63,452 bases of DNA from a methane-oxidizing endosymbiont of Gigantopelta aegis. GTDB taxonomy: Bacteria > Pseudomonadota > Gammaproteobacteria > Methylococcales > Methylomonadaceae. Shown here one piece after another: positions 1 to 63,452 of this stretch. Made by a program: the position numbers and the translations under genes. Numbering within the stretch: the stretch's first letter is position 1; every line of letters begins with the position of its first letter. The notes under the pieces are model-generated. The model was given only the letters and a program-made list of their open reading frames with translations. It was not told the origin of the DNA and did not search any database. The DNA lies in NCBI RefSeq assembly GCF_016097405.1, contig NZ_JAEHGD010000001.1, positions 1,944,872-2,008,323 on the forward strand, read 5' to 3'.

Positions 1-11
1 GCATTTTTAGA

Positions 12-608
12 TTAAAGTCCTGTCCACTCCTGATGAAGATTGGCTTCTATGCCAAACATTTCCAGAATGCGACCGACTGCTTCATTGACCATATCCATCA
101 CTGAATCGGATTTATTGTAAAAAGCCGGCATCGGTGGATATAGGATGGCGCCCATTTCCGTTGCCGTTACCATATTGCGGACATGGGCCAGATTAAGGGG
201 CGTTTCGCGCGGCATCAGCACCACTTTTCGGCGTTCTTTAAGTTGTACATCGGCCGCGCGTGTAATCAGGTTATCGCCAAAACCATGTGCGATGGCCGCC
301 AGGGTTTTCATCGAGCAGGGCGCGATAATCATGCCTTCGGTTTTGAACGAGCCACTCGATACGGCGGCAGCAATATCATTGATACCATGAACCTGGTCGG
401 CCAGTGATTCGATGTCGGACTTTCTCATATTCAGCTCAAATTTCAGGTTGACCAGTCCGGCTGAGGAAATAATCAAATGACTTTCCCACTCATCTAGAGT
501 TTGCAAAACCTGTAACATTCGAATGCCATAAATAGCGCCTGTCGCGCCGGTCAATGCGATAATTAAGCGTTTTTTGCGCGGTTTCAATCGTGTTTCCAAA
601 ATACTCAA
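12..608 (-). CDS. ubiX: Flavin prenyltransferase UbiX
   Basis: Makes prenylated FMN, the cofactor of UbiD-type decarboxylases, and so supports ubiquinone biosynthesis; cytosolic. The 198-residue product is full length for the family. A short basic N-terminus leads to the flavoprotein motif GATGAIYG (about residues 20-27), followed by SGSF near residue 86, PCSMKTLA near 98 and RETPLN near 135, the usual FMN and dimethylallyl-phosphate contacts. The start overlaps the stop of pip by 4 bases, so the two genes are probably translated together. The stop lies 11 bases from the window edge. Family identity is clear; only the cellular UbiD partner is unknown from this window. Confidence 0.95.
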   Translation of the reverse strand: MSILETRLKPRKKRLIIALTGATGAIYGIRMLQVLQTLDEWESHLIISSAGLVNLKFELNMRKSDIESLADQVHGINDIAAAVSSGSFKTEGMIIAPCSMKTLAAIAHGFGDNLITRAADVQLKERRKVVLMPRETPLNLAHVRNMVTATEMGAILYPPMPAFYNKSDSVMDMVNEAVGRILEMFGIEANLHQEWTGL

Positions 609-1552
609 ACCTGTTGTAAAAAATTATCAGTGGCCGTGATTAAGGCGTCAATCATTTCATCGCCAGCGGCAATATGGCCACTGTTTGGCAAAATTTCCAA
701 TTTGGCTTTTGGCAAGGCCTTTGATAATGAAAATCCGGCTTCGGCCGGGCATACCAAATCTAAACGACCATGAATGATATGGGTGGGAATATGTTGGATG
801 AGGTGACAATTATCCAGTATTTGGTTGTCCTCAATGAAATAATGATTATGGGCGTAGTGCAGTTCCATGCGGACTTGCCGCAGCAGTGTTTCATCACACT
901 CAGCCTTTGCCGTATCGGTTGGATACAAAGGTCCTAGGGCGGTTTGTGCGCCCCAGTCGGCCCAGGCTAAGGCGGCGGCTTCACGCTCTTCTTTATGTGA
1001 TGAAAAAACCGCCTGAACCAGGTGCTCCAACAGGTGTTTAGGGTGTGACAAGCGAACACTTGACACCAATTTTTGCCAACATTCAGGATAGATGCGCCCC
1101 GCGCTACCTTCAATAAACCAATCCATATCACGTTGCCGGGCCAGGAAAACGCCACGTAAAATGAGGCCTGCGACCCGTTCAGGGTACTGTTGGGCATAGA
1201 GCAAGGCGAGTGTTGCGCCCCATGAGCCTGCAAATAATAACCATGTAGAAATCTTCAGACGTTTGCGGATGTTTTCCAAGTCATTGATTAATGCTTGGGT
1301 ATTATTTTGTTCAAGTGCTCCAAATGGGCGTGAACGACCGCTGCCGCGCTGATCCAGTAAAATAATATGGTATTGTTCTGGGTTGAAAAAACGCCGATGC
1401 TCGGGGCGACAACCAGAGCAGGGACCGCCGTGCAAAAACACAACCGGAAAGCCAGCAGGATTTCCACATTGCTCGACATAAACTTGATGAATGTCATCAG
1501 TATCGAGGTAAAAATGATGAAAAGGATCTATTTCGGGGTAGAGTGTTTGCAT
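605..1552 (-). CDS. pip: Proline iminopeptidase (alpha/beta hydrolase, S33)
   Basis: Releases N-terminal proline from peptides in the cytosol. The 315-residue length is normal. The oxyanion motif HGGPCSGC lies at about residues 41-48, the nucleophile elbow GSWGATLAL at about 109-117, the acid in GRLDLVCP and the catalytic His in NSGHIA near the C-terminus, so the triad looks complete. It is the upstream partner of ubiX (4-base overlap). About 220 bases of non-coding sequence separate its start from the divergent gene at 1773. I infer the substrate from family membership; related S33 hydrolases can act on other esters or amides. Confidence 0.92.
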   Translation of the reverse strand: MQTLYPEIDPFHHFYLDTDDIHQVYVEQCGNPAGFPVVFLHGGPCSGCRPEHRRFFNPEQYHIILLDQRGSGRSRPFGALEQNNTQALINDLENIRKRLKISTWLLFAGSWGATLALLYAQQYPERVAGLILRGVFLARQRDMDWFIEGSAGRIYPECWQKLVSSVRLSHPKHLLEHLVQAVFSSHKEEREAAALAWADWGAQTALGPLYPTDTAKAECDETLLRQVRMELHYAHNHYFIEDNQILDNCHLIQHIPTHIIHGRLDLVCPAEAGFSLSKALPKAKLEILPNSGHIAAGDEMIDALITATDNFLQQV

Positions 1553-1772
1553 AGCGCGTGATCAAAATAAAGGGAGATTATTATACGCTTCAGATAGAAA
1601 AAATAGATAGATACAGACCGCGCTTTTGTTACTTGATTTGAGCTTGAATACACAGCTTAGGTTGCTTCCACAGATGATTTCAATAATGGCCGTTTCTATA
1701 TTATGTCGGCTCGGTGTATACTCTGCAAATGAGGTAATTATGATTTTTTTGCGACTTTAGGGATGTGATTTA

Positions 1773-3173
1773 ATGGCTGATAAAACAGTAAGTAAGCATT
1801 TGATTCAACTCGAAAAGCTCTTTGCCAGTGGAAACCCCGCCTTGCAAACAGCAATCAAGACTTTTCACGAATTAGATCAGCTTGAATATGATTTAGGGCT
1901 GCTGGATGAAAATGACACGACAGCTCGCAAAGTATCCTGGTGGCCGATTATCAGTACGATCGGCGGACATTCACCGTCGAAAAATGAATTTTTAACGCGT
2001 TTTCTTAACACAGAAGCCTATAGTAATCCACATAAATTCACCGTGTTTCAATACACGGCGCAAGCTTCTTCGGTGACGTTGCCGGGGACTGCCGTCGATG
2101 CTGATCATCGCTTACCGTTCTATCAAATCAGTCGCGATATTGAAAATATTGCCAAAGGGGAAGGCGCTAAGATCAATGCCTATCTGGAATTAGTTACGGT
2201 AAATAGTGATATTCTTAAAAACAGGTTGTTGATCGATACACCGGTTCTGGGGACACATGAAGACAATAAAATCATACAACTATTGACCAACCGGACGATT
2301 GCCATGTCTGATCTGGTTTTGGTGTTTAGTGATTTTTTCGAGGCCGATTCCGAGCTGATTAAAGAGACGGTAAATACTATTGTAGAAAATCAGGACAGCA
2401 ACAAATTCCTTTTTGTTATCGACCACTCTGAGCTCAGTCTCGATGCCGCTAGAACGGCTGAAATCATTGGAACTTGGCGCAGACGTCTAAGACAATTAGG
2501 CATCAACACAGGCGAATTTGTGGTGTTGACGCAAACAAACGAACACTCCACCATTCAACGTCGGATCAATAATCTGGAAACTGATCGCGCCTATCGGATT
2601 TTGGCGGTTTTAGAGCAAAATATTCGGGCCGTTGAAGATGTTCATGTTCCAGAAGTCAGAAAGGCGGTTGAAACCTGGAAAGATCGAACCAATATGACGA
2701 CATTAATTGTTTTGGGCTTTTTGGTGACGATTCTGTTATTTGCCGAAATTACGATGGGTATTTTGGATATATTGATCGATCCGATAATCGGCCCGATATT
2801 TTTGTTGATATTGATAGCGATTTTATTGCCCATACATTTGGTTGTCGGCAAGGTTCATGCAAAGTTAATCGTTGAGACATTGTATTCACGACAACGAAAA
2901 TTGAATATTCCCGAAAATCTGGCCGGTATGTTTGAGAAAGGACTAAGCTTCTGGCGGATTATTTTGCCCATAAAATCAACAATTGCAGAGAGTAAGAAGT
3001 ACCGCAAACGTATCAAACAACTACTGGAAAAAACCAAAGACTTGGTTCAATCATTGAATGATCAATTCAGCCATTTTCAAATAGATTCATCAGCGTCAAC
3101 GTCTTATCAGCCTTCCTATGATGATACTGAGACTTTCGACATTAATAACAATAACAATAATAGTCTTGAGTAA
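1773..3173 (+). CDS. Degenerate GTPase-like protein with two C-terminal membrane segments
   Basis: Function unknown. The 466-residue protein has the outline of a dynamin-like or Era-like GTPase. A beta-strand plus loop, IGGHSPSKNEF (63-73), sits where a P-loop would be but lacks the GKS signature. DTPVLG (155-160) resembles a G3 DxxG box, and FVIDHSE (214-220) sits where NKxD is expected. Two strong hydrophobic segments follow (about 310-330 and 335-360), then a basic coiled region and a Ser/Thr/Asn-rich tail with six Asn in a row. I see no signal peptide, so the GTPase-like part is probably cytosolic. Only five bases separate it from the next membrane-protein gene, which suggests a two-gene unit. 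GTP binding is doubtful because the phosphate-binding Lys context is altered. Confidence 0.6.
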   Translation: MADKTVSKHLIQLEKLFASGNPALQTAIKTFHELDQLEYDLGLLDENDTTARKVSWWPIISTIGGHSPSKNEFLTRFLNTEAYSNPHKFTVFQYTAQASSVTLPGTAVDADHRLPFYQISRDIENIAKGEGAKINAYLELVTVNSDILKNRLLIDTPVLGTHEDNKIIQLLTNRTIAMSDLVLVFSDFFEADSELIKETVNTIVENQDSNKFLFVIDHSELSLDAARTAEIIGTWRRRLRQLGINTGEFVVLTQTNEHSTIQRRINNLETDRAYRILAVLEQNIRAVEDVHVPEVRKAVETWKDRTNMTTLIVLGFLVTILLFAEITMGILDILIDPIIGPIFLLILIAILLPIHLVVGKVHAKLIVETLYSRQRKLNIPENLAGMFEKGLSFWRIILPIKSTIAESKKYRKRIKQLLEKTKDLVQSLNDQFSHFQIDSSASTSYQPSYDDTETFDINNNNNNSLE

Positions 3174-3178
3174 CCGAT

Positions 3179-3679
3179 ATGAACTATTTAAAACAGTATC
3201 TGCCGCTCTGCTGGTTTGGTGTGAATCCGCTCGATTTACCGATATCGATCCAGTTTTTTAAACAGAACCTGTTTTTTTATTTTGCCTTGGAGCTGTTTAC
3301 CCAGGCGAATATGATTGAAACCTATGAAGCGTTTTTTGAAGTCACGATAGAAACCATACTGACGGTTTGTTTTATTGCGCTTGCATTGGCGGTCAACAGA
3401 ACCTTTGATACCTTTCTTCCGGTTGTAACGGCTGTTTTGTTCAGTGAGAATGTGGTTGCTGTCTTAGGTTTGCCGACCATGATCTGGTTGACGATGACCG
3501 ATCATGAGGTGAGTTATATCCTGATGTTTATATTGGTTGTTTGGGATTTTTTACTGGTTGCGTATGTGTTTCGGAAGGCGCTGGGCATCAATAGATTGGC
3601 ATCGTTTATCGTTTCCTTCTTTTATTTTTTTTGTACCTACGGTGCAGCCTATGGCATTACTTCATTGGTTATTGGCTAA
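3179..3679 (+). CDS. Small multi-pass membrane protein, partner of the GTPase-like gene
   Basis: I do not recognise a family. The 166-residue product is very hydrophobic, with about four predicted transmembrane stretches (roughly 48-65, 70-92, 100-125 and 140-163), separated by short polar loops. The region before the first segment is aromatic-rich. It begins five bases after the stop of the degenerate GTPase-like gene, so the two are probably co-transcribed, and the product may be its membrane partner. There are no cysteine pairs, histidine clusters or charged intramembrane motifs that would point to a transporter or redox protein. It could equally be a generic inner-membrane protein of no known fold. 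Confidence 0.55.
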   Translation: MNYLKQYLPLCWFGVNPLDLPISIQFFKQNLFFYFALELFTQANMIETYEAFFEVTIETILTVCFIALALAVNRTFDTFLPVVTAVLFSENVVAVLGLPTMIWLTMTDHEVSYILMFILVVWDFLLVAYVFRKALGINRLASFIVSFFYFFCTYGAAYGITSLVIG

Positions 3680-3826
3680 ACCAACGTCATATCACTTTTC
3701 CGTAATGAACATTATAAACATCAATGCGCCTGCGCCTTGTCTCTTGATGAGTTCAGCTTCGCTTGCCAAAGCCTACAGCGCACGGTAAAGTGCCTGGCTT
3801 GTGTTTACTTTGATATTGAAGACTTT

Positions 3827-4591
3827 ATGCCTATCTCACCTGCCATCGCTGAAAATATTATTCGCCAAGCTGGAAACATTGCGCTTGAGCATTTTAAAGA
3901 CTTAACCACCCTTGAAGTTAATAAAAAAAGTTCACGTGACTTGGTGACAGAAGCAGATGTCGCGGTTGAAGCTTTTTTAAAGCAGGCTTTAAACGATGCT
4001 TACCCGGAATTTGGTTTTTGGGGGGAAGAAAGCGGCCAAACTGAAAACCAGGCTAATCGTTGGATTGTTGACCCGATTGACGGTACCCATTCTTTTGCTA
4101 AAGGCCAGTATTTCTGGTCAATCAGTGTTGCATTGGAGCTGGAAGGGGAATTGCCGTTTGGTGCGGTCTACGCGCCGGCATTAGATGATTATTATTATGC
4201 ACAAAAGTCTCAAGGTGCATTCAAAAATGGGAATGCAATACATGTTTCTGATGAGGACAGCCTAGATAATGCCATGGTCGCAACGGGTTTTGCCTGTTTG
4301 CGTTCATATCTGGAGGATAATAATCTAGAGCGTTTTGCTCGTATTGCTATGAGAACCACAGGGCAACGGCGGTTTGGATCGGCGGCGATGGATTTATGTT
4401 TAGTTGCTGATGGTCAGGTCGATGCGTTTTGGGAGCAGGAATTAAATCTGTATGACGTGGCGGCGGGCGCGTTGATTGTCAAAGAAGCCGGTGGCACGGT
4501 GACCGATTTTAAAGGACAAGAGGGGATTTTTCCCAAGCAAATTCTGGCAACTAATGGCTTGTTGCTGGATCAGATCCTGGCGTTGATGTAA
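3827..4591 (+). CDS. Inositol-monophosphatase-family phosphatase (HisN/SuhB-like)
   Basis: Mg-dependent, Li-sensitive-type sugar/inositol phosphatase fold, cytosolic. I chose the ATG at 3827 (254 residues). An upstream in-frame ATG at 3737 adds 30 residues that match nothing in the family. Metal-binding motifs are intact: WGEESG (65-70), DPIDGTHSF (82-90) and the C-terminal LYDVAAG near 210. The substrate could be histidinol phosphate (HisN), inositol phosphate (SuhB/CysQ relatives) or another small phosphate ester; the sequence alone does not decide. No histidine or cysteine-nucleotide genes are nearby. A perfect 33-base hairpin follows the stop and separates it from the convergent gene. Confidence 0.82.
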   Translation: MPISPAIAENIIRQAGNIALEHFKDLTTLEVNKKSSRDLVTEADVAVEAFLKQALNDAYPEFGFWGEESGQTENQANRWIVDPIDGTHSFAKGQYFWSISVALELEGELPFGAVYAPALDDYYYAQKSQGAFKNGNAIHVSDEDSLDNAMVATGFACLRSYLEDNNLERFARIAMRTTGQRRFGSAAMDLCLVADGQVDAFWEQELNLYDVAAGALIVKEAGGTVTDFKGQEGIFPKQILATNGLLLDQILALM

Positions 4592-4594
4592 ATA

Positions 4595-4627
4595 TATTCT
4601 GCGAAAGTATCATACTTTCGCAGAATA
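4595..4627. terminator. Perfect hairpin between convergent genes
   Basis: A 16-base arm TATTCTGCGAAAGTAT and its exact complement are separated by one base (effectively a 3-base loop). It sits four bases after the stop of the phosphatase gene and 14 bases from the stop of the convergent gene. There is no long T-run on either side, so it may act as a bidirectional terminator or 3'-end stabiliser rather than a classic intrinsic terminator. Confidence 0.6.
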
Positions 4628-4641
4628 GGTATAAAACAGGT

Positions 4642-5643
4642 TCAAGAATAATTTTCATTTAATTCTTTCTCAAGTAGGGATTGAATAAGTGTGTCGTAAT
4701 GTCGCCGCAGATTGAAATCGGTGGGCTTTGGCAGGCCTAATTGCTGTTCTAATTTGAAGCGTAATTCGGTGATAAAGTGTCGCCGTAAGGTGCTGTCTTC
4801 TGGGATAGTGACTTTTTTTATGGTCTGTGACTGAACGGCAATGAGGGCTGCGTTACTGTCGCTTCGATCGGTTAGCGCTTGAAGTTTTTCAATCAATTTA
4901 GATTCTAGCAATTGATCGTAATGTCGTTTGAGCGTTGCATCGGTCGGTCTCGGTTCAAGCAATGCTTCTGTCTCAGCTAATAATTGTGTCATGAAATGGC
5001 GTTTCAAGGCGCTATCCTGTGGCACGACTTCGCCAAACATTTCGGCAATTTCAATAAGTTCATGCAATGGTTTACGATAACACCGTGTAATGGAAGGTAT
5101 GCCAGAGTCGTTTTCTGAGGTTTTAGTGTCAGGCGATGGTGTTTTGGTAGAAAAGGTTTTTTCATGTGCATCGACATGTTGTTTGAGCGTTTCCAATGCG
5201 TGACGGCCGTGTTTCAGTTTGCGTAATGACAAAACCAGAAACAAGGAACCGATAAGCGCAAATGCAATCGAAGCCATTGCGATTTCATCAAGTTGTTGCT
5301 GATGCATATAAACAGCCAGTGCCAGGTAGCCAACTAGAATAATAATGATAAAGGCAACAATCGCTTTGACTTCCCCGGCAATAATATCAACACTGTCTTC
5401 TTTGACATGAAGTTTAGGCAAACCGACTTTTAAAAGGTTTTGCGGGTCACGGGTATCGCATTTGAGGTCCCGTGCCAGCGCGAGTGTATCGTAATCCTGT
5501 TTTATCCGTTTATGCCGTTTACGGCTTTTTTGTAAAAAATAAATAATAACCAGCACAGTAATAAACATCGCTAATAGAATGAGCTCGAGTGCTGGGGTTG
5601 TATCTTTTATGTTATTCAGAAAATCTTGTTTTGAATTAAACAT
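4642..5643 (-). CDS. Two-TM membrane protein with C-terminal LRRH repeats
   Basis: Unknown function. I place the start at 5643 because a strong Shine-Dalgarno (GAGGAGGT) lies 7 bases upstream; a longer in-frame reading to 5775 would add 44 residues but overlaps the upstream gene. The 333-residue product has a hydrophobic segment at about 19-36, a basic stretch, two more hydrophobic segments at about 93-112 and 122-140, then a cytosolic tail. The tail carries four copies of a short unit, consensus P-x-D-x-x-L-[KR]-R-H-[FY]-x(3)-L, arranged as two tandem pairs of about 50 residues (SALKRHF / ATLKRHY, then STLRRHF / NLRRHY). It follows the MBL-fold gene by about 95 bases. The repeats suggest a protein-protein or ligand-binding module, but no function can be assigned. 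Confidence 0.65.
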   Translation of the reverse strand: MFNSKQDFLNNIKDTTPALELILLAMFITVLVIIYFLQKSRKRHKRIKQDYDTLALARDLKCDTRDPQNLLKVGLPKLHVKEDSVDIIAGEVKAIVAFIIIILVGYLALAVYMHQQQLDEIAMASIAFALIGSLFLVLSLRKLKHGRHALETLKQHVDAHEKTFSTKTPSPDTKTSENDSGIPSITRCYRKPLHELIEIAEMFGEVVPQDSALKRHFMTQLLAETEALLEPRPTDATLKRHYDQLLESKLIEKLQALTDRSDSNAALIAVQSQTIKKVTIPEDSTLRRHFITELRFKLEQQLGLPKPTDFNLRRHYDTLIQSLLEKELNENYS

Positions 5644-5737
5644 ACTGACCTCCTCATATAGTTTTATTATTTTATTTATAGAGAATTTGAGTATCTCTCT
5701 TAATTCATTAAAAAACAAGTCTACTTTGCCTGATTTG

Positions 5738-6646
5738 TCAATATCCTGGATGAAATATATCCATATCATTAGCAAATAAAACAGTCCCTGAATATTCTTT
5801 TGCGATCTGTTTTCGGGTTTTTACTTCCTGGCCAAAAGTGCGCGTCATCCGATGAGATAAAACCAGTTTTTTAACCTTGGCTTCAGCAGCAATTCGACCT
5901 ATTTCAGAAGGTGGCATGTGTAATTGGCGCGCAACACCTTGAGCCTGTTCAGGAATGGCATGATGTGCAATCAATAAATTGGCATGTTGGGCTAGTCCTG
6001 CCAAGGTATGGAACTGGTTGTTCATATCACCTGAAAAGACCAGTTTACAACCGGCTATATCAATCTTCCAGGCTAATGCGGGTAAGGGCCCATGATGAAC
6101 AGGAACTGCGGATAATGCCATTTGAGCATTGCGATAGACAAAGCGTACCTGTTTCTTGGTGACATCAACATTTCTTACCTTGATATGATAGCTAGCTTGG
6201 CTTGATGAATCTATGTATGCATTTAAATAAGGATAAAGACCTGTGGAGGAAAAGAGTCGCTCAATAAATTTATCGGTAGCAGGTAATAAGGAATTTCCGG
6301 TGGGCCCAAACACAGCAAGATCACGATGACGGCCTGTGAAATAAAATCCTTTTATTAGGGCCGGCAGTTCGGCACTGTGATCGACATGCAAATGAGAAAA
6401 CAACACAACACTTAGATCATTCGGGTTGGCATTACTTTTTTCATAATTGAGCATGGAGCCTGTGCCGGTATCCAGCAAGATAATTCCCTTATCATCCAGC
6501 CAGATTAAATAACTGGTCGATGCGCGCTGATCTGTCAGCTCAGGACCACCTGAGCCCAATACTTGGACCCGCACGCGATCTTTCTGGCATGTGGCCTGGG
6601 TGGCCAGGCTGAATAGCATTAAAAAAATGATTGAAAAAGTTTTCAT
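5738..6646 (-). CDS. Secreted MBL-fold metallo-hydrolase
   Basis: Metallo-beta-lactamase-fold hydrolase exported to the periplasm. An N-terminal signal peptide (about 20 residues ending near ATC) is followed by the zinc motif HLHVDH near residue 95, a second metal ligand region (HHG near 190) and SGDM near 215, then the late His in VLSHRM. The 302-residue length fits the RNase-Z-like or phosphodiesterase-like MBL branch. The substrate cannot be read from the sequence; arylsulfatase-like, lactonase and cyclic-nucleotide phosphodiesterase relatives all share this layout. It lies upstream of the LRRH-repeat membrane protein on the same strand and is divergent from ychF. Confidence 0.8.
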   Translation of the reverse strand: MKTFSIIFLMLFSLATQATCQKDRVRVQVLGSGGPELTDQRASTSYLIWLDDKGIILLDTGTGSMLNYEKSNANPNDLSVVLFSHLHVDHSAELPALIKGFYFTGRHRDLAVFGPTGNSLLPATDKFIERLFSSTGLYPYLNAYIDSSSQASYHIKVRNVDVTKKQVRFVYRNAQMALSAVPVHHGPLPALAWKIDIAGCKLVFSGDMNNQFHTLAGLAQHANLLIAHHAIPEQAQGVARQLHMPPSEIGRIAAEAKVKKLVLSHRMTRTFGQEVKTRKQIAKEYSGTVLFANDMDIFHPGY

Positions 6647-6743
6647 GACATATCCCCGTTTCCTCTTTATCTCAAATAGTGATTATGTCGCACTCCAGGT
6701 ATTCGTTCAATGGCGTTACTGTTTTATAAAAACTTTAAACGCC

Positions 6744-6752
6744 TGTTATAAT
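6744..6752 (+). promoter_or_regulatory. Extended -10 promoter candidate for ychF
   Basis: TGTTATAAT matches the extended -10 form TGnTATAAT exactly. It lies about 90 bases upstream of the ychF start. A clear TTGACA is absent at the usual distance (TTTATA-like instead), which is tolerated with an extended -10. Transcription would begin near 6759. Confidence 0.5.
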
Positions 6753-6843
6753 GCCGCTTTATTTTTGATTCAGTCCACTGTTATGGGCGACATAATAGTT
6801 GAATCAATCGCTCTCCTATCTAACGTAAACTCAAGAGAAATCT

Positions 6844-7935
6844 ATGGCACTTCATTGTGGAATAGTGGGATTACCCAATGTTGGGAAATCCACTTTGTTT
6901 AATGCTTTGACCAAAGCGACTATCGCCGCGGAAAATTACCCTTTTTGTACGATTGACCCCAATGTCGGTGTCGTTCCTGTACCCGATCCGCGCATGGATA
7001 AACTAGCGGAAATCGTGAATCCGGAAAGGGTTCTACCGACCACAATCGAATTTGTTGATATTGCAGGGTTAGTTGCTGGCGCATCTAAAGGCGAGGGGTT
7101 GGGTAACCAATTTCTGGGGAATATCCGCGAAACCGATGCCATTATCCATGTTGTGCGCTGTTTTGAAGATGATAACGTTGTTCATGTGGCTGGTAAGATT
7201 GACCCTATTGGTGATATTGATGTGATCAATACCGAACTTGCTTTAGCTGATATGAATACAGTCGAAAAAGCCTTACAACGTGCGGCTAAAGCATCAAAAT
7301 CAGGCAACAAAGATGAATTAGCCAGAAAAAATGTGTTGGAAAAAGTATCCAAGCACTTAGATCAGGGCTTACCGGTTCGAACAATGGAGCTAACAGAGGA
7401 TGAACAAGAGCTGCTTAAAGAGCTCTGTCTGATTACCCTCAAACCCGTATTATATGTGGCCAATGTGCAAGACGACGGCTTTGAGAATAACCCTATGCTG
7501 GATCAAGTCAGTCAGTTAGCCAAACAAGAAAATGCCCAAATTGTTCCGGTTTGTGCCGCTATCGAAGCCGAGATCGTTCAGCTTGAAGAGAGTGAAAAAA
7601 AAGAATTTCTGGATGATTTAGGCTTGGAAGAGCCAGGCTTAGATCGCGTTATTCGTGCCGCCTATGATTTACTTGATCTTTCCACCTATTTTACGGCAGG
7701 TGTGAAAGAAGTTCGCGCTTGGACCATTCCGAAGGGTGCTTCGGCACCGCAAGCGGCTGGCGTGATTCATACCGATTTTGAAAAAGGCTTTATTCGCGCC
7801 GAAGTTATCGCCTATGAAGACTTTGTGGCCTTTAAGGGGGAGCAAGGCGCAAAAGATGCCGGAAAATGGCGGCTGGAAGGTAAGGACTATATCGTTCAGG
7901 ATGGCGATGTCATTCACTTTCGATTTAATGTTTGA
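6844..7935 (+). CDS. ychF: Redox-regulated ATPase/GTPase YchF
   Basis: Ribosome-associated OBG-family P-loop NTPase (prefers ATP), implicated in translation and oxidative-stress responses. The 363-residue product is full length. The P-loop GLPNVGKST is at 8-16, the switch/G3 region [17 protein letters not shown] starts near 73, a coiled helical insert spans about 140-200, and a TGS domain occupies the C-terminal 80 residues. It starts at the ATG near the N-terminal MALHCGIVG, the usual YchF start. The peptidyl-tRNA hydrolase gene often found just upstream is absent here. Its last codons overlap the -35 box of the tRNA promoter. Confidence 0.97.
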
Positions 7936-7960
7936 CACTAAAACGATTACTACCTATAAT
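7932..7960 (+). promoter_or_regulatory. Consensus sigma-70 promoter of the tRNA gene
   Basis: TTGACA (7932-7937) and TATAAT (7955-7960) are both perfect and separated by exactly 17 bases. The GC-rich discriminator ACGCGC that follows is typical of stable-RNA promoters under stringent control. The -35 box overlaps the stop codon of ychF. Transcription would start near 7967, about 40 bases before the tRNA. Confidence 0.85.
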
Positions 7961-7963
7961 ACG

Positions 7964-7982
7964 CGCTCTCTCATCGAGAGCG
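7964..7982 (+). other. Hairpin in the tRNA leader / ychF 3' end
   Basis: CGCTCTC, a 5-base loop and GAGAGCG form a perfect 7-bp stem followed by TACTTCTTTTT. It could be a weak intrinsic terminator for ychF read-through. It also lies at the predicted start of the tRNA transcript, so it may instead be a 5' leader structure removed during tRNA processing. Confidence 0.5.
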
Positions 7983-8007
7983 TACTTCTTTTTGAAGGTT
8001 CTATATT

Positions 8008-8085
8008 GGCGGCATAGCTCAGTCCGGTTAGAGCGCGGGATTCATAACCCCGAGGTCCCAGGTTCGATCCCCGGTGCCGCCACCA
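8008..8085 (+). tRNA. tRNA with CAU anticodon (probably elongator Met)
   Basis: A complete cloverleaf: acceptor GGCGGCA (8008-8014) pairs with TGCCGCC (8075-8081), followed by discriminator A and an encoded CCA (8083-8085). The D stem GCTC/GAGC is intact, the anticodon loop reads TTCATAA and the T loop TTCGATC. Pairing shows one A-C mismatch at position 31-39 of the anticodon stem and one at 51-63 of the T stem. It lacks the features of initiator tRNA. A CAU tRNA could also be Ile2 (lysidine-modified); I favour elongator Met from the overall sequence. Confidence 0.9.
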
Positions 8086-8121
8086 TCTCAGCATCCACCA
8101 ACGTCCAAGAAAGTCCTGAAG

Positions 8122-8144
8122 CCAGCATTGTAGCTGGTTTTTTT
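8122..8144 (+). terminator. Intrinsic terminator of the tRNA
   Basis: CCAGC, a 6-base spacer and GCTGG form a short stem followed directly by seven T residues. It lies 37 bases after the CCA end of the tRNA and has no other gene to serve on this strand. The stretch from 8145 to 8292 shows nothing else I can support. Confidence 0.7.
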
Positions 8145-8292
8145 ATGCCTGAATGGTACGATAACGTCCATCAATGTTTGGGGGCATCCACGCAAAAGAG
8201 GGGTTATATTCTAATCCCTAAGGATAGCCGTACTATGTATTTGTTTATTCCGAACTCAGGTTTGATCCGAAATTTTTTCTAAGCACTTACTT

Positions 8293-8844
8293 TTATAGAT
8301 CACCATTTTTAAAATCATTTATAAAATAGCTGAAATGTTCCGGCGTCACAGGTGACAAGTGTGTTCTAATCAGGATGTTATTGATAAAAATATCAAAATC
8401 TGCCTGATAAAGTAATTTTCCAGTATTTTTAAAGTCCTCTTTTCTGACTGCAGGAAAAAGCTTCATAATATTTTTATGATTATAGGCAAGGTGGTTTGCA
8501 TTAATTGCATCTTCAATCATTTTCCTGAACCTTTCCCTATCCTCGACCATGATATTCTTAATGGGCTCATATTTTTCATAGAACACGGTTTCCATCTTTT
8601 CTTTACCGTATTCCTCGACTTTTTCTACCCTGATATTTAATCGCTTTAGTCTACTCTTAAGTTCTTGAATGTTTGATGGTTTTATACGTTCTCTTGATAA
8701 ATAATCATACGTGTTGTCCGAGGATATGGTGTGGCCTTCACTCTTTGGGTTTATCGAGCTGATCTGTTGAACGGGTGAATTAGCGCTATCATTACAGCCT
8801 ATAACAAGAAACACAACCTCAATTAAGATGATTAATTTTTTCAT
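8293..8844 (-). CDS. Putative lipoprotein, unknown function
   Basis: No recognisable family. The ATG at 8844 gives 183 residues; a TTG at 8856 would add only four. The N-terminus is a lipoprotein signal ending in a lipobox-like VIGC at about 13-17, so the protein is probably anchored in a membrane facing the periplasm. The rest is charged and helix-prone (many Lys/Glu/Asn), with no cysteine after the lipobox and no catalytic motif. The gene is A/T-rich compared with its neighbours. Its start lies only 24 bases from an IS5-type terminal repeat, so the native promoter may have been lost or replaced by the insertion cluster. Confidence 0.55.
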   Translation of the reverse strand: MKKLIILIEVVFLVIGCNDSANSPVQQISSINPKSEGHTISSDNTYDYLSRERIKPSNIQELKSRLKRLNIRVEKVEEYGKEKMETVFYEKYEPIKNIMVEDRERFRKMIEDAINANHLAYNHKNIMKLFPAVRKEDFKNTGKLLYQADFDIFINNILIRTHLSPVTPEHFSYFINDFKNGDL

Positions 8845-8867
8845 TTGTTTGAGCAATCTAAATATTG

Positions 8868-8878
8868 GGCTTTGTTGC
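8868..8878. repeat. Left IS5-type terminal repeat (remnant)
   Basis: GGCTTTGTTGC here is the exact inverse of GCAACAAAGCC at 12395-12405, which lies just upstream of an IS5-family transposase remnant. It is immediately followed by the TA target duplication of the IS630-type element, suggesting that the latter inserted next to or into an IS5 terminal repeat. Confidence 0.55.
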
Positions 8879-8887
8879 TATAAGTGG

Positions 8888-9421
8888 TTAGCAAAAAGTT
8901 AAGTTGTATTCCGAGCTAAATCCCTTATGAATTTTATCGATTTCATTTTCTAATTCCTCAGGCTCCATTTGTTTAAAGGGCAACCATTCATATTTTATTT
9001 TACGCCACAGCATTTCAATTCGGTTCAGCTCTGGCGAATAAGGGGGCAAAAAGTAAAATTCCATGCCTTCCTCTTTCAGCAATTCCCAATAGGGAGCGAG
9101 TTTTTGCTGGTGTGAATCGAAGCATTATCTAAAATCACTACCAAGGGTTTGCGTATTGTTTTAATCACCGCCATCAAAAAGCAAAGAAAAACAATCCGGT
9201 AACACTTCTCCAAAGCTTTGCCAACATGAGTTTACCGGATGAAAACATAGCCCCTATTAAATTAAGTCGCTGGCCTCGTTTGGCCGTGACACAATGTGTT
9301 TCACCTTGTTTAGTCCAGGCTGAACGATTCGGTGGTTGCGGCATAAATCCGGCTTCATCGACATAGGCCAACTCAATCTCACCTTTTTGAGCACGTTCAA
9401 TTAATTGCTCAATCTCTTGCT
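8888..9421 (-). pseudogene. IS630-type transposase, C-terminal half (broken)
   Basis: Codes for the DDE core of an IS630-family transposase in three reading frames. YVDEAGF (near 9360) carries the first catalytic Asp, ILDNASIH (near 9130) the second, and LPPYSPELNRIEMLWR (near 9030) the third acidic residue. Two frameshifts interrupt it, each a one-base loss in an A/T run (near 9176-9180 and 9101-9105). The stop is inside the left terminal repeat. The matching N-terminal half is at 11037-11368, and roughly 60 residues between the halves are missing. Confidence 0.8.
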
Positions 9422-10977
9422 TTGCTCGTATTTAGCCAAGAATTTAAAGTACAATCAGTAGAAAAAGCATTATCCAGAAGACCAGAACAATCGCTAAAGC
9501 AAATTGCAGTTACTTTAGGTGTGGGTTACTCCACACTTCAAAAATGGATTCGGTTAGCTAAGAAAAATCAACTCGAAAAACAGAGTCAAACATGTCAAAA
9601 GAAAAAAGCCCTCAAGATTGGAATACAGTAGAACGTTTTGAAGCCATTGTTCATTGTCATCATCTCACCGATGATCAGGCTAGCGCCTATTGTCGTGAAC
9701 AAGGCATCTACTTACATCATCTAAATACCTGGAAAGCGGAATTTTTTGTCAGAATCTAAATCAACAGAATCCGTATATAAACAGGCGCAAACAAAACTCA
9801 AACAAGAAAACAAGCGTTTGCATAAGGAGCTAAACCGCAAAGAGAAAGCGTTATCAGAAACAGCGGCTTTACTGGTGTTATCAAAAAGTGCCAAGCGATC
9901 TGGGGGAAAAGGCGGCCGATTAATCGCCTACTCAGATCGCCAACACTACAGCGCACTCATTGATGAAGCCGTTGACAATGGAGCGCGGCAGAAATTAGCC
10001 TGTGAACTGGTGGGTATATCAGCTCGAACCTATCAGCGTTGGAACCGGGGAGAAGGACTCTCAGAAGACCTACGACTGCACAATACAGCGCCTGTGCACA
10101 ATCAATTATCCGAGGCCATCAAGCAAGAAATCATCACCGTGATTAATAAACCGGAATACAGCGCTTTAACGCCGCATCAAATCGTTCCGAGGTTATTGGA
10201 TTTGGGCTGCTATCTCGCATCAGAATCAACCTTTATCGTGTCATGAAAGCCCACAACCAGCTTAAGCACAGAGCTAAAGGAGCCGCAGGTCAGCATAATA
10301 AACCGCAGTCACTCAAAGCCACACAGGCCAATCAAATCTACTCGTGGGATATTACGTATTTATTAAGCCCCGTCAAAGGGCAGTATTTTTACCTCTACAT
10401 GGTGATGGACATCTATAGTCGGAAAATCGTAGGCTGGCAAGTTCATGATGCCGAATCAAGCGCACACGCTGCTGATTTGATCGAAGATATCGCTCGCCGG
10501 GAAAACATCGACAAAAAGCAATTGGTGATACATTCTGACAACGGCAGTCCGATGAAAGGCGCAACATTAAGGGCCAAATTGGTCGATTTAGACATTGCCA
10601 CGTCGTTCAGCAGACCTCGTGTCAGTAATGATAATCCTTATTCAGAATCGTTATTTAAAACAGTCAAATATCATCATACCTTTCCAGAAAACCCTTTTAA
10701 AACATTAAGCGAAGCCAGGAACTGGGTTGAAGCTTTCGTTTGTTGGTTCAACAATGAACATCAACACAGTGCGCTCAAGTTTGTAACACCCAACCAACGC
10801 CATAACGGCTTAGACAGCGCCGTACTCGAAAAAAGAAAACGAGTCATCGAGCAAGCAAAAAGAGACAATCCAGAGCGATGGAATGGACGACAAACACGAA
10901 ATTTAACGCCCATTGGCCATGTTTATCTTAATCCGGATAAGGAAAATTTCAACACAACAGAATGTCAAGCAGCTTAA
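9422..10977 (+). pseudogene. IS3-like (rve-type) transposase with frameshifts
   Basis: A transposase gene readable in four pieces. 9422-9595 codes for a helix-turn-helix region (SLKQIAVTLGVGYSTLQKW). 9591-9745 codes for a second helical region ending NTWKAEF. 9746-10240 codes for a Lys-rich linker with ARTYQRWNRG. 10243-10977 codes for the integrase core, with DDE residues in SWDITYL, HSDNGSP and PYSESLFK. Each junction is repaired by changing one base in a homopolymer (A-run near 9593, T-run near 9740, T-run near 10233), giving one reading frame of about 510 codons. The 5' end lacks an ATG and a terminal repeat, so the element is 5'-truncated as well as frameshifted. Confidence 0.8.
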
Positions 10978-11036
10978 TAAAATTCATTTCGTAAATTATT
11001 GCAAAAAATGCGACAGGTTGGTTGACATTTAGCGCA
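9422..11036 (+). mobile_element. 5'-truncated IS3-like element nested in the IS630-type element
   Basis: The block between the two IS630 transposase halves. Its right limit lies near 11026-11036, where the IS630 reading (EALTSRYL) resumes. Its left limit near 9422-9430 joins IS630 coding sequence directly to an internal codon of the IS3-like transposase, with no terminal repeat, so this junction is a deletion scar rather than a clean insertion edge. Exact ends are uncertain by about 10-20 bases. Confidence 0.65.
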
Positions 11037-11368
11037 TTTAGCGATAAATACCGTGAAGTGAGTGCTTCTTCTGTAACCCATTGCGACAGTAATTGCTGAG
11101 CTTCCAGTGAAATTTTTTGGGGCGCTCCGCTACGGGGACTCTCGGGTAAACTGGCAAAGCCTTCTTTGAGCCAGCGGCGCCGACGCCGTCTGATCGATTC
11201 AACATGATGTCCTTGTTGCTTTGCAATGTCTGCTGTACTCATTCCTTCATGAAGAAGTTTTATCGTCATTGCTCGATCTCGTTCTCGCCAGTCACTCCCC
11301 TTTTTAATAATCGTTTCCAATATTTGCAATTCTTCTTCTGATAGCTCTATAGTCACTCGGATAGGCAT
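11037..11368 (-). pseudogene. IS630-type transposase, N-terminal half (truncated)
   Basis: Starts at an ATG at 11368 and codes for the typical N-terminal helix-turn-helix of IS630 transposases, including MSTADIAKQQG followed by an Arg-rich helix (SIRRRRRRWLKEG) and the linker PRSGAPQKI. The family reading ends at about EALTSRYL, after which the sequence enters the nested IS3-like element. It is the other half of the transposase at 8888-9421. With no catalytic domain attached, it cannot be active; a truncated DNA-binding peptide could in principle still bind the element ends. Confidence 0.8.
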
Positions 11369-11504
11369 GGTTATTTCGTAGGTAAAATTGCTATTTTACA
11401 CAACCTAACTTTAATCTAAACACTTAATTATCCATAACCAATTGATTTTAAAAGAGATTAATAAAATTGTTTTATTTTGTAACTCTCTGATTTAAAAGTA
11501 TTTT

Positions 11505-11518
11505 TTGATTTAGATCAA
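11505..11518. promoter_or_regulatory. Perfect FNR/Anr box
   Basis: TTGAT-TTAG-ATCAA matches the FNR/Anr consensus TTGAT-N4-ATCAA at all ten defined positions. It lies about 107 bases upstream of the small gene at 11625, inside an A/T-rich intergenic stretch. A weak -10 (TAGATT, 11559-11564) would put the box near -61, a class I arrangement. The box implies oxygen-responsive control of the gene that follows. Confidence 0.65.
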
Positions 11519-11624
11519 TAAATATTTAAAACTATTTGATTTTCTCTGGCTCAATGCATAGATTGAATACCTGTCATTTATATGTGACAGACAGTATCGT
11601 TATCAAATCAAGTAGGAGGCTATC

Positions 11625-11870
11625 ATGAACAAAATCACTCCACATTTAATCAGAGACTTACATGCAACCTTGCCCGCAGGAACAGAATGCTATTTATGTG
11701 ATCAGGTCAGAAGAGCATTGGCAAAATATAGGGGGGCTGATAGTTGGCAAGCTATTGAAAAAAATCAAGCGGTACATCTGCTGGCTAAACAATTAGGCCG
11801 TGGTTTAAAAAGATTTTTGAAGCCAGAAATCCAACAAGAATTAAAAGCATTACAAACAAATGAGCACTAA
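11625..11870 (+). CDS. Small CxxC protein behind an FNR box, unknown function
   Basis: The 81-residue product is not a family I recognise. A strong Shine-Dalgarno (TAGGAGG) sits 7 bases before the ATG. The sequence is basic and helix-rich, with one CYLC pair at about residues 22-25 that could bind metal or form a disulfide, and no signal peptide or membrane segment, so it is probably cytosolic. It has its own upstream FNR/Anr site and its own terminator downstream, a complete stand-alone transcription unit. It sits between IS630-type and IS5-type remnants, so it may have arrived with, or been preserved within, a mobile block. The intact frame amid ruined neighbours suggests it is under selection. 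Confidence 0.65.
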   Translation: MNKITPHLIRDLHATLPAGTECYLCDQVRRALAKYRGADSWQAIEKNQAVHLLAKQLGRGLKRFLKPEIQQELKALQTNEH

Positions 11871-11882
11871 AGCTTTTGATAG

Positions 11883-11914
11883 AGGTGGGTTATCTGCGAT
11901 ATAGCCCACCTTTT
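11883..11914 (+). terminator. Intrinsic terminator of the small FNR-box gene
   Basis: AGGTGGG and CCCACC(T) form the stem around a partly paired 14-base loop, followed by TTTT. It begins 13 bases after the stop at 11870. Confidence 0.75.
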
Positions 11915-11931
11915 AATTCGAGCATCAAAAT

Positions 11932-12363
11932 TCAAAGACTTAACCCTCCTTTGTCGTCTTGTTCATCTAATTGCTTTAATAGACCCGGTAAGACTTCTGA
12001 ATCACCGACACTATTGGTCGTCAACTCGACAGCCACGACCTCTTGACTTTGTGTATCAACGGCTACATGGAGTTTTCGCCAGGTGCGGCGCTTACCTGCG
12101 CCGTGTTTACGCACTTTCCATTCATCTTCATCATGCACTTTCAACCCTGTCGAATCGATAACCAGATGCCGGAGTGTCCGGCTACCAGTGGGGTAACCGA
12201 ACATCCAGAGCTTGTTGACGCCGGCTTAAGGCACTGTAATGCGGGACTTTGATAGCCATATCTGAATACATCATCGGACTTACTCGATACCCTGTTTGAA
12301 CAGAGCCTGATTGTAGGCTGACCAGTTGTTTGCTTTGTAGGGCGGTTTCTTTTTCTTATCCAT
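11932..12363 (-). pseudogene. IS5-family transposase remnant
   Basis: Two frames of one IS5-type transposase. From the ATG at 12363 the N-terminus reads MDKKKKPPYKANNWSAYNQ and stops after about 27 codons. The catalytic part then resumes in another frame with RHLVIDSTGLKVHDEDEW and GAGKRRTWRKLHVAVD, the first DDE Asp region. Between them a short stretch reads MYSDMAIKVPHYSALSRRQQ. An internal deletion and at least one frameshift separate the parts, and the C-terminal third, with the last catalytic residue, is gone. The adjacent repeat at 12395-12405 is its end. Confidence 0.75.
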
Positions 12364-12394
12364 GTCACTCAATATGGGGTGTATTTTGTTTTTT

Positions 12395-12405
12395 GCAACA
12401 AAGCC
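12395..12405. repeat. Right IS5-type terminal repeat
   Basis: GCAACAAAGCC, exact inverse of the 11-mer at 8868-8878. It lies about 30 bases upstream of the ATG of the IS5-type transposase remnant, where the terminal repeat of such an element is expected. The region 12406-12558 beyond it holds only the ribosome-binding site of the next gene. Confidence 0.6.
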
Positions 12406-12558
12406 AATCTATTATGTCAGTAAATTTTACAGTTTTGTGTTGTTTTCCGCTGTTTACCAAGTAAACTTAATTAAGTTTTTGATTTAAAAGAAACTCTATT
12501 TTTTTGGTTTAAGAATTGCTATGAATCATATTGCATGTTTCTAATATGGGGAAAAATA

Positions 12559-13188
12559 ATGTTGAAGAATAAAATATGTACCCTGGCCGTTGTGGCCGGG
12601 CTTTTATCGGGGGGCGGCGTTTCAGCGGCAGGGCTGCAAAACGGCGATTTTTCCAGTAATTTCGATAACTGGTCGGGGCAGGTCGATTATATTGACGATT
12701 ATACCGCGTCACAAATGAATGCCGTGACCACGCCCGATTTTTTCACGATAGAAGGTACCGGAGGAGAGGCCAAGCTGAGTACAAATTATGACTTCATTAC
12801 TGGTATTGGTTGGGCGGTAACGATGTTTCAGGACTTTACTATGCCAACCCTGTCTGCAGCAGGTAATTCCCTGTGGCTGGATTTTGATTTTATGGTGCAA
12901 CTCGATGACATTGCTGGAGGTGATAATTGGTTTGCTCAAATCGGTGATGGCATTGGACCCTTGATAGATATAGATATTGCTGGCGCCGGCCCATTTGATG
13001 TCACCAGTTTTGCCGGGTTAAATGTACAGATTCTGTTTGGTCTTGAAAACATGGCAGGTGGCGATGACTGGCTTAAAATAGATAATATTACGATTACTGA
13101 ACAAATGCAGGCTAATAATGTGCCAGAACCTGGGGTATTTGCATTACTGGGCTTGGGAGTATTAATGTTACGGCGTAAAAATTCCTGA
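12559..13188 (+). CDS. PEP-CTERM exported protein
   Basis: Exported protein of unknown role, sorted by an exosortase. I chose the ATG at 12559 (GGGGA 7 bases upstream) over one 24 bases earlier. The 209-residue product has a signal peptide (about 1-24, ending VSAAG), a beta-rich body with NGDFSSNFDNWSG near the start (a common opening of PEP-CTERM proteins), and the C-terminal signal VPEP, a hydrophobic helix and RRKNS. PEP-CTERM proteins are typically linked to extracellular polysaccharide and biofilm matrix. No exosortase or EPS gene lies in this window. Followed after 25 bases by a very large secreted protein in the same direction, probably co-transcribed. Confidence 0.85.
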   Translation: MLKNKICTLAVVAGLLSGGGVSAAGLQNGDFSSNFDNWSGQVDYIDDYTASQMNAVTTPDFFTIEGTGGEAKLSTNYDFITGIGWAVTMFQDFTMPTLSAAGNSLWLDFDFMVQLDDIAGGDNWFAQIGDGIGPLIDIDIAGAGPFDVTSFAGLNVQILFGLENMAGGDDWLKIDNITITEQMQANNVPEPGVFALLGLGVLMLRRKNS

Positions 13189-13213
13189 CACCCCAAACGG
13201 GGAGGAGATGATA

Positions 13214-16200
13214 ATGAAAAACAATAAAAGTTGGACGAGGTGCACCAATACGGGACTGGGTTCTGTTGTTAGTATCTTATGTATTATACTGCTGATGTTT
13301 TCACAATCGACGACAGCTTTTACGATAGCGCTTGATAATGGCAGTTGGGAAGCGGCGGCTGACGTAAGCGTGGTAAAAGGGAGCCGGTTTTATGATACCA
13401 GCGAACGGGTTTATTACACGGTCAATACGCTGACTAATTCCTCTGCTGAGGCATTGACAGGCCCGCTGCGTTTGCTGGTCACAAACGCTTCACATACTGT
13501 AAAAAATTCTGACGGTGATGATGCCGGACAGCCCTATTTCAATATTTTGGCGGATGGAGAAACATTGGCCGCTGGGGAGCAACGTCAGGTCACCATTAAA
13601 TTTCAACCGCGTCGGGCGCGCTTTTCTTATGATGTTGCAGCCCAGATATTCGTGGCGGTTACCGACAGCGATGGCGATGGCATCCCGGATGAACAAGATC
13701 CTTGTCCAAATGACCCTAATAATGCCTGCTTTACCATCAGTGGAGAAGTTTATGGTGGTGGCGCGGCATTAAGTAGCGCGGCAGTTAAAATTGGCCTAAA
13801 CTCGGTGAATACATCAACTGATCCCGCAGGCCGATTTGAAGCGACTGGTGTCAGCATGTCTGAACTGACCAGCGATAATCTGAATCAGTTCTTTCCGGTG
13901 CAAGTCCAGGCGAGTGGATACTCCAGCGGCTATGCCAAAGCAATATTGATTCCCGGAACTACCAGCTATCATGTAATTGTTAATCTTGATCCAGTTTCTG
14001 ACCAGATTACTCAGGATGATGATCTTTCTCAGGGTGTTCCCATTCAGGAAAATGGTCAAACAGTGGGGTCTTTAACGATTTCACCGAGTTCATTGCCGGA
14101 TGGTGTAACCCAGGTGACAGGTACGGTCACTTATCTTGAACCGACTGGAGATTTGAGTTCTTCACCCGGTGGTGATCTTTTGGCCTTGCCTGCAAATGCT
14201 GACCCTAATTCCGCACCTGTACCACTGGAAACATACGGGATGATGGAATTTGATCTGCGCGATCAAAATGGCAATGAAATCCACCAGTTAAATGGTGAGG
14301 CTGAAGTTTGTATGGCAGCCACTTCTGGTCTTCAAGCTGGTGATACCGTACCTTTATGGTATTACGATGTAGAGCGAGGATTGTGGATAGAAGAAGGTCA
14401 GGGGACTGTACAAAGCCGTAATGGGCAGTTAATGATCTGCGGAAATGTGACTCATTTTACCTGGTGGAACTATGATCGACCGGTTAATACTCACTCTTGT
14501 TTCAAATACAAATTTGTTGACGAAACTACAGGTGAGGCATTGGCGGGCGCTTTTGATTGGTATGCTGAAGGTGTTACCTACAGTGGCACTTCTCCGGAGC
14601 GGGCTTGTGATCGTGATGGTAACGATCCTGCAACTGAGGGTAACACGATTGACGGACTGACTGTCAAGAAAAGTACAGCTACAATGACAGAACAAATCCG
14701 CGTTTACACACAATTATCCGGCGCTAAGTATTATCTGGTGCGGGATGGTGATGGTACTTACAGTTTAAGTCAGAATGTAAACAACGCAGCGGTATTTGAT
14801 AATCCGCAAGATCAAGGCAGTTGTTTAACTAATCAGAATGTTGAAAACTGTGCATTTCTGGATTATCTGGATGCTGGTGCAGATGGCGTGTTGCCGCTAT
14901 CTTCAGATATCAACTATCCACCGGTTATCAGTGATTTCATGATTGATAATCAGAATCTTAGGGTTAGTGAATCGACCGGTGTTCAAGCCACAGTGACCGA
15001 CCCGGAAGGCAGTGATATCAGCATTAACTGGAGCCAGACCTGCTGGAACACCAATGATGGGACTCTCGATACAACTTCGGGCAGTGGTGCTTCACCGACT
15101 GTTTTTAATACAGTCTATACCGCGCCATCCAGTGTTGAAGGTTTTGGTCAATGGTGTGAGATTATAATTGAAGCCAGTGATACACAAGGAAATACCTCAA
15201 CCGCCAGCCAATGGTTTACCGTTAGTCCTGGTTCTTATCTATTGACCATCGAAGGGACGCTGTATGGCACTGATGGTAATCCGCTGCCTGATACAGGGCT
15301 GAGTTATGATAATTATAATTGTAGTGCTGGCACTACTCAGGATGTATTTACCGATAGCAGTGGTTACTACCGTTTCGATGTCGACTTGACTGGTTGTCTG
15401 AGTGGTGGAGAAGGGTATTATGGAACTGAGGGAGTGATAACTGTTTCATATAGTCACAATGGCCAAACCTGGAATCATTGGGAAGAACTTTATTTGCAAT
15501 TCGGAGCAGGTGAGCTTGGAAATGGAGGAAATTGTGCCTCATTGCCATTTGGAGAAAATGGTCTTCAGTGTCAGCATGATATCCACCTTCCTGTCGTCTG
15601 GGGGCCATTACAAGGTGCTTTGCTAGACAATGTAAGCAATCTGATTGTAAGCTCTGATCAGGCGTCGATTAATGCTTATTCATCTGACTCTAGCAGTTTG
15701 CAAAATTTAGGCGGAAGTACTTCGTACGGCCCAATAGAGGTGCCATTAAGCTCTCAACTGAGTCTTTCCAACTATGATCCTAATTCAGGGACATCAATCC
15801 ATGTGTCGACCGTTATGCCGAGTACCGATGGTTTCCTTCAGGACTTTGGGGTTAATGGAAGCGGTACCGTGATGGTGACGGTTCTAGATCAAGGTAGCCC
15901 TGTAGCCAATCAGACGGTTAATTTAATCAGCGAGTTTTTCAACAGTGCCACGGGCGTAAGTTCTACCATACAAGCGGTGACTGATAGCAATGGACAAGCG
16001 ACTTTCAATACGGTTCCGTTAGGTAGATTTCGGGTATGGGCTAGTAATGCTTCGTTTGGTTTTTTGACTGTATTCGGGTATGTTGCTGAAAACAATCAAA
16101 TCGTTCTGGTTGATCTGGGAAGTCAGGATACCTGCGAAGTCATAGGTACTGCTTATGACTGGAACGCTCAGCCCCTTGCAAATACTGAAATTTCATTAAC

Positions 16201-16435
16201 ACTCAATCAGTGGGGGAGTAATAGTTCTGTTGTGACAGCCTTGACGACGGATTCTGGGGAATTTGTATTCTCTGGTGTGGTTCCGGGTAATGTTGGTTGG
16301 GAACAATTTTATTATTCTGATGGTTTTGGTGTTCCTGATTGCCGTCCAAATAATGATGGTACATCAAAGCAGATTCGGCTGGATCGTCCGCCATTTGATA
16401 ATAATGTTTCGGACTTTATTATTGGACCGTCTTGA
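13214..16435 (+). CDS. Large secreted multidomain protein (TSP3-like and carboxypeptidase-regulatory-like repeats)
   Basis: Extracellular or surface protein of 1073 residues; function unknown. The ATG at 13214 is preferred because GGAGG lies 8 bases before it; the ATG at 13208 is too close. A signal peptide (hydrophobic stretch about 19-36) precedes a beta-sandwich domain, then a calcium-binding thrombospondin-type-3-like segment, DSDGDGIPDEQDPCP (about 150-165). After this come several domains of the carboxypeptidase-regulatory (SGEVYGGG..., EGTLYGTDGNPLPDTG, IGTAYDWNAQPLAN) and Ig-like kind. About 20 cysteines in pairs suggest disulfides in the later domains. There is no PEP-CTERM or LPXTG tail. 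Downstream of a PEP-CTERM gene and upstream of a strong terminator; a matrix or adhesin role is plausible but is inference. Confidence 0.7.
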   Translation: MKNNKSWTRCTNTGLGSVVSILCIILLMFSQSTTAFTIALDNGSWEAAADVSVVKGSRFYDTSERVYYTVNTLTNSSAEALTGPLRLLVTNASHTVKNSDGDDAGQPYFNILADGETLAAGEQRQVTIKFQPRRARFSYDVAAQIFVAVTDSDGDGIPDEQDPCPNDPNNACFTISGEVYGGGAALSSAAVKIGLNSVNTSTDPAGRFEATGVSMSELTSDNLNQFFPVQVQASGYSSGYAKAILIPGTTSYHVIVNLDPVSDQITQDDDLSQGVPIQENGQTVGSLTISPSSLPDGVTQVTGTVTYLEPTGDLSSSPGGDLLALPANADPNSAPVPLETYGMMEFDLRDQNGNEIHQLNGEAEVCMAATSGLQAGDTVPLWYYDVERGLWIEEGQGTVQSRNGQLMICGNVTHFTWWNYDRPVNTHSCFKYKFVDETTGEALAGAFDWYAEGVTYSGTSPERACDRDGNDPATEGNTIDGLTVKKSTATMTEQIRVYTQLSGAKYYLVRDGDGTYSLSQNVNNAAVFDNPQDQGSCLTNQNVENCAFLDYLDAGADGVLPLSSDINYPPVISDFMIDNQNLRVSESTGVQATVTDPEGSDISINWSQTCWNTNDGTLDTTSGSGASPTVFNTVYTAPSSVEGFGQWCEIIIEASDTQGNTSTASQWFTVSPGSYLLTIEGTLYGTDGNPLPDTGLSYDNYNCSAGTTQDVFTDSSGYYRFDVDLTGCLSGGEGYYGTEGVITVSYSHNGQTWNHWEELYLQFGAGELGNGGNCASLPFGENGLQCQHDIHLPVVWGPLQGALLDNVSNLIVSSDQASINAYSSDSSSLQNLGGSTSYGPIEVPLSSQLSLSNYDPNSGTSIHVSTVMPSTDGFLQDFGVNGSGTVMVTVLDQGSPVANQTVNLISEFFNSATGVSSTIQAVTDSNGQATFNTVPLGRFRVWASNASFGFLTVFGYVAENNQIVLVDLGSQDTCEVIGTAYDWNAQPLANTEISLTLNQWGSNSSVVTALTTDSGEFVFSGVVPGNVGWEQFYYSDGFGVPDCRPNNDGTSKQIRLDRPPFDNNVSDFIIGPS

Positions 16436-16448
16436 TAGTTGGCTGAGT

Positions 16449-16475
16449 TCGGAGGGGTTTTCCCCTCCGACTTTT
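16449..16475 (+). terminator. Strong intrinsic terminator
   Basis: TCGGAGGGG, a TTTT loop and CCCCTCCGA form a perfect 9-bp stem followed by CTTTTT. It ends the transcript of the large secreted protein and precedes the small secreted gene at 16499, which therefore depends on read-through or its own promoter. Confidence 0.9.
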
Positions 16476-16498
16476 TCAGTAACCTTAGGAGCTTTGAA

Positions 16499-16732
16499 AT
16501 GAAACAATTAATCATGATGCTGGCTGTGATGCTGGCGGCAAGTAATGTTTGGGCGGTGGAAGGCGAATCATCTCCATCGGATACACAACAAATCATGCGT
16601 CAACACATGCTGGAAATGCGCAAACAACAGCGCGAAATCCGCGCCAAAATCCGCGCTGAGCAAGTCGCTGCACAGCTTAAGCAGGAAGTCGAGCGTAAAG
16701 CGGCAATGCGCCGTGGTGAAGCTGTAGAATAG
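16499..16732 (+). CDS. Small secreted charged protein
   Basis: The 77-residue product begins at the ATG at 16499, 7 bases after TTAGGAG. A signal peptide (about 1-19, ending VWAV) is followed by an acidic/serine stretch and a long amphipathic helix rich in Arg, Lys, Gln and Met (about 30-75). No family recognised. It lies between two terminators, behind the large secreted protein. The helix could be a coiled coil or a small periplasmic binding protein; the sequence shows no metal or catalytic motif. An earlier in-frame ATG at 16439 would place the start before the terminator and is unlikely. Confidence 0.6.
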   Translation: MKQLIMMLAVMLAASNVWAVEGESSPSDTQQIMRQHMLEMRKQQREIRAKIRAEQVAAQLKQEVERKAAMRRGEAVE

Positions 16733-16750
16733 TCAGAATTTTTTGACGCG

Positions 16751-16813
16751 AAAAGCCCGGTTCTTTAAGGAAACGCAGAATAAATCTGCAATTCTTTAAA
16801 GGCCGGGTTTTTT
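16751..16813. terminator. Bidirectional terminator region
   Basis: An outer stem CCCGG/CCGGG and an inner hairpin GCAGA/TCTGC, ending in TTTTTTG on the plus strand and in CTTTT on the minus strand. It separates the convergent small secreted gene and the DsbA-like gene; the last codons of the latter form one arm of the stem. Confidence 0.6.
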
Positions 16814-17617
16814 GTTTGGCGCGGATAGTTGTGCAATGTCCAGTCTCAGCCGGAGTAATGAGGCTGCACCTTGACGCAGCATCAGCCTGCCGGATGGGTG
16901 ATGTATCAAAATATTCGCAGGTGTACCTACCAGTTTCAGCAGTTTCGTTTCTTCAATATTTTTTTCGACTTTTTCTTTGAAACGGCGTTGTTCAAGGCAC
17001 TTCATCAACGCATCGGCATCGATATTACTGCGCTTGGCAGCCTGACGAATGAGGTATTGATGAGACTGTTTGTTTCGGCGGGGGTGCTGAAACAATTTTT
17101 CGGCAAAGCGCCAGAAGCCATCATTGCCTGCAAGATTTGCGGCACATTCAGCCGCTTCAGCTTCCTGTCGGGCATTAGGTTGGTGAAAGTCGGCAGGCAT
17201 GTGTCTGAAGACCCAGTTAATCGTTCCTTTTGAGTCATCAACCAAGCGTTTTAAGGTCGGATGAATCTTCCGGCAATAAGGGCATTCAAAATCTGAATAC
17301 TCGATAACGCTAATCGGTGCATTGGGGTTGCCATAAATATGATCTTGTTTGGGGTTGACTGGCTGAAGGTGTTTATGGAGATGCTGCTGTTGTCGTTTTT
17401 TTTTCTCTAGGCGTTTTTGGATGCGAGTCAGCGCTTTTTGTTTTTCTTGAGCGACAATTTCATCACGAATGATTTTCTTGAGTTGCGGACTTTGAAGTAA
17501 TTCTGTCAGTAATTGCTGTTTCAGGCTTTGCAAGTCGGTATTTTTTTCAGCAGCAATAATGGGAACCGATGTCACGAACAAAGTGCTACTGAGCAGAATG
17601 ATGGATTTAAGTTTCAT
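16796..17617 (-). CDS. DsbA-family thioredoxin-like protein with N-terminal helical extension
   Basis: Periplasmic thiol-disulfide oxidoreductase. The 273-residue product has a signal peptide (about 1-22) and a Lys/Gln-rich helical or coiled region (about 28-85). A DsbA-like domain follows with the active site CPYC at 112-115 and a cis-proline loop VGTPANIL near 240. The long helical N-terminus resembles Com1/ScsC-type proteins, which use such regions for oligomerisation and can act as isomerases. No dedicated DsbB or DsbD partner lies nearby. Whether it oxidises or isomerises disulfides is not readable. It is convergent with the PEP-CTERM block and downstream of fabI on the same strand, separated by a terminator. 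Confidence 0.8.
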   Translation of the reverse strand: MKLKSIILLSSTLFVTSVPIIAAEKNTDLQSLKQQLLTELLQSPQLKKIIRDEIVAQEKQKALTRIQKRLEKKKRQQQHLHKHLQPVNPKQDHIYGNPNAPISVIEYSDFECPYCRKIHPTLKRLVDDSKGTINWVFRHMPADFHQPNARQEAEAAECAANLAGNDGFWRFAEKLFQHPRRNKQSHQYLIRQAAKRSNIDADALMKCLEQRRFKEKVEKNIEETKLLKLVGTPANILIHHPSGRLMLRQGAASLLRLRLDIAQLSAPNKKPGL

Positions 17618-17685
17618 TGATTTTCCTGAAACGTGAGTCGCTAATATTCAAAGTTTATCATTTTAAGAGATAAAATAGCTTGTGT

Positions 17686-17713
17686 AAAAGCCCGGATTTT
17701 AATTCATCCGGGC
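17686..17713 (-). terminator. Intrinsic terminator of fabI
   Basis: On the minus strand GCCCGGAT, an 8-base loop and ATCCGGGC form an 8-bp stem followed by TTTT. It lies about 30 bases after the fabI stop. Confidence 0.85.
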
Positions 17714-17744
17714 GTTAAAAATATTGGCTAATAGATGATGTTTG

Positions 17745-18527
17745 TTAACCGGCTGCCAATCCAGCAATATTGTAACCACAGTCTACATAGGTGATTTCAC
17801 CTGTTACGCCACTAGCGAGATCTGAGCACATGAAGGCGGCGACGTTGCCGACTTCTTCGATGGTGACATTGCGGCGCAAGGGCGCGGTGTCTGTGGCCTT
17901 GCTCAGCATGGATTTGAAGTTGTTAATGCCGGCGGAAGCGAGGGTTTTGATTGGGCCGGCTGAAACGGCATTGACGCGGGTGCCTTCAGGGCCTAATGCG
18001 GCGGCCATATAGCGCACATTGGCTTCAAGGCTGGCTTTGGCAACGCCCATGACATTGTAATTTGGAATTGCGCGAACGGCGCCAAGATAAGATAACGTGA
18101 GTAGTGAACCGTTGCGGCCTTTCATCATATCACGACCAGCTTTGGCTAATGCCGTGAAACTGTATGAGCTGATGTCGTGTGCGATGGCGAAGTTTTCGCG
18201 GGTGGTGGCCTCGACATAATCACCATCTAATGCTTCACGTGGTGCGAAGGCGACTGAATGCACGATGCAGTCCAGGCCATCCCAGTGTTTGCCGAGCTTG
18301 CTGAAGACATTGATGATTTGTTCGTCGCTACCGACATCCAATTCAATGGTGATGTTGGAATTACATTTTTCCGCCATGTCTTCCACCCGGCTTTTTAGTT
18401 TTTCGTTTTGGTAGGTAAAAGCCAGTTCAGCACCTTCTCGGTGCATTGCTTGTGCAATTCCCCAAGCGATAGAACGATTGCTCGCCAGGCCCACAATCAA
18501 GACTTTTTTGCCTTGCATAAATCCCAT
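17745..18527 (-). CDS. fabI: Enoyl-[acyl-carrier-protein] reductase FabI
   Basis: NADH-dependent last step of the fatty-acid elongation cycle; cytosolic, and the target of triclosan and related inhibitors in other bacteria. 260 residues, typical length. The N-terminal nucleotide site reads [13 protein letters not shown] (13-25), and the catalytic Tyr-x6-Lys is YNVMGVAK in the middle of the protein. The start is supported by GGGAG 8 bases upstream. It is divergent from the ABC-importer operon with only 47 bases between starts, so the promoters overlap. A stand-alone gene with its own terminator. Confidence 0.96.
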
Positions 18528-18574
18528 TAGACTCTCCCAATGTAATTGTTGTTAGAATAGGGGGTTCAGTATCT

Positions 18575-20743
18575 ATGACCCATCAAATGATGTCCAGTTT
18601 TTTGTCGGTAAAAATGCGTAGTCAGGTTTGTTTTTTTTATAGTGTCCTGGTTTTTTTAGTGGGCTGTGAGATGGCGCCGTTAAATAACCCTTATCGCAAA
18701 GTTGAGCCAGGTGTTTCGGTGTTGTACTCTTCGTTTGCAGAGCGGCCGAAACATTTAGATCCGGCCAAAGCCTACAGCTCAAATGAATATGCGTTTATTG
18801 GGCAGATTTATGAGCCACCACTGCAATATCATTATTTAAAACGTCCCTATCAACTGATTCCTTTGACGGCTGAAAAGATGCTGACGGTAAAATACTACAA
18901 TCGGCTCGGGCAGATAATCGATGGTAAAGATGCGGCGCAGGTTGCCTACAGTGATTATCTGATTAGTATTAAGCCCGGGATTCAGTTTCAGCCACATCCG
19001 GCCTTTAGTCGCGATGAAAAGGGCCGCTTGTTATATCACCATTTAAATGCAGAACAACTCGATGGGATTGATGTGCTGGGCGATTTTGAACAGCGGGGTA
19101 GCCGCGAGCTGGTGGCAGAAGATTATGTGTATCAAATAAAACGCCTGGCTTACCCGAAGATTCAATCGCCCATCGCCGGGGTGATGCAAAACTATATTGT
19201 CGGTTTTGCCGAATTTGCTGAAAAAATGCAAGATCAGCCGATTACGGTGTTAAAAGATATGCCGTTAGACGGGGTTCAGGCGACAGGTCGTTACCAGTAT
19301 CGGATTCGTATCAAAGGTAAGTATCCGCAGTTTAAATTTTGGTTGGCTATGCCGTTTTTTGCCGCTATGCCGTGGGAGGCTGATGCCTTTTATGCGCAGC
19401 CGGGCTTGATTGACAAAAATATCACGCTGGATTGGTACCCGGTTGGTACAGGGCCATATTATCTCACCGAAAACAACCCAAACCGGCGTATGGTGCTGGA
19501 GAAAAATCCGCTCTTTCATGATGAGTTTTATCCTATCGTAGGCGAGGCTGGTGATAAGCGAAACGGGTTATTGGCGGATGCGGGTAAAAAGTTACCGTTT
19601 ATCGATCGTGTGATGTATGTACTGGAAAAAGAAAATATTCCCTATTGGAACAAGTTTTTGCAAGGCTATTATGATGCTTCCGGCATCGCCTCGGATAGTT
19701 TTGACCAAGCGGTGCAATTCACTGGCGAAGGTGATGCAAAGCTTACGCCGATGATGCGGGAAAAAGGCATTCAGTTACAAACGGCGGTGACGACCTCAGT
19801 TTTTTATCTAGGGTTTAATATGCTAGATAAGGTGATCGGTGGTTATTCCGAGCAAAAACAAAAATTGCGTCAGGCCATTTCAATTGCAGTGAATTATGAA
19901 GAATATATCGCGATTTTTATGAATGGCCGCGGAGTGCCGGCACAAGGGGTGTTACCCCCTGGTATTTATGGCTATCAGGATGGCAAAGCCGGGATTAACC
20001 CGTTTGTGTATGACTGGGTGAAGGGTAAACCTAAACGCAAGTCGATTGCCGTGGCCAGGCAGTTATTAGCGGAAGCAGGTTATCCAAACGGTATCGACCC
20101 TGTCACCGGCGAAGCCTTAACACTTTATTTTGATACAGCCTCGGCTAGTGTTGATGAGCGGCCGCGAATGAACTGGTTTCGTAAGCAATTTGCAAAATTA
20201 GGGATTAAATTGATTATTCGGGCGACCGATTACAATCGGTTTCAACAGAAAATGCGTCAGGGTTCTGGGCAATTATTTATCTGGGGGTGGAATGCAGATT
20301 ATCCTGATCCTGAAAATTTCTTTTTCTTATTATATGGCCCGAACAGCAAGGCTAAAAATGGCGGTGAAAATGCGGTGAATTATGAAAACCCCGACTATGA
20401 CCGTTTGTTTGAGAAAATGCGTAACATGGACAATAGTCCAGAAAGGTTGGCCATTATTCAGCAGATGCAGCAGATTCTAAGGCGCGATGCGCCCTGGGTG
20501 TTTGGCGTGAATCCAAAAAGCTTCAGCTTGTTTCATAGCTGGTATAAAAACATCAAGCCCAATTTGATGGCGAATAATCGGCTGAAATATACCCGTATCG
20601 AAGCTGATCTACGCAAACAAAAACGTTACCAATGGAATCAGCCGGTTTTTTGGCCATTGGTGCTTATTTTTGTGTTATTGGCCATTTCTGTTTATCCGGC
20701 GATACGCGCTTATCGGCGTCGTTTGCAGGAGACCATTGTATGA
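18575..20743 (+). CDS. ABC importer substrate-binding protein (family 5) with C-terminal TM anchor
   Basis: Binds oligopeptide-like substrates for an importer of the Opp/Dpp/Yej type. The N-terminus has a lipobox-like LVGC in the first 30-35 residues, so it may be a lipoprotein. The body shows family-5 features such as VGTGPYYLTENNPNRR and SIAVNYEEYI. Unusually, a hydrophobic helix (FWPLVLIFVLLAISVYPAI) near 695-713 precedes a short basic tail, giving a second membrane anchor. At 722 residues it is longer than typical SBPs. Start choice is uncertain (ATG at 18575, 18590 or 18614). Its stop overlaps the next start (ATGA). Confidence 0.82.
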   Translation: MTHQMMSSFLSVKMRSQVCFFYSVLVFLVGCEMAPLNNPYRKVEPGVSVLYSSFAERPKHLDPAKAYSSNEYAFIGQIYEPPLQYHYLKRPYQLIPLTAEKMLTVKYYNRLGQIIDGKDAAQVAYSDYLISIKPGIQFQPHPAFSRDEKGRLLYHHLNAEQLDGIDVLGDFEQRGSRELVAEDYVYQIKRLAYPKIQSPIAGVMQNYIVGFAEFAEKMQDQPITVLKDMPLDGVQATGRYQYRIRIKGKYPQFKFWLAMPFFAAMPWEADAFYAQPGLIDKNITLDWYPVGTGPYYLTENNPNRRMVLEKNPLFHDEFYPIVGEAGDKRNGLLADAGKKLPFIDRVMYVLEKENIPYWNKFLQGYYDASGIASDSFDQAVQFTGEGDAKLTPMMREKGIQLQTAVTTSVFYLGFNMLDKVIGGYSEQKQKLRQAISIAVNYEEYIAIFMNGRGVPAQGVLPPGIYGYQDGKAGINPFVYDWVKGKPKRKSIAVARQLLAEAGYPNGIDPVTGEALTLYFDTASASVDERPRMNWFRKQFAKLGIKLIIRATDYNRFQQKMRQGSGQLFIWGWNADYPDPENFFFLLYGPNSKAKNGGENAVNYENPDYDRLFEKMRNMDNSPERLAIIQQMQQILRRDAPWVFGVNPKSFSLFHSWYKNIKPNLMANNRLKYTRIEADLRKQKRYQWNQPVFWPLVLIFVLLAISVYPAIRAYRRRLQETIV

Positions 20744-21717
20744 TTCAATATATTATTCGCCGTGTGGCTTACGCTATCCCGTTATTGCTCGCGGTCAACA
20801 TTCTGACCTTTGTTTTATTTTTTGTAGTCAACAGTCCTGACGATATGGCCCGCATGCAATTGGGGCAGAAACATGTGACAGAACAGGCCATCAATAATTG
20901 GAAACATCAGCATGGCTATGATTTGCCATTGCTCTGGAATGCAGAACAGAGTGGCCTCGAAAAACTGCGGCAGACGATTTTTTATCAAAAATCCATCGGC
21001 CTGTTTTTATTTGATTTTGGTATTTCCGACAGCGGCCGAAATATTGGTCATGATATTTCAGAACGCATGTGGCCTTCGCTGGCACTCGCGTTGCCATCCT
21101 TGATTGTGGGGTTGCTGGTCAATATCACGGTGGCGTTGATGATGGTGTTGTTCAGGAACAGTTATTTAGAACTCGGCACGATTGTGTTATGTGTCATTCT
21201 GATGTCGATTTCATCTTTGTTTTATATTATCGGCGGGCAGTTTTTTATCGGCAAAATTCTCAAGCTAGTGCCTATTTCCGGTTATGACAGTGGCTTTTCG
21301 GCTATAAAATTTTTGATATTACCGATCATCATCAGTGTGATTTCAGGGCTCGGTGCGGGGGCACGCTGGTATCGAACCTTGTTTTTGGAAGAAGTGGAAA
21401 AAGACTATGTGCGCACCGCCCGCGCTAAAGGCCTGAGCGAGGTGCAGGTCTTGTTTCGTCATGTGTTGAAAAATGCCATGATTCCAATTTTGACCGGCGT
21501 TGTGGTGGTGTTGCCCTTGCTATTTATGGGCAGCCTAATTATGGAATCATTTTTCAGCATACCGGGGTTGGGCAGTTATACCATCGATGCGATAAATCGG
21601 CAGGATTTTGCTATTGTCCGCTCAATGGTGTTTTTAGGCTCGGTGTTGTATATCTTAGGATTGCTGATGACCGATATTTCCTATACCTGGGTAGACCCTA
21701 GAGTGAGGTTGTCTTGA
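20740..21717 (+). CDS. ABC importer permease, DppB/YejB type
   Basis: Inner-membrane permease of the same importer. The ATG at 20740 overlaps the SBP stop (ATGA), giving 325 residues. The first TM segment lies near 10-30, and about five more follow. The EAA loop is DYVRTARAKGLSEVQVLFRH (about 223-242), which contacts the ATPase. Family BPD_transp_1, permease 1 of an oligopeptide-type system. It belongs to the SBP - permease - permease - ATPase order of the operon. Substrate specificity cannot be decided: Yej-type (microcin C-like peptide) and Dpp/Opp-type systems share this layout. Confidence 0.88.
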   Translation: MIQYIIRRVAYAIPLLLAVNILTFVLFFVVNSPDDMARMQLGQKHVTEQAINNWKHQHGYDLPLLWNAEQSGLEKLRQTIFYQKSIGLFLFDFGISDSGRNIGHDISERMWPSLALALPSLIVGLLVNITVALMMVLFRNSYLELGTIVLCVILMSISSLFYIIGGQFFIGKILKLVPISGYDSGFSAIKFLILPIIISVISGLGAGARWYRTLFLEEVEKDYVRTARAKGLSEVQVLFRHVLKNAMIPILTGVVVVLPLLFMGSLIMESFFSIPGLGSYTIDAINRQDFAIVRSMVFLGSVLYILGLLMTDISYTWVDPRVRLS

Positions 21718-21719
21718 CG

Positions 21720-23054
21720 ATGATTGTGTTATGGACAGATGGCTTGATCTTTATTCTAGTGCTAGCTATAGCTGTCAGTATCACGCTGATGCTGCGCAAA
21801 CCGCATTTCAAACGGCCACTAGCGAAAATTACGCAAAGCAAGACAGGTATGGTGTCGTTGGTGGTTTTGCTGTGTTTTGCCGGTATCGGCCTGCTGGATT
21901 CGGTGCATTACAAAGACAGCAAAACACAGGACATCATCAGTTTGTTAGATCATTTTGCAAGGCCATTGACCGAGCGGTCGGAAAAAACCTATTCGGCGCC
22001 ATTTTCGGCCTATTTATACAGCAAGGAAATGATTATTGGCGAAGATGGCCTGGAGAAATGGGATTATCCTCGGTTGAAATATGGGGGTGCCCATCTTAAC
22101 AATCCAGAGCAGGAAAAATGGCCGGATATTCTAAGCAAAGCCGCCACAGGTTTTGGTAAAGGTGTGGTGTTAGCGCTGCTGCTTTATCTTATTTTCTGGA
22201 TGATATGTGGCAGAAAATTGGCTGAATCCTTCCGGCCTGCAACCAAAGCGGCATTATTGACTTTGTTTTTGGTTATCAGCCTGTTTTACATGCTGGCCTA
22301 TTTGTCGCACTGGTATCATGTGCTGGGTACCGATAAGGTGGGTGAAGATGTGTTTTACCAAACCCTAAAAAGTATCCGTACCGGTCTTGTCATCGGCACA
22401 CTGACGACCTTGATGATGCTGCCGCTCGCTATCGGTTTTGGTATTATGGCCGGTTTTTTTCGCGGCTGGGTAGATGATGTGATTCAGTTTGTCTATACCA
22501 CCTTGAATTCAATCCCCGGGGTGTTATTGATTGCAGCCTCCATCTTGATGGTACAGGTGTATATGGCCAATCATGCCGAACAATTCACCAGCGTACTGGT
22601 GCGTGCCGATATGCGGTTGTTGTTTTTATGCTTGATTTTAGGTGTTACCAGTTGGACGGGCTTATGCCGAATGCTGCGCGCCGAAACCCTTAAATTGCGG
22701 GAAATGGAATTTGTACAGGCGGCCGAATCGTTGGGCGTGACTCGGCCGACGATCTTGATCCGGCATATTCTGCCGAATGTGATGCATATCGTGCTGATTT
22801 CGGTGGTGTTGGATTTCAGCTCACTGGTGTTGGCCGAAGCAGTATTGTCCTATATCAACATCGGTGTGGATCCAACCACCTACAGTTGGGGAAATATGAT
22901 CAATGGTGCTCGGCTTGAGATGGCACGCGACCCGGTGGTCTGGTGGTCATTGTCGGCAGCCTTCTTGTTTATGTTTACACTGGTGCTGGCGGCCAATTTA
23001 TTTGCCGATACGGTGCGCAATGCCTTTGATCCACGGAGGGCAGAACATGGCTGA
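21720..23054 (+). CDS. ABC importer permease, DppC/YejE type
   Basis: Second permease of the importer. I use the ATG at 21720, three bases after the preceding stop; a TTG at 21714 would add two residues. The 444-residue protein is longer than DppC (about 300) but contains TM segments near 5-25, 40-60, 135-155 and 170-190 before the permease core, so it has an extra N-terminal membrane region as in YejE. The EAA loop is EFVQAAESLGVTRPTILIRH. It overlaps the start of the ATPase gene by 8 bases. Functionally inseparable from its neighbours. Confidence 0.87.
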   Translation: MIVLWTDGLIFILVLAIAVSITLMLRKPHFKRPLAKITQSKTGMVSLVVLLCFAGIGLLDSVHYKDSKTQDIISLLDHFARPLTERSEKTYSAPFSAYLYSKEMIIGEDGLEKWDYPRLKYGGAHLNNPEQEKWPDILSKAATGFGKGVVLALLLYLIFWMICGRKLAESFRPATKAALLTLFLVISLFYMLAYLSHWYHVLGTDKVGEDVFYQTLKSIRTGLVIGTLTTLMMLPLAIGFGIMAGFFRGWVDDVIQFVYTTLNSIPGVLLIAASILMVQVYMANHAEQFTSVLVRADMRLLFLCLILGVTSWTGLCRMLRAETLKLREMEFVQAAESLGVTRPTILIRHILPNVMHIVLISVVLDFSSLVLAEAVLSYINIGVDPTTYSWGNMINGARLEMARDPVVWWSLSAAFLFMFTLVLAANLFADTVRNAFDPRRAEHG

Positions 23055-24648
23055 ACCTTTATTACAGGTCAAAAATTTAAGCGTTTCCTTTCAGCAGGAC
23101 ACGGTTGTCGATGCAATTGATTTTGATATTTATGGTGGGGAAACCTTTGCCCTAGTGGGCGAGTCGGGGTCTGGAAAATCCATTACCGCATTATCCGTCT
23201 TGCGGCTTTTGCCCAACAATGCCAACATTCAGGCCGATAGCATTGCATTAAATGGCCAGAATCTGCTGACGATTCCGGAAATTGAATTTTGCCGCTGGCG
23301 CGGTCGCCGTATTGGTTTGATTTTTCAGGATCCGATGTCGTCGTTGAATCCGGTCATGACGATTGGTGCACAAATTGCCGAAGTGATTCGCTTGCATTTC
23401 AGTCTCAAGCCGGCAGACATCGAGCGGCGCGTACTGGAGTTATTGCAACAGGTTGAAATTCCGAATCCTCAGCGCCGCATGAGGGAATACCCACATCAGC
23501 TTTCCGGCGGCCAACGGCAACGGGTGATGATTGCCATAGCGCTGGCTGGACGCCCTGAACTGCTGATTGCCGATGAGCCGACGACGGCACTGGATGTGAC
23601 AATTCAAGCACAAGTACTCGCTTTGCTAAAAAAAATTCAACAACAGACCGGCATGGCTTTGTGGCTGATAAGTCATGATTTGGCGCTGGTTTCCAATATG
23701 GCCGACCGAATCGCGGTGATGGAGAAGGGGGTTCTTGTCGAAACTGCGACCCGCGCTGAATTTTTTAAACAGCCCAAACATCCCTATAGTCGGAAATTGT
23801 TAGCGGCATTGCCGGAGATGCGGCATTGCCAGGATAAAACCGCGATGCCTTCTGCACCGTTATTGCAGGTCAATGACTTTAAAGTTTGGTATCCCATACG
23901 CAAAGGATTATTCAAGCGCGTGGTCGATCATGTGCGTGCGGTCGATGGTGTCAGTTTTTCGTTACAACAGGGAAAAACGTTGGCGTTGGTTGGCGAATCG
24001 GGGTGCGGCAAAACCACCTTGGGCAAGGCGTTATTGAACTTGGTGCCGGCCAGTGGCGGGCAGGTCTGGTTTGATGGGATTGATTTAGGACAGCTCAGTG
24101 GTGAAGCATTGCGTAAAAAACGTGCCGAAATACAAATGATTTTTCAGGATCCGTTTGCGGCGATGAATCCGCGTATGTTGATTGCCGACATCATCGCCGA
24201 AGGCCTGAAAGCGTTGCGGCCTGAAATCAATGCCGAACAGCGGCGACAGAAGGTTTTGCAATTATTAAAACAGGTTGAACTTCCGGCATCTAGCGCCATG
24301 CGTTATCCACATGAATTTTCCGGCGGTCAGCGCCAGCGCATCTGTATCGCCAGAGCATTGGCGGTCAATCCCAAATTAATTATCTGCGACGAACCCACCA
24401 GTGCATTGGATGTATCGGTACAGGCGCAGATTTTACAATTATTGAAAGATTTGCAACAACGACAACGCTTGAGCTATTTATTTATCACCCATGATTTGGC
24501 CGTGGTAGGTGAAATTGCCGATGAGGTTGCCGTGATGTATCAGGGTAAAATTGTCGAAATGGGGCCTGCCAAACAGGTGTTGATGGCGCCACAGCATCCT
24601 TATACCCAAAAACTGTTGAAAGCCGTACCGGTTTTGGCTGCGGTATGA
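23047..24648 (+). CDS. Dual-domain ABC ATPase, YejF type
   Basis: Drives the importer with two fused ATPase domains in one chain of 533 residues. The first domain has Walker A GESGSGKS, signature LSGGQRQR and Walker [13 protein letters not shown]; the second has [16 protein letters not shown] and [12 protein letters not shown]. Both sets look active. Each domain ends with the oligopeptide-type C-terminal extension ([16 protein letters not shown]). The start at 23047 is inside the end of the second permease gene; longer readings upstream are out of register with the family. One fused ATPase instead of two separate DppD/DppF genes is the Yej arrangement. Confidence 0.92.
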
Positions 24649-24671
24649 GGTGATAAATCGGGATATACAGA

Positions 24672-25052
24672 ATGAGAATAGTAATCATTTTAGGGTTGAG
24701 TATTTTATTATCGGCATGTCAGTCAACAGGCGAGGGCTATATGCAGCAGCAACAATTGTTAGCATTGATTCAACAGGATAAAGCCCCTGTTATTGTCGAT
24801 GTCCGTTCTGGGGTTGAGTTCACGTCCGGTCATGTGCCGGGTGCCCTTCATGTACCGTTCTGGTCGGTGTTGACTACAGATAAGCTCAATACAGTCGATA
24901 AAAGTCAACCTTTGGTGATTTACTGCGAACACGGCCCGCGCGCTGGGATTGCTAAATTCGGTTTATGGTTGATCGGCTTCGAACATATTGATTATTTGGC
25001 TGGACACATGACCGCTTGGAAAAAGGCTGGATTGCCAATGGTGAAAAATTGA
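24672..25052 (+). CDS. Rhodanese-domain lipoprotein
   Basis: Single-domain sulfurtransferase-like protein of 126 residues. The signal peptide ends in the lipobox LSAC (about 13-16), so it is a lipoprotein facing the periplasm. The rhodanese domain carries VDVRSGVEFTSGHVPGA and the active-site loop YCEHGPRAG, with the catalytic Cys. It starts 23 bases after the ABC importer ATPase gene and may be the last gene of that operon. Periplasmic rhodaneses move sulfur or act as redox-linked thiol proteins; the physiological substrate is unknown. Confidence 0.82.
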   Translation: MRIVIILGLSILLSACQSTGEGYMQQQQLLALIQQDKAPVIVDVRSGVEFTSGHVPGALHVPFWSVLTTDKLNTVDKSQPLVIYCEHGPRAGIAKFGLWLIGFEHIDYLAGHMTAWKKAGLPMVKN

Positions 25053-25159
25053 GTCTTACTGATGATAGAAATCCTAGAGGGTCGATGATTGTCAGAATAG
25101 TTTTCTATCTGATCAAAGAACATTCCGAATAAACTTCCGAGCAGTGGGTGGTTAAAAAA

Positions 25160-25319
25160 CTCTCTGTACACGACAAAAAATCAGAATTTCCGTTGGGAAC
25201 CGGGCAAGTCATTGAAAATATTAAACACGCGTCAATACATCCATGTAGCTCTCTATCGCATCCATGCGATAGAAGGTTTATATTTTCAATGACTTGCCCG
25301 GCTCTTACAATTTTTTGTC
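25160..25319. repeat. Nested palindromic element (MITE-like)
   Basis: A perfect 22-base inverted repeat (25200-25221 and 25280-25301, core GGGCAAGTCATTGAAAATAT) encloses an inner hairpin CTATCGCAT-CC-ATGCGATAG. It is flanked by an outer pair GACAAAAAAT / ATTTTTTGTC (25172-25181 and 25310-25319). The outer left sequence CTCTCTGTACACGACA (from 25160) is nearly identical to the left end of the element at 31710, which suggests a shared miniature-element family. It contains no credible gene. Confidence 0.65.
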
Positions 25320-25326
25320 ATGCACC

Positions 25327-25387
25327 AATAAAAAAACTATGTTATTTAACACAATTATTATGCGTTAAATAACATAGTTTTTTTATT
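25327..25387. repeat. 24-bp perfect inverted repeat
   Basis: Arms 25327-25350 and 25364-25387 are perfect complements (core ACTATGTTATTTAAC) around a 13-base loop. It immediately follows the nested palindrome. The A/T run at the ends makes a stem bounded by seven A and seven T, so it could terminate transcription in either direction. The region 25388-25620 shows nothing further beyond the leader of the next gene. Confidence 0.7.
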
Positions 25388-25623
25388 GAATCTTGCATGT
25401 TAATTCCTTGTTATTAGTAAGCATATATTGTGTTTAACTTGATTCCATGTATTGCACAGAGAAGCAGACTTTGAGTTATCAGGGGTTGAGAAAGTTCCCA
25501 CGACCAAACTATCTTATTTTCTGTGCCGAGGAAGGCAGGCATTCTGTTTCTTGGTGATATTGGCATGTTTTTTGATTGCTATTTGATTAGGAAGATGGTT
25601 TTTAAACTTACTATGAGGAAAAC

Positions 25624-27012
25624 ATGAAAAAAAAATTAAAATTAAAACAATATGCGGTTCTGTTACTATCTGGCGGAGCTTTATTATTTTCTTTTGAGGC
25701 TTATGCTCATTCGAAAAATTCACATTCAAGAATGTTGCCGGCTGCACCCGAAAACAGTGATTATTACAATAACGGGATGCCGAATAAGCACAAGGTTGAA
25801 CTGGGTAAATTGCTGTTTTTTGATAAGGTATTAAGTGGGAATCAGAATATTTCTTGCGCGACTTGTCATCATACTTTAACTGATACGGGAGATGGTCTTT
25901 CTTTGCCTGTCGGTGAAGGTGGTCAGGGATTGGGTATGGCTCGCCATACTGGGGTAGGTGATAATGCTATTCATGCAAGAGTACCGAGAAATGCGCCACC
26001 TGTTTTCAATCTGGGGGCGAGAGAATTTAGCAGGATGTTTTATGATGGACGGTTAGAAGTTAATCCTTCTCATCCTTCAGGATTTGATAGCCCAGCGGGT
26101 GATGATTTACCGATGGGTTTGGATAATGTCTTAGCTGCGCAAGCAATGTTTCCTGTAACATCTGCCGAAGAAATGGCGGGCCAGGTGGGTGAAAATATGC
26201 AGGCCGATGCGGCAGCGGCGAGTGATTTTCCGGCCGTTTGGGAAATTATTGCTAATAGACTGAGAAATATTCCTGAATATGTTGATTTGTTTAAAGCCGC
26301 TTTTCCTGATGAGGTAACTCAGGCCTCAGATATAACGTATGTACAGGCGGCAAATGCCATAGCAGCTTTTGAAGCTGACGCCTGGCGTTTTGATAACAGT
26401 CCTTTTTTACGTTTTTTAAAAGGGGATAAAAAAGCTTTGAGCAAATCGGCAAAAAAAGGGATGAAGATTTTTTACAGTCGTAAAAAAGCAAATTGTGCCA
26501 GTTGCCATAGCGGACCTTTTCAAACGGATCACGATTTTCATGCCATTGCCATGCCTCAAATCGGGCCGGGTAAAGGTGATGGGTTTGATGGGCACAGTGA
26601 CTTTGGTCGTGAGCGTGTGACTGGAGATACTGAAGACCGGTTTAAATTCAGAACTCCCACATTGAGTAATATTGCGTTGATAGCACCTTATGGTCATGAC
26701 GGCGCTTTTAATACTTTAGAAGCGATGGTGCGACATCACTTGGATCCTGAAACATCTCTATTAGAGTATGATCGTTCACAGGCTGTTTTACCCTCAAGAC
26801 CAGATTTAGATGCTATCGATTTTATTGTGATGGATGATCAGCAGCGAGTTGATGATATTGCTGATGCGAATGAATTGGATGAAAAGCATTTGTCAGAAAA
26901 ACAATTTGGATATTTAATGGACTTCTTACATGCATTAACTGATCCAGCGGCTGTTGATTTACGGATGAATACACCCATGCGAGTGCCTAGCGGTCTTCCT
27001 GTTGCGGATTGA
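25624..27012 (+). CDS. MauG-like di-heme cytochrome c peroxidase family protein
   Basis: Periplasmic di-heme c-type protein of 462 residues, CcpA/MauG superfamily. A signal peptide (about 1-28, ending AYA) precedes two heme motifs: CATCH (near 77-81, followed by a second His) and CASCH (near 292-296). The C-terminal domain has the distal loop YGHDGAF. Members either reduce hydrogen peroxide or, like MauG and MbnH, oxidise a protein substrate such as tryptophan residues. Its length and the long insert between hemes are nearer to the MauG-like branch than to classical CcpA. No amine-dehydrogenase or methanobactin gene is nearby, so the partner is unknown. Confidence 0.85.
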   Translation: MKKKLKLKQYAVLLLSGGALLFSFEAYAHSKNSHSRMLPAAPENSDYYNNGMPNKHKVELGKLLFFDKVLSGNQNISCATCHHTLTDTGDGLSLPVGEGGQGLGMARHTGVGDNAIHARVPRNAPPVFNLGAREFSRMFYDGRLEVNPSHPSGFDSPAGDDLPMGLDNVLAAQAMFPVTSAEEMAGQVGENMQADAAAASDFPAVWEIIANRLRNIPEYVDLFKAAFPDEVTQASDITYVQAANAIAAFEADAWRFDNSPFLRFLKGDKKALSKSAKKGMKIFYSRKKANCASCHSGPFQTDHDFHAIAMPQIGPGKGDGFDGHSDFGRERVTGDTEDRFKFRTPTLSNIALIAPYGHDGAFNTLEAMVRHHLDPETSLLEYDRSQAVLPSRPDLDAIDFIVMDDQQRVDDIADANELDEKHLSEKQFGYLMDFLHALTDPAAVDLRMNTPMRVPSGLPVAD

Positions 27013-27026
27013 TTTAGTTTAATAAT

Positions 27027-27054
27027 GCTGACAAATCAAGGATGATTTGTCAGC
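27027..27054. terminator. Hairpin after the MauG-like gene
   Basis: GCTGACAAATCA, a 4-base loop and TGATTTGTCAGC form a perfect 12-bp stem 15 bases after the stop. No T-run follows, so it may be a weak or factor-dependent terminator, or an mRNA 3'-stabilising structure. Confidence 0.55.
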
Positions 27055-27077
27055 GCCTACATTATATTTTGAACATT

Positions 27078-27135
27078 AACCCAGTCTTGCCATTTTCATC
27101 AAAGTTTTACGATGTGCTGTGGCAAAGCTGGGTTA
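27078..27135 (-). terminator. Long hairpin after proS
   Basis: AACCCAG..TTGCCA and TGGCAA..CTGGGTT form a 15-base arm pair agreeing at 13 positions around a 28-base loop. It lies immediately beyond the proS stop on the minus strand. It also faces the end of the convergent MauG-like gene. Confidence 0.5.
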
Positions 27136-27139
27136 AAAC

Positions 27140-28849
27140 TTAGTTTTTTATTTTGTTAATGACAAAATCAACCACCTGATCCAGCGGAATCTCCTGGTTT
27201 TCGTTGTCAGTTCGGGCACGGTATTCTGCCATGCCTTTATCCAGTCCCCGGTCGCCAATGACAATTCGGTGGGGTATGCCGATCAGTTCCATATCAGAAA
27301 ACATAAAGCCCGCCCGGACTTTACGGTCATCAAACAGTACCTCAATACCGGCATTGAGCAATTGCTGATAGATATTCTCAGCGACATCGCGCAGACGATC
27401 GGATTTATGCATATTCAATGGACATAACGCCACCTGAAAGGGTGCCAGCTCCTGTGGCCAGATGATGCCTTTGTCGTCATGACCTTGTTCGATGGCGGCT
27501 GCAACGACACGGGAGATGCCGATGCCATAACAACCCATAATCATGATCTGGTTTTTGCCGGCTTCATTAGTGACGGAGGCATTCATCGCTTTGCTGTATT
27601 TATCGCCTAATTGGAAAATATGACCAACCTCAATCCCGCGGGCGATGGTCAGTTTACCTTTGCCATCGGGGCTGGGGTCGCCTTCGACAACCAGGCGCAA
27701 ATCGGCCGTTTCCGGTAAAGGTAAATCCCGTTCCCAGTTAACACCTTGATAATGAAAGCCGTCTTCATTAGCGCCGCAAATAAAATCGGGCATCGCTGCA
27801 ACGCTGTGGTCGGGAATGATTTTGATATTTAGACCTAATGGGCCGATAGAGCCCGGCTTGCAACCGATGGTCTGCTGGATTTCTTCATCGCTGGCAAATT
27901 GTAAAGGTGACAACACACCCTCGAGTTTTTCTGCCTTTAATGGGTTGAGTTCATGATCGCCGCGTAACAACAAAGCGACCAGAGCATCGTTTTCGCCGCG
28001 CACGATCAGGGTTTTCAGGCATTGATCTGGGGTAGTCTTGAAAAAGGCGCAAACTTCCTCAATGGTATGTTGCTCGGGTGTTGCGACTTTTTCCAGCGGT
28101 TTGGAAGGTGCAGGGCGTGGGGTATCTGGTTTTAAGGCTTCGGCTTTTTCGACATTAGCGGCATAATCACTTTGGTCAGAAAAAGCGATAGCATCTTCAC
28201 CGGAGTCGGCCAAAACATGAAACTCATGCGAAACAGCGCCGCCTATGGAACCTGAGTCGGCCACCACGGCACGAAATTTAAGGCCAAAACGACTGAATAT
28301 ATTGCTGTAGGCCTGATACATCTGCTCGTAAGTGTGTTGCAATGATGCCTGGTCTAAATGGAAGGAATAGGCATCTTTCATGATAAATTCGCGCGAGCGC
28401 ATCACGCCAAAGCGCGGTCGAATTTCATCACGAATTTTGGTTTGAATCTGATAATAGGTAATCGGCAGTTGTTTGTAGCTTTTCAGCTCGTTACGGGCCA
28501 GATCGGTGATGATTTCTTCATGTGTCGGCCCTAAACAGAAGTCGCGTTCGTGTCGGTCTTTCAACCGTGCCAGTTCCGGGCCGTATTGCTCCCAACGCCC
28601 CGTTTCTTGCCATAGTTCAGCGGGTTGAAGCAGCGGCATCAAGACTTCCAGGGCGCCGGTTTTTTCCATTTCTTCCCGGGTGATGCGTTCCACCTTGCGT
28701 AACACACGTAATCCCAACGGCAGCCAGGTGTAAAGGCCTGCGGCCAGTTTTCGGATCAGGCCGGCACGAATCATCAGTTTATGGCTGATGATTTCAGCAT
28801 CGGAAGGAACTTCTTTAACAGTATTGAGTGGAAATTGAGATGTGCGCAT
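27140..28849 (-). CDS. proS: Prolyl-tRNA synthetase
   Basis: Class II aminoacyl-tRNA synthetase charging tRNA(Pro). The 569 residues are the bacterial type. The N-terminal catalytic core includes the motif-2 region [17 protein letters not shown] (about 148-164). A YbaK-like editing insertion lies in the middle (about 230-390; [12 protein letters not shown]). The rest of the core follows (GCYGIGISR near 440), and the anticodon-binding domain is at the C-terminus ([14 protein letters not shown]). The start matches the common N-terminus [13 protein letters not shown]. It is the last gene of the minus-strand run that includes dapE, with about 110 bases between them. Confidence 0.97.
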
Positions 28850-28960
28850 TGAATAAATGAGTCCAGTTAAAAGGCAATGTTATTTAAGAAAATGCAAGGG
28901 TTTAAAGACTATTTTAAACCTAAATCCTCGCTCGGGCACACTTTTACCCGAATCCGTGAT

Positions 28961-30088
28961 TTAAGTGAGTAATTCAACCAGTATTTGCTGGTAAATTTTG
29001 CTTAAAGTTTCCAAATCCTCCAGATTGACATATTCATTGACTTTATGAATGCTGTCGTTAATCGGCCCGAGTTCTAAAACCTGTGCGCCGGTTGGGGCGA
29101 TAAAGCGGCCGTCGGATGTGCCGCCACCGGTATCGTCAATCGGCTCGTAGCCGGTAATTTTTTTAATAGCCTTATGGGTGGCGTCAATCAAAGTACGTTC
29201 GGTAGTCAAAAATGGATTGCCGGACAAACGCCAGTCGATGTGATAATCCAGATCGAAACCGTCGAGTAGAGCATGAGTACGTTGTTTGATGGTCTGCTCA
29301 TCCAGTTCGGTCGAAAAACGTAGATTAAATTGCGCTTCCAATTGGCCGGGAATGATATTTTCTGCGCCGGTGCCGGCGTGAATATTGGATACCTGCAAGC
29401 TGGTTGGTGGAAAAAAATCATTACCTTGATCCCAGACTTCTTCGACCAGGGCTGTTAATGCCGGTGCAAAACGGTGAATCGGGTTGTCAGCAATATCAGG
29501 GTAGGCAACATGGCCCTGAATGCCCTTGACCGTGATTTTGGCGCACAGTGAGCCGCGGCGACCCACGCGAATCACATCCGCCAGTTTTTGGTCGCTAGAT
29601 GGCTCGCCCACCAGACACCAGTCGATTTTTTCGCCACGTTTTTCCAGCACATCAACGACCTTGACGACGCCGTGGGTCGCTATGCCTTCTTCATCACTGG
29701 TCAACATTAAAGCGATTGCACCTTTGTGCTTGGGGTGCTGTTGTATAAAACGTTCCAATGCAGTGATAAAGCAGGCGATGCTGCCTTTCATATCGGCTGT
29801 ACCCCGGCCGTAAAGCCTGCCGTCGCGCAGGGTCGGCTCAAACGGGGGCGATTGCCAGTCTTCCAGGGGGCCGGGTGGGACAACGTCGGTATGACCTAAA
29901 AAACAAAACAAGGGAGCTTGCCCACCGCGTTTGAGCCAGATGTTGCGGGTGTCTTCAAAATCCAGATGCTCACAGTTGAACCCTAATGGTGCCAGACGTT
30001 GGCTGATCATATCCTGACAGCCGGCATCTTCGGGTGTGACCGATTCGCGGCGGATTAAATCGATGAGTAAATCCAGAGTATCGCTCAT
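28961..30088 (-). CDS. dapE: Succinyl-diaminopimelate desuccinylase
   Basis: Zinc enzyme hydrolysing N-succinyl-LL-diaminopimelate to LL-DAP and succinate in lysine and peptidoglycan synthesis. The 375 residues are full length. The first metal ligand is in LGHTDVVPPG (near 65), the bridging Asp in GRGTADMKGS (near 95), the catalytic pair in TSDEEG (near 130), and the last ligand region in GGGTSDGRF (near 345). Its start overlaps the ArsC-like gene upstream by 4 bases, and dapD and dapC lie further upstream, so three steps of the succinylase branch are encoded here. Confidence 0.96.
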   Translation of the reverse strand: MSDTLDLLIDLIRRESVTPEDAGCQDMISQRLAPLGFNCEHLDFEDTRNIWLKRGGQAPLFCFLGHTDVVPPGPLEDWQSPPFEPTLRDGRLYGRGTADMKGSIACFITALERFIQQHPKHKGAIALMLTSDEEGIATHGVVKVVDVLEKRGEKIDWCLVGEPSSDQKLADVIRVGRRGSLCAKITVKGIQGHVAYPDIADNPIHRFAPALTALVEEVWDQGNDFFPPTSLQVSNIHAGTGAENIIPGQLEAQFNLRFSTELDEQTIKQRTHALLDGFDLDYHIDWRLSGNPFLTTERTLIDATHKAIKKITGYEPIDDTGGGTSDGRFIAPTGAQVLELGPINDSIHKVNEYVNLEDLETLSKIYQQILVELLT

Positions 30089-30429
30089 AATAAGGTCTGT
30101 TGGTATTGTTTGTCATTGAAGCCGATCAGCAATGCGCTTCCGGTATCTAAAATCGGGCGTTTAATCAGGGTTGGCGTTTCCAGCATCAGCTGTAAGGACT
30201 TGCTGCGATCCAGATCAGTTTTTTGCGCATCACTTAACTGGCGCCAGCTGGTGCTGCGTTTGTTGAGCATGTTTTCCCAGCCTAATTGCTGTTCAAATGA
30301 TTCCAGTAAGGCCATGTCCAGGCCATCTGTTCGATAATCATGAAATACATAAGGCAGCTCATGTTGCGCCAGCCATTGGCGGGCTTTTTTGACGGTATCG
30401 CAGTTTTTTATTCCGTAAAGTTTAAGCAT
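30085..30429 (-). CDS. ArsC/Spx-family protein (YffB-like)
   Basis: Thioredoxin-fold protein of the ArsC/Spx family; 114 residues. The single Cys in GIKNCDTVKKA (9-14) is the only conserved thiol, so it is a YffB/Spx-like protein rather than a true arsenate reductase, which would have further catalytic Cys or Arg features. YffB-like genes are typically next to dapE, as here (4-base overlap). Their role may be a glutathione-dependent thiol reductase, but it remains poorly defined. It follows an 80-residue gene by two bases. Confidence 0.88.
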   Translation of the reverse strand: MLKLYGIKNCDTVKKARQWLAQHELPYVFHDYRTDGLDMALLESFEQQLGWENMLNKRSTSWRQLSDAQKTDLDRSKSLQLMLETPTLIKRPILDTGSALLIGFNDKQYQQTLL

Positions 30430-30431
30430 GG

Positions 30432-30674
30432 TTACAGTTGGCTGGTTAAGAGTTCATCAATACCGGGAAGGTTTTTTTCCTGTTTACAGCGACTTTTGTA
30501 GAGTCCAACAAATTCCATAAAGGCTTGTTCTAAATCAGACAGGATTTCTTCTTCGTTTTCACGCTCATCAATGCTGATGTCAGGCGAGTCAAGATATTCT
30601 TTTTGCAAAGCAATTTCGCTGTTTAAGGACAAAATAGCGTAAATGAGGGCATTGCTTGAAATATGTTCAGTCAT
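30432..30674 (-). CDS. Small conserved-looking acidic protein, unknown function
   Basis: 80 residues, acidic (many Glu/Asp), helix-prone, no signal peptide or cysteine pair (one Cys). It begins with MTEHISSNALIYAIL and ends with PGIDELLTSQL. It lies two bases upstream of the ArsC-like gene on the same strand, so it is certainly co-transcribed with it and dapE. I do not recognise the family. The tight spacing and clean frame support it being real; a cytosolic accessory protein of unknown role is all that can be said. Confidence 0.6.
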   Translation of the reverse strand: MTEHISSNALIYAILSLNSEIALQKEYLDSPDISIDERENEEEILSDLEQAFMEFVGLYKSRCKQEKNLPGIDELLTSQL

Positions 30675-30680
30675 GATAGA

Positions 30681-30830
30681 TTATGGATAAATACGGCTGC
30701 CGTGACCGATTTTTAAAATAAGGAGTTGATGTTTATTTCAATCGACATCAAACAGTACACGATATTGACCAATGTGTAGACGATAGTCAGCAATAGGATG
30801 ATTCAACAGTGGCCTGTGCTTGGCCGAAGC
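30681..30830 (-). pseudogene. RelE/ParE-type toxin remnant
   Basis: Reading on the minus strand behind dapD, one frame gives HPIADYRLHIGQYRVLFDVD, a TGA stop, then NKHQLLILKIGHGSRIYP and a TAA stop at 30681. This is the C-terminal core of RelE/ParE toxins (DYR-x-IG-YRV...D, then ILKIGHR-like). The in-frame TGA and the missing N-terminal half make it a dead fragment. No antitoxin gene is recognisable beside it. The dapD stop lies about 20 bases upstream on the same strand, so the fragment may have been left by deletion. Confidence 0.65.
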
Positions 30831-30850
30831 TAAGCACAGGTAAATAAGGT

Positions 30851-31669
30851 TTAGTCGCGCAGTAACTCGTTAATACCGGTTTTGCTGCGGGTTTTTTCAT
30901 CAACCTGTTTGATGATGACGGCACAATACAGGCTGTGAGAGCCGTCTTTGGCAGGCAGTGAGCCGGGTACCACAACAGAACCAGCAGGAACCCGGCCATA
31001 GATTATTTCGCCAGTCATACGGTTGAAAATTTTAGTGCTCTGGCCAATGAAAACACCCATGGAGATAACCGAGCCTTCTTCAACCACAACACCTTCAACA
31101 ATTTCAGAACGCGCGCCGATAAAGCAATTGTCTTCGATGATGGTCGGGCCAGCCTGCAGCGGCTCTAAAACGCCACCGATACCGACGCCGCCGGATAAAT
31201 GCACGTTTTTACCAATTTGGGCACAAGAGCCGACCGTGACCCAGGTGTCAACCATGGTGCCACTATCGACATAGGCGCCAATATTGACATAAGACGGCAT
31301 TAGCACTGCGCCCGGTGCAATATAAGAACCATGCCGCGCGTTGGCATTCGGCACGACGCGGACACCGGCTTTGGCGAAGTCATCCGGCGTATAGGTGGCG
31401 AATTTGGTTTCAACCTTATCGTAATAACGATTAACGCCGCCATCCATCACCCGGTTTTCATTGACACGGAAAGACAATAAAACCGCTTTTTTCAACCATT
31501 GGTTGACCACCCATTCACCATCGACCTTTTTGGCCACGCGAGCCGAGCCGTTATCGAGCTGGTTAATGGCGTCTTCAACGGCGTCCTTGATTTCAGGTGT
31601 AACCGTTGTCGGTGTGATGTTGGCACGGTTCTCAAATGCTTCGTTAATAATCTTTTCTAGTTGTGACAT
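30851..31669 (-). CDS. dapD: 2,3,4,5-tetrahydropyridine-2,6-dicarboxylate N-succinyltransferase
   Basis: Transfers a succinyl group from succinyl-CoA to tetrahydrodipicolinate, the step that commits to the succinylase branch of lysine and DAP synthesis. 272 residues, typical. The left-handed parallel beta-helix of hexapeptide repeats covers about 105-230 (for example [20 protein letters not shown]). The catalytic Glu/Asp region is in the same stretch, and the N-terminal helical domain is full length. It lies between a repeat element upstream and a RelE remnant downstream, within the same minus-strand run as dapC and dapE. Confidence 0.96.
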
Positions 31670-31709
31670 AGCTTCTCATTAGCGTGTTAATAAAATTTTA
31701 TTTTCTATA

Positions 31710-31835
31710 CTCTCTATACACGACACAAACAAAAACGTAGGATGGGTGGAGCGGTAAGCGAAACCCATCCTACGATTTCCATCAATTAAGCATCAAAAGC
31801 TGACATGATATTCATATTTTGTGTAGTGTACAGAG
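31710..31835. repeat. Miniature element with terminal inverted repeats and a REP-like core
   Basis: Terminal repeats CTCTCTATACACGACACAAA (31710-31729) and, inverted, TTTGTGTAGTGTACAGAG (31818-31835) enclose a perfect palindrome GTAGGATGGGT / ACCCATCCTAC (31737-31747 and 31763-31773). The core resembles the REP type with GTAGGATGGG...GCGAAACCCATC found scattered in many proteobacterial genomes. The right end forms the last codons and the stop of dapC. The left end nearly matches the one at 25160. Confidence 0.7.
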
Positions 31836-33017
31836 AAAATCTTTAATCCGGTGCGCCGCGTCAATACAATCTTCTAGGCTTGAAACCAGCGCGATGCGCA
31901 CATGGTTTTGTCCTGGATTCAGCCCATCTGCCTGGCGGGACAGAAAACTGCCCGGCAAAACCGTTATATTCTGACGGGCAAACAGCTGTCTGGCAAATTC
32001 AGTCTCGTCAATCGGTGTTTTCAGCCAGACATAAAAACTGGCGGGCGGTTGTGTGATTTGACAAATCGGTGACAAAATGTCGATAAAGGCAGTGAATTTT
32101 TCTCGGTACTGCTGCCGGTTGTGTTGCACATGAGATTCATCTCGCCAAGCGGCGATACTGGCTTTTTGGGTGGGAAGCGGCATGGCGCAGCCCTGATAAG
32201 TCCGGTATTGAAAATAGCGTTGTAAAATCGCGGCATCACCGGCGATAAAGCCGGAACGTAAGCCCGGTGCATTCGAGCGTTTGGACAGGCTGTGAAATAC
32301 GACACAGCGTTTAAAATCAGCATTGCCGGCCTGCCAGGCCGCTTGCAGCAAACCGGACGGCGGGTTGTGTTCATCCTGATAGATTTCACTGTAGCATTCA
32401 TCTGAGGCAATCACGAAATCATAACGTTCAGCCAGTTCGATCAGATGGGTCAACGTATCCAAGTCAATCACAGCTCCGGTCGGATTGCCGGGCGAGCAGA
32501 TATAAAGTAACTGACAGCGACGCCAGACCGCTTCGGGAATATGTTTGAAATCTGGCAAATAGCCGTTTTGTTCCAAGGTATTTAAATAATATGGCTCAGC
32601 ACCAGCCAGCAAGGCTGCACCTTCATAAATTTGATAGAACGGATTAGGCATCAAAACTAATGGCAGAGTGGTACGGTCAATGATGCACTGAGCAAATGAG
32701 AATAAGGCTTCGCGGGTACCGCTGACGGGTAAAACCTGGTTGTCAGCATCAATTTTTCCGGCTGGAATTTGAAACCTTTGGCTTAGCCAGTCAGCTATTG
32801 TCTGGCGAAGTTCAGGCAAGCCCTTGGTCGTGGGATATTGTCCTAAGCCATCGAGATGTTGTAACAACGCTTCGGAAATTAAATGGGGTGTCGGGTGCTT
32901 GGGTTCACCGATCGACAGCGCGATATGTGTTTTATCGACCGGCGGCATGATACCTTGTTTGAGGCGATTCAGCTTCTCAAACGGATAAGGGTGTAATTGA
33001 TTTAAATCTGGGTTCAT
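31812..33017 (-). CDS. dapC: Succinyl-diaminopimelate transaminase
   Basis: PLP-dependent aminotransferase (class I/II), converting N-succinyl-2-amino-6-ketopimelate to N-succinyl-LL-DAP with glutamate. The ATG at 33017 gives 401 residues, starting MNPDLNQLHPYPFEKL as in the DapC family. PLP-binding motifs: SPGNPTG (about 170-176), ASDECYSEIY, and the Schiff-base Lys in HSLSKRSNAPGLRSG (near 235). The final seven residues and the stop codon are supplied by the miniature repeat element. Upstream, an IS insertion has separated it from the M48 peptidase gene with which it was translationally coupled. Its neighbours dapD and dapE support the DapC call over other aminotransferases. Confidence 0.92.
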   Translation of the reverse strand: MNPDLNQLHPYPFEKLNRLKQGIMPPVDKTHIALSIGEPKHPTPHLISEALLQHLDGLGQYPTTKGLPELRQTIADWLSQRFQIPAGKIDADNQVLPVSGTREALFSFAQCIIDRTTLPLVLMPNPFYQIYEGAALLAGAEPYYLNTLEQNGYLPDFKHIPEAVWRRCQLLYICSPGNPTGAVIDLDTLTHLIELAERYDFVIASDECYSEIYQDEHNPPSGLLQAAWQAGNADFKRCVVFHSLSKRSNAPGLRSGFIAGDAAILQRYFQYRTYQGCAMPLPTQKASIAAWRDESHVQHNRQQYREKFTAFIDILSPICQITQPPASFYVWLKTPIDETEFARQLFARQNITVLPGSFLSRQADGLNPGQNHVRIALVSSLEDCIDAAHRIKDFLCTLHKI

Positions 33018-33032
33018 TATTTTCGACAATTA

Positions 33033-33780
33033 GGGGCTGTTGCCATTTCACATAGGTAACCATAAAAAGGCGCAAGCCAGAGCGATAGAGCCTTCAAAAT
33101 TTCGTTTGAGTTTGTCATATCGCGTGGCGATCGCTCTGAAATGCTTAAGTCTTGCAAACACATTTTCAACGAGATGGCGATATTTGTAGAGACACCAATC
33201 CATTTCATCATTTCCCCGAGTTGAATTCTTTTTCTTGGGATAACAGGAACAGCCCTTTGTCTTTAATTTGAAGACGTAATGCTTCACTGTCATAGCCTCT
33301 GTCAGCAACTATATAGTCACCTTTTGGGAGCTCTGCAACTAATTTCGGTGCTTCTTTACAGTCATGAACTTCGCCGCCTGTCACTGAGAAATGAATAGGA
33401 AGACCACAGGCATCAACGGCCATATGAATTTTACTGGTGTTCCCGGCGACAGATTTCCCTATCGCTGTTTCTTGTTCACAGGCCGCACCACTACTATGCT
33501 GATGTGCTTTCACAATACTCCCATCAATAAATTCCCATTCCAGGTCTGGATCAACAACCAAGGCGTTAAAAATACCCATCAGTTTTTCTTTTACGAGACC
33601 AGTCATTGAATCGTTTATATACCGCATTCCAATTACCAAAAGCCGTGGGTAAATCTCTCCAGGGACAACCTACTCGCAAGCGATAAAAATACCTTCGACT
33701 GTTTTTCGAAGACAAGGTTTGTCATAAATTCCCATTTTCAACATAATTTCAAGGGGGATTTTCAAAACGGCAACAGCCCC
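33033..33780 (-). mobile_element. IS5-family (IS427-type) element, copy 1, decayed
   Basis: 748 bp with ends GGGGCTGTTGCC / GGCAACAGCCCC and TA on both sides (33031-33032, 33781-33782). It is the same element as copies 2 (52961) and 3 (55141). Compared with copy 3 (850 bp) it lacks about 95 bases at the 5' end of the transposase gene, including the start codon. It also has a one-base insertion near 33592 and losses near 33690 and 33230. It is inserted exactly at the junction of the M48 peptidase gene and dapC. Confidence 0.88.
33040..33740 (-). pseudogene. IS427-type transposase, copy 1
   Basis: Encodes the DDE transposase of the element in several frames: DGSIVKAHQHSSGAACEQE and VAGNTSKIHMAVDACG in one frame, NDEMDWCLYKYRHLVENVFA in another. 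The start codon and the first 23 or so codons are deleted relative to copy 3, and the A-run where copy 3 has six A has only five. This copy therefore needs more than one correction and is inactive. It may be mobilised in trans by copy 3, as both ends are intact. Confidence 0.8.
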
Positions 33781-34546
33781 TAGGGCGGAATCCTGTGGCT
33801 TTGACTTGACGCCATAATTCCAGTGCTCTGGGAAGTTGTGCTTCAAGGTTTTGGATACGGGATGCCGGCGCCGGGTGGGTGGATAAAATTTCAGGTGGGC
33901 GGGGGCCGTTATTGGCAGCTGCCATTTTTTGCCATAAAACAATGCTTTGTCTGGGATCAAACCCGGCTTTTGCCATCAATTCCAAGCCAATGACATCGGC
34001 TTCCGATTCATGAGTCCGGCTAAAAGGCAATAAAATACCGTATTGAGCCCCTACGCCAAGCAAGCTGACAGCGGTTTGACCCAGTGGCGTGGAAGGTGAT
34101 GCGACCGCCGAAATCAGATTGATGCCGGTATTCACCGCCATTTTCTCAGACAGTCTTTCATTGCTGTGGCGCGCTAGTACATGGCCGATTTCATGACCGA
34201 CTACCGCAGCTAGCTGATCGGCATTATCGACAAATTCGATCAAGCCGCTATGAATACCTATTTTATTACCTGGTAAGGCAAAAGCATTCAGGGTTTTATC
34301 TTCAAACACCACCACTTCCCATTGGCCGCCGACAACGCGGGTCAACGCCCTGGCGACGCAATCGGCGAAACGAATATAACGGGTGTTTTTACTGAGTGGT
34401 TTTTTCTGCTTGAGTTGCTCAAAAGCCTGCAAGCCCATTTGATTGACCTGGGCATCCGGCATGAACACCAGTTGCGAACGTCCGGTCGGGCTGGTCGCGC
34501 ATGCGGAAACAAGCAAGATGGAAAAGACAAGGGCTAAGTATTTCAT
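33749..34546 (-). CDS. M48 family metallopeptidase lipoprotein (LoiP-like)
   Basis: Periplasm-facing zinc metallopeptidase. The lipobox VSAC (about 13-16) anchors it; the zinc site HEIGH (about 119-123) and the downstream Glu in ESEADVIGLELM (about 180-191) are intact. The reading continues into IS copy 1, so the present C-terminus (RGCCRFENPP) is IS-derived. Removing the IS restores GFRPNCRK and a TAA that overlaps the dapC start (TAATG). The catalytic domain is untouched, so the protein is probably still active. Related LoiP/YggG proteases degrade misfolded outer-membrane proteins; a second M48 protein (bepA-like) lies at 61890. Confidence 0.88.
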   Translation of the reverse strand: MKYLALVFSILLVSACATSPTGRSQLVFMPDAQVNQMGLQAFEQLKQKKPLSKNTRYIRFADCVARALTRVVGGQWEVVVFEDKTLNAFALPGNKIGIHSGLIEFVDNADQLAAVVGHEIGHVLARHSNERLSEKMAVNTGINLISAVASPSTPLGQTAVSLLGVGAQYGILLPFSRTHESEADVIGLELMAKAGFDPRQSIVLWQKMAAANNGPRPPEILSTHPAPASRIQNLEAQLPRALELWRQVKATGFRPRGCCRFENPP

Positions 34547-34617
34547 AGGGCCGCCAATCAGTGATTATCAGCCTGTTATTCTATCCTAACTGATCGGGTT
34601 TGGAAAAAATCTTGGCT

Positions 34618-35658
34618 TTAGGGGAGAGTGGTGGTTAATGAGCGCATAAAGGCGATTAGGTCGGTTTTTTCCTGTTCGGTCAAATGTAAGGGGTAAATTG
34701 CGCTGTCCAGATACGGATTTTTACGCCCACCTTTATCATAATAGTCAACCACTTCTTCCAGTGTTTTAATACTGCCGTCATGCATATACGGCGCAGTCAG
34801 TGCAATATTGCGCAGCGTTGGTGTTTTAAATTTTCCAATATCCTGAATCACATGGGTAACATTAAACCGGCCTAACTCGGCGCGTTGTTCGGCTGTCAGC
34901 GGGAAATCATCAGGGTTTTGGCCTTGTTTAAGTGCGGCAAGAAAATCAGGCAGAATGCCTTCTATTTTTTCAAAGCCTTGGCCGAGATTGTAAAAGCGAT
35001 TGTCGGTAAACAGTGCATTATTCATGGAAATTTCATGACAGTTGGCACAGTTGCCTTTGCGTCTGAAAATTAGTAGGCCACGGGCAGCACTTTTAGATAG
35101 TTTAGAACGATCTCTGCCAAAATAAAATTGGTCAAAAGCAGAGTTGCCAGCAATAAGCGTGCGTTCATAAGCAGCGATGGCTTTAGCCAGGTGTTCCGCG
35201 CGAATATCTTGTTTGTCAATATTGAATATTTTGCTGAAACGCTGCACATAATCCGAATTCTGGTGAATAATCCGTTCGATATGTTTTTGCGACTTAAGAC
35301 CATGTTCAACAGGATTCAATAATGGCCCGAGCACTTGTTGTTCCAACGCGTTGGTACGGCCATCATGAAAAAAATGTTTGAAAAAAGCCACGTTGAGTAA
35401 CGTCGGTGCATTACGGGAGCCGATTTGGCCATAAATCCCTTTGGCTTTTGCACGTTGGTCGGTGAAGGCTTTTTCAGGTGCGTGACAACTGGCGCAGCTT
35501 ATCGTGTTATTGGCGCTAAAATGCGTATCATTAAACAAGTCTTTGCCCAGTTGGATAAGCGCTTTGTCTTGCGGTACAGCAATGGTGGGCAATCCGAGTC
35601 GGCCATCGGCTAGAACAGAGCCTGCAGAAAGAAAGAATACAATCAATAAAATTGGCAT
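34618..35658 (-). CDS. Di-heme cytochrome c peroxidase / MauG-like protein
   Basis: Periplasmic di-heme protein of 346 residues, smaller than the MauG-like protein at 25624. Signal peptide about 1-17. The first heme motif is CASCH near 55-59 (followed by APEKAFTDQ), the second CANCH near 205-209; the C-terminal loop is APYMHDGSIKTLEEVVDYYDKGG (YMHDG). This layout is close to bacterial cytochrome c peroxidases, which reduce hydrogen peroxide using electrons from small cytochromes or cupredoxins. No calcium-site or tryptophan-ligand detail can be judged without alignment. It follows the DUF1264-like lipoprotein gene on the same strand, with a terminator between them. Confidence 0.88.
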   Translation of the reverse strand: MPILLIVFFLSAGSVLADGRLGLPTIAVPQDKALIQLGKDLFNDTHFSANNTISCASCHAPEKAFTDQRAKAKGIYGQIGSRNAPTLLNVAFFKHFFHDGRTNALEQQVLGPLLNPVEHGLKSQKHIERIIHQNSDYVQRFSKIFNIDKQDIRAEHLAKAIAAYERTLIAGNSAFDQFYFGRDRSKLSKSAARGLLIFRRKGNCANCHEISMNNALFTDNRFYNLGQGFEKIEGILPDFLAALKQGQNPDDFPLTAEQRAELGRFNVTHVIQDIGKFKTPTLRNIALTAPYMHDGSIKTLEEVVDYYDKGGRKNPYLDSAIYPLHLTEQEKTDLIAFMRSLTTTLP

Positions 35659-35673
35659 CAGTTTCTCCTGTCT

Positions 35674-35710
35674 TAAAAAAAACCGGCAACCCCATCAATA
35701 GGTTGCCGGT
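35674..35710 (-). terminator. Intrinsic terminator of the DUF1264-like gene
   Basis: On the minus strand ACCGGCAACC, a 9-base loop and GGTTGCCGGT form a 10-bp stem followed by eight T. It lies about 48 bases past the stop at 35758, so the peroxidase gene downstream probably has its own promoter. Confidence 0.9.
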
Positions 35711-35757
35711 GTCAGGTACCCGAAGGTATATACCAAAGGGGGGGGATGGTATAAGGG

Positions 35758-36342
35758 TTATTCTTGTTCAGGCATATCCTGAACAATCATGATGTATGGT
35801 TCGCCTATTGGCATTTTGTCATCGGGTTGTTGGAAATAAACGACTTTGCCATAAGTTTCATTGACCGCAGGTAATATTTTAGCTGTTTCTTCAGGCGTCA
35901 AATCCGGAAATGTTGCATGCGCGCGAGGTACCTCAACCCGGTGGTAATGCCAATATTTTTTCTCTTCTTCCGGTAATTGGTTAAATTGCTCGGTTGTGAT
36001 GATGTATTCAAAACCGATGGGTTTATCCTGGTCTTTCATGCCTGAATGAAACATCAAGCACACAAAAGTCTGATCATCATAGGCCTTACAATGATGATGC
36101 ACTACAGTTTGCAGTTTTGGGTCATGGATATCATGTGTATCCGGTCTTAAATGACGAATCGCTTGAATATGCAAATCATTAAAGCCTAAATGATTTGGAT
36201 ATTCTTTTTGTCTGGGGTTTAACGTTTCGTTATAAACTTTAACAGGTGAAGCGCTAGCTGTTTGAGTGTTAGTTGCTTCGACAGATGCGCAGCCAAACAA
36301 AACAGTTGATAGGGCTGAAAAAAATAAGGTTTTTGAAGGCAT
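35758..36342 (-). CDS. DUF1264 / OBAP-like lipoprotein
   Basis: 194-residue protein with a lipoprotein signal (lipobox LFGC at about 15-18). The body matches the DUF1264 pattern also found in plant oil-body-associated proteins: VHHHCKAYDDQTFVCLMF, then IGFEYIITTEQFNQLP and KKYWHYHRVEV. The function of the family is unknown; in bacteria members are exported. The HHHC and HYH stretches could bind metal, which is inference. It is divergent from the alpha/beta hydrolase gene (85 bases) and upstream of a cytochrome c peroxidase. Confidence 0.75.
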   Translation of the reverse strand: MPSKTLFFSALSTVLFGCASVEATNTQTASASPVKVYNETLNPRQKEYPNHLGFNDLHIQAIRHLRPDTHDIHDPKLQTVVHHHCKAYDDQTFVCLMFHSGMKDQDKPIGFEYIITTEQFNQLPEEEKKYWHYHRVEVPRAHATFPDLTPEETAKILPAVNETYGKVVYFQQPDDKMPIGEPYIMIVQDMPEQE

Positions 36343-36426
36343 GAAAATCTCCGAACAAGTATTAGTAAGTTATGGTACTAGAATATTCTAAATTTTAAAC
36401 AAAGTAAAGTCCTAGGTTATTTTTTT

Positions 36427-37074
36427 ATGAAAATTTTTATTGTCTTGGTTTTTTTAGTCAGTTCTGTTTGTGCCGCCAATGAGGTGGAATATGTGCATTT
36501 TTCGACTCAGGATGGAGGGGTCGTCTATGCAGATTATTATCTGGCAGGCAAACCGTCGATTGTATTGGCGCATGGTGCTATCTTTAACCGGAAGAGTTGG
36601 GCACCGTTGATTGAGGCGTTGCGACATCATAAGATTTCAGTGCTAGCGATAGACTTTCGCGGTTATGGTGAATCGAAAGCCGATGCGTTGTTTGATAAAT
36701 CAAAGGATGTATTGGCCGCCATTGACTATTTAAAAAGACAGGGACACCATCCGATTGCGGTCCTAGGTGCGAGTATGGGGGGAGCAGCCGCAGGCGAGGC
36801 GGCGGTAGAGGCGTTAACAGGTGATATACAAAAGCTTATTTTATTATCGCCTGCACCTTTTTCTGGCATTGAGCGGTTAAAAACCGAGTTGTTGCTGATT
36901 GCCAGCGAAAAGGAACCTATGATCTCTACGATTAAAACACTCTATAAAAAAGCGGCGGAGCCTAAGAAAATCGTATTGTTAAAAGGTCGGGTACATGCCC
37001 AACATATATTCAAAACGGATGAAAAAGAACATTTACTTCAGACGATTATTGATTTTGTTCACGGCGATCGTTAA
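36427..37074 (+). CDS. Secreted alpha/beta hydrolase
   Basis: Serine hydrolase of 215 residues with a signal peptide (about 1-17, ending VCAANE). The oxyanion strand LAHGAIFNRKSW (near 40-51), the nucleophile elbow GASMGGAAA (near 114-122) and a late His in GRVHAQHIF complete a plausible triad; an Asp/Glu acid in SEKEPM is less clear. Compact for the fold (no lid). Substrate unknown; esterase, lipase or peptidase activity is possible. It stands alone between the DUF1264-like gene and fhc, and 184 bases of non-coding sequence with a probable fhc promoter follow. Confidence 0.75.
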   Translation: MKIFIVLVFLVSSVCAANEVEYVHFSTQDGGVVYADYYLAGKPSIVLAHGAIFNRKSWAPLIEALRHHKISVLAIDFRGYGESKADALFDKSKDVLAAIDYLKRQGHHPIAVLGASMGGAAAGEAAVEALTGDIQKLILLSPAPFSGIERLKTELLLIASEKEPMISTIKTLYKKAAEPKKIVLLKGRVHAQHIFKTDEKEHLLQTIIDFVHGDR

Positions 37075-37158
37075 GTGAAACTGGATGCAGATGGCAAAAC
37101 GTTACACGATAGTCACCGAGTTTATGCGATCGGCACATAACTTTTCAGGGCAGCGACG

Positions 37159-37187
37159 TAGGCATAATCAAGGATACGGGGTAGAAT
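37159..37187 (+). promoter_or_regulatory. Candidate promoter of the fhc operon
   Basis: TAGGCA (37159-37164, 4 of 6 bases of the -35 consensus) and TAGAAT (37182-37187, 5 of 6 of the -10 consensus) are separated by 17 bases. Transcription would begin near 37194, leaving a leader of about 65 bases before fhcB. I see no regulator-binding palindrome beside it. Confidence 0.4.
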
Positions 37188-37258
37188 GTAAGCTTTTAGA
37201 CTTAGCAGTTTTCAAGATGCGCTCTAAGCGCTAACAATAGATTTTCAAGGACAACACT

Positions 37259-38536
37259 ATGGTGGAAATAACAGAAGTACCCAGTCCTTTTTGTGGGATA
37301 GGCACGGACGATCTGACGGTTCAGGTTGATGGCGTCTCTCTGCAAGTGACAAAAAACGGGTGTGCGGTAAATACGCCGGCATTTGAACAACCGATTGGTG
37401 ATACGGCCCCAAAGATAGCGGGTCAAGCTGTCTCATTGGCGGAAGCAGCTAAAAAAGCGGCTGAAATTCTATCGAACAGTCAGCAGCCTGTGATTGGCGG
37501 CTGTGCTACCGATGTCGCCGGTATGCGTGCGCTGTTAGCGTTAGCGGATAAAACGGGCGCGGTCGTCGATAATATGAATTTTAATGCGGTGCGGCGTAAT
37601 ATTCTGGCTATGCAGGATTCAGGTTGGATGACAACGACTTTGGCCGAGATTAAAAATCGCTGTGATCTGTTGGTTGTTGTTGGAACAGACTTAGAGCGTT
37701 TTGCACCGCGATTTTATGCGCGTTATTTATGGAATGACGAGGCCATGTTTCTGGAAAACACCAGCCAGCGTACGGTCGTTTATTTAGGTAAAGCGCCATC
37801 GGGTGATGCTTCAACCGCGCCGGATGGCCGCAAGGCGACGGTTTTAGCCTGTGATGATCAGGATTTGCCTGACGTATTGGCGGTTTTATCAGCGTTGGTA
37901 AAAGGAAACAAGGTCACTGTCGATAGCGTAGGCGGCATCGAGTTCTCTGCATTACAGCAGTTGGCCGAACAATTGCAAGCAGCTAAATATAGCGTTGTCA
38001 CTTGGGCAGCCGGTATGCTGGATTTCGATCAGGCCGAGTTAAGTGTACAAACGATTTGCAGTATCGTGAAACAGATCAACGATCAAGGTGCGCGTTGTTC
38101 CGGCTTTCCATTAGGGGGCAAGGAAGGCGATCAAACGGCGAATCAGGTTTGTGGCTGGATATCGGGATATCCGGCACGAGTCAGTTTCGCTAGAGGTTAT
38201 CCCGAATACGATCCATTTTTATTCGATAGCCATACCATGCTGGCTGAAAACCAAGCTGATGCGCTGGTTTGGGTGCAGGCTTTCAATAGCAAGGCCGTCC
38301 CGCCTGAAACCGATGTGCCATCGATTGTTATTGGGCGTTCCGGTATGACGTTTAACAAGCAGCCGGAGGTGTTTATTCCGGTCGGTACGCCAGGCATTGA
38401 TCATGCAGGGCATGCCTATCGGTTGGATAATGTGGTGGCGATTCGATTAAAAAAATTAAGAGACGCAGGCCTTATCAGTGCGGCTGAAGCGTTAGATGCG
38501 ATTGAACAATCCCTTAAGGTGCAACATGCTGATTAA
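37259..38536 (+). CDS. fhcB: Formyltransferase/hydrolase complex subunit FhcB
   Basis: Subunit of the Fhc complex that hydrolyses the formyl group (from formyl-H4MPT via an MFR-like cofactor) to formate. The 425-residue product is homologous to the FwdB/FmdB subunit of archaeal formylmethanofuran dehydrogenase but is expected to lack redox function. The N-terminus has a short PFCGIGTDD segment; there is no further cysteine cluster for an Fe-S centre. It is first in the fhcBADC order, with an AAGGA Shine-Dalgarno. Its end overlaps fhcA by 11 bases, so translation is coupled. Confidence 0.92.
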   Translation: MVEITEVPSPFCGIGTDDLTVQVDGVSLQVTKNGCAVNTPAFEQPIGDTAPKIAGQAVSLAEAAKKAAEILSNSQQPVIGGCATDVAGMRALLALADKTGAVVDNMNFNAVRRNILAMQDSGWMTTTLAEIKNRCDLLVVVGTDLERFAPRFYARYLWNDEAMFLENTSQRTVVYLGKAPSGDASTAPDGRKATVLACDDQDLPDVLAVLSALVKGNKVTVDSVGGIEFSALQQLAEQLQAAKYSVVTWAAGMLDFDQAELSVQTICSIVKQINDQGARCSGFPLGGKEGDQTANQVCGWISGYPARVSFARGYPEYDPFLFDSHTMLAENQADALVWVQAFNSKAVPPETDVPSIVIGRSGMTFNKQPEVFIPVGTPGIDHAGHAYRLDNVVAIRLKKLRDAGLISAAEALDAIEQSLKVQHAD

Positions 38537-40193
38537 GTTAACAGGTGGAACCGTCTATGATCCCGCAGGCGGTATTGATGGGCAGCGGCAGGATATTTAT
38601 ATTCAGGATGGCCGCATTATCGACAAGCCTGACGAGGGCATGAAGGTCGATAAAGAATATAATTTGAATGGCAAGGTGGTGATGGCCGGTGCGATTGATA
38701 TGCATACGCATATTGGGGGCGGAAAGGGTAACATCGCACGGATTCTGTTACCGGAAGACCATCGCGCCGATCCGGTTATTCGCAGTCAGTTGACCCGTTC
38801 CGGTTGCGGTTATGTTATGCCAAGTACTTATGTGACCGGCTATCGTTATGCCGAGATGGGTTACACCGCTGCCTTTGAACCGGCTGTGTTGCCAGTCAAC
38901 GCCCGTCAGGCGCATATGGAAATGGGCGATATTCCAATTCTTGATAAGGGCGGCTATATCATGATGGGCAGTGATGATTATTTTCTGCGCATGATGACGG
39001 CAAAAAAAGATCAACAGGCAATTAACGATTATGTCGCCTGGACTTTGCGTGCGGCTAAAGGCATTGGGATTAAGGTGGTCAATGCCGGCGGCATTAGTGC
39101 CTTTAAATTCAATCAGCGCAAACTTGATCTGGACGAAAAGAATGCCTATTACAATGTTACCCCTCGTGATGTATTGGTGACTTTGGCGCGAGCGGTCAAG
39201 GAACTGGGGATTCCGCATCCCTTGCATGTTCATGGTTGTAATCTTGGCGTGCCGGGTAATGTTGAAACCACACTGGACACTATTCAGGGGATTGGCGGTC
39301 TGCCAATGCACTTGACCCATATTCAATTTCATAGTTATGGGACAGAAGGGGATTTTAAATTCTCTTCTGGTGCAGCACAGATTGCTGAAGCGATCAATAA
39401 AAACAAGAATATTACAGTTGATGTTGGCCAAATTTTATTTGGTCAGACTGTGACTGCTTCTGGCGATAATATGCGCCAACATGCCAATCATCAGTTTGCC
39501 AGCCCGAATAAATGGGTCTGTATGGATATCGAATGTGATGCCGGTTGTGGTGTTGTACCGTTTAAATACAAAGATCAGAATTTTGTGAATGCCCTGCAAT
39601 GGGCAATTGGCTTGGAAACATTTTTGCTGGTCGATGATCCGTGGCGCATATTCTTGACCACAGATCATCCAAATGGTGCGCCGTTTACCAGCTATCCACA
39701 TTTGATTCGGCTGTTAATGGATAAAAGTTTCCGTAATGACATGTTGGCAACCATTCATCCCGAAGCGCAAAAAATGACGACATTGGCATCCATCGACCGC
39801 GAATATTCCTTGCAGGAAATCGCGATTATGACGCGTGCTGGTGCGGCTAAACTGATTGGGTTACAAGACCGTGGCGGTTTGACGGCCGGAAACTGGGCCG
39901 ATATTACCGTTTACACCGAAAACAGCGACCGCGAAAAAATGTTCGAAAAGCCAGATTATGTGTTTAAAGATGGTGAACTGGTGGTGAAAGACGGTCAGGT
40001 CGTTCATGTCACCTGGGGTACCACACATACCGTATTGCCGGAATATGACGCATCGGTGGAACAGGGCTTAAAAGACTATTTTGATCGTTATATGACTATG
40101 AAACTGGGTAATTTTAAAATCAGCGATGATGAAATCACCGAAGACGGCCGTGGTAGCTTGACCGTTCATCCTTTACAAGGAGGTGCAGTATGA
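38526..40193 (+). CDS. fhcA: Formyltransferase/hydrolase complex subunit FhcA
   Basis: The hydrolase subunit: an amidohydrolase-fold, dinuclear-metal enzyme releasing formate from the formyl cofactor. 555 residues. The metal ligands of the first strand are in GAIDMHTHIGGGKGN (about 60-74); HVHGCNLGVPGN, HLTHIQFHSY and TTDHPNGAPF carry the later His/Asp ligands. It overlaps fhcB and fhcD (ATGA) on both sides. FhcA homologues are FwdA in methanogens. The gene is intact and complete; function follows from its context with fhcB, D and C. Confidence 0.94.
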   Translation: MLIKLTGGTVYDPAGGIDGQRQDIYIQDGRIIDKPDEGMKVDKEYNLNGKVVMAGAIDMHTHIGGGKGNIARILLPEDHRADPVIRSQLTRSGCGYVMPSTYVTGYRYAEMGYTAAFEPAVLPVNARQAHMEMGDIPILDKGGYIMMGSDDYFLRMMTAKKDQQAINDYVAWTLRAAKGIGIKVVNAGGISAFKFNQRKLDLDEKNAYYNVTPRDVLVTLARAVKELGIPHPLHVHGCNLGVPGNVETTLDTIQGIGGLPMHLTHIQFHSYGTEGDFKFSSGAAQIAEAINKNKNITVDVGQILFGQTVTASGDNMRQHANHQFASPNKWVCMDIECDAGCGVVPFKYKDQNFVNALQWAIGLETFLLVDDPWRIFLTTDHPNGAPFTSYPHLIRLLMDKSFRNDMLATIHPEAQKMTTLASIDREYSLQEIAIMTRAGAAKLIGLQDRGGLTAGNWADITVYTENSDREKMFEKPDYVFKDGELVVKDGQVVHVTWGTTHTVLPEYDASVEQGLKDYFDRYMTMKLGNFKISDDEITEDGRGSLTVHPLQGGAV

Positions 40194-41086
40194 TTATTAA
40201 CGGCGTCAGTATCGATAAAACCTTCGCTGAAGCATTTCCGATGAAAGCCACCCGCGCCATTATTACGGCGCAGAATGAAAAATGGGCGATGATTTCGGCT
40301 CAAGCAATGACCGGTTTCGCCACCTCGGTGATCGCCTGCGGCTGTGAGGCTGGTATTGAACGGGTGCTCGACCCTTCTGAAACGCCAGATGGCAGGCCTG
40401 GTGTCGCAATTTTGATTTTCGCTATGGGCGGAAAGGGATTGGCTAAACAGCTCGAAACCCGCGCTGGCCAATGCGTATTGACTTCGCCAACCTCGGCGCT
40501 GTTTGCCGGTATCGAAGAGGGTAAACAGATTCCACTGGGCAAAAATTTGCGCTATTTTGGGGATGGTTTTCAAATTTCCAAGAAAATCAATGGTAAGCGT
40601 TACTGGCGGGTACCGGTGATGGATGGTGAATTTTTGACTGAAGCTACCACCGGGCAAGTTGAAGCTGTCGGCGGTGGTAACTTTCTGGTCTTGGCTGAAT
40701 CGCAGCCGCAGGCACTAGCGGCTTGTGAAGCGGCCATCGAGGAAATGCGTAAAATACCGAATGTCATCATGCCATTTCCGGGAGGTGTTGTGCGTTCCGG
40801 TTCTAAAGTTGGATCGAAATATCCAGCGCTGGGTGCATCGACTAACGATGCATTTTGCCCAACCTTAAAAGGTGTGACCAAAACGGATTTGTCGCCGGAA
40901 ATTGAATCGGTGATGGAAATTGTTATCGACGGTCTGACTAAAGAGGATATTGATAAAGCCATGCGTGTCGGTATTCAGGCGGTTTGTGATTTGGGTGCTG
41001 AAAACGGCATCAAGCGCATCAGTGCCGGTAACTATGGTGGTAAACTCGGCCCGTTTCATTTTCACTTACAGGAGATCATGGCATGA
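40190..41086 (+). CDS. fhcD: Formylmethanofuran-tetrahydromethanopterin formyltransferase (FhcD/Ftr)
   Basis: Transfers the formyl group between tetrahydromethanopterin and the methanofuran-like cofactor, the transferase half of the Fhc complex. The 298-residue length matches Ftr. Conserved family stretches include RAIITAQNEKWAMISAQAMTGFATS near the start, CGCEAGIERVLDPSETPDGRPG and FPGGVVRSGSKVGSKYP. It overlaps fhcA by ATGA and overlaps fhcC at its end (again 4 bases), so the four subunits are made stoichiometrically from one transcript. Confidence 0.95.
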   Translation: MIINGVSIDKTFAEAFPMKATRAIITAQNEKWAMISAQAMTGFATSVIACGCEAGIERVLDPSETPDGRPGVAILIFAMGGKGLAKQLETRAGQCVLTSPTSALFAGIEEGKQIPLGKNLRYFGDGFQISKKINGKRYWRVPVMDGEFLTEATTGQVEAVGGGNFLVLAESQPQALAACEAAIEEMRKIPNVIMPFPGGVVRSGSKVGSKYPALGASTNDAFCPTLKGVTKTDLSPEIESVMEIVIDGLTKEDIDKAMRVGIQAVCDLGAENGIKRISAGNYGGKLGPFHFHLQEIMA

Positions 41087-41895
41087 GCGCATTGACACTG
41101 ACACTCAAAACAAGACCGCGTCAGCATGTGGATATGTCGCCCCTGGTTTGCCAAAAACTGGTGGGGATGACACCGGCTGACATTGCAGCGATTCCATTGC
41201 AAACGGGCAATAAAACCGTTCGTGTTGATGAGTTGTTTAAAATTAAAGGTTCTGACAGTCAGAACCTGGTGATTGCCGGTAGTTTTAACAAGCTCGATTT
41301 TATCGGTAAAGGACTCGATGGCGGAAGTATTACGATTGAAGGCGACTGTGGCGCGTATTTGGCACAAGATATGAAAGCCGGCATGATTCGGATTGATGGT
41401 AATGCTGGCCTGTATGCGGGTTGTGAAATGAAAGACGGCTTGCTAGAAATCAATGGTAATGCTGGGGATTTTGTCGGCGCTGCGTTGCCCGGCAATAAAC
41501 AGGGTATGAAAGGTGGCACTATTCTGGTCAAAGGCAATGTCGGCGCCAGGGCAGGCGACCATATGCGGCGTGGTGTTATTTTGGTGGAAGGAGATGCGGG
41601 TGATTATTGCGGCGCACGCATGGTCGCGGGTACGATTGCTGTCATGGGACAGACTGGCCGCTATTTAGGCTATGCCATGCGGCGTGGGACCTTACTGTTA
41701 TGGCAACAGCCGCAATTGTCGGCAACCTTTAATGATTGTGGCTCGCATACGCTGGCGTTTCTACCCATTTTGTTTTCCTCATTTAAATCGCTTAACAGCC
41801 GTTTTGCCGATAGTGCACAGGCGTTCAATCGTGTGCAACGCTATGGCGGTGACATGGCTGAAACGGGCAAAGGCGAGGTGCTGGTCAGGCTTTAA
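41083..41895 (+). CDS. fhcC: Formyltransferase/hydrolase complex subunit FhcC
   Basis: Structural subunit of Fhc, related to FwdC and to the C-terminal beta-helix domain of glutamate synthase. 270 residues. A run of glycine-rich turns (GNAGLYAGCEMKDGLLEING, GNAGDFVGAALPG, GNVGARAGDHMRRG, GDAGDYCGARMVAG) forms the right-handed beta-helix that docks FhcB and FhcA. Last gene of the operon. About 76 bases follow before the DUF389 gene, containing a short inverted repeat (GGGCGA ... TCGCCC, 41918-41943). Confidence 0.94.
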   Translation: MSALTLTLKTRPRQHVDMSPLVCQKLVGMTPADIAAIPLQTGNKTVRVDELFKIKGSDSQNLVIAGSFNKLDFIGKGLDGGSITIEGDCGAYLAQDMKAGMIRIDGNAGLYAGCEMKDGLLEINGNAGDFVGAALPGNKQGMKGGTILVKGNVGARAGDHMRRGVILVEGDAGDYCGARMVAGTIAVMGQTGRYLGYAMRRGTLLLWQQPQLSATFNDCGSHTLAFLPILFSSFKSLNSRFADSAQAFNRVQRYGGDMAETGKGEVLVRL

Positions 41896-41915
41896 GGCTA
41901 AGTTGCAAGCTGGGT

Positions 41916-41944
41916 GGGGCGACGACGTAAGTTGAGTCTCGCCC
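41916..41944. repeat. Short REP-like inverted repeat after fhcC
   Basis: GGGCGA and TCGCCC flank a 16-base spacer shortly after the fhcC stop. The surrounding GGGTGGGGCGACGACGTAAG resembles a worn copy of the GTAGGATGGGTGGAGCGGTAAG-type core at 31737. It could terminate the fhc transcript, but there is no T-run. Confidence 0.35.
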
Positions 41945-41971
41945 GGAACCAGCCATTATGTATATTCGATA

Positions 41972-43894
41972 ATGAAAAATGGAAACCACTCGACTTATTA
42001 TCTGGTTTATAGCGATAGTGTTGCCGACAGTTTAGAAAAGGTCACGCAGCATCCGCGTATCCTCGCCGAAAATCTTCAGATTTCAGCGGTAAAACTCAAT
42101 GATTTTGAGGCCATTCAAGTTGATGACGCACATCGACAGGCCTTGTTATGGATTAACCAGGTTGATTATCCCCAAGCCTTAATGATAGCCCAACAGAAAG
42201 GTGTGCAGTTGGGCTTTTTGCCGGTAGCAGGCGATAAACTGACGTTGTTTTATAAAAGTCTTGGGCTGAATGAAAGTCTCGATGCCTGTTTGGAAATTGC
42301 GCTGCAAGAAAGTACGGTTGAAATTGATTTAATTCAATGTAATGGCGATATTGTTGTCGATGGTGTCAATCTTGAAAATCAGACCACAATGGCCGAGTTT
42401 TTAGGCGATAGTGCTCAAATTGCAGGTTTTCGTAAACTTCAGTTCCGTATCAAACGCTTTATTCATGCGTTTTCATTAAAACCGCATCCGGTTACACTGA
42501 CGACGGCAAAAGGCAAAAAAATTCCAACTGCCATTACCGGCATGTTGCTGCTGGATTATCATCAATCCGGTGCATTACGCCAATTATTTGAAGAAACCGT
42601 GTCACTGGTCGATCACAGAATCTCTGTGGTTTTGTTTGCCCCGCAATCTATTTTGTCTTATTTACAATTGTCCACGTCGGTTTTATTGCGTTCAAAAAAA
42701 CAGCTACTTAACCAAATTGGCTATATTCGCACCGAATCCCTGTATATCGAATCACCTGAGCCGACTCATTACCTAGTGAACAATCGGCCGGTGACGACTG
42801 AATCCCTGACTCTGTCCATTTTGCCAACACCCTTGCAGGTCAAAGCTGTCGCTGACTTTCAAGCACGACAACAGTTTAATGATGACAAGGAAAATGTCAT
42901 TTGTGATCAACTGCCACAGCAGGACGAGCGGATTAAATATTTGAGCAAGACTTTGCCGTTTTTTCCGCATGCATTGGAATCGGATTTTAAAGAGCTGTTT
43001 CTGAATTTAAAAGACAGTGCAAACGCTTCGGGTAATTATGTATTGCTGATGGTGCTGAGCGTGTTGCTGGCATCGTTGGGGTTATTTTTGAACAGTCCGT
43101 CAGTCGTGATTGGCGCGATGGTACTAGCGCCCCTGATGTCGCCAATCATCGCCTTATCAATGGGGGTGTTGCGCTCCGATGTCGGCCTAAGTCGTAAGGC
43201 ATTTATGACCGTTTTGCTGGGAATTTCGCTGGCGTTAGCTTTATCTGCTGGCATGGCCTGGTTTATTCCATTTCATGATATTACCCATGAAATTGCTGGC
43301 CGTTTGCATCCGTCGATGCTGGATTTGATGGTGGCCATTTTATCTGGCATTGCAGGTGCATTGGCCAATGCACGGGAAAATATCGCCAAAAGTTTACCCG
43401 GCGTCGCCATTGCCGTGGCCTTGGTGCCACCATTATGTGTGGCTGGCATTGGCCTCGGCTGGTGGCAGTTTGATATTTTTTATGGCGCTATGCTACTTTT
43501 TTTAACCAACCTGACGGGCATCATTCTAGCCGCAGGGCTGACCTTTATGTTGATGGGCTTTGCACCTTTCAGCCGTGCCCGTACCGGCATTCTCGTCTCA
43601 TTATTGATGGTGCTGGCGGTTTCATTTCCACTCAGTGCGGCGTTTGAAAAAATGCGGACCACAGCCAGGATCAAACAGAACCTGCTCAATCAGACATTTC
43701 AGGTTGCAGCACATCGCTTTCGGCTACGCAATATCACGATTCAGCTTAGTCAACCGGTCTTGATTCGAGCCGATTTACTGGGCAGCTTTTTGCCAGATGC
43801 CAAGGTCTTGTTACAAATCGAAAAAAGCATCGAACAGCAGCTTGGACGACCAGTGAGGGTAGAAGTCTCATTTCACTGGGTTTCACAGCTCTAG
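41972..43894 (+). CDS. DUF389 membrane protein with DAG-kinase-like N-terminal domain
   Basis: 640 residues, function unknown. The C-terminal third carries five or six hydrophobic segments with the DUF389 motifs (NSPSVVIGAMVLAPLMSPI, GALANARENIAKSLPGVAIA), a family of small-molecule or ion transport-like membrane proteins of unknown substrate. The N-terminal 330 residues look like a lipid/NAD-kinase-type fold. LGFLPVAGDKLTLFYKSLGLN resembles the LGIIPLGTGNDFA segment of diacylglycerol kinases but without its key residues, and the later YLVNNRPVTTESLTLSILPT resembles the DAGK C-terminal DGE region. There is no GGDGT, so catalysis is unlikely. It lies after fhc in the same direction. Confidence 0.75.
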   Translation: MKNGNHSTYYLVYSDSVADSLEKVTQHPRILAENLQISAVKLNDFEAIQVDDAHRQALLWINQVDYPQALMIAQQKGVQLGFLPVAGDKLTLFYKSLGLNESLDACLEIALQESTVEIDLIQCNGDIVVDGVNLENQTTMAEFLGDSAQIAGFRKLQFRIKRFIHAFSLKPHPVTLTTAKGKKIPTAITGMLLLDYHQSGALRQLFEETVSLVDHRISVVLFAPQSILSYLQLSTSVLLRSKKQLLNQIGYIRTESLYIESPEPTHYLVNNRPVTTESLTLSILPTPLQVKAVADFQARQQFNDDKENVICDQLPQQDERIKYLSKTLPFFPHALESDFKELFLNLKDSANASGNYVLLMVLSVLLASLGLFLNSPSVVIGAMVLAPLMSPIIALSMGVLRSDVGLSRKAFMTVLLGISLALALSAGMAWFIPFHDITHEIAGRLHPSMLDLMVAILSGIAGALANARENIAKSLPGVAIAVALVPPLCVAGIGLGWWQFDIFYGAMLLFLTNLTGIILAAGLTFMLMGFAPFSRARTGILVSLLMVLAVSFPLSAAFEKMRTTARIKQNLLNQTFQVAAHRFRLRNITIQLSQPVLIRADLLGSFLPDAKVLLQIEKSIEQQLGRPVRVEVSFHWVSQL

Positions 43895-43920
43895 GAGGCT
43901 GTCGTTATTTGCTATACACA

Positions 43921-44421
43921 TTAATGGATATGTTTATCTTTTGTTACGGGTTTTAAGCCGGGGAATTTATGTATCGCAAATTTGACATGGCAGCCAGCGC
44001 AAGCCTCGGTCATTTCCGAAAAATAAAAATTGATCAGTTCCGGTTTTTTATTGTGTGCGACATGTTCAAGCATTCCGGCCAAATAATGAAACTTTTTGTC
44101 CTTTTCAATAAATTCAGGGGGTAATGATGAATGCAGCTCTTTTATTTGGTTCTCCGTTAGGTTTTGTTTTAATAGATAACTATTCTTTATTTTCCCGGCT
44201 GTCGCTTCAATTTCATGCCAGTTTCCGGAAACATAGGCGGGAATGATAGACATCATGCCATCCTGTAATGCCTTCATTTCTTGAGTCAATAGATTCCGTA
44301 ATTCAGGAGAAAGGGCTTCTACTCCTGATGCTTTAGTTTGCTCATGAGCTTGCTTGGCATCTTCGGCATAGCTTATTGCGGATAGACTAGACAAGAGGGT
44401 AATACAAATTAGTTTCTTCAT
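43921..44421 (-). CDS. Cytochrome c'-like mono-heme periplasmic protein
   Basis: 166 residues with a signal peptide (about 1-19, ending SYA). The body is helical, and the single heme motif CAGCH (near 141-145) is close to the C-terminus, followed by KFAIHKFPG. This is the layout of cytochromes c' and cytochrome c-556, four-helix-bundle proteins that bind heme near the end of helix 4 and often bind NO. The tail HIH is unusual. It is on the minus strand, separate from the DUF389 gene and the antiporter; no electron-transfer partner is adjacent. Redox role inferred. Confidence 0.75.
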   Translation of the reverse strand: MKKLICITLLSSLSAISYAEDAKQAHEQTKASGVEALSPELRNLLTQEMKALQDGMMSIIPAYVSGNWHEIEATAGKIKNSYLLKQNLTENQIKELHSSLPPEFIEKDKKFHYLAGMLEHVAHNKKPELINFYFSEMTEACAGCHVKFAIHKFPGLKPVTKDKHIH

Positions 44422-44497
44422 AAGGATCTCCGATTAACAAGGGATATTGTTACACATTTTTTAAGGTAGGCAAGGTTTAGCCGTTATGTTTTCTGAG

Positions 44498-45970
44498 TTA
44501 ATTTAGGCGCTTATTAGTACAGTAGTGGCTGCAAAAATAGCGCAAAACCCATGGGGTAACAAAATTAGTCAGTAACACGACGATAGTGATGATACTGAAA
44601 ATTGCGTCATTCATCACGCCCAGAATTTTGCCCATGCTGATAAAAATTAACACAGCTTCACCTCGCGGCAGTAGCCCGATACCGACGGCAAGCGCATCAA
44701 TGTGTTGCAGACTTGCATAGCCGGCGGCAATTTTGCCTATGCTGGCGGCTAAAAACAGGCAAACGATAAGCAGGAGCATACTCGGATCGGCCAACAGTTC
44801 AAGATTGACTTGCATACCGACAAAGACAAAAAATGCTGGCGCAAAAATTTTCTCTAATAATGAAATCAGGCCTTTAATGATATCGCGCTTGTCCTGTAAT
44901 TTATTCAAAATCATGCCGGCCAGAAAAGCACTGCTGATTTGGCCAATTGAAAAAATATCCGCTAGCCAACTGACCAGTACAACCATGGCCAATGGAACCA
45001 ATAAAATAGTGTGGGTCTCGGTAAATCGATAATAATGAGGGATATACCGAACAATGGCTTTGCCGATAAAAATAATCAACAAAAAAATTACCAGAGAATA
45101 GATGAAAAAGGCAATAATTGCAGGAAGGCCAACAATGTTTGAAAGTACGACATTGGCGATAAAACCAAGCAAGAATACGCCTGAGATATCATCGATGTAG
45201 GCCGCTTGTATGGCAATTTGTGCTTCGCGGCTATTAAATTGGTGTACTTTAGCAAACAGATGGCTGGCAAGCCCAGCGCTGGTGGTGCTGAGTGCAGCAG
45301 CTAGAAAAATATGCTCAGCTGTATTTAGCTCGGGTATCAACCAAAGGCTGAAGCCCAGTCCGAGTAAAAACGGCAATAAGGTTCCCGTTAAGGAAACCAG
45401 ATAGGCCGCCGGTTCTGCTTTTTTAAGAATATCTTCCGGACTGGTTTCAATACCGAGTTTGAAGAGCAGAAAAAATACTCCAAAACTTGAAAAAAGCCAG
45501 ATCGAGATGCCGACAATAATCAGAGCAGGGGACTGATCTGTTGCAAAGACCTTAAGCATTTGTTCGGCAAACGCGGCCGTTTCTGCATCGTCAGAATTGT
45601 AAAAATTCTGGATGGTATCGGCAATCGGCAAATCAGATGTCCACACGCTTTTAAAGACTTCGCTGGCATCGGCTAAATGCATCAACAAATAAAATACTGG
45701 CGAAAAATCAAACCAATACAAAATATTGCCAACGATGATTCCAATCAATAATTCGCCCAGCATTTTTGGCCATTGATAATGATGGGAGACAATATGACCA
45801 ATTAAGGCCAGTAAGGTAATAAAGCCAAATTCCAGCAATACAAACGAAAAAGGATCTTTTGTTGCATAACGCTGGATACTTTCTGTTGAAATTTCATTTG
45901 CACCGGCATTCATGCTGATTAATAGCATGAAAACTATCGAGATAATGGTTGTTGTTTTGGTTGTCATCAT
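44498..45970 (-). CDS. CPA2-family cation/proton antiporter
   Basis: Inner-membrane Na+(K+)/H+ exchanger of 490 residues. A signal-like first helix (about 1-24) is followed by about 12 more hydrophobic segments. The core family features include YIDDISGVFLLGF (transport Asp pair in TM5-like helix), AALSTTSAGLASHLF and GMILNKLQDKRDI. No TrkA-N nucleotide-binding domain follows, so it is a short KefB/NapA-like member. An inserted periplasmic-looking loop near 100-150 is longer than usual. Ion preference cannot be decided. Confidence 0.85.
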   Translation of the reverse strand: MMTTKTTTIISIVFMLLISMNAGANEISTESIQRYATKDPFSFVLLEFGFITLLALIGHIVSHHYQWPKMLGELLIGIIVGNILYWFDFSPVFYLLMHLADASEVFKSVWTSDLPIADTIQNFYNSDDAETAAFAEQMLKVFATDQSPALIIVGISIWLFSSFGVFFLLFKLGIETSPEDILKKAEPAAYLVSLTGTLLPFLLGLGFSLWLIPELNTAEHIFLAAALSTTSAGLASHLFAKVHQFNSREAQIAIQAAYIDDISGVFLLGFIANVVLSNIVGLPAIIAFFIYSLVIFLLIIFIGKAIVRYIPHYYRFTETHTILLVPLAMVVLVSWLADIFSIGQISSAFLAGMILNKLQDKRDIIKGLISLLEKIFAPAFFVFVGMQVNLELLADPSMLLLIVCLFLAASIGKIAAGYASLQHIDALAVGIGLLPRGEAVLIFISMGKILGVMNDAIFSIITIVVLLTNFVTPWVLRYFCSHYCTNKRLN

Positions 45971-46257
45971 TTTTACCCGAGTTATGGCGTTAGAAAATTC
46001 AGTCTCTGAAAAGGACTTGTCATTTTTAATGCGTGAAATTGTCGTTCCGAGTTGAATCCGCCTATTTACCGTGAAAAAGTGCCAACCGTCAGGGGTGGCG
46101 GTTCAGTGGCTTTTATGGCACGATGCATAAGCATTCTACTGGCCTGTGTTGGATTTTTAAGTTTCCAATAGTATACCTCTTTAGAATGCGTGATTTATTT
46201 AGAGTCAATAGTCTATTCTTAATTCATTGAACTTTGAAACTTCAATAACAAATAAAA
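45971..46257. other. Intergenic region upstream of the Amt fusion
   Basis: 287 bases between divergent genes. It contains a TGGCAC (near 46118) that is not followed by a sigma-54 -12 element at the right distance, and an imperfect inverted repeat (AAAAGTGCCAACCG against CGGTTCAGTGGCTTTT, about 46070-46118). I see no credible promoter or operator beyond A/T-rich stretches close to the start at 46258. Confidence 0.3.
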
Positions 46258-49200
46258 ATGCTTGATATTTTCTGGATTATTTTTTGTGCCATTTTAGTGT
46301 TGTTTATGCAGGTTGGTTTTATTTGTCTTGAAACTGGCTTGGTCAGAAGCAAAAACAGTATCAATGTGGCGATAAAAAATCTAATGGATTTTTGTGTGGC
46401 GGGGGCCGTTTATTGGCTGTTTGGCTTTGCTTTGATGTTTGGTGACAGTTGGGCCGGTGTGGTTGGGCATAATTATTTTCTTTTTTCCGCAAGCAACAAC
46501 ACTTTTTTTACTGCATTCTTTTTGTTTCAGCTGATGTTTTGCGGCACAGCCATCACGATTGTGTCTGGAGCAGTCGCTGAACGCATGCGGTTTATGGCGT
46601 ATTTACTGATTGCGTTAATGATGTCAGCAATACTTTATCCGGTCGTGGGGCACTGGGCCTGGGCTGGCAGTCAGCAAAATGAGAAATGGGGGTGGCTGGG
46701 GCAATTGGGATTTATTGATTTTGCAGGATCAACCATCGTGCACTCTGTCGGTGGTTGGTGTGCACTGGCGGCAGTGCTGGTGTTAGGTCCTAGAATCGGG
46801 CGTTTTGAACACGGCAAAATCGCCGGCAGTAATTTGGCTTTATCGGTCGTCGGCGTGTTATTGCTTTGGATTGGCTGGTTTGGCTTTAATGGTGGTAGTG
46901 CGCTGGCGTTAAATCAGCAAGTACCCAACATTTTATTGAATACCTTGTTAGCCGCTTTATGGGGCGGCTTGACCGGAGTGGTTTTATCGGGTGTGACACA
47001 AAAGCAGATTCATATTCTGGATGGTATCAATGGTGTATTAGCAGGGCTGGTGGCGATTACCGCATCCTGCCATCTGGTTTCCGCCATTGCCGCAATGATT
47101 ATCGGCATGGGTGGCAGTATATTGACCTTTTATGGCGATAGATTGCTGGAAAAACTCAAGATAGATGATGCGGTTGGTGCAATTCCCGTGCATCTGTTTG
47201 CAGGGATCTGGGGGACATTGGCATTTCCTTTTTTCAGTGACCCGGCAAGTTGGTCAACCGGGTTAAATTTAGCGCAACAATTTTTCGTCCAGTTGATCGG
47301 GGTTATTTGTATTGGTGCTTATGTTTTTATTTGTAGTTATTTTCTGCTGCGCTTACTTAACCGTTTTTATCCATTACGCGTGTCGGTAAACGATGAGCAA
47401 GAAGGATTGAATATAGCTGAACATGGTGCGATGACTGAAATTCATGATTTGATGAATGCCATGCTGGCACAAGAAAAATCGGGAAACTTCGATCAGCCGG
47501 TAACTGTAGAACCTTTTACCGAATCGGGTCTGATTGCACAACAATATAACAAAGTCCTGGCGCGGGTTAAACAGGAAATCGGTATTCGTGAAGAAGCGAT
47601 TAAAGCCTTTCAAAATAGTGAATCTCGTAAAGATGCTATTCTTGATTCAGCTTTAGACAGTATCGTTAGTATTGATGCCGAGGGTAATATTCAGGAATTT
47701 AATCCTGCTGCGGAAAAATGTTTTGGAGTTGGTCAAGAAGTGGTTTGGCAACAAAATTTTATTGAACTGTTTTTACCTGAGCGACTACGGGCTGCATTTA
47801 GAAAAAGTCTGGAAAATGAATTTTCCGAAAAGGGTCAATGGCTATTGAATCATCGCAATCAGACCGTTTTATTGCGTTTACATCATCAAGAATTCGATGC
47901 CGAATTAAGCATTACCAAGGTGGCAGATAAACACAATGGCAAAAAAGAATTTACCTTTCATATCCGTGACATTACCCGACAGTTGGTGCTTCAAGACCGC
48001 TTGAAACACCTCGCCTACTACGACAGCCTGACCGGGCTGAGTAACCGGAGTTATTTTATTAGTAAATTAAACTATGAAATGCAGCGAGCCAGGAAACAGC
48101 AGCAAGGGTTGATGCTGATGTTTTTGGACTTAGATGGTTTCAAGGCGATTAATGATTCATTAGGTCATGATATTGGTGATCAAGTGTTATGCCATGTTAC
48201 CCAGAAACTTAAGGAGATTGTTCGAGAGGATGATTTTATTTGTCGCTGGGGAGGTGATGAGTTCATTATCTTGTTCTGTGGCGTGGAAAGCCGACAATTT
48301 ATCACCCAGCGAGCGCAGAAAATTATTGAAGAATTTAGAGCGCCTTTTGAAGTTGAAAATGAACGCTTGGTGATTCGGGTCAGTATTGGCATTGCTGATT
48401 CGAAAAACGGCCAGGTTTCGGCCGATCAATTGATTCAAAATGCTGATATGGCCATGTATGAAGCGAAAAGGCTGGGGAAAAACCAATACTGCTTTTTTTA
48501 TAAGGCATTAAAGGACAGTAGTAACCTTCGCTTTGAATATCAGGCTGCACTCAACCAGGCTCTCGAACAACAACAGTTTTTTATTGAGTATCAGCCAAAG
48601 ATTAACAAGAGTCAGGAAAATACCGTAGGCTTTGAAGCCTTGTTGCGTTGGCGTCATCCTGAGAAAGGCATGGTGTCACCCGCTGATTTTATTCCTATTC
48701 TGGAGGAAACTGGCCAAATCAGTCAGGTGACTTTTTGGATTCTGGATACTGTTTGCCATCAGATTCAAGCTTGGCAACAACAAGGCTTGATCGTGCCGCC
48801 TGTGGCTGTCAACCTGTCGGGAAAAGACTTTCTCCATCCAGATTTATACCATCAGGTAGCCGGTTGTTTACGGCGCTATCAATTATCCGGCGACATGTTA
48901 GAGTTGGAAATTACTGAATCTATTTTGGCAACTAATGTGGATATTTGTATCAAGCAGATGCAAAAGCTTAAAAAACTGGGGATAGAGTTTTCTATTGATG
49001 ATTTTGGAACTGGATACTCATCAATGAGCTATCTAAAAAAATTCCCATTGGACAAATTGAAAATCGATCGTTCTTTTGTCAGTGAATGCGACACTAACAA
49101 GGAAGATGCCGCTATTTGCCAGGCTATTGTTTCCCTGGCCCAAAGCCTGGGATTAAGCGTTATTGCTGAAGGTGTGGAGCTGACGACACAGGTGGACTTT

Positions 49201-49287
49201 CTGTTTGAGTCGGGCTGTCATGTTTATCAAGGCTATTTATTCAGCCGGCCCTTATCGGCTGAAGCTGTGGAACAATGGCTTGCCTAA
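46258..49287 (+). CDS. Ammonium transporter-PAS-GGDEF-EAL fusion
   Basis: A 1009-residue membrane protein coupling an ammonium transporter to c-di-GMP enzymes. Residues 1-370 are an Amt domain with about 11 TM helices and the twin pore histidines at H162 (TIVHSVGG) and H312 (IPVHLFAG), spaced 150 residues as in AmtB. A linker and coiled region (385-455) leads to a PAS domain (about 460-570), a GGDEF domain (575-740) with GGDEF intact at 665-669 and an RxxD inhibitory site (656-659). An EAL domain (about 750-1005) follows with EAL at 793-795, ESILAT, DDFGTGYSS and KIDRSFV. Both enzyme sites look active. I infer that it senses ammonium (or transports it) and adjusts c-di-GMP. There is no GlnK gene next to it. 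Confidence 0.93.
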   Translation: MLDIFWIIFCAILVLFMQVGFICLETGLVRSKNSINVAIKNLMDFCVAGAVYWLFGFALMFGDSWAGVVGHNYFLFSASNNTFFTAFFLFQLMFCGTAITIVSGAVAERMRFMAYLLIALMMSAILYPVVGHWAWAGSQQNEKWGWLGQLGFIDFAGSTIVHSVGGWCALAAVLVLGPRIGRFEHGKIAGSNLALSVVGVLLLWIGWFGFNGGSALALNQQVPNILLNTLLAALWGGLTGVVLSGVTQKQIHILDGINGVLAGLVAITASCHLVSAIAAMIIGMGGSILTFYGDRLLEKLKIDDAVGAIPVHLFAGIWGTLAFPFFSDPASWSTGLNLAQQFFVQLIGVICIGAYVFICSYFLLRLLNRFYPLRVSVNDEQEGLNIAEHGAMTEIHDLMNAMLAQEKSGNFDQPVTVEPFTESGLIAQQYNKVLARVKQEIGIREEAIKAFQNSESRKDAILDSALDSIVSIDAEGNIQEFNPAAEKCFGVGQEVVWQQNFIELFLPERLRAAFRKSLENEFSEKGQWLLNHRNQTVLLRLHHQEFDAELSITKVADKHNGKKEFTFHIRDITRQLVLQDRLKHLAYYDSLTGLSNRSYFISKLNYEMQRARKQQQGLMLMFLDLDGFKAINDSLGHDIGDQVLCHVTQKLKEIVREDDFICRWGGDEFIILFCGVESRQFITQRAQKIIEEFRAPFEVENERLVIRVSIGIADSKNGQVSADQLIQNADMAMYEAKRLGKNQYCFFYKALKDSSNLRFEYQAALNQALEQQQFFIEYQPKINKSQENTVGFEALLRWRHPEKGMVSPADFIPILEETGQISQVTFWILDTVCHQIQAWQQQGLIVPPVAVNLSGKDFLHPDLYHQVAGCLRRYQLSGDMLELEITESILATNVDICIKQMQKLKKLGIEFSIDDFGTGYSSMSYLKKFPLDKLKIDRSFVSECDTNKEDAAICQAIVSLAQSLGLSVIAEGVELTTQVDFLFESGCHVYQGYLFSRPLSAEAVEQWLA

Positions 49288-49361
49288 TGTGAATGGCGAT
49301 TCGGGGTGGCTTTCAGCCAGTTGAACAAGGCAGTGAATAAACCGGCTGAATGCATGGTGCA

Positions 49362-50621
49362 CTAATGTGGAGTATGTTGAGGTATTTGCCACTGCAGCGG
49401 GTGTTTTTCGGTGATTTGTTTTAGGTATGCGGTCATTTTTTCAGCCAACAGCTTTTGTTTAACTCGGTCTTTGACGGCATTATAGTTTTTCTGTTCGGCG
49501 GGTTTGCGATCGACGATGGTGATGATATGCCAGCCTTTTTTGGTTTTGATAATCGGACTGATTTCGTCATTTTTAAGCTGTTTCAACGCGGCTTCAATTT
49601 CTGGGCTGCCGCTGCCTTCTGTCAGCCAGCCCATGTCACCGGAGCGTTGGCGGCCATAAGGGTCTACGCTGTAAAGTCCAGCTAAGGTGAATAGACTTTC
49701 ACCATTCATAATGCGTTGCCGAATTTCTTCGGCTTGTTTCTGGCTGGCGAGGACAATTTGGCCAATCTGACGGCGTTCTGGAATATAGCCGATTTTGGGG
49801 TGTTGTTGAAAATAATCGAGCAGCACCTGTTCGTCTGGTATCCACTGTTGTTCTTGTTGGGCCAGTAATAGACGGATAGCGAGGTTATGCGCGTAGTCTT
49901 GTAATTGATTATCCAGTGAGATGCCGTCGGCTTGTGCGGCTTTTGCCATTAAAATCAGCTCTATCCATTGTTCAACTTTTTGTTTGATGCGGGCATTGTC
50001 AACCGAGATCGCGGTATTGGGCACAAAGTCACCGTAATGGATTTTAAAGCCTTTGCCTTCAGCGAGTACGGTATCAGCTTGTGCGTTATCAAGATGGTCA
50101 AAATAGGTTTTGACATTCGCTTGTTGGCGCAAGGCGTTGAGTTTTTCGGTTTTGAGTGCGTTAAAGCGTTTGGCGATATAGGCCGAACGGGCGGCTTTTA
50201 AGGCGTCGCTGTTGTTTTGGGTGTTTTGTTCCAGTTGTTGCGCAATATCATCAGGCACCTGAATGGATTTTCCGAGCTTGAGTAGATAGCGTTGTGCCAA
50301 CAGACTGGTTTTAAAATTGCTCATTTCCTGTTTAAAAACATCTGACTCAGGAATTTTTTGTGTCAGGGCTTCCTGATATAAGGCTTCGGCTTGAGCTAAG
50401 CGTAACAGCATATCACCGCGTAAATAGGCTTGGTCTTTTTCATCCAGGCTGGGAAATTGTGTGGCGAAAGGGGCCGCTTTCATGGCGGCTTCCAGTTGCT
50501 GGTCGGTGACCTGTCCGGCCTGTCCTATCGTGACCAGGATGGTTTCAGCCATTGCCGTAGAGCAAAGGCTAGCGCTCAGCAAAAAGGTTGTTAAGTATTT
50601 TTTTATCATCATTTTTAGCAT
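49362..50621 (-). CDS. Periplasmic PpiC/SurA-like peptidyl-prolyl isomerase
   Basis: 419 residues. A signal peptide (about 1-25, ending TAMA) precedes a helical N-terminal SurA-like chaperone region (about 30-265). One parvulin-type rotamase domain follows (about 270-365; RQIGQIVLASQKQAEEI, SGDMGWL, ISPIIKTKKGWHIITI). It may help fold exported c-type cytochromes: it is the last gene on the same strand as the multiheme-cytochrome gene (65 bases apart, with a terminator between). PpiD and SurA have two or different domain arrangements, so this is a single-domain relative. Confidence 0.85.
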   Translation of the reverse strand: MLKMMIKKYLTTFLLSASLCSTAMAETILVTIGQAGQVTDQQLEAAMKAAPFATQFPSLDEKDQAYLRGDMLLRLAQAEALYQEALTQKIPESDVFKQEMSNFKTSLLAQRYLLKLGKSIQVPDDIAQQLEQNTQNNSDALKAARSAYIAKRFNALKTEKLNALRQQANVKTYFDHLDNAQADTVLAEGKGFKIHYGDFVPNTAISVDNARIKQKVEQWIELILMAKAAQADGISLDNQLQDYAHNLAIRLLLAQQEQQWIPDEQVLLDYFQQHPKIGYIPERRQIGQIVLASQKQAEEIRQRIMNGESLFTLAGLYSVDPYGRQRSGDMGWLTEGSGSPEIEAALKQLKNDEISPIIKTKKGWHIITIVDRKPAEQKNYNAVKDRVKQKLLAEKMTAYLKQITEKHPLQWQIPQHTPH

Positions 50622-50650
50622 ACAAAAAGACTCTGTGGAAAAAGCAAATA

Positions 50651-50676
50651 AATCCGGCCCGGGCTCGGGCCGGATT
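50651..50676 (-). terminator. Strong hairpin between multiheme cytochrome and PpiC genes
   Basis: AATCCGGCCCG, a 4-base loop and CGGGCCGGATT form a perfect 11-bp stem ten bases after the multiheme stop. On the minus strand ATTTGCTTTTT follows, so it may act as an intrinsic terminator or attenuate transcription into the PpiC gene. Confidence 0.75.
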
Positions 50677-52960
50677 GAGAAGATGATTAATGCAGATTTT
50701 TGCCACCTAAGTCATGGGCATTGCCATGAATCCAGGTGATCGCTGCGTCGAGATCATCCTTGATTTTTTTGCCTTTCCAGGTCAAGGCTTCAGCAACCAG
50801 TGGTACACCCGATTTGTTGACTTCATGACACGAAGCGCACAGCAGAGGCCCATGACTGCCATCAGGGTTGTATTGCGCGGCTTGCTTGTAAGTGGTGGTA
50901 TCAACGTCAGGTGTGACCGGATACAAGCCATGAATCGATTCATGGCAGGCCTGACAGGCTAAACCGGCATGACCTTTAGAGTAACGCATCAGACTGTATT
51001 TACCCGGTTGGTTGATTGGAAAGGCAACCCCGCCTTGGCCTTCGACAAAGGGGGCTTCATGGCAGTCAGCACAATGCGGCGAGCCTGGAGACAGCCAGTA
51101 GTCACGTCCATCCGTTGCCGCGCTATAAGGTACAGCAGTAATGCCGGTGGCATCTTTCGGCAAATCCAGCTCCGACAGAATGGCGGTTGGATTGGCTGAC
51201 AAGATGACAACATTGGCATCACCATCTTCATCTTTACGAATTAACGGTTGCCCGTCTTTAGTGGCGATGACAGCAATATCGGGTGTCATCCGTTTTTTCG
51301 ACCAGGTGAGTAAAATACCGGATTTTCCGGGTGTGTCGTGGCCTTTTTCATCCAAGACAACTTTAGGGTCCAGATATTTATTGATCAGTGTTTCGCTATC
51401 GACGCCAAGCGCTAAAGCAATCTTGTCCAGTGGCAAATTACGAATCGTTTCGCCGGTTTGCTGAAAGGCATTGATCAAATTGTCGCGTTGATACAATTCC
51501 CGTGACAACTGATTATGACAGTTAGTGCACCACATGCCTTTGCCACCTTCACCGTTGCCGATTTTGGAAACATTGGCTTGCATCCATTTGCCGATGGCAT
51601 TCAAATGCTCTGGCGTCCCGACGCCGTCTTTGTCTTTGTTAGGATTGGAATGGACATCCCGACCTGCGAAACAGCCGCCCTCAGTGTCACGATTATCAGC
51701 TTGGGCATAGGTGTTTTGACCGTCTGGCGTAATCGGATAACCATCCATGCTGCCATCTTGTCTATGAGCCGGGTGACAGCCCGCGCAGGTGCCAGTACGA
51801 CCTTTAGAATCAGGCAGAGGCCTCATGGTTTGGTGTACGCGGTGTAAAGCCTCGGATAAGGCGACGATAGGTGTATCCCAAGACTCACGTTTTTTACTGC
51901 CACTGAGTACCTGGGCAATGCCTTTTGATTGTAAAACGCCGATCACATTGTCGGCATGACATTGTTGGCACAGTACCGGGTCGCTGCCCAGGCGGTTTTG
52001 GGTTGAGCGACTGGTTGGGTCGTATTTGGCCAGAAATTGCGTGCCATGACGGGCATCGTGGATTTGCAGGATGGAAATGGAGGTCGCTTTCAGATTAGCC
52101 ATATATTCGCTGGCACCGAGGCTTTTCCAGAATGTTTTTTCCTGTTTATATAAAGTGAAGGTGTCGCCGTTGGCATTCTCATTAGAATGGCAGTTTGCAC
52201 AGTTGGGAACATCGATGGGATTGGTGCCGATAAATTTAATGGGTTTCCCGGTATGGCTGTCGATAACCGGTTTGCCGCTTTTAGCATCGACCAAGCCCAC
52301 CCAGGCCTCCTGGTAAGGGCGGATATCGCTTTCCACGATTTCCAAAGGGCTTTTTTTCATCAATTCATCATAAAATGGCGTCAGTGGCAAACCGAGTGCA
52401 TCCCAGATGCCGGGATTGGTGAGTACGATAGGCACGTTATCCAGCACCGATGATTTGGTATAAACGATGGTGCCGGTATCGCCGGTATAGTGTAAATGGC
52501 CATTTTTTAAGGGTTGTCCGGAAGGGCCGGCGTCGCGTGGAATCGGTAGTTCAATACCAATCCGTAATTTTTCGCTGTCTTTACTGGTATGTTTCGGGTT
52601 GCTGCCTTTCAGGTCTTTGTAGATATAAAGATGGGTGAAATAAGCATTGCCAACATTTTCATTATCGCTGTATTTACCATCTTTATTGACGTCATAAGGA
52701 ATATTCCAATAGGCCAGTTTGGTCCCTTCAGAAAAGGTATTGTCGATATGGCCATATTCCAGTTTCATGCGTTTATTCCCATCCACCAGAACGGTCGGGT
52801 CATTCGGGTCGGCTTTTAAAAGCTGTGGAAAATCGTAAGGACTGCGAGCTGTTTTAACGACCTGGCTCTGGATTGAGTTATACGGTGGCAGGATACAGCA
52901 GTAGGAAAAGTCAAACCCCGTACAATGCATGCCCAGCTCGTAATTGATGGTAATGTTATA

Positions 52961-53692
52961 GGGGCTGTTGCCATTTCACATAGGTAACCATAAAAAGGCG
53001 CAAGCCAGAGCGATAGAGCCTTCAAAATTTCGTTTGAGTTTGTCATATCGCGTGGCGATCGCTCTGAAATGCTTAAGTCTTGCAAACACATTTTCAACGA
53101 GATGGCGATATTTGTAGAGACACCAATCCATTTCATCATTTCCCCGAGTTGAATTCTTTTTCTTGGGATAACAGGAACAGCCCTTTGTCTTTAATTTGAA
53201 GACGTAATGCTTCACTGTCATAGCCTCTGTCAGCAACTATATAGTCACCTTTTGGGAGCTCTGCAACTAATTTCGGTGCTTCTTTACAGTCATGAACTTC
53301 GCCGCCTGTCACTGAGAAATGAATAGGAAGACCACAGGCATCAACGGCCATATGAATTTTACTGGTGTTCCCGGCGACAGATTTCCCTATCGCTGTTTCT
53401 TGTTCACAGGCCGCACCACTACTATGCTGATGTGCTTTCACAATACTCCCATCAATAAATTCCCATTCCAGGTCTGGATCAACAACCAAGGCGTTAAAAA
53501 TACCCATCAGTTTTTCTTTACGAGACCAGTCATTGAATCGTTTATATACCGCATTCCAATTACCAAAAGCCGTGGGTAAATCTCTCCAGGGACAACCTAC
53601 TCGCAAGCGATAAAAAATACCTTCGACTGTTTTTCGAAGACAAGGTTTGTCATAAATATTTCAAGGGGGATTTTCAAAACGGCAACAGCCCC
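52961..53692 (-). mobile_element. IS427-type element, copy 2, decayed
   Basis: 732 bp, ends GGGGCTGTTGCC / GGCAACAGCCCC, with TA at 52959-52960 and 53693-53694. It is near-identical to copy 1 but has a deeper 5' deletion (about 120 bases lost relative to copy 3; the sequence jumps from TTGAAAT to ATTTATGAC). It carries the same five-A run as copy 1. It interrupts the multiheme cytochrome gene after codon 60 or so. Confidence 0.88.
52976..53640 (-). pseudogene. IS427-type transposase, copy 2
   Basis: Readable from RVGCPWRDLPTAFGNWNAVY in one frame through the catalytic Asp region (DGSIVKAHQ) to LFLLSQEKEFNSGK, then in another frame as GNDEMDWCLYKYRHLVENVF to FLWLPM. The N-terminal helix-turn-helix region and start codon are deleted. 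Two frames and a missing start mean no functional transposase. The ends are intact, so the copy could still move with help from copy 3. Confidence 0.8.
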
Positions 53693-53884
53693 TAGTCATT
53701 TTAGGTTTTTGTTTTTGATCGGTAATATTTTCAACCGGCCCGTTACGAATCAGGTTAAACATTTCCTGCGGATTTTTTGTTCCGCCTGTTGATTATCTGG
53801 CCGGTATGGAACAATACGCGCTAAGCCTGTTTGACTGAGCAACAAGCTGGCTACAAGAAGATATAAAGTACGGGGCTGCATGAT

Positions 53885-54533
53885 CTACCTCCTGAGTTGG
53901 TAATAATAGTGTGCTAATTGACGAATGTCCTCGTCGCTTAACTGTTCTGCAATCAAGCGCATACGGGCGTATACGTCGTTATGACGTGCGCCATTTTTGT
54001 ATTCTTTAAGGGTGGCTATAAAATAGCCGGGGTTTTGACCAGATAATGCTGGAATATCTTGTTTTTCTCCTTGACCCTGGCTGCCATGGCAAGTAAAGCA
54101 GGGTGGAATGATTTTTTGCCATTGCCCCGTGTCACCAGTATTTCGGCTTGTTTTAGAGTGGTTTTGTTATCGGCCTTATTCTCAGGCGCTGGCAAGGATG
54201 CGAACCAGGCTGCAATGTCGGCAGAGTCTTGTTCAGATAAGCCGGCAGCGACGGAATTCATCAACATATGGGTGCGTTTACCATCAGCATAATCACGCAG
54301 CTGTTTGTAGGTATAAGTTGCTAATTGACCGGCTAGCGAAGGATAGCTGTCCATTGGGCTGATACCATTTTCGCCGTGACAACCTGCACAGGTTTGTGCC
54401 AGTTGTTTGCCTTTTTGGGCATCGCCTTGTTTGATAAATTCCAGCAATTCTGGCGTCCATGCGATATTCGTGGATGGCTCGGCCATACCGTAAACAGGGG
54501 CGAGCACTAACAGTAAGCTTAAAAATATTTCAT
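53885..54533 (-). pseudogene. Di-heme cytochrome c4-type protein (frameshifted)
   Basis: Electron carrier of the c4 type (two similar class-I heme domains), usually shuttling electrons to a terminal oxidase. The ATG at 54533 starts a signal peptide whose frame breaks at a T-run (54521-54525; one T restores MKYF-SLLLVLAPVYGMAEP). The first heme is in TCAGCHGENG, the second in PPCFTCHGSQGQGE, which lies in another frame after a loss near 54140. Repairing both gives a two-heme protein of about 215 residues ending YYYQLRR. The stop overlaps the Shine-Dalgarno of the multiheme gene; the start overlaps the oxidase stop region. Part of the ruined oxidase operon. Confidence 0.8.
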
Positions 54534-55140
54534 ATCAATACCCCCAGGCGCTTGAGTCGTAAGTATCCATCAGGAAGAACTGCAGGATCGGAAAGCCAAA
54601 GCTGATTAACATCAACACAGCAATGACTTTATTCCAGAGTTTAATGTCATTCAGATATTCAGGTACTGACGCTGAAGGGTGCAGGGCTTCGGCGTATTCA
54701 ACCGGTTGTTCATATACCTCTGTGGATGAACTAAACTGTGTTTTGAACAAGATATAAATAAATAAGCATGCTGAGGCTAATAGAACCATGCCGCCAAAAT
54801 CATCGCGATCTCATAAGGTTTCCACGATAAAGTCAGTAAGTTGTTGTAAACAACCGTCGAAATCCGGCGGGGTTGGCCGAGTAAGCCCAAAATATGCCAA
54901 GGTGTCGTCAGGATGCTCATACCGATGAACCAAGTCCATAGTTGCAATAATGTCAATTTGTTGGAGAACAAAGGTTTTTAGTCAATATCGGCCAGATGTA
55001 ATAAGCAATAGCAAAATACATGATGACGGTAGTACCGGCAAAAATAAGATGGAAGTGGCCCGGAACCCAAGCCGTATTATGGATCATCGCATTCATGGCG
55101 TAACTGGCATTAATAATGCCGCCAAAACCACCAAAAATTA

Positions 55141-55990
55141 GGGGCTGTTGCCGTTTTGAAAATCCCCTTGAAATTCAATAACTCCGCCACATAGATTGTT
55201 TATTTTGACTCAAAAACAAGCAAACTATGCCGCGACAACTGCTTACGGATGAACTTTGGGAGAAACTGAAGATAATTATGTTGAAAATGGGAATTTATGA
55301 CAAACCTTGTCTTCGAAAAACAGTCGAAGGTATTTTTTATCGCTTGCGAGTAGGTTGTCCCTGGAGAGATTTACCCACGGCTTTTGGTAATTGGAATGCG
55401 GTATATAAACGATTCAATGACTGGTCTCGTAAAGAAAAACTGATGGGTATTTTTAACGCCTTGGTTGTTGATCCAGACCTGGAATGGGAATTTATTGATG
55501 GGAGTATTGTGAAAGCACATCAGCATAGTAGTGGTGCGGCCTGTGAACAAGAAACAGCGATAGGGAAATCTGTCGCCGGGAACACCAGTAAAATTCATAT
55601 GGCCGTTGATGCCTGTGGTCTTCCTATTCATTTCTCAGTGACAGGCGGCGAAGTTCATGACTGTAAAGAAGCACCGAAATTAGTTGCAGAGCTCCCAAAA
55701 GGTGACTATATAGTTGCTGACAGAGGCTATGACAGTGAAGCATTACGTCTTCAAATTAAAGACAAAGGGCTGTTCCTGTTATCCCAAGAAAAAAGAATTC
55801 AACTCGGGGAAATGATGAAATGGATTGGTGTCTCTACAAATATCGCCATCTCGTTGAAAATGTGTTTGCAAGACTTAAGCATTTCAGAGCGATCGCCACG
55901 CGATATGACAAACTCAAACGAAATTTTGAAGGCTCTATCGCTCTGGCTTGCGCCTTTTTATGGTTACCTATGTGAAATGGCAACAGCCCC
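55141..55990 (+). mobile_element. IS427-type element, copy 3 (fullest copy)
   Basis: 850 bp, ends GGGGCTGTTGCC / GGCAACAGCCCC, flanked by TA (55139-55140, 55991-55992). It has the complete 5' leader and start codon that copies 1 and 2 lack. It is inserted in oxidase subunit I, in the orientation opposite to that gene. Confidence 0.9.
55227..55975 (+). CDS. IS427-type transposase, two-frame (probably -1 frameshifting)
   Basis: DDE transposase of the IS5 family, IS427 type. The first frame starts MPRQLLTDELWEKLKI (55227) with a helix-turn-helix-like N-terminus, then RVGCPWRDLPTAFG and the first catalytic Asp in DGSIVKAHQHS and GDYIVADRGYDS. The second frame, -1 relative to the first, carries the final part: VIPRKKNSTRGNDEMDWC, YRHLVENVFARLKHFRAIATRYDKL and FLWLPM. 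A run of six A (55789-55794) in the overlap allows -1 slippage, as is known for several IS5-group elements. Without slippage the first frame runs on into flanking DNA. This is the only copy with a start codon, so it is the probable source of activity. Confidence 0.78.
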
Positions 55991-56586
55991 TAGCATCAGT
56001 AACGACAAAATAGTCGCGAGAACCATGGGATTAGTCCACGGCAGGGTACCAATCCAGCCAAATATGCCTTTACCACCTCTAAGACGCCCTGCAATTTCTA
56101 ATGCGGCGATGACGGTAAAGCCTGTGAGCAATGTCGGTGTAGAGACGATGAAGGTGCCGACCATATGCAATAATTTCCAACCCTTAGCTTGCTCAGGATC
56201 CATATATAAATGATGGAAACCGATAGGCAGACTGAATACAACCAGCACAATGAAGGCAACTCGGGCGGCTTCGTCACTGAATAGGTAAGATCCTGCCTGT
56301 TTAGGCACGAATACATAAAAGGCCGTGTAAGCTGGAATCAGCCAAAAATAAACGATAGGGTGTAAGGTCCAGGCAAAAGTGTGCGCGCGAGTCCAACGTC
56401 GATAGTGTCAGTCAGCCCTAATGCCCACGGTAATATTAAAAGACCGATTCCAGTGCAACACCCGCGCTAGTCCATAGCCAGAGCATGGCATTGAATGTGG
56501 TGGCAAACATGGCTAATGGTACTGTCTTGTCAGGGTTTTCTTGTTTCCATTGCAAGAACATGACAATCATGATCGCACACCAGACC

Positions 56587-57788
56587 AGGGCAATCGGGTT
56601 TAAAAAAGGGTTGAAATTATAATTTAGATAAGGTATTGGTTTTATCATTTTGATTATAAATGACAGTTACCCCAACGGCCTCAATTATCCACCATTTTTC
56701 AACGATTGCTGATCCAAGAGTAGATCGGCGAAAGAAGCATCAACTCACTGATATATTTTTCATCACCTTGTGTGCGACTATTTGTGGAGCCGATAACTGG
56801 GTGGCCATTGAAAAATTTGGAAGGCTAAAGAAAGCTGGTTCACTGAACAGCTTGGTTTAGAAAATGGAATCCTTCACATGATACGTTGGGTGCTGTTTTT
56901 GCCGCCATAGATACGGAACAATTTAGTCAATGCTTCTCAAACTGGGTGGCCGATCTAGCGGACTTGGTTGAAGAAGAAGATATTATTGCAATGGATGGCA
57001 AATGCTTAAGGCGCAGTATTGATAAAGCCTCAAATAAGTCAGCCATCTATATGGTGAGCGCCTGGTCGCGGAAAAACAGTTTGGTTTTAGGTCAGGCGAA
57101 AGTGGATGATAAATCCAATGAAATTACGGCCATACCCAAACTTCTGTCGCGTTTGGATATTGCAGGCGCTTTGATTACAATTGATGCAATGGGGTGCCAA
57201 AAGAAAATAGCCAAACAGATTATCGACCAAGGCGGTGACTATGTTTTGAGTTTAAAAGGAAATCATGGCACCTTACATGAGGATGTAAAGGCCTATTTTA
57301 CATCCGCTTTATCGCCAGAAATTGCCACAAAAACCGTCAATGGTGAGCATGGGCGAATTGAAACGCGTTCTGTTCGTGTCACGGATGAGATTGAATGGTT
57401 AAAAAGGAGCATTCCTGGTCAGGATTAAAAAGTATTATTGCCGTCACAGCCACAAGAGAAGTGGATGAAAAAATAACCGAGGAAACACGCTATTTTATAA
57501 GCAGTTTAAGCGCAAACGATCCAAACAAGTTAGAGCATGCTGTTCGCGCTCATTGGGCGATTGAAAATAACTTGCATTGGGTTCTTGATCTTGCTTTTGA
57601 TGAGGATAGCAACCGAACCCGCAAAGGATATAGTGCTTCAAACTTAGCTGTCATTCGACACATGGCCTTAAATTTAATAAAAGCCGAGGAAACGGCCAAA
57701 GTCGGTGTAAAAACCAAGCGAATGATGGCAGGGTGGGATAATGATTATTTACTCAAGATTCTTGGTGTAATTTAAACCCGATTGCCCT
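56587..57788 (+). mobile_element. ISAs1-family element in oxidase subunit I
   Basis: 1202 bp with perfect 18-base terminal inverted repeats (AGGGCAATCGGGTTTAAA and its inverse). A 12-base direct repeat, GCACACCAGACC, flanks it (56575-56586 and 57789-57800). ISAs1 elements usually duplicate 8-10 bases, so 12 is long or includes chance matches. The insertion splits the codons VWCA of the ba3 oxidase subunit I gene. Confidence 0.92.
56660..57775 (+). pseudogene. ISAs1-family transposase (three frameshifts)
   Basis: Reads from ATG at 56660 (ASIIHHFSTIADPRVDRRKK, HQLTDIFFITLCATICGAD) through a catalytic core (IIAMDGKCLRRSIDKAS, ITIDAMGCQKKIAKQI, GGDYVLSLKGNHGTL) to the C-terminal RAHWAIENNLHWVLDLAFDE and ends KILGVI at 57775. 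Three one-base losses (near 56821, 56871 and 57401, in A- or C-runs) split it into three frames. Repair of each restores one reading frame of about 372 codons. ISAs1 transposases (H-repeat-associated) of this length are single-ORF, so the copy is inactive. Confidence 0.85.
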
Positions 57789-58214
57789 GCACACCAGACC
57801 CAGGAGCCGACAATCAATAAGGTTGCTCCGAGATAAAATAAATGATGGGCCTGAACCGGTGGATAAAACGTATAAAGCACGGATGCTTTACCGGTTAATA
57901 ACGGAATGGCGGCTAATACGGTGCCGAACAGACTGAGCCAGAAACCGCCCCAGGCCAGGCCAGGATTCCAGATTGGTTTGTTTAAGGCAGTGTGGGCGGT
58001 AAAATAACCAAATCCCATGATAAAAAATGTCGTCAGTACATAGGCCATTAATACGCCATGGGTACTCACTGACGCAAAATAAACGGATGGCGAGCTTAAA
58101 GAGTCAAACAAACCACTGCGTTCTAGGACTTGAAACTCGCCCATAAAGCAGGCCAGGATGAACGCAATAAAAGCAACGGACATGTTGCCCAGTGCCAGTT
58201 TTCGAACAGTATTA

Positions 58215-58745
58215 TCAATCATTGTTTTGGCCTCCTTTCGAAGCGGAATGTTGGGCGAGCCATTGTTCTTTTTCGACGACTTTAATGCGGCTCCACATTT
58301 GATCATGGCCGAGTCCACAATATTCATTACATAACACCGGATAATCCCCCGGTGTTGGAAATGATGTTTCAACTTCGGCGACGAAGCCGGGGACAACCAT
58401 GGTGCTCATGTTGGTCATCGGGATATGGACGCCATGCAAAACATCCATGCTGACCCAGCGAAACGTCAGCTTCGTTTCAGCCGGAACCACAATTTCTTTC
58501 GGGAAGAACGAATAACGTCCGGCCACCATGCGCACAACAATATTTCCTTTATCATCGGTATTGACACCGAGCTTGTCTTCGGCAAACTCCTGGCTCAAAT
58601 GCAGTTTTGTTGAGTCTATAGTTTCGACATTACTCGGTGCATTCACGCTATGGAACAGTGCTTCAAACAGAATGATGCCAACAAAAAATGCACAGATGAC
58701 AAGGATAATCTGGCCCCATTTTTTTTCGAGCGGATCAATATGCAT
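58215..58745 (-). CDS. ba3-type cytochrome c oxidase subunit II (CuA)
   Basis: 176-residue membrane-anchored subunit II. One N-terminal TM helix (about 14-32) is followed by a cupredoxin domain with an intact CuA site: the first His in VLHGVHIPM, then CNEYCGLGHDQM with both Cys, His and Met. The short length with a single TM is typical of ba3 (type B) oxidases rather than aa3. It overlaps the subunit I start by 8 bases. Unlike subunit I, the frame is intact, so it may be recently orphaned. CuA without its subunit I partner cannot work as an oxidase. Confidence 0.9.
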   Translation of the reverse strand: MHIDPLEKKWGQIILVICAFFVGIILFEALFHSVNAPSNVETIDSTKLHLSQEFAEDKLGVNTDDKGNIVVRMVAGRYSFFPKEIVVPAETKLTFRWVSMDVLHGVHIPMTNMSTMVVPGFVAEVETSFPTPGDYPVLCNEYCGLGHDQMWSRIKVVEKEQWLAQHSASKGGQNND

Positions 58746-58754
58746 GGTATCCCC

Positions 58755-58907
58755 CTAATTGACAATTCCGCGTGGAATAAAGACGCCGTAATAAAGGAAT
58801 AACCAGCCGATAACCATGCTGATACCTACGGTTAGCATCAGTATCCACGTACCAATCGGTTTTCCGTTTAGAATCTTTTTGCGTTCTTCTTCAGTTAAGT
58901 CGGGCAT
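58755..58907 (-). CDS. Small ba3-oxidase-associated membrane subunit
   Basis: A 50-residue protein just upstream of subunit II on the same strand. It reads MPDLTEEERKKILNGKP, then a hydrophobic helix of about 20 residues (WILMLTVGISMVIGWLFLYY) and ends GIVN. AGGAGG lies 6 bases before the ATG. A one-TM accessory subunit (subunit IIa) is known in ba3-type oxidases and matches in size and position. The gene is intact. It begins the operon that continues with subunits II and I, cytochrome c4 and the multiheme cytochrome. Confidence 0.75.
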   Translation of the reverse strand: MPDLTEEERKKILNGKPIGTWILMLTVGISMVIGWLFLYYGVFIPRGIVN

Positions 58908-59181
58908 AAGAGCCTCCTGTTGTTTTTGTAAATCTTAATATTCTAATATAGAAATATTGCAAGCATGTGTCAAGCGATGGATGAACTTTTGTGAAGTAAA
59001 GATGGTCTGTATTCGCCACTATCGAGTGTGTTTTATAAAAGTATTTGAAATATAAGGAAAAAGTGCTTCTTTGTCCAATGCTGTAAAAATGAACCTGCGT
59101 CTGTTGCGCCGAGAATAATTCCTTTTTTTTGATCAAGTCTGGTTAATAAAAATCGGTCTGTTTACTATAGTCGTTTTATAA
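58908..59181. other. Divergent intergenic region between oxidase operon and TonB receptor
   Basis: About 274 bases, A/T-rich, with a few TTGA-like and TATA-like hexamers but no promoter pair or operator palindrome I would defend. Promoters of both divergent units must lie here. Confidence 0.3.
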
Positions 59182-61509
59182 ATGATAAAGAAACCTATGA
59201 AAAAGCTACAAAACTTTATACCACTTATAGGTCTGTTGTCGGCAGGGCCGCTTGCTTATGCAGAAGAACAGGCGGTTCAGTTGGAGAAAATGGAAATAGT
59301 TGGCGTAACGCCCTTGCAAGGCTCAGGCATAGGGATTGATAAAGTGCCTGTTCCGGTGCAAAAAATAACCGCTGAACAACTTGAACAATCACAAAGCCTG
59401 TCGTTAGCCGATTATATGAATCGTTATCTAGGCAGTGTCAATATCAATGATGCCCAGAACAATCCCTTTCAACCCGATGTGCAATTTAGAGGCTATACGG
59501 CCTCCCCCCTCATGGGTTTGCCTCAGGGTTTGTCTGTTTATATGAACAGTATTCGAGTCAATGAAGTTTTTGGCGATACCGTTCATTGGGATTTAATTCC
59601 TGAAGGCGCGATTGATACAATGACTTTACAATCAGGCTCAAATCCAGCTTTTGGTTTGAATACACTCGGTGGTGCCATTGCGGTAAAAACCAAAACCGGC
59701 TTCAGTGCACCGGGCCATCACCTGGAAGTCAGTGGGGGTTCCTGGGGACGACATTCTGAAGAAATCACTTCAGGCTGGAACAATGGTGAATTCGGTGTTT
59801 TTCTGAATGCACGCTATTTTAATGAGGATGGCTGGCGTGATTTTTCTGACAGTGAAGTGATGCAGGGGTTTGCAGCACTGAGCTGGCGTGGTGCTGAGTC
59901 TAGCCTGGATTTGACCTTGCTTTCGACCGACAATGATTTAAAAGGCAATGGTACGATTCCAGTTGAATTGCTCAGAGTGCGGCGCGATGCGGTTTTTACC
60001 CATCCTGATCAAACTATCAACCGTTTGTTTATGGCCTCACTCGATGGGGCGACTAGCCTGAATGAGCATATTGAATTATCCGGCAATATGTATTTCAGGC
60101 GCTTGAAGACCAATAGTCTGAATGGTGATGGCAGTGAATTTCAAGAGTGTGCCAGGCTTGTATGTGATGAAGATGGCGCGCAAGTTCTTGATCTGGCAGG
60201 AAGCACAATTCCATGGGGTGATAATGTAGATGGTGGTACCTACAACTCATCAACGACCATTCAGCGTTCGTTTGGATTTTCATTGCAGTCGGCCTTTGAT
60301 TATAAAATCTTGGATCGTGAAAATCACTTCATTGTCGGTGCCGCTTACAGCCAAGGCAATGTGCATTATTCTGCCGATACTGAATTAGGCGCATTAAATG
60401 CGCAGCGCGGCGTTGATGGTTCGGGAATAAAAACCGAGGAAGCGCATGTGCGGCTGAATACAGAAACCGAAAATTACAGCCTTTATTTTAGTGAAACCTT
60501 TTCGGCGACCGATAAACTTAACCTGACTGTGGCCGGTCGTTATAACCAGACCAGTGTCAAGTTATTGGATCAGGCCGGTACTGAATTGAATGGCTACCAT
60601 GTGTTTCAACGCTTCAATCCTTCAGCCGGCTTGACCTATGTTTTTAGACCTGAAGTTAGCTTTTATGGTAATTATAGCGAGTCTACCCGCGCGCCGACAC
60701 CGATGGAATTAAGCTGTTCTGACCCTGATGCACCATGTAAACTGCCTAATGCGTTTGTGTCTGATCCCCCGTTGAAACAAGTGGTCGCACATACCTTTGA
60801 AACCGGTTTTCGCGGAGAATTTGGCCATTTTCTGGACGGTACTTTGAATTGGCGCGCCGGTGTCTTTAGAACCGAAAATGAAAATGACATTCTGTTCAAA
60901 AGTACTGGCGGCGTTGTCGCTAACACCGGTTATTTTGATAATGTTGGTAAAACCCGTCATCAAGGTATTGAGTTGGGTATTTTCGGCGATGCGTTTGATA
61001 GGTTACGCTATTCAGCAAATTACACCTATATGGAAGCGACGTTTCGTACACCGTTTAAGGTCAACAGCCCATCACATCCTGCAGCGGATGCGAATGGCGA
61101 TATTCAAGTGGAGCAGGGTGATTTTATTCCCGGTATTCCACGACAAATGTTTAAAGTGGCGCTGGATTATGATGTGATTAAAGGGATGACTTATTTAGAC
61201 CGCTGGACCATGGGGACGGATGTAATTTATAACGGTTCACAATACTTGCGGGGAGACGAGAGTAATCAAGGCAGTAAGTTAAATGCTTATGCCGTGGTCA
61301 ATCTCAGAACAGAGTTCCAGTTTAATCCACATATTACTTTGTTTGCCAGGGTAACCAACCTGTTTGATACCCAATATAAAAACTTTGGTCAATATGCCAA
61401 TACGGGCGATGTTTTGACCGATGCGTTAGGAATCAGTGATCGGGATACTCAGTTTGTCGGTATCGGCGCACCTAGAGCGGGATGGGTAGGCGTACGTTTG
61501 AGTTTGTAA
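59182..61509 (+). CDS. TonB-dependent outer-membrane receptor
   Basis: 775 residues, imports a scarce compound (siderophore, metal complex, cobalamin or sugar) across the outer membrane. Signal peptide about 6-29 (ending AYAEEQ); an alternative start at 59197 removes five residues. A TonB-box-like MEIVGVTP follows near 37-44, then the plug domain (about 50-165; ITAEQLEQSQSLSLADYMNR, RGYTASPLMGLPQGLSVYM, NTLGGAIAVKTK) and the 22-strand barrel, ending with the C-terminal aromatic/basic pattern GWVGVRLSL. Ligand cannot be predicted. It is divergent from the ba3 oxidase operon, so a copper- or iron-related role is possible but is inference. Confidence 0.92.
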   Translation: MIKKPMKKLQNFIPLIGLLSAGPLAYAEEQAVQLEKMEIVGVTPLQGSGIGIDKVPVPVQKITAEQLEQSQSLSLADYMNRYLGSVNINDAQNNPFQPDVQFRGYTASPLMGLPQGLSVYMNSIRVNEVFGDTVHWDLIPEGAIDTMTLQSGSNPAFGLNTLGGAIAVKTKTGFSAPGHHLEVSGGSWGRHSEEITSGWNNGEFGVFLNARYFNEDGWRDFSDSEVMQGFAALSWRGAESSLDLTLLSTDNDLKGNGTIPVELLRVRRDAVFTHPDQTINRLFMASLDGATSLNEHIELSGNMYFRRLKTNSLNGDGSEFQECARLVCDEDGAQVLDLAGSTIPWGDNVDGGTYNSSTTIQRSFGFSLQSAFDYKILDRENHFIVGAAYSQGNVHYSADTELGALNAQRGVDGSGIKTEEAHVRLNTETENYSLYFSETFSATDKLNLTVAGRYNQTSVKLLDQAGTELNGYHVFQRFNPSAGLTYVFRPEVSFYGNYSESTRAPTPMELSCSDPDAPCKLPNAFVSDPPLKQVVAHTFETGFRGEFGHFLDGTLNWRAGVFRTENENDILFKSTGGVVANTGYFDNVGKTRHQGIELGIFGDAFDRLRYSANYTYMEATFRTPFKVNSPSHPAADANGDIQVEQGDFIPGIPRQMFKVALDYDVIKGMTYLDRWTMGTDVIYNGSQYLRGDESNQGSKLNAYAVVNLRTEFQFNPHITLFARVTNLFDTQYKNFGQYANTGDVLTDALGISDRDTQFVGIGAPRAGWVGVRLSL

Positions 61510-61559
61510 AGGATAGGGTGTGACAAGGATGTCATTACCGCTTGAATGTATCAAACAAT

Positions 61560-61581
61560 AAAAAGCCCGCTGAGCGCGGGC
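61560..61581 (-). terminator. Intrinsic terminator on the minus strand
   Basis: GCCCGC, a short loop and GCGGGC form a stem whose T-run (CTTTTTATTG) lies on the minus strand. It terminates transcripts coming from the right (the 61.6-61.75 kb unit) rather than the TonB receptor gene. Confidence 0.75.
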
Positions 61582-61735
61582 ATCTCCAAGCTTATTTTTA
61601 TTATTATGGATTGGATATTGTTTTGCCTTCAGGCAATTTAAGCAGTTACATTTATTATTGTTATTTTTTTAGCCTTCACAGGCCGCTTTCCTCCTCTTTT
61701 CCGACATAGCGTCGTACTCACTCCTTAAGTTGAAA
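61582..61735 (-). ncRNA. Candidate small RNA with repeated GGA motifs
   Basis: A stretch of about 150-175 bases on the minus strand that ends in the intrinsic terminator at 61560. It contains five GGA motifs (in AAGGAG, CGGAAAAG, GAGGAGGAA and TTGGAG) and the hairpin TTGCC-TTCA-GGCAA (61623-61636). A promoter-like ATATAAAAT (61739-61747) precedes it. A 12-codon reading (MSEKRRKAACEG, 61707-61669) is present. Repeated GGA in a terminated short transcript resembles CsrA/RsmA-sponge RNAs, but no GacA site is seen and the call is inference. Confidence 0.35.
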
Positions 61736-61758
61736 GCAATTTTATATCAACAAAAACT

Positions 61759-61772
61759 GTGATGTCCATCAA
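61759..61772. promoter_or_regulatory. Near-consensus FNR/Anr half-perfect box
   Basis: GTGAT-GTCC-ATCAA (TTGAT-GGAC-ATCAC on the minus strand) matches nine of ten consensus positions. It lies about 12 bases upstream of the TATAAA at 61741-61746 on the minus strand, i.e. too near for activation, so if used it would repress. A chance match is possible. Confidence 0.35.
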
Positions 61773-61889
61773 AAAAAATGATTTTGATTAAAAATAGTAT
61801 CGATTCGAAATTAACTATTTTAATTCAATGACTTATAAGTTTCAGTATATTCTGAAATACAAACTATTGCCGGCAGGGTATGCCTTTTT

Positions 61890-63338
61890 TTATCGGCTGG
61901 CTTGTTTTAGCTTTTGTTCAGTCAAAAACTGTTGCAGCCTCTCGTCCAGAATCGCTTTGACATAGAAGTTCAGGTCTTTGGCTTTTTGCGCCAATTTTAT
62001 GTGCATGATAGCCGCTTTGGTTTGGCCGGTGGCATAAGCGTATTCGGCTAAATAGCGTTGGGATTCAGCTTCGTGGCCAAGTTTGGCTTCAGCTTTAGCG
62101 CGTAACTGATAAAAAACAGGTCGGGTTTTAAAGGCAGGGGAGACGTTTTCGAGCAGAGCTTTGGCCTGTTGCGGTCGGTCGGCTAATAACAGGCTTCTAA
62201 TATAAGCAAACTTAAGCGGTAAATTGTCTGGGAATTTGCCTATTGCCTTACCAAAAAGGGCTAAGGCCAGGCCATAATCGTGCTTTTGCAAGGCGATTTG
62301 TGCGTTAAGCATGGCGAATTGAGGTTGCTCGGGGTAATGTTGAACCAATTGCCGGGTGATTTCTGAGGCGTTGGTAAATTGTCTTTGTTTTAAATAGGCT
62401 AAAGCCAGGCCATAGGCGGCGACATGTTTTTGCCAGTCGGTTCCTTGATGTAAGCGAATTTGAAAATATTTAATAGCATTTTCAATAGCTTGGGTGGTAA
62501 GTACGCGTAATTTAGCTTTGGTCAGGCTGTATTCGCGCGAATCTGGATATTGCCGATAAGGATAATTTTCAGCTCGGCCCCGGGTATCAGCGATTCGCGA
62601 GGCAGATACGGGGTGGGTACGTAAAAATTCGGGAATATTGCGGCCATAAAAACGACTGGATTGTTGTAGACGCTCAAAAAATATCGGCATGCTGCGTGGG
62701 TCATAATTTGAATTGGACAAGATTTTCATGCCGATTCGGTCGGCTTCTTTTTCATTGTCGCGGGTGAAGTTGATTTGAAACTGAGTGCTACCGGCTTGTA
62801 CCGCCATCATAGCAGCTTGACCCGCGGCAGGCGATTGGGTGCCGATTAGAATAGCCGCTAGAGTGGCGGCGGCCATCGGCAGTGTCATTCGGCGCGCTGC
62901 CTCAAAGGCACGGTATAGATGGCGTTGAGTGACATGGGCAATCTCATGGCCGACTACCGATGCCAACTCACTTTCGCTTTCAGTCAGCAGAATTAGGCCG
63001 GAATTGACGCCGATATAGCCGCCAGGACCAGCAAAGGCGTTGATGGTTTTATCCAGTACGACAAAAAAATGAAACGGATAGCCGGGTGTGTCACTATGGC
63101 TGGTCAGTTGTTGGCCGAGGTTTTCAATATAATGCTGAATTTCCGTGTCCTGATTGATTTCGACTTGGTTATGCAAGCTGCGAAAAAAAGCTGCACCAAA
63201 TTCCTGTTCCTGTTGAGGAGAAATCAATGCACCGGAACTGTCGCCCATATCAGGTAGATTGATATGTTCGAGCTCGGTTGCAAAAACGATGAGGCTGAAA
63301 AAACAGCCGGCCAGCAGCGCGGGTAAACGAAATTTCAT
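61890..63338 (-). CDS. bepA: M48 peptidase with TPR domain (BepA-like)
   Basis: Periplasmic chaperone/protease for outer-membrane assembly (LptD and BAM clients in E. coli). 482 residues. Signal peptide about 1-20 (ending VFATE), M48 domain with zinc motif HEIAH near 134-138 and the Glu in EKEADRIGMKIL near 196-207. The C-terminal half is a tetratricopeptide solenoid (about 290-470). The length and order match BepA (YfgC). It begins 2 bases after the stop of a reading that enters from the window edge. The 300 bases downstream hold the possible small RNA. Confidence 0.9.
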   Translation of the reverse strand: MKFRLPALLAGCFFSLIVFATELEHINLPDMGDSSGALISPQQEQEFGAAFFRSLHNQVEINQDTEIQHYIENLGQQLTSHSDTPGYPFHFFVVLDKTINAFAGPGGYIGVNSGLILLTESESELASVVGHEIAHVTQRHLYRAFEAARRMTLPMAAATLAAILIGTQSPAAGQAAMMAVQAGSTQFQINFTRDNEKEADRIGMKILSNSNYDPRSMPIFFERLQQSSRFYGRNIPEFLRTHPVSASRIADTRGRAENYPYRQYPDSREYSLTKAKLRVLTTQAIENAIKYFQIRLHQGTDWQKHVAAYGLALAYLKQRQFTNASEITRQLVQHYPEQPQFAMLNAQIALQKHDYGLALALFGKAIGKFPDNLPLKFAYIRSLLLADRPQQAKALLENVSPAFKTRPVFYQLRAKAEAKLGHEAESQRYLAEYAYATGQTKAAIMHIKLAQKAKDLNFYVKAILDERLQQFLTEQKLKQASR

Positions 63339-63340
63339 GG

Positions 63341-63452
63341 CTATGTGACAGATGACGTGTGGGTAAGTTTCAGCGTGGCAGGTGCTGGATCTTCCAACAA
63401 TAATGGATTTTTGGGTTGCGACTGAAATCTGTCGGTATGGACTGGGTGCTGA
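63341..63452 (-). CDS. Possible 3' end of an upstream gene, cut by the window edge
   Basis: A reading open from the window edge to a TAG at 63341-63343, about 37 codons (ending TLKLTHTSSVT). It is Pro/Thr-rich at its end and shows no motif. The stop is two bases before the bepA ATG, a spacing typical of co-transcribed genes, which is the main support. Without the rest of the gene I cannot tell whether it is real. Confidence 0.3.
   Translation of the reverse strand, partial: QHPVHTDRFQSQPKNPLLLEDPAPATLKLTHTSSVT

Follow-up and report, generated by a model that had tools for sequence, protein, structure and literature searches.

A ba3 oxidase, cytochrome c4 and heptaheme cytochrome cassette interrupted by three insertion sequences in a methane-oxidizing endosymbiont

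Has the methane-oxidizing endosymbiont of Gigantopelta aegis recently lost a respiratory branch and, if so, what broke it and what did it serve? The question is raised by one locus within a 63,452-nucleotide stretch of contig NZ_JAEHGD010000001.1 (the window). An initial annotation described the locus as a ba3 oxidase, cytochrome c4 and multiheme cytochrome operon destroyed by three insertion sequences (ISs). Its gene order, strand and three inserts were confirmed by sequence, reading frames, IS ends and target duplications. Its observations were largely right, though only partly confirmed in detail, and its interpretation found partial support. It mentioned neither the one-base deletions discussed below, with their probable origin as sequencing errors, nor the intact ppiC partner and the sulfide literature. 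On the minus strand the order is small (50-aa) subunit, CuA subunit II, ba3 subunit I, diheme c4 and heptaheme cytochrome:

58755..58907, minus strand: small oxidase membrane subunit, 50 aa, intact (sequence and reading frame)
58215..58745, minus strand: ba3 subunit II with CuA motif, 176 aa, intact (Pfam COX2 PF00116)
54535..58222, minus strand: ba3 subunit I gene, interrupted by ISAs1 and by IS427-type copy 3; four apparent one-base deletions
56586..57789, plus strand: ISAs1-family IS (NCBIfam NF033564, inverted ends), transposase frame in pieces, perhaps through consensus errors
55139..55992, plus strand: IS5/IS427-type copy 3 including TA duplications (element 55141-55990)
53885..54533, minus strand: diheme cytochrome c4 gene with two CxxCH, free of ISs but with two apparent one-base deletions
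50687..53881, minus strand: heptaheme cytochrome c gene, split by IS copy 2 after the N-terminal ~60 codons
52959..53694, minus strand: IS5/IS427-type copy 2 including TA duplications, internally deleted (element 52961-53692)
53695..56585, no strand: stretch holding all eight apparent deletions, probably low-quality consensus (2036 bp with IS copy 3 excluded)
49362..50621, minus strand: PpiC-type peptidylprolyl isomerase, 419 aa, intact, the conserved partner of the heptaheme protein (Pfam Rotamase)

No RNA family reached its gathering score in 48000-60000.

Subunit II scores 34.2 bits against Pfam COX2 PF00116 (cut-off 22), and the stretch CNEYCGLGHDQM, read directly in it, is its CuA motif. 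Subunit I was read on the intact sister locus (L027), where it is a full-length match to Thermus ba3 subunit I (E 6e-119); the subunit I pieces in the window match the same protein. The Thermus thermophilus enzyme has a small extra membrane subunit like that of the cassette, whose homologue occupies the same place in L027-L034 and L103. The likeness to T. thermophilus ba3 (PDB 4n4y and others) extends to the CuA subunit II and, via L027, to the heme/CuB histidine stretches HPIVYFWL, GFHH and PGHFHL. Hence the earlier B-type assignment holds, and by sequence the cassette encodes a ba3-type (B-family) oxidase with putative hemes b and a3 and putative oxygen reduction. Unlike the Thermus oxidase, it is linked to c4 and a heptaheme cytochrome, and in the window genome it is broken by ISs. 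A second intact copy, which the initial annotation had named as a sign of misassembly, was not found, since the assembled contigs of this genome hold no second ba3. The other COX1 match considered for that role (C2:602987-604291) reads as cNOR by its own sequence, including what we take to be the NorB glutamate motif, and by a neighbouring gene with one CxxCH. The genome retains an A-type oxidase, a bd oxidase and cNOR, the first two with open frames, and has a pmoA-type gene.

NCBIfam names the transposases as IS5 family and ISAs1 family above cut-off, with 178.5 and 152.6 bits for the IS5-family pair against NF033580 (cut-off 110). The ISAs1-family transposase lies between 19-bp perfect inverted ends and a 10-bp direct target duplication, and this family makes target duplications of 8-10 bp. 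The element itself had been recognized before, but both ends then given (56587-57788) were off by one base. Copies 2 and 3 each combine an IS5-type transposase with flanking TA/TA, the traits on which we presumably may base the IS427 label. About 118 bp are missing from the 5' part of the transposase gene in copy 2. There is no sign that copy 2 spread as a deleted derivative: with up to one mismatch allowed, the genome contains its deletion junction a single time.

With 13 near-full ISAs1 copies (that of the window included) and at least 40 near-full, near-identical IS427-type copies, this genome is hard to assemble, and its consensus is poor exactly at the cassette. The ISs could accordingly be present in part of the population or be misplaced by the assembler, leaving a working operon in other cells. 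We regard this as quite improbable, since each of the three inserts is flanked by a duplication of the size expected for it (10 bp for ISAs1, TA for the other two), and what remains of the cassette has the same order and spacing as in the sister. In the window, subunit I is neither complete nor open because of its two insertions, and the 747-aa frame that remains of the heptaheme gene has all seven CxxCH but lacks the signal peptide.

It had been claimed that the genes are whole again once the ISs are spliced out. Excision does rebuild the two junction peptides, yet the frames are not restored, since eight single bases are still missing compared with L027: four in subunit I, two in c4 and two in the heptaheme N-terminus, upstream of IS copy 2. 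All eight are single-base deletions located at runs of A or T in the window; no insertion was seen. They are confined to 2036 of the 5427 bp compared, between ISAs1 and IS copy 2 (P=4e-4 if uniform). The outer 3.4 kb contains no one-base deletion relative to L027, and neither subunit II nor ppiC shows a frameshift. The eight deletions might nevertheless be real, with the operon decaying by slippage after the ISs arrived and thus forming a somewhat older pseudogene cluster. They do lie in or beside genes already cut and spare ppiC, subunit II and the 3' part of the heptaheme gene. However, the outer heptaheme frame would be equally free to decay, and the only stop codon met in the comparison with L027 adjoins a deletion. 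Real pseudogene decay, we note, can also start by slippage in runs, and cut genes are free to decay.

The substitutions were compared in the same way. For subunit I, dN/dS against L027 is 0.036 in the inner and 0.037 in the outer part, and the outer heptaheme part gives 0.028. As a whole the inner part reaches 0.062 versus 0.034 outside, a gap carried by c4 and the short heptaheme N-terminus. Overall, 16 amino-acid changes were window-derived and 15 sister-derived, after 72 of 103 changed codons were left out as unassignable. The inner part has 10 window-derived versus 6 sister-derived changes, which favours real decay, and the outer part 6 versus 9. Among twelve ISAs1 copies of this genome, compared after a thirteenth with a large deletion was set aside, there are 0 substitutions and 34 indel letters, 4 of these at one end of one copy; this is the same indel-only pattern. 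The eight deletions are probably consensus errors, because a clear excess of amino-acid changes is missing and the ISAs1 copies differ by indels only, and genuine decay is therefore unlikely. The comparison of other genes near ISs took in L151, L152 and L153, with L154 and L155 left out; similar one-base indels occur in L152, but L153 is clean, as is most of L151, so that some IS surroundings are free of such errors. By eye, the frame of an IS3-like stretch in L151 (14103-15567) is broken; this stretch entered no count.

How recent is the disruption? Subunit I is open in all five other genomes of the genus that were compared and broken only in the endosymbiont's own. In the sister the cassette is intact, c4 included, and its heptaheme protein shares 97% identity with the window frame. 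L028-L034 and L103 share the gene order, among them Methylobacter marinus A45 (L033), whose cassette is intact. The three insertions look real and recent, as the sequences indicate, since the congeners are open, no clear lineage-specific amino-acid excess is seen and the IS copies are nearly identical genome-wide. Here the earlier proposal of a recent loss stands. IS expansion that breaks genes is common to this genome and methane-oxidising symbionts, according to excerpts of PMC8788690, PMC10652631 and PMC6474228. The last of these, in the part available, also reports that sponge methanotroph symbionts lack the high-affinity ba3 oxidase.

The multiheme protein, by its sequence family, is not oxidase-specific. 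All 68 full-length relatives have seven CxxCH, and 67 of the 68 translated genes encode 83-93 kDa. Identity to the window frame is 58-97% among the 80 of 128 loci listed. A PpiC gene follows the heptaheme gene in 59 of 66 loci with room, as it does, intact, in the window, and the pair occurs in Pseudomonadota, Nitrospinota and Bacteroidota. No NCBIfam model matched the heptaheme protein at E<=0.001, and a PDB search with its single sequence gave nothing at E<=1. A profile search of the PDB returned two short matches (E 0.039 and 0.35), which were taken as chance. AlphaFold gave a poor model (mean pLDDT 60.8), for which Foldseek found no PDB match at E<=0.001 (best E 0.16). A weak Pfam match to MtrC/MtrF-type domain II/IV was detected in the window frame (31.9 versus a 30-bit cut-off), and at E<=0.01 both this domain and Cytochrome_C7 match every one of the 38 aligned relatives. 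MtrC and MtrF are outer-membrane decaheme cytochromes, with ten hemes and a surface-lipoprotein character. The present family has seven hemes, a PpiC partner and no convincing PDB sequence match, and is thus not of this type. A strict lipobox is found in 21 of 68 relatives and in none of L027-L034 and L103, with a pattern that misses some lipoboxes seen by eye.

The initial annotation had electrons pass from the multiheme protein to c4 and on to ba3. In family f1 the gene order is compatible with this, but PpiC is the usual partner, and of the 58 loci with room only 11 have ba3 upstream. It is conceivable, though not the reading we favour, that the heptaheme protein acts on a separate substrate or in a separate pathway and lies behind ba3/c4 incidentally. 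Elsewhere it adjoins NapC/NirT tetraheme and c4 genes, NrfD or NiFe hydrogenase genes; one congener (G003) has ba3 and c4 with no heptaheme match, and five genomes of family f6 carry both genes, not joined in cassette order. On the other hand, the closest heptaheme copy adjoins ba3 in all nine strong-match genomes of family f1 (own included), and the nine ba3-linked Methylococcales sequences form one clade. Moreover, ba3 is present in 14 of 15 strong-match genomes (E<=1e-100, own included; n=61), with a Fisher P of 0.0025 that is not corrected for kinship. One genome of family f1 (G005) also has heptaheme paralogs of 49-55% elsewhere.

What would the intact branch have done? In Methylacidiphilum fumariolicum, sulfide increases a ba3 oxidase by about 5-fold, and a heptahaem cytochrome c of 89 kDa by 15-fold (PMC10205796, in excerpt). 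Strain SolV of this methanotroph thus has a sulfide-insensitive ba3 operon and a heptahaem protein, MFUM_v2_1950 (89 kDa), both sulfide-induced, and the latter resembles the window heptaheme protein in heme number, mass and company as given in that excerpt. The SolV locus numbers, 1257-61 for ba3 and 1950 for the heptahaem protein, lie apart there, unlike the joined cassette. No Methylacidiphilum record is among the 80 of 128 heptaheme loci listed. Because sulfide induces both proteins in another methanotroph (PMC10205796, same excerpt), our analysis suggests a sulfide-tolerant and/or low-oxygen branch. Oxygen limitation raises ba3 genes (PMC5652258, in the part available), and the earlier idea of a branch that tolerates low oxygen fits these data and those of PMC6474228, although the function itself is deduced. 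For Methylobacter, the portion of PMC12211021 at hand reports sulfide effects and no oxidase. In the open-licence literature, no paper was found that joins ba3-type cytochrome, multiheme cytochrome and methanotroph, or most of the topics NapC, multiheme, PpiC and sulfur; the term heptaheme was absent among the matches listed for heptaheme, sulfide and methanotroph, and a single paper joined heptahaem cytochrome with sulfide.

Taken together, we consider it rather probable that the locus is an accessory ba3/c4/heptaheme/PpiC branch broken by ISs, with further deletions that are most likely consensus errors and a role under low oxygen and/or sulfide. A gammaproteobacterial methanotroph would have had a ba3 oxidase and a diheme c4 belonging to it, and in this lineage the two are linked to the heptaheme cytochrome, itself widely conserved, and to PpiC, the folding partner of that cytochrome. 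In the assembly, three recently transposed ISs split subunit I twice and cut the heptaheme gene from its signal peptide; by sequence, therefore, neither can be made as a working membrane or exported protein. Subunit II, the small subunit and ppiC stay open, as read in the window, and c4 is probably open too, because its deletions most likely are consensus errors. That leaves oxygen respiration to the two oxidases that are present with open frames, A-type and bd. Before its disruption the branch most likely took electrons from the periplasm, through heptaheme and c4, and handed them via ba3 to oxygen when oxygen was scarce and/or sulfide was a stress, as published expression data in other methanotrophs and the gene neighbourhoods suggest.

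More tentatively, the heptaheme/PpiC pair may be an electron-transfer module, as yet uncharacterised, that is widespread among sulfur- and methane-oxidising bacteria. One methanotroph lineage would have plugged it into c4/ba3 as a sulfide-tolerant, high-affinity branch, which the window lineage would have lost only lately, during a burst of IS activity. For an accessory oxidase, inactivation by ISs is ordinary in IS-rich genomes, and frameshifts beside IS clusters in an assembly may be consensus errors. With neither an NCBIfam match nor a convincing relative in the PDB, the heptaheme cytochrome appears to be a well-conserved respiratory protein without assigned function. With the intact cassette of relatives such as Methylobacter marinus A45, ideas on methanotroph respiration under sulfide or low oxygen can be put to the test.

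The cassette had been described in the initial annotation as a minus-strand oxidase/c4/multiheme series split by one ISAs1 and two IS427-type elements, and this layout is seen in the window, with target duplications of 10 bp and TA at the inserts:

Minus strand, in this order: 50-aa membrane subunit, subunit II, subunit I, diheme c4, multiheme cytochrome
56586-57789: ISAs1 element inside subunit I
55141-55990: IS5/IS427-type element inside subunit I (second split)
52961-53692: second IS427-type copy, internally shortened, splitting the multiheme gene about 60 codons in

Subunit II carries a CuA motif. The assignment as ba3-type oxidase holds as well, since the intact subunit I of the sister locus L027 matches that of Thermus ba3 throughout its length (E 6e-119). 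Two IS427-type copies (33031-33782 and 52959-53694) have different internal deletions whose shared start is immediately internal to the inverted repeat at one end; the deletion junction of the latter occurs once in the genome at ≤1 mismatch. A TonB-dependent receptor (59182-61509, plus strand) diverges from the cassette, and L027 has a frame of similar length and direction at this position.

Subunit I of the ba3 oxidase is open in all five other examined genomes of the genus and broken only here, where the insertion sequences (ISs) split it. The proposed recent loss of a respiratory branch is thereby upheld: an accessory ba3 branch was lost through ISs, and this loss is real and recent. Matches to subunit I at E≤1e-60 were found in 37 of the 61 genomes searched, including the present one. 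The 2.93 Mb genome (10 contigs) contains a pmoA-type gene, a bd oxidase and, as identified from sequence and gene neighbourhood, a cNOR and an A-type oxidase (aa3/caa3-like, with CxxCH in its subunit II). It also carries 13 copies of ISAs1 and a minimum of 40 almost complete ones of the IS427 type, for which 40 of 122 first-look candidates were scored. PMC8788690 reports caa3, b(o/a)3 and bd oxidases for a Methyloprofundus and, for two endosymbiont genomes, massive loads of ISs; PMC10652631 describes genes broken by ISs in a mussel symbiont. Loss of an accessory ba3 branch through ISs is ordinary in kind.

Elsewhere in the window, a gene run at 37259-41895 (plus strand) resembles, by eye, formylmethanofuran dehydrogenase/transferase of C1 oxidation, consistent with a methylotroph. 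A 1009-aa frame at 46258-49287 (plus strand) combines, by eye, an ammonium-transporter-like membrane part with PAS/GGDEF/EAL-like signalling parts.

Eight single bases of L027 have no counterpart in the cassette: four fall in subunit I and two each in c4 and the multiheme N-terminus, all at A or T runs; one-base insertions relative to L027 were not seen in the cassette. All eight lie within the 2036 bp between ISAs1 and the second IS427-type copy (inner part), and the 3391 bp beyond these ISs have none, a clustering with P=4e-4 under a uniform distribution. If the cassette were decaying, amino-acid changes would be expected to accumulate too. Subunit I has a dN/dS of 0.036 in its inner and 0.037 in its outer part, subunit II of 0.039 and the outer multiheme part of 0.028. 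Values are higher for c4 (0.069), the small subunit (0.115; 50 codons) and the multiheme N-terminus (0.317; 63 codons, mostly signal peptide), and c4 and this N-terminus raise the total of the inner part (0.062) above that of the outer part (0.034). Of 103 changed codons, 51 ambiguous ones and 21 scored as 'neither' were set aside; the rest comprise 16 changes derived in the window (10 inner, 6 outer) and 15 derived in the sister (6 inner, 9 outer). Two of the 16, adjoining deletions, are probably alignment effects. A pile-up of changes from decay is not clearly seen in these sequences.

The eight frameshifting deletions are probably a sequencing artefact, since the genome's own ISAs1 copies differ by indels and not by substitutions, and frameshifts recur in L152, an own-genome stretch around another IS pair. 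Twelve ISAs1 copies (the thirteenth, with a large deletion, was set aside) show no substitutions and 34 indel letters, with four of these at one end of a single copy. The IS427-type family is less telling because its 30 compared copies show 53 substitutions (six restricted to one copy) beside 49 indels (nine restricted to one copy). Within L152, five compared pieces (7961 coding bases) contain nine frameshifting indels of one base. Relative to the sister, genes adjoining its IS pair (L152:3000-9500, contig C3) carry one-base frameshifts like those of the cassette; by eye, two of these genes look like an rRNA methyltransferase and an NAD-glutamate dehydrogenase. Counting against this reading, L151 and L153, which likewise bear ISs, show only 4 events in six pieces (18533 coding bases; one 34 bp long, two 7 bp apart). 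The errors would therefore be confined to local patches. At 8 events in 2033 coding bases, the cassette stretch has the highest density among the compared regions, and its patch may stem from a gap filled with unpolished long reads.

For the multiheme (heptaheme) gene, the best 80 of 128 encoding stretches were taken as loci, among which the closest named relatives are Methylococcaceae and Methylobacter. All 68 genes among these loci classed as full-length by script encode exactly seven CxxCH; L100, with a stop and a doubtful start, was counted here and excluded from alignment and tree. Where >1.3 kb of downstream sequence is available (66 loci), a same-strand PpiC (peptidylprolyl isomerase) gene follows in 59. 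Of 58 loci with >3.3 kb upstream, 11 have ba3 subunits I and II there, namely nine from Methylococcales, L053 and L090; in a quick tree of 67 sequences, the nine form a single clade (SH-aLRT 100). Outside Methylococcales, L053, L069 and L090 have another arrangement of ba3 subunit I and c4, a copper-ATPase-type gene and heptaheme, the third separating c4 from the last. L073 has ba3 on the opposite strand, 5-7 kb downstream. A match to heptaheme was not found in the congener G003, which has ba3 and c4. Other loci have NapC/NirT tetraheme and c4 genes nearby (e.g. L042, L064, L070), NrfD (in Nitrospinota) or a NiFe hydrogenase (L049, L106). L064 and L070 also have genes that we take to be sat and aprA.

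In Methylacidiphilum fumariolicum, according to PMC10205796, a ba3 oxidase rises about 5-fold with sulfide, and the most sulfide-raised gene encodes an 89-kDa heptahaem cytochrome c, to which no function is assigned there; its authors propose a sulfide-insensitive ba3 oxidase with the heptahaem protein as electron carrier. The predicted mass is 83-93 kDa for 67 of the 68 heptaheme translations (signal peptide counted, hemes excluded); the likeness to the Methylacidiphilum protein lies in heme number, mass and company. Increased ba3 gene expression under oxygen limitation is reported in PMC5652258. By analogy, the cassette most likely served low-oxygen and/or sulfide-tolerant respiration, and the heptaheme/PpiC pair is the part of its story worth following.
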